Shown here one piece after another: positions 1 through 32,291 of a DNA stretch of 32,291 nucleotides (positions are counted from its first letter, which is position 1; each line of letters opens with the position of its first letter). Source of the stretch: a virus; IMG/VR virus record IMGVR_UViG_3300032086_001690, positions 1 through 32,291 of that record. The stretch is one strand, 5' to 3'. The notes under the pieces are model-generated. The model did no database searches. It worked only from the letters and a program-made list of their open reading frames with translations, and had not been told where the DNA came from. The translations under genes and the position numbers were made by a program.

Positions 1-1
1 C

Positions 2-412
2 GGCAGAGCAATAAATGATATAGGAATAAATAAGTACTATATCTATCCCAATGGGGCAGAAATGCCCTTTTGCCCTGCAAAAGTAAAACCTTTTCAAAAC
101 AGAGTTATATTGGTGGAGGGTATCTTTGATGCTCTTAACCTTTGGGACAAAGGTCTCAAAAATACAGTGTGCACATTTGGTACACAACAAGTGAATTGGG
201 TCAAACTAAGTCTACTAAAGCTACAAGGCGTTCAAGGTTTAGATATTATGTTTGACGGGGATGAGGCGGGTAGACAAGCTGCTGAACAAGCAAAAAGTTT
301 AGCAGAACAATTAGAAATGAGTGCTAGAGTAGTAAAACTAAGAGATAATATAGACCCTGGCAATTTAACAAAAGCAGAAATAGAAAGATTAAAGGAAAAA
401 TTATATGGCTAA
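2..412 (+). CDS. DNA primase, C-terminal TOPRIM part (5' truncated)
   Basis: The frame is open from the window edge, so this is the 3' part of a longer gene. The first ATG (position 62) lies inside the domain and is unlikely to be the true start. The residues left form a TOPRIM fold. The glutamate motif is VILVEGIFDAL and the acidic metal-binding motif is DIMFDGDEAG, the DxD type used by DnaG and T7 gp4 primases to bind catalytic Mg2+. The protein ends about 50 residues after the DxD motif, so there is no fused helicase domain as in T7 gp4; a replicative helicase, if phage-coded, must be a separate gene upstream. It overlaps the polymerase start by 8 bp, so the two are probably co-translated. 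An OLD-type or topoisomerase TOPRIM is possible but less likely beside polA. Confidence 0.8.
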   Translation, partial: GRAINDIGINKYYIYPNGAEMPFCPAKVKPFQNRVILVEGIFDALNLWDKGLKNTVCTFGTQQVNWVKLSLLKLQGVQGLDIMFDGDEAGRQAAEQAKSLAEQLEMSARVVKLRDNIDPGNLTKAEIERLKEKLYG

Positions 413-2672
413 CGTAGCAATAATAGAAAAAACAATGACAAGTACTAATTATGATAAGTACTTTGATTTTGACTATGACAGGTATGCCCTGTGTTCAGAT
501 AGTTCAAAACAGAAAATATTAAAAAGAGATGTTGATATTGAAATCGATATCGACTCGTACGATTGGCTCATTCTAGTAGGTTCAGAGCCTTTCAAAAACT
601 TTACAAGAAAGACATCAATAACAGAGTACAATGGAAAAATTGTTGATGATAAGTTTTTAGGTTTAATTAACCCTGCTATGATAAAGTTCAGACCAGAAGC
701 AAAGAAGTCGTTCGAGGAAGCAATTGAGAGTATATCGGGGTACATAAGCGGAGATTTAAAACAAATGACGCTAGGCGAAAACCAAGTATATGGTATACAA
801 GAGAGTGAAGAACTGCATAAGTATTTGCAAGAAGCGTTAGACCACCCAAACAATTATATAGCACTTGACTCTGAGACATCAGCATTATATTGCCGTGATG
901 GTTATATGCTTGGTTTCTCTATGTCATACAAAAAAGAACATGGTGTCTATGTAGACACAGAATGTATAGATGATAAAGCAGAACAAATGATGCAAGAATT
1001 ATTTGATAAGAAACGAGTTGTATTTCATAACAGTAAGTTTGATTTACAATGGTTTGAGTATCATTTCAACTTTAAGTTCCCAAACTTTGAAGACACAATG
1101 CTAATGCACTATATGTTTGACGAAAACCCAGGAACACATGGACTAAAACAACTAGCCATGAATCATACTCCATACGGAGACTATGAGGCAGAACTTGATA
1201 ACTATATACAAGAGTACAAGAAGAAAACAGGAATATTAAAAGCAGACTTTAGTTATTCTATGATTCCATTTGAAACAATGAAATACTATGCTGCAATGGA
1301 TGCCGTAGTTACCTTCTTGTTATTTGAAAAGTTTGAAGCAGCAATATTGAAAAATGATAAATTATACTGGGTATATAAAAATCTTCTTATTGAAGGAGTA
1401 AGATTCCTTAAAGATGTAGAATCTAACGGTGTTCCTTTTGACCTTGCTCGACTAGAGTTTGGACAGAAAAGGATGCAGGAAGATATTGATGCAGCTGTAG
1501 CTGCTCTTGAATCGTTCCCTGAGGTTAGAGCATATCAAAAAGCCAAAGGAGGTATGTTTAATCCAAATAGTACAGTACAACTTCGTGAGTTACTATTTGA
1601 TTACATAGGCTTAGCCCCAACGGGTAAGAAAACGGGTACTGGTGCTCATAGCACAGACGCAGAAGTTCTTGGGCAACTTGCCGAAGAACACGAAGTACCT
1701 AAACACATTTTAGAAATCAGACAAAAGGTTAAAATTAAGAATACATATCTTGATAAAATTATACCGAATCTCGATAGAGATGGCAGACTGCGCACTGGTT
1801 TCAACCTTCACGGTACTACATCAGGCCGACTATCTAGTAGTGGTAAACTAAATATGCAACAGCTTCCGCGAGACAATCCCACAGTTAAGGGTTGTATCAA
1901 GGCAAAGGCGGGTCATAAAATAGTTGCCATGGACTTAACTACTGCAGAAGTATATTGTGCAGCTGTGTTAGCAAATGATAAAGGTCTGATGAATGTGTTT
2001 AAGTCTGGAGGAAACTTCCATAGTACAATTGCTAAGCAAGTATTCAAACTTCCATGTGAAGTTGAAGAAGTCGCAGAACTCTACGGAGACAAACGACAAC
2101 AAGCTAAAGCTGTTACATTTGGTATTATGTATGGAGCAGGCCCGAAAAAGATTAGTGAACAAGTTACTAAAGATAGTGGTAGTGAGTTTACTATGCAAGA
2201 CGCTCAATTGGTTATCAAAGACTACTTTGAAGCGTTTCCCAAACTGCGAGAGTGGTTAAATAATATGCAGAAGTTTATTCAAGCTAATGGTTTTATTTAT
2301 TCTCATTTCGGAAGAAAGAGAAGATTACCAAATGTCTTTTCACAAGACAAGGGAATCGCTGCTCACGAAGTAAGGTCAGGAGTAAATGCACTAGTACAGT
2401 CTGTATCATCCGACATCAATCTGCTTGGTGCAATCGATACTCAGAAGTATATTCGCAAGACTGGTATGAAAGCAAAGATCTTTGCTCTAGTGCATGACTC
2501 CATTTTAGCAGAAGTGCCCGAAGATGAAGTAGAACTATATAGTAAGAAACTGAAAGAGTTTATCCAAAAGGATAGAGGACTGTCAATACCTGGCGCTCCA
2601 GTTGGTTGTGACTTTGATGTTGCAGACGACTACTCTCTTGGTAAGTTTGAAAAGTTATATGGACTTGTCTAG
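405..2672 (+). CDS. DNA polymerase family A with 3'-5' exonuclease
   Basis: This is a replicative PolA-type polymerase of 755 residues. The exonuclease occupies about residues 145-310: exo I D155-x-E157, exo II N209 to D213, exo III Y295 to D299. The polymerase domain follows from about residue 440: a TSGRLSSSG/LPRD segment, motif A at D510 with E515, motif B R564-x3-K568-x3-F572-G-x2-YG, and motif C H697-D698. The residue matching E. coli Pol I position 762 is Phe (F572), not Tyr as in T7. Two departures are visible. Motif C reads HDS where most family A enzymes have HDE, and the Arg that usually follows the motif A Glu is Tyr517. There is no 5' nuclease domain; that activity is a separate gene at 16541. 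The start overlaps the primase end by 8 bp. Confidence 0.95.
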   Translation: MANVAIIEKTMTSTNYDKYFDFDYDRYALCSDSSKQKILKRDVDIEIDIDSYDWLILVGSEPFKNFTRKTSITEYNGKIVDDKFLGLINPAMIKFRPEAKKSFEEAIESISGYISGDLKQMTLGENQVYGIQESEELHKYLQEALDHPNNYIALDSETSALYCRDGYMLGFSMSYKKEHGVYVDTECIDDKAEQMMQELFDKKRVVFHNSKFDLQWFEYHFNFKFPNFEDTMLMHYMFDENPGTHGLKQLAMNHTPYGDYEAELDNYIQEYKKKTGILKADFSYSMIPFETMKYYAAMDAVVTFLLFEKFEAAILKNDKLYWVYKNLLIEGVRFLKDVESNGVPFDLARLEFGQKRMQEDIDAAVAALESFPEVRAYQKAKGGMFNPNSTVQLRELLFDYIGLAPTGKKTGTGAHSTDAEVLGQLAEEHEVPKHILEIRQKVKIKNTYLDKIIPNLDRDGRLRTGFNLHGTTSGRLSSSGKLNMQQLPRDNPTVKGCIKAKAGHKIVAMDLTTAEVYCAAVLANDKGLMNVFKSGGNFHSTIAKQVFKLPCEVEEVAELYGDKRQQAKAVTFGIMYGAGPKKISEQVTKDSGSEFTMQDAQLVIKDYFEAFPKLREWLNNMQKFIQANGFIYSHFGRKRRLPNVFSQDKGIAAHEVRSGVNALVQSVSSDINLLGAIDTQKYIRKTGMKAKIFALVHDSILAEVPEDEVELYSKKLKEFIQKDRGLSIPGAPVGCDFDVADDYSLGKFEKLYGLV

Positions 2673-3231
2673 GGTAGAGCGACGTAAAGAAGCGTTAGCA
2701 GGTAAAATAGTTGGAGATTTTGTATTTATACATATTCCAAAGACTGGGGGTAGAAGTATAACACAAAACTGTTTTCATAATCAGTTTGGTCAGTGTGCAG
2801 ATTGGTACAAATATAGAGGGTATAACAAGTTTATAACTCAAGTAAGAAATCCTTATGATAGATGGGAAAGTATGTATTGGCACTTAAAAAGACACAAAGA
2901 GTTTGAATATGATTTTAATAATTGGACTATAAAAACAATAATAGTACAGTGTCAAGGTGCTGTAAATATGAATAAATACTTTGATAGAAAGGGTAAGGAT
3001 GAATTAAAGTCCTTATATATGATAATGGGTAAACCTATGTGGTATTGGATTGATAGAGAAGTTGAAGTTCATAAATTAGAAGAAGAAACTATATGGAAAC
3101 GACTAGGTATAAAAGAAAGAAAAAGAAATGTAGGACGTAATAGAAAAGAAGTAACCTGGTCTGATGAAGCACAGAGTATGTTTACTAGATACTACGAAAG
3201 AGATTTTAAGCAGTTTGGATATGATATTTGA
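2659..3231 (+). CDS. Sulfotransferase-like protein 1
   Basis: This 190-residue protein has the two hallmarks of PAPS-dependent sulfotransferases. The 5'-phosphosulfate loop near the N-terminus is FIHIPKTGGRS (residues 23-33), and the 3'-phosphate-binding segment is QVRNPYDRWESMY (residues 61-73). Such enzymes move sulfate from PAPS to hydroxyl or amino groups of sugars, lipids or proteins. At 190 residues it is short for the family, and the acceptor cannot be predicted. I chose the ATG at 2659, 14 bp before the polymerase stop; the upstream in-frame ATG (2602) would add residues deep inside the polymerase gene. It overlaps the second sulfotransferase by 11 bp. Function is inferred from motifs only. 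Confidence 0.75.
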   Translation: MDLSRVERRKEALAGKIVGDFVFIHIPKTGGRSITQNCFHNQFGQCADWYKYRGYNKFITQVRNPYDRWESMYWHLKRHKEFEYDFNNWTIKTIIVQCQGAVNMNKYFDRKGKDELKSLYMIMGKPMWYWIDREVEVHKLEEETIWKRLGIKERKRNVGRNRKEVTWSDEAQSMFTRYYERDFKQFGYDI

Positions 3232-3859
3232 AAACGATAAAATAATATTTATACATATACCAAAGTGTGGTGGTAGCTCTGTAACTAGAGCTTATAAGCG
3301 ATACCGCTTACCTAAAGATAAGAAAATAGCAATGAAAACATGGACTCCTGGTTTAAAATCAGTTTCAAAATGGAAGACAAATGAAGCAGAGTGGGTAGAA
3401 GTAAATAATATGCACGCTACTTATGATAGATATAAACCTTTCTATCCTGACTATCAATATATAACTCAAATTAGATACCCTATGGCAAGATGGGAAAGTG
3501 TTTATAAGCACTTGTGTAAGCTGGAGCTAGTAAATACGGAGTTCTCAGAGTGGACAGAAAGAGCTTCTCAATACTTACCAAAAGGTCAGTTTTGGAGACT
3601 GTTTGATAATATAGATATATACCTAGATAGAACTCATGCCCATAATAGTGAAATAGAGATTTTGTTTTTACCTCAATGGACTTGGATAAGAGAAGAAGTA
3701 AAAGTATTTAAACTAGAAGAAGGAACTATATGGAAGTGGTTGAATCTTCCTGAAAGAGTAGATAATGTATCTCCTACACAAGAGTGTATATGGTCAGAGA
3801 AAGCAGAAAACTTTGTAAAAGAGTGGTGGAGAAAAGATTTTGAATATTATGAAAAATAA
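3221..3859 (+). CDS. Sulfotransferase-like protein 2
   Basis: This is a 212-residue relative of the preceding gene. It has a PAPS-binding loop FIHIPKCGGSS (residues 10-20) and a second motif QIRYPMARWESVY. The C-terminal parts are also similar: both carry a short segment of the type V(K)LEEGTIWKWL, so the pair looks like a duplication that has diverged. The ATG at 3221 overlaps the first sulfotransferase's stop by 11 bp, and the next gene overlaps this one by 11 bp in the same way. Two adjacent copies suggest two acceptor sites, two acceptors or a heteromer; the sequence does not decide. The substrate is unknown. Confidence 0.75.
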   Translation: MIFENDKIIFIHIPKCGGSSVTRAYKRYRLPKDKKIAMKTWTPGLKSVSKWKTNEAEWVEVNNMHATYDRYKPFYPDYQYITQIRYPMARWESVYKHLCKLELVNTEFSEWTERASQYLPKGQFWRLFDNIDIYLDRTHAHNSEIEILFLPQWTWIREEVKVFKLEEGTIWKWLNLPERVDNVSPTQECIWSEKAENFVKEWWRKDFEYYEK

Positions 3860-4520
3860 AGATACTGTAGTATGCGTAAGTGGTGGCACTGAATCTACTG
3901 CTGCTTTATTGTATGCAGTAAATAAAGGTATGAAAGTTGTAGGTCTACACTTAGCAGATAAGTCAGACCCTAAGAAAATATTTGAAGCATCTAAACAAGC
4001 TGCTGAAAAACAATGTGAGTTATTAGGAGTTCCTTTAGTTACAACTGTATGTGATATTCCTAAAGATAATCCAGGACTCTTTGCTGTATATCAGTATCAA
4101 TCAGCTATATTACAACTCATAAAAGGAAACAAGATGAGAGTAAAAAATATAGTATGGGGTTCTAGTGCAGAAGATAGTTTTAGACAAAGAGTACAATTAA
4201 GATATCCTAACAGAATACTAGCAGTAGATGCCGAAGATGTTTTAGAAGTTACACAAGTATCTTTAAACTCAGTTATGAATCTACCTGTCAATATATTTCC
4301 TTTTGAGTGGATGACAAAAGCAGAAATAATATCATTACTTGTAAGAAGTAACAAAGAGTTATATGATTTAATATTTACTTGTAATAATCCTACAGATGAT
4401 TTAAAAATGTGTGGTAGATGTAAAAAGTGTGCCGAAAGATGGTTTTCAGAACAAACAGCTAAACAAGCTAAACTAAGAGTACAGGAGAGTGTTAATTATG
4501 TCAATAGTTACGATAGTTAA
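3849..4520 (+). CDS. QueC-like PP-loop ATPase
   Basis: This 223-residue protein begins with a PP-loop (VCVSGGTESTAALL), the AMP-forming loop of the N-type ATP pyrophosphatases. It ends with four cysteines (FTCNN, then CGRCKKC before AERW), the zinc-site arrangement of QueC, 7-cyano-7-deazaguanine synthase. A PFEWMTKAEI segment also matches the QueC pattern. QueC makes preQ0 from 7-carboxy-7-deazaguanine, ATP and ammonia, and phages use this pathway for 7-deazaguanine DNA modification. Two cautions apply: the usual SGGxDS aspartate is Glu here, and no QueD, QueE, FolE or DpdA-like gene is visible. It could be a QueC-fold enzyme with another substrate. ATG 3849 is preferred over TTG 3840. Confidence 0.7.
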   Translation: MKNKDTVVCVSGGTESTAALLYAVNKGMKVVGLHLADKSDPKKIFEASKQAAEKQCELLGVPLVTTVCDIPKDNPGLFAVYQYQSAILQLIKGNKMRVKNIVWGSSAEDSFRQRVQLRYPNRILAVDAEDVLEVTQVSLNSVMNLPVNIFPFEWMTKAEIISLLVRSNKELYDLIFTCNNPTDDLKMCGRCKKCAERWFSEQTAKQAKLRVQESVNYVNSYDS

Positions 4521-4992
4521 ACCTTATGAAGAATTAACAACTGATGAACTTTATAGAGTCATACAGTTGAGAATACAAGGATTTATAGTAAGAAATCAGG
4601 TCTGTTATCAAGACTTAGAAGCACATTATGATAAAAATCAATATTATATGATGTCATATGATACAGTTCTAGGTATAGAGCCACAACTAATGATAGGCGT
4701 TAATGCTTTGTGCACAAATAAAGTATTTACAGGAGATGATGGTACAGAGTATCGTTATCCCGCATTTCGTAGACAAGCATGGGAAGATGCTTACAAAGGG
4801 GGTGCATCAACTTATGACTTAACAACAGGGCGTGAGTTTTGCAAAAATAATTTAGGTAGTCCTAACATGATGCTAGAGATTACATATGAGAAGGGCAGAC
4901 AAGTCTTTCTCGACTTTGGATGTAGAGAAATAGGAACTAATATTGACCCAGCGGGTAGAAAAAATTGGGTGTTTGTTTATGAAGAATCTTAA
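4498..4992 (+). CDS. ElaA-like GNAT family N-acetyltransferase
   Basis: The 164-residue protein opens with a stretch resembling ElaA-type GNAT proteins: LTTDELYRVIQLR, then a FIVRNQVCYQDLE segment that parallels the family's 'valine-glutamine-proline-tyrosine-aspartate-leucine-aspartate' region. GNAT enzymes acetylate amines using acetyl-CoA. The acetyl-CoA pyrophosphate loop (Q/RxxGxG/A) is not obvious, so activity is uncertain. The C-terminal half (DFGCREIGTN) fits the late GNAT region. An AGGAG Shine-Dalgarno at 4483-4487 supports ATG 4498. The gene overlaps the QueC-like gene by 23 bp and the next small gene by 14 bp. The acceptor is unknown. Confidence 0.5.
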   Translation: MSIVTIVKPYEELTTDELYRVIQLRIQGFIVRNQVCYQDLEAHYDKNQYYMMSYDTVLGIEPQLMIGVNALCTNKVFTGDDGTEYRYPAFRRQAWEDAYKGGASTYDLTTGREFCKNNLGSPNMMLEITYEKGRQVFLDFGCREIGTNIDPAGRKNWVFVYEES

Positions 4993-5188
4993 AGAAAAAA
5001 TACAGATTAGACTAGACAAAATAGAGATGCTTATGAACGAGGATTTTCATTTGAATAATCCTGACGAAGTATACGATCAAACACTAGATGTTAGTAAGTT
5101 TTGGTCAATATTATCAGAAGAAGATAGAGATTTTATTCAAGGAGTACAATCATCTATTGAAGAGGGTTGGTCTTGGAAAGACAAGTGA
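4979..5188 (+). CDS. Small hypothetical protein (69 aa)
   Basis: I do not recognise this 69-residue protein. It is charged and probably mainly helical, starts MKNLKEKIQIRL, is rich in Asp/Glu in the middle, and ends GWSWKDK. No membrane segment or metal motif is visible. The start overlaps the acetyltransferase end by 14 bp and the stop is 7 bp before the next ATG, so it is in the same transcription unit. A helper or adaptor for a cassette enzyme is possible, but nothing in the sequence shows it. Confidence 0.6.
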   Translation: MKNLKEKIQIRLDKIEMLMNEDFHLNNPDEVYDQTLDVSKFWSILSEEDRDFIQGVQSSIEEGWSWKDK

Positions 5189-5195
5189 AGAGAAT

Positions 5196-5702
5196 ATGAA
5201 ATTAGACAAACTATGGAAAACAATAAGTTATCCGATTGATAAAGAGTATTGGGTAAAAGAAATTAGAGAAGGCAAAAACTTTCAATGGGAAGTAGACCTA
5301 AATAATTACGCAAAGGCTGATAGTAATATATGGCATACAGACGTTACCCAAAAGTATTTAGACGCAATAGCACAATATAAAGTTCCTTTTTCTAAAAAGA
5401 TGCATTGTAGACTTTTCTTTGTAAAAGTTATGGCGGAAGACTTTTATGCTAAATATCCTGTATTGGGTCAGACTGGAATCATTTGGAATATTACGAATAT
5501 AAATAAAGAATCTAGACATAAAATAGTAGGCTCAAACAATGAAGGAAGTATTGCACTAGAGGTAAAGACTGCTAAACCACTATTAGTAGATATGAATAGT
5601 TTAAAAACTATAACAAGAACACAGAGACGAGATTTAGTATTAAGTTTTGATGAACCTTTTGATAAAGTATTAGAGAGATGGGATGAGTATAACAAGTTAT
5701 AA
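5196..5702 (+). CDS. Degenerate oxygenase-like protein (168 aa)
   Basis: No function is assigned with certainty. Residues 72-165 can be aligned by eye with the next gene's 2OG-Fe(II)-oxygenase-like core: FFVKVMAEDF with KIIKLTETIP, IIWNITN with AINYLLN, and LVLSFDEPFDKVLERWD with LKISIFDETYEEICKKLD. At the place of the neighbour's HTD metal motif it has AKY, and no histidine occurs after residue 108, so the distal iron ligand is also absent. A WHTD tetrapeptide is present, but earlier (residues 46-49) and out of register. It may be a non-catalytic paralogue or a partner subunit. GTGAAGAG precedes ATG 5196; the stop overlaps the next gene by 20 bp. Confidence 0.55.
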   Translation: MKLDKLWKTISYPIDKEYWVKEIREGKNFQWEVDLNNYAKADSNIWHTDVTQKYLDAIAQYKVPFSKKMHCRLFFVKVMAEDFYAKYPVLGQTGIIWNITNINKESRHKIVGSNNEGSIALEVKTAKPLLVDMNSLKTITRTQRRDLVLSFDEPFDKVLERWDEYNKL

Positions 5703-6078
5703 TTATAAATGGAAGCAATATAAACATCACGGTAAAGAAACTATAGAGGGGTATACTTTTACTAGAATACCTCCAGTTCAGTTTAACGGTAGATGGAATA
5801 TGAAAATAATAAAGTTAACTGAAACTATACCTTGGCATACTGACTGGGACACTAAATGTGCTATAAATTACTTACTAAATGATGATTTAGAAAGTGCAGG
5901 GCATATTGAAATAGGAGAAAAAGCCCAAAAGTTTCAGTATAGAATGGCAGTTATTGATACTACTAAAAGACATAGAGCTGTAGTGTATGATAAACCGAGA
6001 AAAATATTAAAGATAAGTATTTTTGATGAAACTTATGAGGAAATATGCAAAAAATTAGATTCCCTATTTACGTCATAA
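5683..6078 (+). CDS. Putative 2OG-Fe(II) oxygenase-like protein
   Basis: This 131-residue protein has the ligand order of a double-stranded beta-helix 2-oxoglutarate/Fe(II) dioxygenase: H52-T-D54 (IPWHTDWD), a strand pair ending in INYLLN, then H97 in TKRHRAVV and R106 nine residues on, followed by an ILKISIF strand. In this superfamily HxD...H binds iron and the Arg holds 2-oxoglutarate; the enzymes usually hydroxylate a C-H bond. It is short for the family but in the range of small phage members. ATG 5683 lies 20 bp inside the previous gene, its likely paralogue. The substrate is unknown; it could act on protein, sugar or nucleotide. Confidence 0.55.
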   Translation: MSITSYNYKWKQYKHHGKETIEGYTFTRIPPVQFNGRWNMKIIKLTETIPWHTDWDTKCAINYLLNDDLESAGHIEIGEKAQKFQYRMAVIDTTKRHRAVVYDKPRKILKISIFDETYEEICKKLDSLFTS

Positions 6079-6515
6079 ATGAAGAGCCAGAAGAAATAGA
6101 TGGACTGGTTATTATTGGTGACCAAGTAGTAGATGATAAAAATATGGATGGTAGTAGTATAGGAATAAGAAGGCTGCAAACACCAATGAAAAGTATATAT
6201 CCTTTGCGTTATCAAATAGATGACGAAGTAGGAATGATGAAGCATAGGGGAAAGCATTTTATAGATACCAATGGAGTTTATTGGTATGATGAAAAAACAA
6301 CAACAGCTCAATTAAAATATCTTAAAATAAGAAAAGTTGAGAAGAAAGATATTGCATCAGTAATTTGGTTAAAGGATTGTCCTTTTCCATTTATTGAGAG
6401 TAGACCACCAATAGCGGGGTCTAGTTGGGCAGGAGTATTATATAAACAAGGTATTCCATGGAAAATATGGGAATATTGCGAGGATAAAAAGAAAGACACA
6501 TGGAGGAAAATCTAA
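6045..6515 (+). CDS. Conserved-looking hypothetical phage protein (156 aa)
   Basis: The 156-residue product has no catalytic motif I can name. The C-terminal half is distinctive: WLKDCPFPFIESRPP, then GSSWAGVLY, PWKIWEYCE and KKDTWRKI. It is rich in Trp, Pro and aromatic residues, and I have the impression of similar sequences in marine T4-like phages, which I cannot verify here. The start overlaps the oxygenase-like gene by 34 bp. Its end contains the GGAGG ribosome-binding site (6502-6506) of the radical SAM gene, so the two are tied at translation level. Confidence 0.55.
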   Translation: MQKIRFPIYVINEEPEEIDGLVIIGDQVVDDKNMDGSSIGIRRLQTPMKSIYPLRYQIDDEVGMMKHRGKHFIDTNGVYWYDEKTTTAQLKYLKIRKVEKKDIASVIWLKDCPFPFIESRPPIAGSSWAGVLYKQGIPWKIWEYCEDKKKDTWRKI

Positions 6516-6519
6516 AAGC

Positions 6520-7296
6520 ATGGCGCAAGCTCTCTGGTTAATTAATATAGATGTAACAGGACTCTGCAATAAGACTTGTAATTATTGCCCAAGGTCTAAA
6601 GGATATCCAAATATTAATGAACATATGCCTTATGAAGTATTTGATAACTTTATTACTTATTTAGATAAAATTAAATATAATGGTTGGATATGTTGGAGTG
6701 GTAGAGGAGAAAATAGTTTACACCCTCGTGCAGAAGATATGGTAAACAGACTGCATACTCCTTGGAGATTATATAAAACTAGAATATTAACTAATGGGTA
6801 TAAGTTTGATAAAAGAAAGCACTGGTTTGCATTATTTGATAAAGCAGTAATAAATACTTATGAAAGTGAAGAAGAAATGGAAAGAAGAAAAGCAATACTT
6901 CCAGCAAAAGAACATAGGTATTGGGATCAAACTGTTGAACCCGAAGAATGGGAAGTAACTCCTTTGCAAGTTCAGAATAGAAATGACATATATAATAATG
7001 TTATAGCAAGTGATAAAACTTTAAAAGAGCCGTGTATTTTACCCATGACTAAAGCGTGGATACATTGGACAGGAGATATAAGTCTGTGCAGTAATGATTG
7101 GACAGATACAAATATTTTTGGAAATATTAAAGAAGATAACTTCTTTGAAGTCTGGAATAATCATCCAGTACTAAATGAAATGAGACAAGAGCTCATAAAA
7201 GGGAATAGATATAAATATACTGTCTGTTCTATATGTAATAGAACACACAACAAGTATGACAAAAGAAGGTATAAAAAATGGATATCGAGAAACTAA
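6520..7296 (+). CDS. Radical SAM protein with SPASM-like C-terminus
   Basis: The 258-residue protein has C16-x3-C20-x2-C23 (GLCNKTCNYCPR), which binds the [4Fe-4S] cluster that cleaves S-adenosylmethionine. A glycine-rich WSGRGE segment follows (SAM-binding region). Near the end, CILPMTK, SLCSNDW, FGNIKE with FFEVWNN, and CSIC resemble SPASM/twitch regions that hold auxiliary iron-sulfur clusters. SPASM enzymes mature ribosomal peptides, act as anaerobic sulfatase-maturing enzymes, or modify sugars and cofactors. The spacing is not that of QueE. A GGAGG site lies 13 bp before the ATG. The next small gene overlaps its end by 19 bp. The substrate is unknown. Confidence 0.8.
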   Translation: MAQALWLINIDVTGLCNKTCNYCPRSKGYPNINEHMPYEVFDNFITYLDKIKYNGWICWSGRGENSLHPRAEDMVNRLHTPWRLYKTRILTNGYKFDKRKHWFALFDKAVINTYESEEEMERRKAILPAKEHRYWDQTVEPEEWEVTPLQVQNRNDIYNNVIASDKTLKEPCILPMTKAWIHWTGDISLCSNDWTDTNIFGNIKEDNFFEVWNNHPVLNEMRQELIKGNRYKYTVCSICNRTHNKYDKRRYKKWISRN

Positions 7297-7514
7297 AACA
7301 AAAACTAGAAAAGCACATAGTATTAATTACATTTCAAAGTCTGAAATCTAATAATGTATATGATAGAGAATATACTCTTTCTGACTTGCACTGTGATATA
7401 CCCATTCATATAAGGAAACAGAATGGGGATAAACTTATATGCTATGATGTGGAGTTTCAAAAATGGGAAGATTTAGAAGTAGATTCAATTATGGGATATA
7501 AAGTAGTAGAATAA
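7278..7514 (+). CDS. Small DUF2693/SH3-barrel-like protein (78 aa)
   Basis: This 78-residue protein resembles the DUF2693 type of small beta-barrel: an early VLITFQSLKSN strand, a YTLSDL region, a central acidic/aromatic ICYDVEFQKWEDL, and a final VDSIMGYKV. The DUF2693 pattern typically reads DxxxxxWRSFRxDSI. The molecular role of that family is not known to me. It is sandwiched between the radical SAM gene (19 bp overlap) and the amidotransferase (TAATG junction). It is less likely a modified peptide substrate, since it lacks a leader/core look and is not Cys-, Ser- or Thr-rich at the end. Confidence 0.5.
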   Translation: MDIEKLKQKLEKHIVLITFQSLKSNNVYDREYTLSDLHCDIPIHIRKQNGDKLICYDVEFQKWEDLEVDSIMGYKVVE

Positions 7515-9022
7515 TGTGTGGATTTGTAGTAACAACTGATATAGATAATATACAGAATATGACAGAAAGACAGGCTTTCCGAGGCCCTGACGGGTGTAGA
7601 TATGCTAGAAATAAGGATATTGCTATGGGTCACGCCTTGCTTGATATAAGAGGAGTACAAGGCTGGCAACCAGTACAAACAAAAAATAATAATATGTTTG
7701 TATTTAATGGTGAAGCATATGATTCTAATGTTGATAATGATACGCTATTTTTAGCAAATGGATTTGAAACATATGGACTGAGATTTTTATCTTCTACTGA
7801 TTGGCATGGCTCATTCGTACATTATAATACGGAAACAAGAGAGCTTACCGCAGTAAGAGACCATTTTGGTGCTAAACCTTTATGGATATATAAAAAGGGC
7901 GAAGATATTACTATTTCTACAAGTTTGAAAAGTTTTACTAAAAAGAAATATAATCACTCTCATACTCAACAGTACAAGAGGCAAAAACAATGGTTTAAAA
8001 GAGAGTCACCATATAAAGATATTATAAAGGTAATGCCTGGAGAAATATTTAAGTATAATTTTGCTACAAAAAAACTAATGAAGTCAAAAAACTTATGGGA
8101 TATTCATTTGATGCAAACATTCTATCCGCAAGTTCCTAAAGATTTTGAAGAAAGATTAGTAAATAATATTAGAAAACTTGCACAAAGTAAACAAAAAACA
8201 GGATTATTTTTAAGTGGTGGATTAGATAGTACAATGGTTTTATCTGTAGTTAAAGATATGGATATAGACTTAGAAGTATTTACTTGTGCATATGGTCAAG
8301 AAAAAACTGAGTTTGACTTTCAAGGTATGAGAGACGAATCTAAAATGGCAATACAAACTTGCAAAGAATGGAATATACCTATTAATGTAGTAACTCTGCC
8401 TTATAATTATGTAGAACACTACGGTAGAATGTGGATGAATAATACTCATTTTGCATGGTCAGACCATAACAGAAGAGCTCCTCGATATGCCTTATGTCAG
8501 GCTGCTAAAGCTAAAGGATGTAAGGTTATACTTACAGGAGATAGTGCAGATGAGATGTTTGGTGGTTATACACATCATGATAAAAGATTAGACAAGAAGT
8601 ATACAGATTGGTCTATAAAAATTAATCCAGACATACCAAAATGTTATGGAGATGACTTTATAAACAATTCTTTATTTATAGATATGTTTTGTACTTCCGA
8701 ACAAAATATATTAGCAACAGACCAAACTTGTGGAATGTTTGGCTTAGAGTCAAGACCTGTATTTCTTGGACAAAACTTTGTAAAATATGTATTTGCTATC
8801 GCTGGTAAATGGAAACTAGCACACAATGAAAAGTTTGGAAAACGTTGGATGATTCAAAAATATCTTCTAAGAGAAGTTTGTGGACATAGATTGCCCGCTC
8901 ATGTAAGAAATAGAAACTCAAAAATTGGATGGTCTAGTCCTTGGAATAATAATGTACCTAAATATAGTAATCCTTGGGTAGAACAAGATATATTACATAT
9001 GCAGGAAATAGAAAAAGAATGA
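7514..9022 (+). CDS. Asparagine synthetase B-type amidotransferase
   Basis: The 502-residue protein has both domains of glutamine-hydrolysing asparagine synthetase. The N-terminal class II glutaminase has the nucleophile Cys2 (MCGF), RGPDG (23-27) and NGE (65-67). The synthetase domain has the PP-loop LFLSGGLDST (231-240) and LTGDSADEMFGGY (340-352; usual form GDGADELFGGY). It releases ammonia from glutamine and amidates an adenylated carboxylate. Besides aspartate, relatives amidate uronic-acid sugars in O-antigens or act in antibiotic synthesis. In this cassette I favour a biosynthetic role over simple Asn supply. It starts by TAATG coupling and ends by ATGA coupling with the cytidylyltransferase. 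Confidence 0.9.
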   Translation: MCGFVVTTDIDNIQNMTERQAFRGPDGCRYARNKDIAMGHALLDIRGVQGWQPVQTKNNNMFVFNGEAYDSNVDNDTLFLANGFETYGLRFLSSTDWHGSFVHYNTETRELTAVRDHFGAKPLWIYKKGEDITISTSLKSFTKKKYNHSHTQQYKRQKQWFKRESPYKDIIKVMPGEIFKYNFATKKLMKSKNLWDIHLMQTFYPQVPKDFEERLVNNIRKLAQSKQKTGLFLSGGLDSTMVLSVVKDMDIDLEVFTCAYGQEKTEFDFQGMRDESKMAIQTCKEWNIPINVVTLPYNYVEHYGRMWMNNTHFAWSDHNRRAPRYALCQAAKAKGCKVILTGDSADEMFGGYTHHDKRLDKKYTDWSIKINPDIPKCYGDDFINNSLFIDMFCTSEQNILATDQTCGMFGLESRPVFLGQNFVKYVFAIAGKWKLAHNEKFGKRWMIQKYLLREVCGHRLPAHVRNRNSKIGWSSPWNNNVPKYSNPWVEQDILHMQEIEKE

Positions 9023-9420
9023 TAGGATTTACTTGTGGAGCATTTGATTTGCTACACGCAGGACATATTGTAATGCTAAAAGAAGCGAAAGCTAATTGTG
9101 ATTACTTAATAGTTGGGTTGCAGACTGACCCAAGCATTGATAGACAAGAGAAAAATCAACCTGTACAATCAGTCTATGAAAGATTTACACAATTAAATGC
9201 GGTAAAGTATATAGATGAAATAATACCGTATGACACAGAACAAAGTTTAATCGACCTGTTACTATCAACTAAAATAGATGTTAGATTTGTAGGTGACGAT
9301 TATAGAGAAAAATATTTTACAGGACAAGAACTAGATATACCTGTACATTACACAAATAGAAAACACTCTTTTTCTAGTAGAGGTTTAAGGAATAGGGTAA
9401 ATGAAAGCAGTTCTAAGTAA
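9019..9420 (+). CDS. Cytidylyltransferase (TagD/GCT-like)
   Basis: The 133-residue protein carries the nucleotidyltransferase HxGH motif at residues 13-16 (GAFDLLHAGH), an ERFTQLNAVKYIDEIIPY segment, and a C-terminal HSFSSRGLR in the place of the family's second signature (RTxGxSTS). The length matches glycerol-3-phosphate cytidylyltransferase, which makes CDP-glycerol from CTP; related enzymes make CDP-ethanolamine or activate other phospho-sugars. It would supply an activated building block for a glycan or teichoic-acid-like polymer. ATG 9019 makes an ATGA overlap with the amidotransferase. It is the last gene of the accessory cassette, with a 20 bp overlap into the helicase. Confidence 0.8.
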   Translation: MIGFTCGAFDLLHAGHIVMLKEAKANCDYLIVGLQTDPSIDRQEKNQPVQSVYERFTQLNAVKYIDEIIPYDTEQSLIDLLLSTKIDVRFVGDDYREKYFTGQELDIPVHYTNRKHSFSSRGLRNRVNESSSK

Positions 9421-10681
9421 CAGAATATATTTAGAAGTAAATACAGAAACGCATAATAAAATCGAAAAGGAGTTGACTTATACACTAGCCCCTCGCATGC
9501 CGTCAGACCCACCTATCGTATTCAAAACAATACGATTTATTCGCGAGGGGTTGGTTTCTATACCTATCGGAAGAGAGGATTTAATCCCATCCGATTACGA
9601 GATAATCGATAAGCGTGTAACATCGCCAGTCGAACATGAAAAGTTTAAGTTTGAATTACGACCAAGCCAGAAACGAGTACATGACGAGGTAAATGACAAT
9701 GCTATAATTAACGCATGGGTAAGTTGGGGAAAGACATTTACAGGTTTAGCTATCGCAGCGAAGCTTGGTCAGAAAACATTAGTTGTTACCCACACAACTA
9801 ACTTAAGAAATCAGTGGGAAAAAGAAGTACAAAAATGCTTTGGAATTAAACCAGGCAGGATAGGTAGTGGAGACTTCAAAATTGATGCTCCTATCGTGGT
9901 CGGGAATATTCAGAGTTTATACAGAAAAATGGACGACATAAAACAAGTTTTTGGAACTGTGATTTTAGATGAAATGCATCACGTTAGTAGTCCAACTTTT
10001 ACACGAATAGTAGACGAAATGCCTGCTCGTTATAAGGTTGGTTTGACAGGAACATTGGAACGAAAAGATGGACGTCATGTGGTGTTTAGAGATTACTTTG
10101 GAAACAATGTATTCAAACCACCAAAAGAAAACTATCTTATACCTAGGATTGATATTGTTCAGTCTGATATAAGATTTTTAGATGGCGCTTATACTCCTTG
10201 GGCAGAACGCATAAATCATTTGGCAACAAATGAAGAATATGTCCATAGTGTGAGTATGATTGCTGCAAAATATGCTGCAGAAGGACACAAGGTATTAGTA
10301 GTATCAGATAGAGTCGCTTTTTTAAAAGCGTGTGCTATACTTTGTGGAGATAAAGCAGTACATATAACAGGAGATATGGGTTTTGAAGAAAGAGAAGATA
10401 CTATGAATATGATTAAGAAAGATAAGAATATTCTGTTTGGTACACAGTCAATTTTTTCGGAAGGCATATCATTAAATGAATTGAGTTGTTTAGTATTAGG
10501 TACACCAATAAATAATGAGCCTTTACTCACGCAGCTTATTGGTAGAGTAATACGAGATAAAAAAGGTAAACAACAACCTGTTGTTATCGATATTCATCTC
10601 AAAGGAAAGACAGCAGCTCGTCAAGCTAACGCTAGAATGGGCTACTACATAAAACAAGATTATGAGGTAAACATATTATGA
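9401..10681 (+). CDS. SF2 DNA helicase (UvsW/XPB-like)
   Basis: This 426-residue superfamily 2 helicase has ordered motifs: LRPSQ (86-90), Walker A ending GKT (110-112), VVTHTTNL (Ia), the DExH box ILDEMHH (188-194), LTGT (215-218), a GTQSIFSEGISL region, and motif VI QLIGRVIRD. Walker A reads WVSWGKT, so the usual first Gly is Ser, as in some phage UvsW-like enzymes. These helicases remodel branched DNA and stalled forks and help recombination-dependent replication. An AAGGA lies just upstream of ATG 9401. The first third of the gene contains a nested inverted repeat (9484-9555) and is less A+T-rich than the cassette before it. Confidence 0.88.
   Translation: MKAVLSNRIYLEVNTETHNKIEKELTYTLAPRMPSDPPIVFKTIRFIREGLVSIPIGREDLIPSDYEIIDKRVTSPVEHEKFKFELRPSQKRVHDEVNDNAIINAWVSWGKTFTGLAIAAKLGQKTLVVTHTTNLRNQWEKEVQKCFGIKPGRIGSGDFKIDAPIVVGNIQSLYRKMDDIKQVFGTVILDEMHHVSSPTFTRIVDEMPARYKVGLTGTLERKDGRHVVFRDYFGNNVFKPPKENYLIPRIDIVQSDIRFLDGAYTPWAERINHLATNEEYVHSVSMIAAKYAAEGHKVLVVSDRVAFLKACAILCGDKAVHITGDMGFEEREDTMNMIKKDKNILFGTQSIFSEGISLNELSCLVLGTPINNEPLLTQLIGRVIRDKKGKQQPVVIDIHLKGKTAARQANARMGYYIKQDYEVNIL
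9484..9555. repeat. Nested inverted repeat within helicase gene
   Basis: CCCCTCGC (9489-9496) is exactly complementary to GCGAGGGG (9543-9550). As RNA the stem extends outward with A-U, C-G and G-U pairs to 9484/9555, giving 13 pairs. Inside lies a perfect 8 bp hairpin, ATCGTATT (9515-9522), loop CAAAAC, AATACGAT (9529-9536). G+C-rich arms are unusual in this A+T-rich sequence. It could be an mRNA structure, a cruciform or a binding site; it lies in coding sequence, so chance codon use is not excluded. Confidence 0.5.
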
Positions 10682-11595
10682 CCGAAGAAGGTGGAAGAAA
10701 AATAGAACTGAATATAGAAAAGATTAGGGAAATGAAACCTTATATTGCTACTCCAATGTATGGAGGTATGTGTACAGGACTGTATACTAAATGTTTGATG
10801 GATATGACAGCAGTATTTATGAATCATGGTGTACAATCACAGATTTATTATTTATTTAATGAATCCTTAGTTACTAGAGCTAGAAATTATTGTGTGGCAA
10901 ACTTTTTAAAGTCAGACGCAACACATTTATTTTTTATTGATAGTGATATATCTTGGAAAGCAATGGATGTAATGTATATGTTACATTTAATTGCTGAAGC
11001 ACAAGATACAGACGAACCTTTAAGAATATTTACAGGTTTGTACCCAAAGAAAACTATTGCTTGGGAAAAAGTTATGATGGCTGCGAAAAGCGGACTGTAT
11101 GACGATGACCCATCAAGATTATCTTTGATTGCTGGAGATATGGTATTTAATCCAGACCATGAAGCTTATCCAACTGGACAAGCACCAGTATTTGAACCTG
11201 TAAAGGTTAGAGAAGCTGGAACTGGATTTATGATTATAGAAAGAAGTGTTTTTGAAGAATATGAAGAAGCATATCCTCAGTACAAGTACACTCCAGACCA
11301 CCTTAGGGAAGGAGACTTTAAGCCAGGAGAGCAAATCATGGCATACTTTGACTGTATAATCAACGAACAGAATAGATATCTGAGTGAAGATTATATGTTC
11401 TGTGAAAATGTAAGGAAAATAGGGATAGATGTTTGGTCACTACCCATGGTTGAACTATTACATACTGGAACTTACACATTCCAAGGCAACTTAGTGCAGA
11501 TGGCTGCAGCAGATGTTCATGCAACTATAGACCCTGAATACGCTAAAAAACTTGCTGATGGGAAAAATCAAGAGCAGGTCAAAAATAGTTCTTGA
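10678..11595 (+). CDS. GT-A type glycosyltransferase-like protein
   Basis: The 305-residue protein looks like a phage GT-A glycosyltransferase. It has an ESLVTRARNYCVANFL segment, the metal-binding DxD in HLFFIDSDISW, then FTGLYPKK, AGTGFMIIERSVFEE and a C-terminal YLSEDYMFCENVRKIG, the order seen in phage family-2-like transferases. Such enzymes move a sugar from a nucleotide sugar to DNA, protein or a glycan. It starts with an ATGA overlap with the helicase. No membrane segment is evident, so it is probably cytoplasmic. Its 3' end overlaps the -35 element of the promoter at 11592. The acceptor is unknown. Confidence 0.75.
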   Translation: MTEEGGRKIELNIEKIREMKPYIATPMYGGMCTGLYTKCLMDMTAVFMNHGVQSQIYYLFNESLVTRARNYCVANFLKSDATHLFFIDSDISWKAMDVMYMLHLIAEAQDTDEPLRIFTGLYPKKTIAWEKVMMAAKSGLYDDDPSRLSLIAGDMVFNPDHEAYPTGQAPVFEPVKVREAGTGFMIIERSVFEEYEEAYPQYKYTPDHLREGDFKPGEQIMAYFDCIINEQNRYLSEDYMFCENVRKIGIDVWSLPMVELLHTGTYTFQGNLVQMAAADVHATIDPEYAKKLADGKNQEQVKNSS

Positions 11596-11620
11596 CAAGA
11601 ACTCAGGAAAGTGTTATAAT
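11592..11620 (+). promoter_or_regulatory. Consensus sigma70 promoter, extended -10
   Basis: TTGACA at 11592-11597 and TATAAT at 11615-11620 are separated by exactly 17 bp, with TG at 11612-11613 giving an extended -10 (TGTTATAAT). Every position matches the sigma70 consensus. Transcription should begin near 11627-11628. It lies at the only real gap in the plus-strand gene chain, before the ssDNA-binding-protein module. The host's housekeeping RNA polymerase should be able to use it. Confidence 0.85.
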
Positions 11621-11649
11621 ATATGTTACTATTTGACTGGAATAAGATA

Positions 11650-12015
11650 ATGAGAATAAGCAAAGGGAATGTTGGTCACATCATTCAGATTCTTCGTATC
11701 ATTACTTACAAGATTCAACCAAAAAATTACTACGATAAAACTTTTAAGTTTTACAAGTATAAGTTCGGCGGTTCTAGTTATATCTTAAACCCACAAGATT
11801 TGTTAGAACGCGGACGGGCATTTAGTGATAGAGAGGTTGTGGAGTATGCAGGTGTCGCATCATTCCGCAACTATCACGAATATGTCAATACAAAAGACAC
11901 CACACTAGACTTTTTGATGTCACCGATATCGGAAGGAATTATAAATAATAACAGACTGCTTGAACTAAAAGATGGAAGGGTACACTTTATGTTTGAGGAG
12001 ACAATGGAGAAATAA
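11650..12015 (+). CDS. Hypothetical protein, first gene after promoter (121 aa)
   Basis: I do not recognise this basic 121-residue protein (start MRISKGNVGH; later FGGSSYILNP, RGRAFSDREVVEYAG). There are no membrane segments or Cys motifs. An earlier in-frame ATG at 11623 exists, but it lies upstream of the expected transcription start (about 11628), so I chose ATG 11650, which leaves a leader of about 22 nt. The longer form (130 aa) could still be made from read-through transcripts. Its stop is 1 bp before the ssDNA-binding protein start. Position suggests a replication or early regulatory role; nothing more can be said. Confidence 0.6.
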   Translation: MRISKGNVGHIIQILRIITYKIQPKNYYDKTFKFYKYKFGGSSYILNPQDLLERGRAFSDREVVEYAGVASFRNYHEYVNTKDTTLDFLMSPISEGIINNNRLLELKDGRVHFMFEETMEK

Positions 12016-12016
12016 A

Positions 12017-12649
12017 ATGGCAATTGGATTCAACCAAACCAAGGGCTCAGCCCAAAAAGAAAAAATCGAAACCTATAACTATGCAGGTAAAGAAGACCAT
12101 CATGTAAGACTTGTTGGTGACTTATTACCTAGATACGTCTATTGGATTAAAGGAGAAAATGGCAAAAACATTCCTATGGAGTGTTTATCATTTGATAGAG
12201 ATTCTGAAACCTTTAACAACAAAGAACATGACCATGTTCGCGACTATTATCCAGACCTTAAATGTGGATGGTCTTATGCCGTTCAGTGTATAGATTACGC
12301 TGATAAAACTGTTAAAGTTCTTAATCTCAAAAGAAAACTATTCGACCAAGTACTAGTAGCTATGGAAGAGTTGGGAGACCCAACCGATCCAGTTACAGGC
12401 TACGACATTCATTTCAAAAGAAAGAAGACTGGCCCACAAGTGTTTAATGTCGAGTATCAATTACAAGTTCTTAAGTGTAAACCAAGAGAACTTGAGGACT
12501 GGGAGAAAGATTTAGTGACTACTATAAAGTCAATGGATGATGTTCTTCCAAGACCAACTGCTGATGCGCAGTTAGAACTATTAAGAAGACTAAACGATTC
12601 TGGTGGTGAAACACCTGAGGAAGTCTCAGAGGAGTTTGACGTATCATGA
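12017..12649 (+). CDS. Single-stranded DNA-binding protein
   Basis: The 210-residue protein has the pattern of phage ssDNA-binding proteins. The N-terminus is small and basic/Gly-rich (MAIGFNQTKG), an OB-like core follows with aromatic and basic strands (PRYVYWIKG, KVLNLKRKLFDQ), then GDPTDPVTGYDIHFKRK and a YQLQVLK strand, and a strongly acidic C-terminal tail (ETPEEVSEEFDVS). The tail normally recruits polymerase and helicase partners. It would coat ssDNA for replication and recombination. Start ATG 12017 was preferred to an upstream in-frame ATG inside the previous gene. It sits just after the consensus promoter, fitting a protein needed in bulk. Confidence 0.75.
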   Translation: MAIGFNQTKGSAQKEKIETYNYAGKEDHHVRLVGDLLPRYVYWIKGENGKNIPMECLSFDRDSETFNNKEHDHVRDYYPDLKCGWSYAVQCIDYADKTVKVLNLKRKLFDQVLVAMEELGDPTDPVTGYDIHFKRKKTGPQVFNVEYQLQVLKCKPRELEDWEKDLVTTIKSMDDVLPRPTADAQLELLRRLNDSGGETPEEVSEEFDVS

Positions 12650-13167
12650 TTGGGGTAGGTGAGAAGTTTCCTGCATTTACTTTGCAGGGTGTTAATGCTA
12701 ATAATGAGTTTGTAGAGGTTTCTGTAACAGAACACTATGACCCACTAAAGCATGATTATACAGTAATCTACTTCTATCCTAAAGACTTTACTTTCATATG
12801 CCCAACAGAAATTGCGGGAATGGATATGTTAGTAAGTGAAGCTAATGTAATCGGTATTAGTGGAGATAATGAGTTCTGTAAGTTAGCTTGGAAAAAAGAT
12901 AATGAACTCATTAGAGATATTAAACACTCACTAGCTGCCGACTGTGGACTAAGACTTGCAGAAGACCTAGGAATAGTCGATGAAGAAGCAGGTGTATGTT
13001 ACAGAGCAACTTACATTATTGATAGAAATGATGTAGTACAGCATGTATCAGTAAATGCACTAGACACAGGCAGAAATGCCAATGAAGTTCTTAGAACTTT
13101 ACAAGCTATCAAAGCTGGTGGTTTAACAGGTTGTGAATGGCAACCAGGAGAAGATTTCGTAGCATGA
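12646..13167 (+). CDS. Peroxiredoxin (AhpC/Prx1 type, 2-Cys)
   Basis: The 173-residue protein has the peroxidatic motif P45-x3-T49-x2-C52 (PKDFTFICPTE) and a likely resolving Cys163 in the C-terminal LTGCEWQPGEDF. Length and end match AhpC-type 2-Cys peroxiredoxins, which reduce hydrogen peroxide and organic peroxides. The final Cys-Glu-Trp-Gln-Pro-Gly motif is like that of AhpC linked to AhpD-type reductants; no AhpD or AhpF is seen, so the host or the nearby glutaredoxin may reduce it. ATGA coupling to the ssDNA-binding protein and to gp47 places it firmly in the replication operon. It looks like a virus-borne host-type metabolic gene that protects host or phage components during infection. 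Confidence 0.93.
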   Translation: MIGVGEKFPAFTLQGVNANNEFVEVSVTEHYDPLKHDYTVIYFYPKDFTFICPTEIAGMDMLVSEANVIGISGDNEFCKLAWKKDNELIRDIKHSLAADCGLRLAEDLGIVDEEAGVCYRATYIIDRNDVVQHVSVNALDTGRNANEVLRTLQAIKAGGLTGCEWQPGEDFVA

Positions 13168-14117
13168 TTTTATTTACAGCAGATTGGCATATTAAACTAG
13201 GACAAAAGAATGTACCGACCGCATGGGCGTGTGCTAGATATCAAATGTTCTATGAACAAGTACAAGAAGCTATAGATAAGCACGAAGTTGACCTTCACAT
13301 CATTGGTGGGGACTTGTTTGATAGAGTCCCTTCCATGGATGAACTTACTTTATATTTTGATTTCGTATCAAGACAGAAAGTAAGAACAATTATCTATGAC
13401 GGAAATCACGAAGCAACTAAAAAGAATCATACGTTCTTTAGTAATTTGATTCGTGCCACAAAAGATATTAACCCTCTAGTACAAGTAGTAACAGAAACTT
13501 ACTATGAGGATAATTGGTGTATTCTACCATATGCAGATTTGCATAAAAAGAAAAGTATAGAAATGATAGACGCAGATTATCTATTTACTCATGTTCGTGG
13601 TGAAATACCGCCTCATGTAGTGCCAGAAGTAGATTTAGAAAGATTTGACAAGTTCAAAAATGTGTTTGCTGGAGACTTACATGCTCACGAGAATACTCAA
13701 AGAAATATTGTGTACCCAGGAAGCCCAATGACAACATCTTTTCATAGAAACGAAGTCCAAACGGGGTATCTAATTATTGATTATAACTTTGATTGGACAT
13801 GGCATCAGTTTGACTTACCACAACTTATTCGTAAGACTGTGGAAGACCCAAATGAAATGGAACAGACAGACTTCCATCACACTATCTATGAACTAACAGG
13901 AGATGTACAAGACTTGGCAAAAGTTAAAAACTCTGATTTACTTGACAAGAAAGTTGTAAAAAGAGAGATGGAAGCAACTCTTGACTTACAAGCAGATATG
14001 ACAATGTCAGACGAACTAGCACTATACTTAAAAGAGATAATGGCGCTAGATGAAACAAAAATAAGAAATATTATGGGAGTTTTTAATGATTATTCTTCAG
14101 AAATTGAAATGGGATAA
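13164..14117 (+). CDS. gp47/SbcD/Mre11-like nuclease subunit
   Basis: This 317-residue metallophosphoesterase has the five Mre11/SbcD motifs: D7-x-H9 (TADWHI), IGGDLFDR, YDGNHE, FTHVRGE, and GDLHAHE (GHxH-like). Together with the next gene product it forms the gp46/gp47 (SbcCD, Rad50/Mre11) complex that resects DNA ends for recombination-dependent replication. ATG 13164 gives an ATGA overlap with the peroxiredoxin; an upstream in-frame start would lie deeper inside that gene. The 32 bp overlap with gp46 supports coupled synthesis of the two subunits. Confidence 0.92.
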   Translation: MILFTADWHIKLGQKNVPTAWACARYQMFYEQVQEAIDKHEVDLHIIGGDLFDRVPSMDELTLYFDFVSRQKVRTIIYDGNHEATKKNHTFFSNLIRATKDINPLVQVVTETYYEDNWCILPYADLHKKKSIEMIDADYLFTHVRGEIPPHVVPEVDLERFDKFKNVFAGDLHAHENTQRNIVYPGSPMTTSFHRNEVQTGYLIIDYNFDWTWHQFDLPQLIRKTVEDPNEMEQTDFHHTIYELTGDVQDLAKVKNSDLLDKKVVKREMEATLDLQADMTMSDELALYLKEIMALDETKIRNIMGVFNDYSSEIEMG

Positions 14118-15900
14118 TTGCTTTTCTTATGGGGAAGGCAACGAGTTAGACTTAGATAGTGCAACTCTAACACAATTAGTCGGTACAAACGGTGTAGGTA
14201 AATCTTCCATACCTTTAATATTGGAAGAAGTATTGTTCAATAAGAACAGTAAAAATGTAAAGAAAGCGGATATTGCAAATAGATATGTTAACAAGGGATA
14301 TGATATTAGTCTTGACTTTTCTGTTGACGCTGATGTATATAACATTACTGTTATACGGCGTAGTACACTCAAATGTAAGTTAACGAAAAATGGTGAGGAC
14401 ATAAGTTCTCACACGGCTTCTAACACTTACAAAACTTTGGGTGAGACTTTAGGCATTGACTTCAAGACTTTTTCACAGCTAGTATATCAAAATACAAATG
14501 CGTCTTTACAGTTCTTAACAGCGACAGACACAAATCGTAAAAAGTTTTTAATTGATTTATTAAAACTTGATAACTATGTTTCTTTATTTGAAATATTCAA
14601 AGAAGCTGTAAGGGTTTCTTCTAGTGATATTACAACTATCAATGCGAAAATTGCAACAATATCAAAATGGTTATCAGACAATATTCTCGAAAATAGTTCC
14701 ATACTTCCAAAATTGGATTTACCATTTTACTCGGAAGATGATGAGAAAGCTTTGCGTTCTTTATTAATAGAACTCGAAAATATCTCTGAAAAGAATAAAA
14801 AGATATTAACTAATAATCAACTGAAGAAACAGTTAAATAATATCGATTTGCATGAATGGAAAAGAAGGTTGGCGGAAAACCCAGAAATTAACGATACTTC
14901 TAAGTATCTAACAGCTGTTGGAACTTGGAATAGTGAGCGTATGCATGAGCAGAAAATGTTAAAGAAATACGAAGCCCTAGCGGGTATGCCAGACGCTACT
15001 TGTCCTACTTGTGAAGGAGATATTAATCAAATATTTGTACAGTCTCAGATAGACGAACATACAGAAAGAATGAAAGTGTGCGAAGATTTTGCCACTAAAG
15101 AAAGGGAAAAGCTACAGGAGATAGAAAAAGCAAATGCGATACATAGGACAGCAAAACAAGAAATCGAAGATTGGGAAGACCTCTACAGGAGTATCGACCA
15201 TGAACTCACTACATCGATCCTCAATAAAGATGACTTGGAAGAAAAAATTGAAGCACTTCGTAGTGAAATTACCAGTGCTAAATCGGCTCTTCAAGAAGTA
15301 ATTAATGAGAATGAGAAAAGAGAAAGACACAATACAAGACTTGAGATTATACTCGAACAGACTGGAGAGTTTCAATCAGAACTTGATAAGCTCCAAGATG
15401 AACTATCGAGTGCAGAAAACAAACTGGCGATTCTTGAGACACTTAAAAAAGCATTTAGCACAAACGGTCTACTCGCGTACAAAATCGAATCTCTTGTAAA
15501 AGAATTAGAGATACTTACAAATGAGTATCTTGCAGAGTTTAGTGATGGAAGATTTAGTATTAATTTTGTTGTAGAAAACGACAAACTTAATGTAGAAGTA
15601 TCAGATAATGGAAATATTATCGACATACTAGCTCTTTCTAGTGGAGAACTAGCAAGAGTGAATATTGCGACATTAGTTGCAATACGAAAACTTATGACAT
15701 CTATTAGTAGAAGTCAAATTAATGTACTTTTCTTAGACGAGGTTAATCAAGCCTTAGATGAGCAAGGTAAAGAAAAAGTAGTGGATGTTTTACTCAAAGA
15801 GAAAAATCTAAATACATATTTAGTATCTCACGGTTGGACTCACCCACTCTTAGAAAAAATAGAAATAGTTAAAGAAGATAATATTTCGAGGTTAGACTAA
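14086..15900 (+). CDS. gp46/SbcC/Rad50-like ATPase subunit
   Basis: The 604-residue SMC-like ATPase has Walker A GTNGVGKSS (33-41), a central coiled-coil region rich in Glu/Lys/Leu broken by a zinc-hook C306-P-T-C309, the ABC signature LSSGELARV (from about 517), Walker B VLFLDEVNQALD (about 547-558) and an H-loop LVSHG. It binds and bridges DNA ends and powers the partner nuclease. The coiled coil is short, as in T4 gp46. GGGAG lies upstream of ATG 14086. It ends in a TAATG junction with the glutaredoxin gene. Confidence 0.95.
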   Translation: MIILQKLKWDNCFSYGEGNELDLDSATLTQLVGTNGVGKSSIPLILEEVLFNKNSKNVKKADIANRYVNKGYDISLDFSVDADVYNITVIRRSTLKCKLTKNGEDISSHTASNTYKTLGETLGIDFKTFSQLVYQNTNASLQFLTATDTNRKKFLIDLLKLDNYVSLFEIFKEAVRVSSSDITTINAKIATISKWLSDNILENSSILPKLDLPFYSEDDEKALRSLLIELENISEKNKKILTNNQLKKQLNNIDLHEWKRRLAENPEINDTSKYLTAVGTWNSERMHEQKMLKKYEALAGMPDATCPTCEGDINQIFVQSQIDEHTERMKVCEDFATKEREKLQEIEKANAIHRTAKQEIEDWEDLYRSIDHELTTSILNKDDLEEKIEALRSEITSAKSALQEVINENEKRERHNTRLEIILEQTGEFQSELDKLQDELSSAENKLAILETLKKAFSTNGLLAYKIESLVKELEILTNEYLAEFSDGRFSINFVVENDKLNVEVSDNGNIIDILALSSGELARVNIATLVAIRKLMTSISRSQINVLFLDEVNQALDEQGKEKVVDVLLKEKNLNTYLVSHGWTHPLLEKIEIVKEDNISRLD

Positions 15901-16121
15901 TGAAAATAGAAATCTATAGTATACCAAACTGTCCTTATTGTGTAAAAGCAAAAAATCTTGCAGAAAGAGAAGGACACGAGGTAGATTACAAAATGATGGG
16001 AGAAGAGTTTCAAGCAGGAGATGTTAGAGAACTATTCCCAACAGCTCGTACATTTCCACAGATTATTGTGGATGGCGAGAAAATTGGAGGTTATACGGAA
16101 CTGGAGAAGTTGATTGGTTAA
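15900..16121 (+). CDS. Glutaredoxin
   Basis: The 73-residue protein has the redox motif C-P-Y-C at residues 12-15 (IPNCPYCVKA), the cis-proline strand TFPQIIVDG, and GGYTELEKLIG at the end, the minimal glutaredoxin fold. It passes electrons from glutathione to disulfides. The phage encodes class I ribonucleotide reductase 1.3 kb downstream whose large subunit ends in a CLSC pair, a plausible substrate; the peroxiredoxin is another. The start overlaps the gp46 stop as TAATG. Confidence 0.93.
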   Translation: MKIEIYSIPNCPYCVKAKNLAEREGHEVDYKMMGEEFQAGDVRELFPTARTFPQIIVDGEKIGGYTELEKLIG

Positions 16122-16602
16122 TTCAAGACGTAAAGGACATGACGCAGAAATTAAAGCTGCGGCTATGATGAAAAGAATTACAGGTAATGACTTTATACAG
16201 ACTCCAGGCAGTGGCTCTGGTAAAATCAAAGGCGACTTGTATGTAGAACATAAACATAACTTATTCTGCATAGAAGTAAAGCACTACAAAGATATGGGAT
16301 TTAATCACAAAATATTTACTCAAAAGAGTAATGTATTTGTTAAGTGGTGGTCAAAACTTTGTAGACAGTCTGAAGAAATGAAACAAGAGCCATTGCTAAT
16401 CTTCAAAGAAAACCACTCGCAGTGGTATGTGGCAACGACAAGAAAGCCATGTTACAAAAAACATATGTACATAAACTGGTTAGGGTGTTATGTCACCTTT
16501 GCCGAACAATTTTTAGAAACACAAGAGGTACAATTTACAAATGGCGATACAATTTACGAGCCATGGAAAGCCGATTCCCAATGGGAACTTATTGATTGTT
16601 GA
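16114..16602 (+). CDS. PD-(D/E)XK nuclease, Hjc-like resolvase
   Basis: The 162-residue protein has an N-terminal RRKGHDAEIKAAAMM helix with a conserved-type Glu, then GSGSGKIKGDLYVEH, and FCIEVKHYKDM. This gives the G/E...KGDL...IEVK pattern of archaeal-Hjc and related PD-(D/E)XK nucleases that cut Holliday junctions or branched DNA. In phages with gp46/47 and UvsW such an enzyme replaces T4 gp49 or T7 gp3. The start is TTG (16114), supported by a GGAG at 16103-16106; no ATG fits without losing the first motif. It overlaps glutaredoxin by 8 bp and the exonuclease by 62 bp. Confidence 0.7.
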   Translation: MVNSRRKGHDAEIKAAAMMKRITGNDFIQTPGSGSGKIKGDLYVEHKHNLFCIEVKHYKDMGFNHKIFTQKSNVFVKWWSKLCRQSEEMKQEPLLIFKENHSQWYVATTRKPCYKKHMYINWLGCYVTFAEQFLETQEVQFTNGDTIYEPWKADSQWELIDC

Positions 16603-17398
16603 TGGACTCAATCTAGCTTTTCGATGGAAACATCAAGGACGCAACGACTTCGAACATGATTATGTGAGAACAGTTGAATCTTTGGCAAAGTCCTATAACT
16701 GTGGGGAAATAGTAATACTTGGCGATGGTGGTAGTAACTATCGTAAAGAAATCTACCCAGAGTATAAAGCAAATCGTAAAGAACGATATGCAGAACAAAC
16801 ACCTGAAGAAGCAAAAGAGTTTGAAATGTTCCTTGCAGAGTTTAGTGATACAATGACTAATCTCAAAAGCAAAGGATATCTCACTCTAAAGTATGCAGGA
16901 GTTGAGGCTGATGATATAGCCGCACTTATATGCCAAAACCGAGAAAACATAGGTATAGATGAGATTTGGATGATATCATCAGATAAAGATTGGGATTTAC
17001 TAGTTGATTCCAAAATAAGTCGATTTTCGACAGTAACTAGAAAAGAAACAACACTCCTAAACTGGGACGAGCATTATGACTTTGATCCTGAGTACTTTTT
17101 AACTTACAAGTGCTTAACTGGAGATAAAGGAGATAACGTCCCTGGAGTTGATGGTGTTGGCCCAAAGCGAGCATCCCAACTTATAGAACAGTATGGAGAT
17201 ATCTTTGATATTATGGCGAGTTTACCTCTTGAAGGAAAGTACAAGTACATTCAGAACTTAAATGAGTTCGGAAGTGAAGGACTAGAAACAGGAATACAAC
17301 TCATGGATTTAACTTATGACGTAGACGGTGCAGTCTTAGGTCATGCAAAAGAAATTATAGGATTGGTAGAAAATTATGTCAGTGAAGATAGACTTTAG
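16541..17398 (+). CDS. 5'-3' exonuclease / flap endonuclease
   Basis: The 285-residue protein has the PIN-like metal sites of the Pol I/T5 5' nuclease family: D21 (LIVDGLN), D62 with R68 and YPEYKANR, E122-x-D124-D125 (VEADDIA), D148 and D150 (SSDKDWD), and D195/D198 in TGDKGDNVPGVDGVGPKRA, which begins the helix-3-turn-helix DNA-binding element. It removes RNA primers and 5' flaps, the activity missing from this phage's polymerase. AGAGGT at 16524-16529 supports ATG 16541 despite the unusually long (62 bp) overlap with the nuclease gene. NrdA begins 23 bp before its end. Confidence 0.93.
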   Translation: MAIQFTSHGKPIPNGNLLIVDGLNLAFRWKHQGRNDFEHDYVRTVESLAKSYNCGEIVILGDGGSNYRKEIYPEYKANRKERYAEQTPEEAKEFEMFLAEFSDTMTNLKSKGYLTLKYAGVEADDIAALICQNRENIGIDEIWMISSDKDWDLLVDSKISRFSTVTRKETTLLNWDEHYDFDPEYFLTYKCLTGDKGDNVPGVDGVGPKRASQLIEQYGDIFDIMASLPLEGKYKYIQNLNEFGSEGLETGIQLMDLTYDVDGAVLGHAKEIIGLVENYVSEDRL

Positions 17399-19151
17399 TA
17401 AAGATAAACTTTTAGATGATTTTGCACTTGCAACTCTAAAAGATAGATATATGGTTGGTGATGAAACTTCACCCCAAGAAGCATTTGCTAGAGCTGCTAT
17501 GGCTTTTGCAGATAATGATGCTCACGCACAAAGATTATATGATTATGTCAGTAATCTTTGGTTTATGTTTGCAACCCCAGTATTATCAAATGGAGGTACT
17601 AGCAGAGGACTTCCGATTAGTTGTTTCTTAAACTATGTTGATGATAGTAGAGAAGGAATTACAGAACACTATGTAGAAAATGCTTACCTATCATCTTTTG
17701 GTGGTGGTATCGGCGGTACTTGGAGTGATGTTCGTTCAGTAGGAACAAGAACATCAAAAGGCTCTGAGTCTACTGGTGTTGTTCCTTTTATAAAAGTAGT
17801 AGACGCAGAAATGTTGGCTTTCTCACAGGGAGTCACAAGACGAGGAAGTTATGCTGCGTACTTACATATGTCACACCCTGAAATAGAGGAGTTTTTAGAT
17901 GGAAGAAAAACAACGGGTGGGGACTCGAATAGAAAGTTTCTTAACTTACACCATAGCATCGTTATTCCTGATAGCTTTATGGAGCTAATTCATAAAGCAA
18001 CTAAAGAGGAAGGCTTTGATGATAGTTGGGAACTAATTGACCCACACACGAAAAAAGTAGTAAAGACAGTTAGTGCTAGAGCATTATGGGTAAAAATATT
18101 ACAAAATAGAATGGAAACTGGAGAGCCTTATCTTATGTTTGAAGATGCGGTAAACAATGCTTTACCTGAGTATCAAAAGAAAAAAGGCTTGAGAGTTCAT
18201 CATTCAAACTTATGTTCAGAAATAACACTTGCTACAAATGAGGAAAGAACAGCAGTATGTTGTCTATCCTCAGTTAACTTGGAATATTATGATGAGTGGA
18301 AAACCCACCCAGCATTTATACCAGACTTGATTAGAATGTTAGATAATGTATTAACATACTTTATTGAAAATGCTCCAAATCAATTAGAAAGAGCTAAGTT
18401 TAGTGCTATGAGGGAGAGAAGCATTGGACTTGGCGCTATGGGATTCCATGCGTATCTACAGAAAAATAGTATTCCATTTGAGAGTGCTATGGCAGGGGGT
18501 ACTAATTTAGAAATGTTTGCATATATAAAATCTATGGCAGACAAAACTACAAGAGAACTTGCAGTAGAAAGAGGCGCTTGTCCAGATGATGATTCTTGCT
18601 CAGTAAGAAATGCACATCTACTTGCAATCGCTCCTAATGCCAGTTCAAGTATTATTTGTGGTAATACTTCTCCAAGTATAGAGCCTTATCGTGCTAATGC
18701 GTATACTCAGAAAACAAAATCTGGGTCTAATCTAGTAAAGAATAAGTTTCTTGACCAAATCATTAGAGATAAAACTACTAGTGAAGAGGAATATACAGAA
18801 GTTTGGAGAAGCATAGTAGCAAATAAAGGAAGTGTTCAACATCTTACATTCTTAGAAGAATGGGATAAAGATGTATTTAAAACAGCAGTTGAAATAAATC
18901 AAGCCTGGATAATTGAACACGCCTCTGTAAGACAGCAATTTATTTGTCAGTCACAGAGTGTAAACTTATTCTTTCCACCCGATGTTAACAAAGGTGATTT
19001 ACATAATGTACATATGTTAGCATGGGCGAAAGATTTAAAAACATTATATTACCTAAGAAGTGAAGCTATTGGTCGTGCCGATAATGTTACTTCTTTGGCT
19101 AAAAGAGAGATAATCTTTGAGCAATCAGATTGTCTAAGTTGTGAGGGATAA
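17376..19151 (+). CDS. nrdA: Class I ribonucleotide reductase, large subunit
   Basis: The 591-residue alpha subunit reduces ribonucleoside diphosphates to deoxy forms. Residues seen: the redox cysteine C83 (ISCFLNYVDD), the thiyl-radical cysteine C280 in NLCSEI with N278 and E282, the partner cysteine C295 (AVCCLSS), the radical-transfer tyrosines in LKTLYYLRSEA, and a C-terminal redox pair in CLSCEG. The N-terminus begins almost directly with the catalytic core, so no ATP-cone allosteric domain is present; dATP shut-off is probably lost. No intein or split is seen. NrdB follows with no gap. Confidence 0.96.
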   Translation: MSVKIDFSKDKLLDDFALATLKDRYMVGDETSPQEAFARAAMAFADNDAHAQRLYDYVSNLWFMFATPVLSNGGTSRGLPISCFLNYVDDSREGITEHYVENAYLSSFGGGIGGTWSDVRSVGTRTSKGSESTGVVPFIKVVDAEMLAFSQGVTRRGSYAAYLHMSHPEIEEFLDGRKTTGGDSNRKFLNLHHSIVIPDSFMELIHKATKEEGFDDSWELIDPHTKKVVKTVSARALWVKILQNRMETGEPYLMFEDAVNNALPEYQKKKGLRVHHSNLCSEITLATNEERTAVCCLSSVNLEYYDEWKTHPAFIPDLIRMLDNVLTYFIENAPNQLERAKFSAMRERSIGLGAMGFHAYLQKNSIPFESAMAGGTNLEMFAYIKSMADKTTRELAVERGACPDDDSCSVRNAHLLAIAPNASSSIICGNTSPSIEPYRANAYTQKTKSGSNLVKNKFLDQIIRDKTTSEEEYTEVWRSIVANKGSVQHLTFLEEWDKDVFKTAVEINQAWIIEHASVRQQFICQSQSVNLFFPPDVNKGDLHNVHMLAWAKDLKTLYYLRSEAIGRADNVTSLAKREIIFEQSDCLSCEG

Positions 19152-20111
19152 ATGAGTCTATTAGAAGAAAGAGATTATTATAAACCTTTTGATTACCCTT
19201 GGGCATTTGAGTTTTACAAAAAACAACAACAAATGCATTGGCTACCTGAAGAAGTAGCATTACAAGATGATATTAAAGATTATAATCAAAAACTATCAGA
19301 TGGAGAAAGAACACTTATAGATAATATATTTAAGTTTTTTACTCAAGCTGATGTTGATGTGTGTTGTGGATATGCTAAGCATTATCTACCCACATTCAAA
19401 GTACCAGAAATAAGAATGATGCTAGTAAGTTATGCTGCTATGGAAGCAGTACACCAAGAAGCATATTCTTTATTATTGGAAACATTAGGTAAGTCAGATG
19501 ATATGTACCAAGAGTTTTTTGATATACAAGCTATGTCAGAAAAACATGAGTACCTAACTGACTTCAATATGAATAATCCACACGAGATTGCAAAAACAAT
19601 GGCAGTCTACAGTGGATTCACAGAAGGAGTACAACTATTCAGTAGTTTTGCTATACTTCTAAACTATCCTAGACATAACCTTATGAAAGGTATGGGGCAG
19701 ATAGTAACATGGTCTATAAGAGACGAGTCACTTCACGTTGAAGGGCTATCAAAACTCTTTAGAACCTTTATCGCAGAAAATCCAGAAATATGGACAGATA
19801 AACTAAAATATGAGATATATTGTGCAGCAGAGCGCGTTGTTGAATTAGAAGATAAGTTTATTGATGTTTGTTTTGATAAAGCAGATATCAAAGATTTAAC
19901 AGCAAAAGAAGTGAAAGAATACATAAGATACATCGCCGATAGACGATTATTAGGTCTTGGTATGAAAGCAATATTCCATAGTACAGTTAATCCACTTCCT
20001 TGGATTGATATGCAGGTAAATGCAGTTGAGCATACCAACTTTTTTGAAAACCGTGCTACTGAGTATGCTAAGGCTAGTACACAAGGAAATTGGCAGGACA
20101 TATTTAAATAA
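19152..20111 (+). CDS. nrdB: Class I ribonucleotide reductase, small subunit
   Basis: The 319-residue beta subunit has the diiron ligands D67, E98, H101, E158, E192 and H195 (FTQADVD, AAMEAVHQEAY, SGFTEG, RDESLH). The radical tyrosine is Y105 in E-x2-H-x3-Y, so it looks like a tyrosyl-radical (Ia/Ib type) rather than a tyrosine-less (Ic) enzyme. It generates the radical used by NrdA. The start is immediately after the nrdA stop; the stop overlaps the next start as TAATG. An Fe or Mn cofactor cannot be told from sequence; no NrdI is seen here. Confidence 0.96.
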   Translation: MSLLEERDYYKPFDYPWAFEFYKKQQQMHWLPEEVALQDDIKDYNQKLSDGERTLIDNIFKFFTQADVDVCCGYAKHYLPTFKVPEIRMMLVSYAAMEAVHQEAYSLLLETLGKSDDMYQEFFDIQAMSEKHEYLTDFNMNNPHEIAKTMAVYSGFTEGVQLFSSFAILLNYPRHNLMKGMGQIVTWSIRDESLHVEGLSKLFRTFIAENPEIWTDKLKYEIYCAAERVVELEDKFIDVCFDKADIKDLTAKEVKEYIRYIADRRLLGLGMKAIFHSTVNPLPWIDMQVNAVEHTNFFENRATEYAKASTQGNWQDIFK

Positions 20112-20308
20112 TGCAAATACAAGAAATGATAAGTATAGATGGTGTTGATTACGACACCGATGAGTTTACTAAAGACCAAAAGTTAATAGTAGTTGCAATG
20201 AACTATTGCGATACAAAAATCGCTGAAACAGAGCAACAACTAGCTGCGTTAAAAACGGCTAGACAAGCCTATATAAACGACTTAGGGTCTCAACTAAAAG
20301 AGGATTAA
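20111..20308 (+). CDS. Small DUF6447-like protein (65 aa)
   Basis: This 65-residue protein has a beta-hairpin start (ISIDGVDYDTDEFT) followed by one long helix (AETEQQLAALKTARQAYINDL). That layout matches the small DUF6447-type proteins common in marine phages; the role is unknown. The helix has a coiled-coil pattern, suggesting oligomers or binding to a partner. TAATG coupling to nrdB puts it at the end of the nucleotide/replication module. Confidence 0.6.
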   Translation: MQIQEMISIDGVDYDTDEFTKDQKLIVVAMNYCDTKIAETEQQLAALKTARQAYINDLGSQLKED

Positions 20309-20309
20309 T

Positions 20310-20969
20310 ATGGTAATTTATATTGGCTACGATTCAAAACAACCTGAAGCATACGAAGTATGTAAGGAAAGTATTTTAAGATACAATCGTAGCCATGTTA
20401 TCAAACCATTAATACGTAGTGAACTAGAAGAGCAAGGAGTATACTGGAGACCGTTTCAAAATGAAAGTACAGAGTTTGCTTTCACACGGTTTCTAGTACC
20501 TTATCTTTCTGATTATCAAGGGTATGCTTTATTCTGTGATAGTGATTTTATGTGGAGATGTGACCCTGCTGAATTATTTGATTTTATGGATATAGAATGG
20601 ATGGATAATAGACTAGGTGTATATTGTGTTCAGCATCCCGCTTTTTTACCTCCAAATACAAAAATGAATGGTAAACTAAACTTAGACTATCGTAGAAAGT
20701 ATTGGTCATCTTTGATGTTATTTAATAATCGTCATTGTAAAGAACTTACAAAAACTGCTGTAAACCAAGCCCCAGCGGGTTTTTTACATGAGATGCTTTG
20801 GGCAGATGGTATTGGAAGTTTGCCTGCTGAATATAACGCAATGATAAATTATTATCAATTTAAAAATCCAAAAGCAGTTCACTTTACAGATGGTGGACCG
20901 TGGCATGGTATAAACGACAACGAGGAGTACTCCCAAGAATGGCAAGAGATATACAAAAAGATTCAGTAA
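20310..20969 (+). CDS. GT8-like glycosyltransferase
   Basis: The 219-residue protein starts IYIGYDSKQPEAYEV, a nucleotide-sugar-binding strand typical of GT8-like and related GT-A enzymes, with an AFTRFLVPYL helix, the DxD metal motif LFCDSDFMW, and a late HFTDGGPWHG that provides the usual C-terminal His. It probably transfers a hexose to a lipid, protein or glycan acceptor. AGAGG lies about 6 bp before ATG 20310. The next glycosyltransferase overlaps its end by 31 bp, so the two may act in sequence. Confidence 0.7.
   Translation: MVIYIGYDSKQPEAYEVCKESILRYNRSHVIKPLIRSELEEQGVYWRPFQNESTEFAFTRFLVPYLSDYQGYALFCDSDFMWRCDPAELFDFMDIEWMDNRLGVYCVQHPAFLPPNTKMNGKLNLDYRRKYWSSLMLFNNRHCKELTKTAVNQAPAGFLHEMLWADGIGSLPAEYNAMINYYQFKNPKAVHFTDGGPWHGINDNEEYSQEWQEIYKKIQ
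20324..20395. repeat. Inverted repeat at start of GT8-like gene
   Basis: TGGCTACGATT (20324-20334) is the exact complement of AATCGTAGCCA (20385-20395). A small hairpin CATAC-GAA-GTATG (20350-20362) lies between. The nested layout is like that at 9484-9555, and both include the 11-mer ATTCAAAACAA. One such 11 bp pair is about what chance would give in 32 kb, so this is a weak candidate on its own. Confidence 0.35.
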
Positions 20970-21586
20970 TATTAGTAGGAAACTCTGTAGAAATATTACA
21001 ACATAATTATGGAGAGTACATAGATAGTTTTGACCATGTTGTTCGCTTTGGCCAAGGAGTACCTAGAAAAGATATTTCAAAATCCGTAGGGTCAAAAACA
21101 GATTTTTGGGTCACAGGTTGGTTAAGAAAAAATTATTGGCATCATTTTCCAAATGCGGAGATTCTATTTAATCGTAGTAGAATCCACTTGAATGTAGAGC
21201 CAGAACTAGACCTGCCGTTTGATGATTATACGATTATGTTTTCCGATGAAGAACTTTTAAAGATTTTTGCTCAGATAGGGGCGGAGTCTAATAAAGCCAC
21301 AAAAGGTGCAAGGCCTTCTGCTGGATTTCTCGGTATTTTATATTTTCTCACAAAACTCAAATGTGAAAATATTACATTGATTGGATTCGATTTCTTTTCA
21401 AAGAAATTACCAATATTCTCTGGAGGCAATCAGCCCTCTAGTTGGCATATCCCTTTTAATAGTGCGAGCGTAAATCCACACAACCCTCATGAAAAGGGTT
21501 GGGTATGGAAATGGTATAAAGAAGGGAAGTTAGATTGGAAAATCTTATCTGACTTAAAAGACGAGCAACTAGACCTTACCCAATGA
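20939..21586 (+). CDS. GT29 sialyltransferase-like protein
   Basis: The 215-residue protein resembles family GT29. The N-terminal segment has VILVGNSVEIL, then IDSFDHVVRFGQG and SVGSKTDFWV, the layout of sialylmotif L (CMP-sugar binding). RPSAGFLGILYFLTKLKCENITLIGFDFF-like residues around 150-178 match sialylmotif S. Bacterial and phage GT29-like proteins are not all proven sialyltransferases, so the donor may be another CMP- or nucleotide-sugar. No signal peptide or membrane anchor is seen. I chose ATG 20939, since the earlier in-frame ATG (20900) adds only residues inside the upstream gene. The 3' end overlaps the convergent minus-strand gene by 18 bp. Confidence 0.7.
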   Translation: MARDIQKDSVILVGNSVEILQHNYGEYIDSFDHVVRFGQGVPRKDISKSVGSKTDFWVTGWLRKNYWHHFPNAEILFNRSRIHLNVEPELDLPFDDYTIMFSDEELLKIFAQIGAESNKATKGARPSAGFLGILYFLTKLKCENITLIGFDFFSKKLPIFSGGNQPSSWHIPFNSASVNPHNPHEKGWVWKWYKEGKLDWKILSDLKDEQLDLTQ

Positions 21587-22504
21587 AAATCCTGCTGTAA
21601 TTAATTTACCAGCAGCAGCTTTTTGTTTATTCGACTTAATTAAAATCTTTTCATTTAATCTTCCGTCTTTAAATCTAGCTGGAATCTTTTCCATTAGTGG
21701 AGTGTATAAATCCCAAGGTATACTTAATTGTAAACCTGTTCTACACTCATAGTAATCTCTTTCTAATAAGTAACTTGGTATATCTAAGTTGTATGCTTTT
21801 CTTAACATAATATTATAATTAATACAATCCATCGCTCCAAGAGCATCTAATTCTATTAAAGGGTCTACTTTGCCGTGCATATAAATAGGCATCTTACTTG
21901 TTTCTATAGTTTTAAAGTAAGTTGTTATTTGTTCATCTCTTGCATGATTTATGTAAGCATCAAGATCATGTTCCCACTTATATTTTTGAATAGGAGGAGT
22001 GCCATCTTTCATAAATAGTTCAGATTCTGTCATGTTTTCTAACTCATTCCAGTTCCATATTAAAAAAGAAGTGTCCACTTTATATCCACCAGTCTGACCT
22101 AGTATATTATAGTAAGTTTTAAAAATACCATGATTATGAAAAGTATTTCTAGAAGTTGTTGCAACTAACTTTTTAAACCAAGAATTAGGTGGTAGTTGAT
22201 TTCCTATAAGTTCTTTTGTAAATATAGGTGCGCGTGTATAGCTTTGTATAATTTTGTTTATTTTACCTTTACCCATCCAATGTCTTTTAAACTGTAAAAT
22301 CTGTTTTGCAGCTACATGGGTATCGTAAGGAGCTTGATATACTTGTACGTTATCAAAACTCTGTATGAGCCAATCTGCAACATCTTGGTCGTATTCATTA
22401 TCGGACATATACACATGCAAACGAAACTTCTCTGTCTTATCTAACAAAGAGGCAAACGTAAACATGGAATATTTAGGGTGGTATCTAAGTAATATTTCTA
22501 TCAT
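21569..22504 (-). CDS. Hypothetical protein, last gene of virion operon (311 aa)
   Basis: I cannot assign this 311-residue protein. It begins MIEILLRYHPKYSMF with a hydrophobic/aromatic strand, then alternates strands and helices: VYMSDNEYDQDVADWLIQSF followed by NVQVYQAPYD resembles the first Rossmann-like units of some glycosyltransferases, but no DxD or donor motif is clear. No membrane segment is seen. It starts by ATGA overlap with the gene upstream and its stop overlaps the convergent GT29-like gene by 18 bp. Position after fibre genes suggests a role in fibre assembly or modification; this is inference only. Confidence 0.65.
   Translation of the reverse strand: MIEILLRYHPKYSMFTFASLLDKTEKFRLHVYMSDNEYDQDVADWLIQSFDNVQVYQAPYDTHVAAKQILQFKRHWMGKGKINKIIQSYTRAPIFTKELIGNQLPPNSWFKKLVATTSRNTFHNHGIFKTYYNILGQTGGYKVDTSFLIWNWNELENMTESELFMKDGTPPIQKYKWEHDLDAYINHARDEQITTYFKTIETSKMPIYMHGKVDPLIELDALGAMDCINYNIMLRKAYNLDIPSYLLERDYYECRTGLQLSIPWDLYTPLMEKIPARFKDGRLNEKILIKSNKQKAAAGKLITAGFSLGKV
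21592..21624 (+). terminator. Possible terminator hairpin at convergent junction
   Basis: Six bases after the plus-strand operon's last stop, CTGCTG (21592-21597) can pair with CAGCAG (21610-21615), and TAA with TTA inside it, with one bulged C. CAGC and a T5 run (21620-21624) follow. The stem is weak and sits inside the 3' end of the opposing gene, so this is only a candidate; it would stop the early operon from running into the virion operon. Confidence 0.3.
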
Positions 22505-23394
22505 TTTGTTTTATAATCCCAAAAGTTTTCCTGGTAAAGATACATTCTTTCTTCTGCATCTTCATCGAAGTCAAATATCATTCCTGACCTCTTGCTTGAT
22601 AATATTTTAAGTAAAGCTTCTCTTGAGTTTCGTACATCTGGTTGTGATATTGCATGATATACCGCTTCATAGGTAAGAGGTTGTTTTTCTCTTGCGCTAT
22701 ATGGCGTTGAAACTAAACTTAATTGTTTATCTAATAATAATGCTATAATACCCATTTCACTGTTAGGGCATACTGCAGCTTCTTTGCAGTTAAGTAATAC
22801 TTCAAAACCACCTTCCTTGTGTCCTAGGACGTTTTCTTCTCCTAGTTCCATCTTTAATTTTGCTCTCCAAAGATGTGCTGTTATTGGATGTGGTTTTACT
22901 TTAAATCCTCTATCTACATGGTCTTTCATTCTTCTCCAAGATACAACGTTTTTATTCATTAAGTTGCTTCCTGGCGGGAAAATAACTTTTTCAGGAAACT
23001 CTTGTGGAGTTTGCAAAGTATATTTATTATGTAGATTTTCTCTTATTTTTTCTATTCTATCCCAATCAATCTCTTTTTCTCTAAGAGCAATTGAATGTAG
23101 TAGATTGTTATTTATTAATATGGAATTAACTCTAATATAAATCCCATTTCCTAAAAAATCTGTATATAACCAGCTTCTAATAGAGTACCTTTCATTAGTA
23201 TTAAACCAAAGGTCATACTCAAAAGGCAATCCTCTATAATCTCTAGGAATTATTCTCTTCTTAAACTCTGCTAGTCGGTTTAAATCCTCTTTAGGTCTAA
23301 AACACGAACCTGACTTCATTACATGAGTAGGAATATCTCCAAGACTTTCGTTAATAGTCATGGCATCTATTGGGTTTTTAGATTTAACTGCCAT
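22501..23394 (-). CDS. Possible polysaccharide-type GT-B protein (297 aa)
   Basis: This 297-residue protein has no certain family. Its second half is reminiscent of capsule-polysaccharide (KpsC/KpsS-like) or GT-B C-terminal domains: a VKPHPITAHLW segment, then a short strand LLNCKEAAVCPNSEMGIIALLLDKQLSLV, where a 'Ser/Thr-x-x-x-Gly-hydrophobic-Ala-Leu' pocket usually binds the nucleotide donor, followed by a Tyr-rich PLTYEAVYHAI. The N-terminal half contains FRPKEDLNRLAEFK and a YSIRSWLYTDFLGNG stretch I cannot place. The start overlaps the small upstream gene by 11 bp and the stop the next gene by 4 bp. Confidence 0.6.
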   Translation of the reverse strand: MAVKSKNPIDAMTINESLGDIPTHVMKSGSCFRPKEDLNRLAEFKKRIIPRDYRGLPFEYDLWFNTNERYSIRSWLYTDFLGNGIYIRVNSILINNNLLHSIALREKEIDWDRIEKIRENLHNKYTLQTPQEFPEKVIFPPGSNLMNKNVVSWRRMKDHVDRGFKVKPHPITAHLWRAKLKMELGEENVLGHKEGGFEVLLNCKEAAVCPNSEMGIIALLLDKQLSLVSTPYSAREKQPLTYEAVYHAISQPDVRNSREALLKILSSKRSGMIFDFDEDAEERMYLYQENFWDYKTK

Positions 23395-23560
23395 TTTGTT
23401 TTAACTCAAATATTATTTTTTCTAAGTTTTTTACTCTTTCCTCGTATTCACCGATACTTTCAAAGAAAGCACTCATCATGCTTTCCATTTTTTTATTTAA
23501 ATAATCTGTATCGACCTTAGTTCGTTCATTTAAAGGAACTCTTGTATCTTGTATTGACAT
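23384..23560 (-). CDS. Small coiled-coil protein (58 aa)
   Basis: A 58-residue reading frame fills the gap between the Thr-rich protein and the GT-B-like gene. It starts MSIQDTRVPLNERTKVD, continues as an amphipathic helix with Met-rich middle (MESMMSAFFESIGEYEERVKNLEKI) and ends KQNGS. Its ATG overlaps the upstream stop (TAATG) and its stop lies 11 bp inside the next gene, the same coupling as all its neighbours, which is the main support. The helix could form a coiled coil. Small proteins beside fibre genes are often chaperones or connectors; here this is a guess. Confidence 0.7.
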   Translation of the reverse strand: MSIQDTRVPLNERTKVDTDYLNKKMESMMSAFFESIGEYEERVKNLEKIIFELKQNGS

Positions 23561-26500
23561 TATGTTTCACTCCATTTTGAGCCATCCCAGAAGGAGAATC
23601 CATAATCTGCGTCACTTGTAACTTCAGTGTCAAATAAGGTTCCAGCTGAGCTGGCGGTTAATCTTTCAAATATCGACGTTTGTGTTAAAGTTTGAATCGT
23701 CGTTAAATGATCTGTTGTAATTGTTGTAAGTGTTGACTTACTTGTATTAAATGTTGTAGTTGTTGTGACCGTGGTATTAAAGGTTGTGGTAATAGTTGTA
23801 TTAAATGTTGTTGTAGTACCAAAACCTGTTGTAGTTGTAATTGTTGTATTATATGTTGTTGTTGTACTTCTAACTGTGTCTGTACTTCTTGTTGTATTAA
23901 AAGTAGATACTGTATCTCTACTTGTTTCTGTAGTTCTTTGTGTATTAAATGTAGTAACAGTTGCTCTACTTGTAAGTGTTGACTTACTTGTATTAAATGT
24001 AGTTGTTCTATTTGTTTCAAATACAGTAGTTGTACTTCTAGATGTTCCAGTATTTCTAGAACTTGCTCTTGAAGTTTGGAAAGCTGTTTCAAATGTAGTT
24101 GTTCTACTAGTAGCTGTATTTACAGCGAATGTTGTTACAAAAGAGGTATTAGCTGCAAATGTTGTTTGAGTACTTCTTGAAGTAGTAGTACCTAATGATG
24201 TATTTGTATTTACACCAAATGTTGTTTGAGTACTTCTTGAAGTGGTAGTACCTAATGATGTATTTGTGTTTACTCCGAATGTACTTATAGTAGTTCTTGA
24301 AGTAGTAGTACCTAATGCTGTATTTGTGTTTGCAGCAAATGTTGTTATAAAAGAGGTTGCTCCTACAAAGTTTGTAATAGTTGACACACAAGTAGTTGTA
24401 TTTCTTGTTGTACTTACGCTTGTATTTGTATTTGCAGCAAATGTTGTTATAAATGCAGTATTAACATTAGGCAATGCTGTTTGTCTAGAAGTATTTGTAC
24501 TTCTACTTGTGCTTACACTTGTATTTGTATTTGCCGCGAATGTTGTTATAAAAGCTGTATTTACAGCGAATGTTGTAGTTACACTTGTATTTGTACTATT
24601 TGTAAATCCTGTGCTTACTGATGTATTTGTAGCTACTGCTGTATTTGTATTTGCAGCGAATGTTGTTGTTATTGAAGTAGTAGTAGCATTAGTAAATCCT
24701 GTACTTACTGATGTATTTGTAGCTACTGCTGTATTTGTATTTACAGCGAATGTTGTTGTTCTACAAGTAGTAGTTGCATTTGTAAATCCTGTACTTACGC
24801 CATATTGAGTTACGTTTGTAAATGCAGTAGTAATATTTGGTAACGCTGTACCATAACTTGTTGTTGTTCCTCTAGATGTATTTGTTGATGCTACAGGTAT
24901 GGCTGTACCTCTTGTAGTATTATATGCTGTATTTCTAGCTGTATTAGTGTTTCTTGCAGTATTTGTTGCTACAGCGAATGTTGTAAGAACGGCAAGTAGT
25001 TGAGTATTTCTTGTTGTATTAGCTGCTGTATTTGTATTTCTACTCTCTGTCATAAAGTCAAAGAATGTTTCAAATTGCTCTTCACAGAAGGATACAATTG
25101 TATTAACTACGAATACAGTTAGGTTAGTACCTCCAGTAGCATATGCTGTAGATCTTGATGTTGTTGTTCCTACAGATGTATTTGTATTATTCGTAAATCC
25201 TGTAGAGTTTGTAAACGATGTAGCTCTTGATGTGCCGTATGCTGTATTTATTGACGTATTCGTGTTATTTGTAAAGCTTGTAGTAACGTTTACGTTAGTT
25301 TGTCTAGAAGTAGTAGTTGCTCTACCTGTATTTGTATTTTGCGAAGTAGTAGTAGTTACAGCTGTATTTGTATTAACATTAGGCAATGCTGTTTGTCTAG
25401 AAGTATTTGTAGAGTTTGTAAACCCTGTATTTACCCCGAATGTTGTAACTCTTGCTGTGTTAGTATTTACATTTGGATATGCTGTATTTACAGAAGTATT
25501 TGTAGAGTTTGTAAACCCTGTATTTACTCCGAATGTTGTAACTCTTGCTGTGTTAGTATTTACAGCAGGGTATGCTGTATTTACAGAAGTATTGGTACTT
25601 CTACTTGTGCTTACTGATGTATTTGTACTTGCTCCAAATGTCGTTATAAAAGCTGTATTTACAGCGAATGTTGTTTTTCTAGAAGTAGTAGTTGCTCTAC
25701 TTGTACTTACACTTGTATTTGTACTATTTGTAAATGTTGTTACAAAACTTGTAGCTGCTGTAAAGTTGGAAATAGTTGATATAGATGTATTTGTATTTCT
25801 CGTTGTACTTACACTTGTATTTGTACTATTTGTAAATGTTGTAGTTGCTGCAAAGTTTGTAATAGTTGATATAGAAGTATTCGTTGCATTACTAAATGTT
25901 GTAACTGCCGCAAAGTTTGTAAGAGTTGCTATAGAAGTATTCGTTGCATTACTAAATGTTGTAACTGCTCCAAAGTTTGTAAGAGTTGCTATAGAAGTAG
26001 TTGTTCCTCTAGATGTTGTTACTGATGTATTTGTGCTATTTGTAAAACCTGTATTTCTTGATGTAGCAATTACTGTATCAAAGAATGTTGTATAGGCTGT
26101 CACAGTTGTATATGCAGTAACAGTAGCTAGTGAAGTATTAAATGTAGTTACTCTACTTGTTTCAAAAGTCGTAGTTGTACTGAATATAGTAGTAGTACTT
26201 AACGTGGTGTTAAATGTTGTTGTAGTACCAAAACCTGTTGTAGTTGTAATGGTAGTGTTGAATGTTGTAGTTGTGCTAAATACAGTATCAGTTGCTCTAC
26301 TTGTGGTAAAAGTAGATACTGTATCTCTAGTTGTTTCTGTAGTTCTTTGTGTATTAAAAGTAGATACTCTAGAAGTATTGAATGTAGAGATAGTATCTCT
26401 TGTGGTATTAAATATTGTTGTAGTATTAAATGAAGTTTCTTGAGTACCAGAAATATACGTTGTATTAGTATTAGTATTTCTATCAGTGACAAATACGATT

Positions 26501-26631
26501 TCAAACGGGCCCGCTAAAGACCCACTATCATTTACATATACTTCATTGACACGACGAAGTGTGCCACCGTCATTAACGGCAAGGAAGTCGATAGTTCGTA
26601 AACTACCGTTGTCATTGATATATAACGCCAT
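23560..26631 (-). CDS. Giant Thr/Asn/Ser-rich repeat fibre protein (1023 aa)
   Basis: This is probably a tail fibre or adhesin. A short non-repetitive head (residues 1-50) holds three similar units (INDNGSLRTI, VNDGGTLRRV, VNDSGSLAGP), a layout seen at the N-terminus of phage virion proteins. Residues about 50-965 are built from Thr, Ser, Asn, Phe, Val and Arg with NTNTS, TTTSR, TTFAVNT-like elements in units near 10 residues, combined in 20-, 30- and 31-residue blocks. An aromatic/acidic island (VSFCEEQFETFFDFM) interrupts near residue 510. The tail (about 970-1023) ends FSFWDGSKWSET. The composition suggests a beta-solenoid or a mucin-like rod. It lies 3 bp after the small gene upstream. 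Confidence 0.8.
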   Translation of the reverse strand: MALYINDNGSLRTIDFLAVNDGGTLRRVNEVYVNDSGSLAGPFEIVFVTDRNTNTNTTYISGTQETSFNTTTIFNTTRDTISTFNTSRVSTFNTQRTTETTRDTVSTFTTSRATDTVFSTTTTFNTTITTTTGFGTTTTFNTTLSTTTIFSTTTTFETSRVTTFNTSLATVTAYTTVTAYTTFFDTVIATSRNTGFTNSTNTSVTTSRGTTTSIATLTNFGAVTTFSNATNTSIATLTNFAAVTTFSNATNTSISTITNFAATTTFTNSTNTSVSTTRNTNTSISTISNFTAATSFVTTFTNSTNTSVSTSRATTTSRKTTFAVNTAFITTFGASTNTSVSTSRSTNTSVNTAYPAVNTNTARVTTFGVNTGFTNSTNTSVNTAYPNVNTNTARVTTFGVNTGFTNSTNTSRQTALPNVNTNTAVTTTTSQNTNTGRATTTSRQTNVNVTTSFTNNTNTSINTAYGTSRATSFTNSTGFTNNTNTSVGTTTSRSTAYATGGTNLTVFVVNTIVSFCEEQFETFFDFMTESRNTNTAANTTRNTQLLAVLTTFAVATNTARNTNTARNTAYNTTRGTAIPVASTNTSRGTTTSYGTALPNITTAFTNVTQYGVSTGFTNATTTCRTTTFAVNTNTAVATNTSVSTGFTNATTTSITTTFAANTNTAVATNTSVSTGFTNSTNTSVTTTFAVNTAFITTFAANTNTSVSTSRSTNTSRQTALPNVNTAFITTFAANTNTSVSTTRNTTTCVSTITNFVGATSFITTFAANTNTALGTTTSRTTISTFGVNTNTSLGTTTSRSTQTTFGVNTNTSLGTTTSRSTQTTFAANTSFVTTFAVNTATSRTTTFETAFQTSRASSRNTGTSRSTTTVFETNRTTTFNTSKSTLTSRATVTTFNTQRTTETSRDTVSTFNTTRSTDTVRSTTTTYNTTITTTTGFGTTTTFNTTITTTFNTTVTTTTTFNTSKSTLTTITTDHLTTIQTLTQTSIFERLTASSAGTLFDTEVTSDADYGFSFWDGSKWSET
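23801..23949 (-). repeat. Direct repeat, downstream copy (C-terminal block)
   Basis: This stretch is a near-copy of 26210-26358, exactly 2409 bp away. Bases 23801-23841 match 26210-26250 without a mismatch, and a second block from 23898 (matching 26307) runs through most of the rest. It codes residues about 895-944 of the repeat protein and matches residues 92-141. Because 2409 is 803 codons, recombination between copies would remove the middle of the protein in frame. Confidence 0.85.
24181..24360 (-). repeat. Tandem 60 bp repeats in fibre gene
   Basis: Three consecutive 60 bp units begin at 24181, 24241 and 24301, with a partial unit before them. They code a 20-residue block of the type FGVNTNTSLGTTTSRSTQTT. 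The units differ at a few bases, mostly third positions, so selection on the protein or old duplication is likely. Confidence 0.85.
24602..24781 (-). repeat. Tandem 90 bp repeats in fibre gene
   Basis: Two copies (24602-24691 and 24692-24781) of a 90 bp unit, with a third beginning at 24782. They code a 30-residue block that contains ATNTSVSTGFTN and TTTFAANTNTAV, that is, three ten-residue modules. Confidence 0.85.
25399..25584 (-). repeat. Tandem 93 bp repeats in fibre gene
   Basis: Two copies (25399-25491 and 25492-25584), differing at a handful of bases. They code a 31-residue block: SVNTAYP, VNTNTARVTTFGVNT, GFTNSTN. The extra residue over 30 suggests a one-residue insertion in the ten-residue rule. 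Confidence 0.85.
25861..25980 (-). repeat. Tandem 60 bp repeats in fibre gene, second set
   Basis: Units at 25861 and 25921 are almost identical, and 25801-25860 is a more diverged third. They code SNATNTSIATLTNFAAVTTF-type 20-residue blocks. This shows the same gene has been extended by local duplications at several places. Confidence 0.85.
26210..26358 (-). repeat. Direct repeat, upstream copy (N-terminal block)
   Basis: This is the partner of 23801-23949 (offset 2409 bp). It codes residues about 92-141, with FNTQRTTET and ITTTTGFGTTTTF segments that recur near the C-terminus. The two copies bracket the diversified middle of the protein. Confidence 0.85.
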
Positions 26632-26634
26632 ATA

Positions 26635-26859
26635 TTAACTCGAATATACAAACCATATATGACCACTCGATGTTCCACTTACGTTAGTGGGAGCTGTTTG
26701 AGTAATTGTATATGGTAGTCTTGCTGATGAAACAGTTCCACTTGTGATTTTATCCGCTGCTATAGTAATATCTGCTGCAGCTCCTGCGCTGTCAAACTTT
26801 TCACTACCATCAACACTTAAACCTGCGTCCTCGATGTTAAAGTTTAATTTTGTTCCCAT
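26635..26859 (-). CDS. Small virion-associated protein (74 aa)
   Basis: The 74-residue protein begins MGTKLNFNIEDAG and has ADKITSGTVSSARLPYTI, a segment often seen in phage fibre proteins that precedes 'SGT..ARLP' repeats, and it ends GHIWFVYSS. It is small and non-repetitive, with no signal peptide. It sits 1 bp after the large fibre gene and 3 bp before the Thr-rich gene, so it may be a fibre tip or connector. Similar short proteins can be separate or fused as a fibre end domain; I cannot tell from this sequence. Confidence 0.7.
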   Translation of the reverse strand: MGTKLNFNIEDAGLSVDGSEKFDSAGAAADITIAADKITSGTVSSARLPYTITQTAPTNVSGTSSGHIWFVYSS

Positions 26860-26860
26860 T

Positions 26861-29605
26861 TTATACCTCTATTGTTGTTCTAATGAACTTATAACTCATG
26901 CTGTCTGTTGAAGCAGGAGTTACTCTTAATCTTACGTTACCACCACTTATATCTGCATCAAATGTTGCTTGTGCGCCATTGTCAAATATAGAAGCGTACT
27001 GTGTTAAATAAACTGTTGTTCCGTCATGGAATAGTACTATTTCTAAAGATTGATAATCTGAATCTGTACTATTTGTAATCTGTACTAGATACTTGGCAGT
27101 TCTAAATGTAGCTGCTGCAAAACTGTCTAGTGTAAATTGTGTAGTTGCTGTTGAAGTTCCTGTACCTACATCCATACCAGCTACTTCGTCTATATGAAGT
27201 TTTTGAACTGGATTTGCATCTTGAATACCTAACTTACCTTTTACCTCAATTATAGCACTAGTACCATTACCAAGACCTATATTAGCACCGCTAAATCCCA
27301 TATTTCCTGTCATTGATTTACCATCAAGTGCTGCACTTGATAATTGTGTAGTTGTTATAGAATTATTTGCAATCTCACTTGACCCAACAGCGTTAGCGGC
27401 TATTTTAGCTGCTGTTACAGAGTTAGCTCCTAGTTTTGCATTTGTTACATTAGCATTGGCAATCTTTGCTGTTGTAACTTGTAAGTTTCCTAAATGTGCT
27501 GTATCAATACTGCCATCTACATAATGTTCTGAATCTATAGAATCATCTGCTATTTTTGTACCGTCTACTATATCTGCTGCTAAATGTATTCTGTCTACAC
27601 TTCCTGAAACAATTTCGGAACTATCTATTGAGTTTGCTGCTATTTTAGCTGAGGTTACAGAGTTAGCACCTAGTTTTGCGTTGGTAACATTTGCATCAAG
27701 TATCTTTACTGTTGTAACAGAATCTGCTGCTAATTTAGCTGTTGTAACTTGTAAGTTTCCTAAATGTATTGTGTCTATAGAACCTGAAATTAATTCTGCT
27801 GAATCTACTGAGTTAGAAGCTAATTCACTTGAACCAACTGCTCCTGCAACAATAGCTGCGGCTCCTACAGAGTCCGTTGCTATTTTATTTGTTGTTACTG
27901 CATTATCTGCAATATGAATTGCATCAATAGAACCTGTTACTATTTCTGCGCTGTCTACTGTGTTTGCAGCCAAAGTTGTTGATAAAGCTACTGCAGCTCC
28001 TCCGTTAAAATTAACTGCTGAAGCTGTTACATCTCCTGTTAAAGAGAAAGCTCTATTTGTTGCTAGAGTAGTAGCTGTATCAGCGTTTCCTGTTAAATCG
28101 CCAGTTACATTACCCTCTATATTAGCTACAAGTGTTCCTGTTGTTACTGTTAAGTCGCCTGTTGAAGCACCAGTAAATGTACCTGTACCCATAAGGAACT
28201 TATCTGCACTTTCATCAAATCCCATAAAGGCATTGTTAGAGTCTCCTCTTTCTATTACGATACCTGCATCGTTTGATGGAGTTCCTGTTGTTCCTGTACC
28301 GAGTTCCATTAATGGATCGGCAATTGTTGTAGTGGTTGAGTTAACTGTTGTAGTTGTTCCGTTTACAGTTAGATTACCTGAAAGTGTGACATTTCCTGTG
28401 AATGTCTGTCCACCAAGTGCATCTGATTTTAATTCTGAAGCTGACACAGCGTTTGCTGCAATATGACTTGCATCTATATTACCTGTAGCTATATGTCTTG
28501 ATAATAGCGAATTAGTAGCAACTTTTGAAGCATCTACTGCGTTATCTGCTATATTACCAGTAGCAATAGTATTATCAGCTATCTTTGCACTTGTAACTGC
28601 GTCGTCTGCTATTTTTGCAGTTGTAACTTGTAAAGCTCCTATGTGTATAGTATCAATACTACCACTTACTAATTCACTTGAGTCTACTGAGTTTGCAGCT
28701 ATCTTACCTGCTGTTACTGAGTCTGTTGCTAAGTGTATTGTATCTATTGAGCCAGTTACTAATTCTGCTGAATCTACTGAGTTTGATGCAAGTTCAGAAG
28801 CACCTACTGCGGCGGCTCCTATATGTCTTGCTTGAACACTATCTGTAGCTATTTTTGTTCCATCTATTGCGTTATCTGCTACATTTCCTGTTGCGATAGT
28901 ATTAGCAGCTATTTTAGCTGAAGTTACTTGTAAGTCTCCAATATGTGCTGTATCTATACTAGCATCTACTAAATGTTCTGAATCTATAGAGTCATCAGCA
29001 ATTTTAGCACCTGTTATCGCATCTGCAGCGATTTTTGCAGTAGTAACCTGTAAGTTACCTATGTGTATCGTATCGATAGAGCCAGTAATTAATTCTGCGC
29101 TGTCAACACTGTTTGCTCCAAGTTGAGTGCTAGTGATACTCCCATCAGCAATATGATGAGCAGTAACGTTGTTTGCAGCAATTTTTGCAGTTGTAACCGC
29201 ATTACCTGCTATTTCTGAAGAGCCTATTACTCCTGTTCCAATTTCTGCGGAAGTAATAGCATTAGCGGCTATTTTAGCTGTTGTAATTTGTCCTGTGCCT
29301 ATATGTATGGTGTCTATTGACCCACTTACTATTTCACTAGAGTCTACTGAGTTTGCAGCTATAGATGCTGCGTCTATTGAGTTATCTGCTACACCTGTGA
29401 TAGCGGATGCTTGTAATTGTGCTGAGCCTATAGCGTTAGTAGCAATCTCCGATGTTCCGACAGCGTTTGCTGCGATTTCACTGGAGCCTACTGCATTTGC
29501 TGCTATCTCGCTTGCAGTAATAGAATTACTTACTATTTCAGTAGTTCCGACTGCATTGGCCTCCAATACGGAGACTAAATGATTTTCCTTACCTATTAAT
29601 GCCAT
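26861..29605 (-). CDS. Tail fibre with ten-residue repeats (914 aa)
   Basis: This long fibre protein has four parts. Residues about 15-395 are exact ten-residue repeats of the form x-[KEH]-I-[AG]-x-[NG]-[SA]-[IV]-[TD]-[ST] (for example AKIAANAITS, SEIVSGSIDT). Residues about 396-550 form a separate domain with GNVTLSGNLTVNGTTTTVNSTTTT, IADPLMELG and VIERGDSNNAF, typical of marine phage virion proteins. Residues about 550-760 repeat the ten-residue motif. The end (about 770-914) is a globular domain with TFRTAKYLVQIT and LEIVLFHDGTTVYLTQYAS, also widespread in marine phages. A trimeric beta-fibre is likely. It is separated from its neighbours by 1 bp on each side. Confidence 0.88.
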   Translation of the reverse strand: MALIGKENHLVSVLEANAVGTTEIVSNSITASEIAANAVGSSEIAANAVGTSEIATNAIGSAQLQASAITGVADNSIDAASIAANSVDSSEIVSGSIDTIHIGTGQITTAKIAANAITSAEIGTGVIGSSEIAGNAVTTAKIAANNVTAHHIADGSITSTQLGANSVDSAELITGSIDTIHIGNLQVTTAKIAADAITGAKIADDSIDSEHLVDASIDTAHIGDLQVTSAKIAANTIATGNVADNAIDGTKIATDSVQARHIGAAAVGASELASNSVDSAELVTGSIDTIHLATDSVTAGKIAANSVDSSELVSGSIDTIHIGALQVTTAKIADDAVTSAKIADNTIATGNIADNAVDASKVATNSLLSRHIATGNIDASHIAANAVSASELKSDALGGQTFTGNVTLSGNLTVNGTTTTVNSTTTTIADPLMELGTGTTGTPSNDAGIVIERGDSNNAFMGFDESADKFLMGTGTFTGASTGDLTVTTGTLVANIEGNVTGDLTGNADTATTLATNRAFSLTGDVTASAVNFNGGAAVALSTTLAANTVDSAEIVTGSIDAIHIADNAVTTNKIATDSVGAAAIVAGAVGSSELASNSVDSAELISGSIDTIHLGNLQVTTAKLAADSVTTVKILDANVTNAKLGANSVTSAKIAANSIDSSEIVSGSVDRIHLAADIVDGTKIADDSIDSEHYVDGSIDTAHLGNLQVTTAKIANANVTNAKLGANSVTAAKIAANAVGSSEIANNSITTTQLSSAALDGKSMTGNMGFSGANIGLGNGTSAIIEVKGKLGIQDANPVQKLHIDEVAGMDVGTGTSTATTQFTLDSFAAATFRTAKYLVQITNSTDSDYQSLEIVLFHDGTTVYLTQYASIFDNGAQATFDADISGGNVRLRVTPASTDSMSYKFIRTTIEV

Positions 29606-29606
29606 A

Positions 29607-29939
29607 TTATGTTTGCTCCAAATATGATAGGACTACATCGATACTACTTGCTACGTTGCTTTGTACTTGTATACTGTCCCCTGCCTCTAATACTACTTTT
29701 GCGTCTCCACCTATGACCGCTATTGACGTGCCACTTGGTATTGGTGTATTATGTGTTATGTTTACTAATGTAGATGAACTGCTATCACTGAAAACAGTGT
29801 TTGCTTCGATTGAGCCACCACTTTGATTACATAAGTACATACCTATTATAGTGCTGGTACTACCTACTGGTGATGTATAAACCGTTGTAAGCGAAGTGCC
29901 TACATTTGCTGCCGTTGCTGTCTTAAATGATGAAGCCAT
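29607..29939 (-). CDS. Small virion structural protein (110 aa)
   Basis: The 110-residue protein begins MASSFKTATAANVGTSLTTVYTSPVGSTS, followed by short beta-rich segments (IIGMYLCNQSGG, ANTVFSDSSSS) and KVVLEAGDSIQVQSN, a beta-sandwich pattern common in marine phage virion accessory proteins. It has no signal peptide. It is in the middle of the fibre operon, 4 bp after one structural gene and 1 bp before the big fibre gene, which is the main support for a virion role. Confidence 0.75.
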   Translation of the reverse strand: MASSFKTATAANVGTSLTTVYTSPVGSTSTIIGMYLCNQSGGSIEANTVFSDSSSSTLVNITHNTPIPSGTSIAVIGGDAKVVLEAGDSIQVQSNVASSIDVVLSYLEQT

Positions 29940-29943
29940 ATTT

Positions 29944-30147
29944 CTATCCTAGTGCTATGGCTAACGCTAGTACATCGTCTTCGGTTTGTCCACCTGAAGA
30001 ACCTATTGTTACTATTGAACCATTAGCCGCTTTTGTATAAATCTTACCGTCTGCGATATTCATCGCAATTTCATGTGTTTGTAGGTCACTTGACTCTGGT
30101 ATATTACCACTTGTTTCTGACCTTTTTGGTTTAATCACATGAGCCAT
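29944..30147 (-). CDS. Short fibre-head-like protein (67 aa)
   Basis: This 67-residue protein starts MAHVIKPKRSETSGNIPESSDLQTHEIAMNIADGKIYTKAANGSIVTIG. That N-terminal motif ('IKxKRS...P...DL...EIAxNxADGKIYxK...G.I..IG') also starts the 526-residue gene upstream and is widespread at fibre N-termini in marine phages. Here it stands alone, so it may be an adaptor that binds the baseplate, or a remnant of a longer fibre. It ends ALAIALG without any repeat region. Gaps to its neighbours are 1-4 bp. Confidence 0.7.
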   Translation of the reverse strand: MAHVIKPKRSETSGNIPESSDLQTHEIAMNIADGKIYTKAANGSIVTIGSSGGQTEDDVLALAIALG

Positions 30148-30148
30148 A

Positions 30149-31729
30149 TTAGAACGTACCTCCGTCTAATATATTACTCCATGCTATTGTTCCGTTTGCT
30201 CCAACTTGCAGTACTTGTCCTACTGAATTAGTAGAGTCATATGCTCCGATAGCAAGTCTAGTATAAGAACTACCGCCATTTGCTCCAAAGATTAAGTCAC
30301 CTTCTGAAACTGAGCCAATACCTTTTATTCTTAGAATATCAGAATTAATTTCAATTGTTGTATCATCTACTCTTACATCTAAAGTGTTACCTGTAGCTAA
30401 TAAACCATCTCCTGCTGTTATCTGTCCAGCACCTGAGAATTGTGTATATACTAAGTTGTCTGTACCTAATGTTGCCGAGCCTGTTACTGAAGTTAAAACA
30501 AAACCATTGTCGCCATTTGTAGTACCTTCTTCAACGAATGTAAACATACCACCTGTAACTTCTGCAGAAGAATCTGCATCAGTTGTTCTTGTTAGTACAA
30601 AAGCAGTACTTCCATCTCCGACTGTTGTTACGCTATAAAGACCATTTTGAGTAGTAGTAGTTTGATTTTTAACAAGTACTCTGTTACCAGAAGTTAAAGT
30701 GACTCCATCAATTGAAATTGCACCATTTGCATCTGCTGTAAGTGTAGCTCCTACACCACCTGTTCCATTGTCATATGTAGCTGCTAAGTTTGCTGTGGTT
30801 GCTACTCTTGCTGAGTCTTTAATGTCTAGTGCTTGTTTAACGCTATCTACATAAGCTTTTGTTGTTGCGTCTGTTGCTTGGGTAGGAGTACCAATATTTC
30901 GTACTCTATTTCCACCCATATCAATAGTATTTGTAGAAGCAACATTTAATCCATTACTAAAGTCTACGGTGTTCCCGAAAGTTGCATTACCATTGATAGT
31001 TATTGTGTCTGTTGAAGCATCTCCTAAAGTAACTGCTCCGTTACCTGTAAGTGCTCCTGTAATTGTAACTCCAGAAGAAAAAGTTGCGGCATTAGTTACT
31101 CCTAAAGTACCACTAATACTTGTATTACCTTCTCCTGCTGATACTGTAAACTTATTTGTATTTACAGTAATGTTACCTGTGACTCCTAAATTACTTCCCA
31201 CATTTGCTGAACTTGTAACTTCTAAAGTACCGCCAGTATTTAGAGACATTGTTCCTACATTTATGGATTCAGAGCCATTAGTTGTTATAAATGATAAATA
31301 AGGTGTTGTTCCTTCTTTTATAACAAAAGATGCTGCTTCATTATCAGCAATTAATAAATCAGTTGCTTGAGCATCTACATCTATTGCACCACCATGAGTA
31401 ACTACTAAGTCTCCTGTTGGAGCTATAGTTAAATTACCTGATGAAGTTGAAATTGTATCTGAAGAACCAGTAACTACAATATTACCAGATTTAAACTGGT
31501 CAACTTTACTTTGTGCGTCTACAAGAATTGCAGAACTTGCGGTAAGTGTACCAGCAGTATGGTCAAGCATAGCGACATATAAGTCGCCGCCTATTGTTGT
31601 AACTGTTCCATCAGATGGAGCTCCAATAAATAGCTTCTGCGAATTAGAAGAATACGCTAATTCACCAGCACTTAATGAAGTTGGCGCGGCGGAACTGCTA
31701 CTTCTTTTAATTTTAATTGTTTGTGCCAT
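30149..31729 (-). CDS. Tail fibre/structural protein (526 aa)
   Basis: The N-terminus (MAQTIKIKRSSSSAAPTSLSAGELAYSSNSQKLFIGAP) is a shared attachment-type motif of phage fibre proteins. Residues about 60-260 are low-complexity beta-repeats (GNLTIAPTGDLVVTHGG, SGTLGVTNAATFSSGVTITG). A conserved middle NIGTPTQATDATTKAYVDSVKQALDIKDS is very common in phage fibres. The second half has VLVKNQTTTTQNGLYSV and a final VGQVLQVGANGTIAWSNI. No enzymatic motif is seen. It is probably part of the tail or fibre; lack of a named catalytic site does not exclude a chaperone end. Confidence 0.85.
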   Translation of the reverse strand: MAQTIKIKRSSSSAAPTSLSAGELAYSSNSQKLFIGAPSDGTVTTIGGDLYVAMLDHTAGTLTASSAILVDAQSKVDQFKSGNIVVTGSSDTISTSSGNLTIAPTGDLVVTHGGAIDVDAQATDLLIADNEAASFVIKEGTTPYLSFITTNGSESINVGTMSLNTGGTLEVTSSANVGSNLGVTGNITVNTNKFTVSAGEGNTSISGTLGVTNAATFSSGVTITGALTGNGAVTLGDASTDTITINGNATFGNTVDFSNGLNVASTNTIDMGGNRVRNIGTPTQATDATTKAYVDSVKQALDIKDSARVATTANLAATYDNGTGGVGATLTADANGAISIDGVTLTSGNRVLVKNQTTTTQNGLYSVTTVGDGSTAFVLTRTTDADSSAEVTGGMFTFVEEGTTNGDNGFVLTSVTGSATLGTDNLVYTQFSGAGQITAGDGLLATGNTLDVRVDDTTIEINSDILRIKGIGSVSEGDLIFGANGGSSYTRLAIGAYDSTNSVGQVLQVGANGTIAWSNILDGGTF

Positions 31730-31749
31730 GTTTTTGTCCTATTGAGCTA

Positions 31750-32127
31750 TTAAAAAGCTCCTGCGTCTATCGTGTCAGAATCTGCTGAGTCGTTACCTAT
31801 CATTATAGGAACAAAAGTAGCTGAGCCATTAACATCTCGATAAACCTTTAACTGATTGTCGTCAGTATCATAAAATAAATCTCCTTCAGCAAGATCTTGC
31901 GTATTTGTTGTAGGAGCTGATGTAGCAACATAAAATTGATTTGCTAAAAAGTTGAGTGCGCCTTCTACATCTGTAGTGTTAGCTAAAGTCCCAACTGGAT
32001 TGGTAAAAGTAATACCTGCGGCATCTGATACGTCTCCTCCAATAGCAGAAGATATAGTCAAGGTTGTAGTCTGTGCAGTGGCATTTAGGGTAGTATTATT
32101 AGGAGTAATAGTTATCGTTGTTGCCAT
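31750..32127 (-). CDS. Small structural protein (125 aa)
   Basis: The 125-residue protein has a Thr-rich start (MATTITITPNNTTLNATAQTTTLTIS), then VEGALNFLANQFYVATSAPTTNTQDLAEGDLFYDTDDNQLKVYRD, a fragment of the type found in phage fibres ('DLWYDTDNNQLKVY...'), and ends IDAGAF. Its likely role is tail/fibre structure. Its start overlaps the upstream stop in a TAATG junction; the next gene begins 20 bp after its stop. Confidence 0.75.
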   Translation of the reverse strand: MATTITITPNNTTLNATAQTTTLTISSAIGGDVSDAAGITFTNPVGTLANTTDVEGALNFLANQFYVATSAPTTNTQDLAEGDLFYDTDDNQLKVYRDVNGSATFVPIMIGNDSADSDTIDAGAF

Positions 32128-32291
32128 TATCGTGTTACATTTTGTGTAACTCTTGCTACACCTTGAATCAATCTAGTAATAGAATTAGAACTAGAATTAA
32201 ATATCTCTAAATCATAGTAATATTTACCTGCTGTAATATTAGCTGTTGTTGCATGTCCGAGTTTCATAGTTAGTTTACCCTCGGAAGCACT
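32127..32291 (-). CDS. Tail-associated protein, C-terminal end (5' truncated)
   Basis: The frame is open to the window edge and ends in TAA that overlaps the next start (TAATG). The 54 residues visible read KLTMKLGHATTANITAGKYYYDLEIFNSS, then SITRLIQGVARVTQNVTR. The pattern 'I..G.Y.YDLE......I.RL..G...V...VTR' is common at the C-terminus of small phage tail/baseplate proteins with an Ig-like fold. The N-terminal part is outside the window, so the assignment stays general. Confidence 0.6.
   Translation of the reverse strand, partial: SASEGKLTMKLGHATTANITAGKYYYDLEIFNSSSNSITRLIQGVARVTQNVTR

Follow-up and report, generated by a model that had tools for sequence, protein, structure and literature searches.

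Putative modification-enzyme genes between the DNA polymerase and helicase genes of an uncultivated T5-like phage

Phages of the T5 family (Demerecviridae) provide a described counterpart of the replication module analyzed here, sharing the order ligase A, ligase B, D5, DnaB, primase, polymerase, a resident gene, and D10 helicase. However, their polymerase–helicase gaps span about 0.5-0.8 kb as compared to 3.0-7.5 kb here, and nine cargo-type profiles were absent from seven cultured stretches, where out of ten profiles only that of the resident gene (g08 below) matched. A cluster analogous to this cargo lies in the cultured pelagiphage HTVC008M (NC_020484, gp155-gp164), with adjacent genes for a radical SAM protein, a carbamoyltransferase, a PP-loop synthetase, a methyltransferase, a glycosyltransferase, and a 2OG oxygenase. 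In a search of 13 proteins with profiles of the relatives of our phage, its carbamoyltransferase (2e-56) and methyltransferase (3e-11) matched. However, HTVC008M is a T4-like phage whose cluster is outside the polymerase–helicase gap; it has an extra UDP-glucose dehydrogenase-like enzyme, its radical SAM match is weak (2e-6), and no AsnB-type GATase, QueC-like protein, or cytidylyltransferase was found among the proteins compared. More remotely, Campylobacter phage CP20 and its kin encode a 'BtrN protein' of the same broad radical SAM type (24-25% identity) in a gene run that also contains a glycine amidinotransferase, but with no AsnB-like, QueC-like, or sulfotransferase gene annotated alongside. 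BtrN itself is described in passages of PMC9012708 as a part of butirosin biosynthesis that oxidizes an aminocyclitol, with C16, C20, and C23 as cluster residues. Unlike BtrN, the phage protein pairs with a QueC-like protein, and no butirosin genes were recognized. A search of the open-licence PMC literature found no paper on the cassette and none that combined 'BtrN' with 'phage'.

Layout of the polymerase–helicase gap

The window, i.e., the whole stretch of 32,291 nucleotides that we analyzed (IMG/VR virus record IMGVR_UViG_3300032086_001690), contains twelve tightly packed genes in this gap, all on the + strand, with overlaps between neighbors of -7 to +34 nt. Gene starts are ATG codons picked in this analysis; the ORF caller was weighted toward the + strand, and its strand counts were not used. 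The genes and their flanks are listed here together with occurrences in 39 non-redundant islands at the same site in the nearest relatives.

405..2672, + strand: DNA polymerase I, left flank (phrog_17, 2e-145; 44-46% identity to Demerecviridae polymerases)
2659..3231, + strand: sulfotransferase-like protein 1 (Sulfotransfer_2, 23.6 bits, cut-off 22)
3221..3859, + strand: sulfotransferase-like protein 2 (Sulfotransfer_2, 25.4 bits, cut-off 22)
3849..4520, + strand: QueC-like PP-loop ATPase, paired with the radical SAM protein (QueC, 3.8e-11)
4498..4992, + strand: ElaA-like GNAT acetyltransferase (family profile to PDB 1XEB, PA0115, 6e-9, and 5Z6N, ElaA, 8.4e-5)
4979..5188, + strand: small protein, same family in 3/39 islands, no Pfam match
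5196..5702, + strand: g06, by eye a relative of g07 without the metal triad, no Pfam match
5683..6078, + strand: g07, 2OG-Fe(II)-oxygenase-like (fold of a family member; HxD...H)
6045..6515, + strand: g08, resident gene of the gap, with profile matches in Demerecviridae
6520..7296, + strand: BtrN-like radical SAM protein, twitch type (PDB BtrN, 3.1e-13 alone, 8.3e-30 as profile)
7278..7514, + strand: g10, small protein in 39/39 islands, weak WYL_2 (SH3-barrel) similarity
7514..9022, + strand: AsnB-like glutamine-dependent amidotransferase (Asn_synthase, 3e-33; GATase)
9019..9420, + strand: cytidylyltransferase-like protein, ECT/TagD-like (CTP_transf_like, 1e-15)
9401..10681, + strand: D10/UvsW-type helicase, right flank (phrog_16, 1e-66; 34-41% identity to cultured Demerecviridae helicases)

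As four other contigs repeat the whole block with per-gene protein identities of 85-100%, the arrangement is not due to chance. The cassette is real and its gene order is confirmed, in agreement with a first-pass annotation that had described a modification cassette wedged into an otherwise ordinary replication module; the remainder of this module is indeed T5-like. That annotation counted eleven genes. The gap contains twelve, of which eleven are inserted cargo and one, g08, belongs to the replication module. Gene g08 sits amid the cargo, with inserted genes on both sides. Its alignment (A1) consists of rows from 37/39 islands, and its profile matched the polymerase–helicase gene in 6/7 cultured Demerecviridae stretches (7e-11 to 5e-5). 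The predicted g08 model was weak (pLDDT 69.9, residues 1-55 under 50) and had no PDB match at E 0.001, but it matched three viral proteins, one of them from Escherichia phage OSYSP (8e-4). A role of g08 as a pathway enzyme was ruled out, as it is a resident T5-family gene.

With a probability of about 0.5, we consider the eleven cargo genes to be part of a modular pathway that tailors a sugar (or cyclitol), the end point of which would probably be a virion or host-surface glycan. Homology establishes the gene identities, and the inserted position, the division into one constant and several variable parts, and the radical SAM–QueC-like linkage are observed; the individual reactions, a common product, and its acceptor we infer from the enzyme families. 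The BtrN-like protein would form a ketone from a ring hydroxyl, carboxylates could be converted to amides (or a nitrile) by the QueC-like and AsnB-like enzymes, the GNAT may acetylate an amine, and the two sulfotransferases would transfer sulfate from PAPS. The cytidylyltransferase could convert a phosphorylated polyol, amine, or sugar into a CDP-linked donor, the 2OG oxygenase may hydroxylate, and a carbamoyltransferase known from relatives would, together with glycosyltransferases, serve in finishing and attachment. Elsewhere in these genomes, other gaps may contain further parts of the pathway.

Enzyme families and the chemistry they suggest

The earlier view that these enzyme classes add or activate chemical groups is borne out by the family assignments. 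Both sulfotransferase-like proteins are above the Sulfotransfer_2 cut-off, as expected from their first description. HIP..GG and R.P..R..S are PAPS-binding motifs; both are invariant in 12 rows of the family, and protein 1 keeps HIPKTGG and R.P..R..S in the family alignment. The best PDB match of the family profile of protein 2 was heparan sulfate 6-O-sulfotransferase (0.0012), which weakly favors sugar tailoring. The GNAT assignment also held, with family profile matches to PA0115 and ElaA despite the absence of a Pfam match to the protein at 4498..4992.

The QueC-like ATPase, the AsnB-type amidotransferase, and the cytidylyltransferase had likewise been correctly recognized, with Pfam matches supporting each family. 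In asparagine synthase B, Cys2, NGE, SGGxDS, Glu347, and Lys449 represent the active GATase and synthetase residues. All of these are invariant in the 35/35 aligned rows of the AsnB-like family (alignment A2, 35/39 island sequences), with a score of 160 bits versus the NCBIfam equivalog cut-off of 267.1 for asparagine synthase B. The intact motifs in the AsnB-like, QueC-like, and sulfotransferase families argue for the tailoring pathway. The cytidylyltransferase-like protein matched ethanolamine-phosphate cytidylyltransferase (6e-24) and glycerol-3-phosphate cytidylyltransferase (8e-15) in the PDB; it reached the superfamily cut-off and stayed below the NCBIfam equivalog cut-offs for TagD (71.1 vs 165.4 bits) and HldE (78.6 vs 181.5 bits). 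The WYL_2 similarity of g10 was below the cut-off, with values of 0.087 here and 0.005 and 0.012 in two relatives.

Three genes outside the island had been proposed as later glycosyltransferases that could use the products:

10678..11595, + strand: possible glycosyltransferase after the helicase (phrog_1574, unknown function, 5e-51; phrog_34859, glycosyltransferase, 2.7e-4)
20310..20969, + strand: conserved gene, glycosyltransferase only by eye (phrog_28018, unknown function)
20900..21586, + strand: GT29 (sialyltransferase)-like protein (Glyco_transf_29, 2.7e-11)

The third, earlier placed at 20939, proved to be GT29-like, and its family was found in 9/18 records, which speaks for tailoring of a glycan. 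The 10678 protein has homologues in 63 cultured phage records and weak glycosyltransferase matches only. Neither the 10678 nor the 20310 family had a match in the PDB, and the proposal found no support for 20310, which also had no Pfam match.

QueC has a PP-loop of the type SGGxDS with an Asp and a four-cysteine zinc site. In the phage family, the zinc-type cysteines C181, C191, C194, and C197 are invariant in 16/16 rows, and Glu replaces the Asp in 16/16 rows. A 7-deazaguanine DNA modification shares the QueC-type fold with our locus, but the protein scored 28.5 bits with a QueC NCBIfam equivalog cut-off of 150.3, and no TGT-family enzyme was found in 18 records. With a score below the cut-off and the Asp exchanged for Glu, the protein was rejected as a 7-deazaguanine synthesis enzyme.

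The position of the island within the replication module, which would also suit DNA-modifying genes, counts against glycan tailoring. A decorated base could in principle be formed by 2OG hydroxylation, glycosylation by the 10678 protein, and then amidation, carbamoylation, or sulfation. The many 2OG oxygenases fit such a DNA hypermodification, as does phage DLP6, where a 10678 homologue lies by the clamp gene and the DNA polymerase gene is accompanied by a GNAT and a sulfotransferase. We nevertheless regard it as unlikely, since the thymidylate synthase family (PF00303; 9/14 controls positive) and C5-methyltransferases (controls positive) were found in 0/18 records, one of which has 105 kb, and the TGT family (PF01702; 14/14 controls positive) was likewise found in 0/18 records, several of which are fragments. 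The Tet/JBP HMM search of the records was uninformative because its control was silent, but the 2OG proteins, when scanned directly, gave no Tet_JBP match. Among the products that had been considered, i.e., a host-surface or virion glycan, a hypermodified base, or a small molecule, the glycan is favored and the base disfavored.

For the radical SAM protein, the previous Radical_SAM/SPASM assignment was supported by Pfam, with a Radical_SAM score that, taken alone, is just below the cut-off. It is a radical SAM protein, but nearer to BtrN, a twitch enzyme with one auxiliary cluster, than to a two-cluster SPASM enzyme. The BtrN alignment is near full-length, with 53/231 aligned residues identical and 7/7 cluster cysteines as well as an Asn-Arg aligned, and this likeness counts for tailoring. 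C16, C20, and C23 form a CX3CX2C motif and align with C16, C20, and C23 of BtrN. The auxiliary cysteines C172, C190, C236, and C239 are invariant in 6 rows and align with BtrN cysteines 169, 187, 232, and 235, which we take to be the ligands of its single auxiliary cluster. As a member of this class, the phage protein would be predicted to perform a two-electron oxidation of an (amino)cyclitol alcohol.

This likeness also bears on the view that the product is a small molecule, for example an aminocyclitol-like metabolite that could be diffusible or nucleotide-linked and perhaps target competitors or the host. In line with this view, such compounds are commonly tailored by carbamoyl-, acetyl-, and amidotransferases. 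The origin of BtrN fits as well, as passages of PMC9012708 place it in butirosin biosynthesis. However, no scaffold-making enzyme or exporter was recognized among the proteins scanned, and the GT29-like gene and the CDP-type activation point toward a glycoconjugate, so that we consider a small molecule quite improbable.

Of the oxygenase-like pair, one member is supported. A model of a g07-family protein from a relative (L148:4784-5251, pLDDT 90.7) was predicted to have the double-stranded beta-helix fold and aligned to prolyl hydroxylases (Z 12.4, rmsd 2.8 over 142 residues), and the HxD...H metal triad is present in 12/12 rows of the family, while related F6 rows are without it. An oxygenase assignment of g06 was not supported, as it had no Pfam match and its profile comparison with the g07 family was negative. 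The prolyl hydroxylases nearest to the model act on protein, one of them on EF-Tu, which counts against glycan tailoring and would fit a modification of a phage or host protein by the oxygenase, the radical SAM protein, and the amide-forming enzymes. As passages of PMC6231123 indicate, some twitch enzymes act on peptides, and the function of twitch/SPASM enzymes is hard to predict from sequence; the latter also weighs against our preferred reading. Protein modification nonetheless appears very unlikely, as the enzyme matched by the radical SAM protein is an alcohol dehydrogenase of small molecules and not a peptide enzyme, and neither a precursor peptide nor a recognition domain was seen.

Constant and variable parts of the islands

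Relatives were sampled as the best 80 of 191 for the polymerase, the best 80 of 95 for the helicase, and the best 80 of 386 for the radical SAM protein, the latter yielding 67 loci after removal of 13 loci of a second subfamily (L264-L268, L270-L277). The 39 islands and 67 radical SAM loci thus represent nearest relatives and not a census. All 39 islands span 3.0-7.5 kb and contain the AsnB-like amidotransferase and g10; their remaining content is variable. Gain or loss as a single block, which had been suggested as a check, was not observed; instead, there is this small constant part, and other parts come, go, or lie elsewhere. In addition, relatives carry a carbamoyltransferase (in 12/13 records reaching its site), 2OG oxygenases, the GT29-like transferase, and an APS kinase, which is present in 7/39 islands with a sulfotransferase at the same locus in 6/7. 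The carbamoyltransferase and the APS kinase–sulfotransferase association support tailoring, as does the analogous HTVC008M cluster. On the other side are record G013, which has the ligase interval without carbamoyltransferase, radical SAM protein, or cytidylyltransferase, and UDP-glucose dehydrogenase, found in none of the 18 records.

In a Fisher test over the islands, the sulfotransferase occurred with the QueC-like protein in 10/10 (p 1.6e-6). On the polymerase+helicase tree, however, the QueC-like gene and the GNAT required 2 changes each, the sulfotransferase 5, and a GT10 gene 6, and because most genes need only 2 to 6 changes, such co-occurrences are not independent. Co-occurrence within islands was therefore rejected as proof of a pathway; it is mostly inheritance, which counts against tailoring. 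Hence, the pathway that had been read from gene linkage is backed by the radical SAM–QueC-like pair, kept at two genome sites, and not by much of the island co-occurrence. Both genes are present in 60/67 loci, and contig ends truncate the remaining 7; the overlaps of their ORFs, taken from the most upstream start, are upper bounds. This pairing at two sites and a tree in which the QueC copies of the pair fall on one side of a fork (support 94) argue for tailoring, and records G010 and G011, with the QueC-like gene and no radical SAM match, argue against it.

A farther clade (locus L264) carries a P-loop ATPase, a radical SAM protein, and an SDR at the same site instead, and a cytochrome c and a peptide deformylase occur in single islands. 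Such different cargo and the six changes of the GT10 gene would suit a permissive insertion site that collects unlinked genes with different jobs. This we consider improbable, given the AsnB-like protein and g10 in 39/39 islands examined, the radical SAM–QueC-like pairing at two sites, and a single-copy cytidylyltransferase that is found in one site or the other.

More speculatively, the tailoring pathway may be combinatorial, with a constant AsnB-like core, usually accompanied by carbamoyltransferase and cytidylyltransferase, and with swappable radical SAM–QueC-like and PAPS sulfotransferase/APS kinase modules. Its lineage-specific product, possibly a keto-bearing glycan with sulfate, amide, and carbamoyl groups that would have no described viral counterpart, might shield the virion or fend off rival phages; we would rather doubt than assert this extension. 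If true, the glycan would vary lineage by lineage, as bacteria vary their O-antigens. Glycan and base modifications encoded by phages decide whether their DNA and particles are recognized by hosts and rivals. If the tailoring reading holds, widespread uncultivated marine T5-like phages would carry swap-in sugar chemistry in which oxidation by a radical SAM enzyme is joined to sulfation, amidation, and carbamoylation. Both members of the radical SAM–QueC-like pair are small, recurrent, and open to heterologous expression, which makes the unassigned block a concrete biochemical question.

In the second radical SAM subfamily, 0/13 loci had a QueC-like match and 11/13 an SDR-family match. With no helpful gene context, homologues of the radical SAM protein in 84,980 bacterial genomes were confined to three distant loci.

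Cargo and a resident gene between polymerase and helicase

The source record, a contig of 32,291 bases, comes from an uncultivated virus. A T5-type replication module makes up its left part, with a primase fragment, DNA polymerase, helicase, SSB, SbcD, SbcC, a RusA-like resolvase, an exonuclease and ribonucleotide reductase. Twelve genes, all on the + strand, lie between polymerase and helicase, and the overlap between neighboring cassette genes ranges from -7 to +34 nt, assuming ATG starts. Pfam matches were obtained for six of them (two Sulfotransfer_2 proteins, a QueC-type ATPase, a radical SAM protein, an AsnB-like amidotransferase, and a CTP_transf-like enzyme), which confirms the tightly packed modification-type genes of the first-pass annotation. 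Features referred to below are:

405-2672, DNA polymerase
5683-6078, + strand, 2OG-Fe(II)-oxygenase-like protein (g07)
6045-6515, + strand, g08
7278-7514, + strand, small protein (g10)
9401-10681, D10/UvsW-type helicase
12646-13167, AhpC/TSA peroxiredoxin-like gene (2e-23) amid replication genes
20900-21586, GT29-like gene adjoining tail-fibre genes

We compared the region with the corresponding stretches of seven cultured Demerecviridae, in which ligase A, ligase B, D5, DnaB, primase, polymerase, a gene of ~165 aa, and D10 helicase follow one another. This single gap gene was found in six of the seven stretches, with an extra 37-aa ORF beside it in Vibrio phage Gary; the stretch of Aeromonas phage TS3 carries no annotation. 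The g08 profile matched the gap gene in 6/7 stretches (7e-11 to 5e-5) and had no match at 0.01 in that of TS3. None of nine other profiles (g10, AsnB-like, cytidylyltransferase, GNAT, QueC-like, g07 oxygenase, sulfotransferase, radical SAM, and carbamoyltransferase) matched any of the 428 ORFs of the seven stretches. Judged by profile, g08 is thus the Demerecviridae gap gene and not cargo, and the marine lineage has acquired genes on either side of this resident. The view of the cassette as cargo in an ordinary replication module therefore holds for the other genes only. At the polymerase-g08-helicase site, a farther T5-like clade has other cargo (L264:4924-7507): a P-loop ATPase that by eye resembles PhoH, along with an SDR and a radical SAM gene of the second type.

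Scans with polymerase (best 80 of 191 relatives) and helicase (best 80 of 95) gave 90 loci with both genes, including the window, which collapsed to 39 non-redundant islands of 3,017 to 7,461 bases (median 4,583). The insertion is real, widespread, and modular: g08, g10, and the AsnB-like gene occurred in all 39, and minimal islands consisted of family F6, g08, g10, the AsnB-like gene, and the cytidylyltransferase.

Families of variable occurrence in the 39 islands
Cytidylyltransferase, 22/39
GNAT, 20/39
QueC-like, 14/39
g07-type oxygenase, 12/39
Sulfotransferase, 10/39
Oxygenase families F9, F12, F15: 10/39, 8/39, 6/39
SDR, 8/39
APS kinase, 7/39
GT10, 7/39
Methyltransferase, 3/39

Immediately left of g08, one of four families was found in 31/39 islands (F6 in 14, the g07-type F7 in 12, F17 in 4, and one single) and GNAT in the remaining eight. 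Profile comparisons (F6-F7, 1e-8; F7-single, 3e-8; F17-single, 1.5e-5; F7-F17 weak) suggest that the four are partly linked to one another; only F7 keeps the metal triad. These phages also have cytochrome c-like proteins (L148:6208-6654 and L166:640-1071), one of them within an island, and the island of one relative carries an FkbM-type methyltransferase and a peptide deformylase (L081:12159-13302).

Descent, relocation, and pairing

Few changes are needed on the polymerase-plus-helicase tree (QueC-like 2, GNAT 2, APS kinase 3, cytidylyltransferase 4, sulfotransferase 5, GT10 6), so that co-presence of island genes is mostly due to descent, and relocation is the better evidence of linkage. The radical SAM gene occupies two sites in relatives, the island or the interval between ligase A and the carbamoyltransferase gene. 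In 67 loci with the window's radical SAM subfamily, drawn from the best 80 of 386 relatives, 60 had a QueC-like gene and the other seven end at a contig edge on that side (non-redundant, 29/32, the other three likewise ending). The two genes overlap at the ligase site (48/48) and lie 1.3-2.7 kb apart in the island (11/11). In the QueC tree, the radical SAM-associated copies lie to one side of a fork that has support 94, a split weakened by long branches. The reverse pairing is not strict, as two records (G010, G011) have the QueC-like gene without a radical SAM match.

The cytidylyltransferase gene lies within the island in the window and seven other records (G002, G003, G004, G007, G008, G012, G014) and in the ligase interval in G001; it was not found in the available sequence of G010, G011, and G013, and no record had two copies. 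The cassette is a block only in part: the radical SAM and QueC-like genes stay together at both sites, and island contents otherwise vary. Pathway unity is supported for this pair and plausible for the remaining genes; that the genes are simply unlinked cargo we regard as unlikely.

Probable tailoring chemistry

We give a sugar-tailoring role of the modular insertion a probability of about 0.5. The window's radical SAM protein matched BtrN at 3.1e-13 as a single sequence and at 8.3e-30 over nearly the full length as a six-row profile, with 53/231 aligned residues identical. Its C16, C20, C23, N153-R154, C172, C190, C236, and C239 correspond to C16, C20, C23, N151-R152, C169, C187, C232, and C235 of BtrN. 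According to PMC9012708, BtrN is a twitch enzyme that oxidizes 2-deoxy-scyllo-inosamine to the ketone, with the radical cluster at C16, C20, and C23 and an auxiliary cluster held by four cysteine ligands. A seven-cysteine motif marks two-cluster SPASM proteins, and function within the twitch/SPASM group is hard to foresee from sequence (PMC6231123); the last 120 residues contain four cysteines in the window protein and four or five in relatives. By this likeness, the protein probably oxidizes a ring alcohol. A small molecule as product appears quite improbable to us. In Campylobacter phage CP20 (L291:2753-6771), a 'BtrN protein' lies three genes 3' of a gene annotated as glycine amidinotransferase; this may be a further phage pathway of the aminocyclitol type.

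The cytidylyltransferase is nearest to ethanolamine-phosphate and glycerol-3-phosphate cytidylyltransferases, the GNAT profile matches PA0115 and ElaA, and the sulfotransferase profile is nearest, weakly (0.0012), to heparan sulfate 6-O-sulfotransferase. In seven islands, APS kinase is fused with a nucleotidyltransferase-like domain (6.6e-12); six of these loci also have a sulfotransferase, either within the island itself or 2-7 kb upstream, and in the seventh, L119, the upstream sequence is limited to 1.3 kb. Sulfotransferases also occur without APS kinase. The g07-type oxygenase model aligned best with prolyl hydroxylases (Z 12.4); modification of a protein by the cassette is nevertheless, in our estimate, very doubtful.

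Outside the island, 12/18 records have a carbamoyltransferase (5e-46). Five (G000, G014, G015, G016, G017) stop short of its site, with 0.4 to ~5 kb upstream of polymerase versus the ~6.2 kb needed, and G013 contains the ligase interval with no carbamoyltransferase in it. All nine records with the region have a DUF6071 protein 3' of this gene and more 2OG-type proteins (DUF6445, 2OG-FeII_Oxy_3, JmjC_2) upstream. The GT29-like family is present in 9/18 records. A short sulfotransferase-like protein of ~118 aa with a weak Pfam match (L164:12891-13244; G012, 16870-17217) was found in 9/9 records having the region.

The position among replication genes would also suit a DNA modification pathway, as would Stenotrophomonas phage DLP6 (L290:15047-19938), in which a GNAT and a Sulfotransfer_2 protein lie shortly upstream of DNA polymerase. 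However, the 18 records scanned, one of them 105 kb, contained no thymidylate synthase family member, C5-methyltransferase, or TGT (controls positive in 9/14, 10/14, and 14/14 genomes, respectively). This makes the known DNA-modification routes, though not every route, unlikely, and we consider a DNA modification pathway improbable.

Counterparts in cultured phages

The cultured Pelagibacter phage HTVC008M has a cluster of glycosyltransferase, radical SAM, methyltransferase, carbamoyltransferase, NAD-synthase-type PP-loop, UDP-glucose dehydrogenase-like, and 2OG oxygenase genes. Profiles of the window's lineage matched its carbamoyltransferase and methyltransferase, but its radical SAM and PP-loop proteins only weakly. 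Homologues were found in 139 cultured-phage records for the cytidylyltransferase, 143 for the carbamoyltransferase, 63 for the 10678 protein, 7 for the AsnB-like protein (22-26% identity), and 8 for the radical SAM protein (22-25%); single-gene searches with g08, the QueC-like protein, and sulfotransferase 2 gave no cultured-phage match at 1e-5. Our searches of 5.39 million open-access papers listed no paper on this cassette. Phage clusters of sugar-type tailoring genes are a known kind, and we found no description of the make-up, place, and module structure seen here. The 105-kb relative G001 has a curli-type secretion set (L163:4001-9257; CsgG, CsgF, FecR, CHASE2 adenylate cyclase). Pelagiphages have a similar set with FecR and adenylate cyclase (PMC9599517), which hints at a SAR11-like host.
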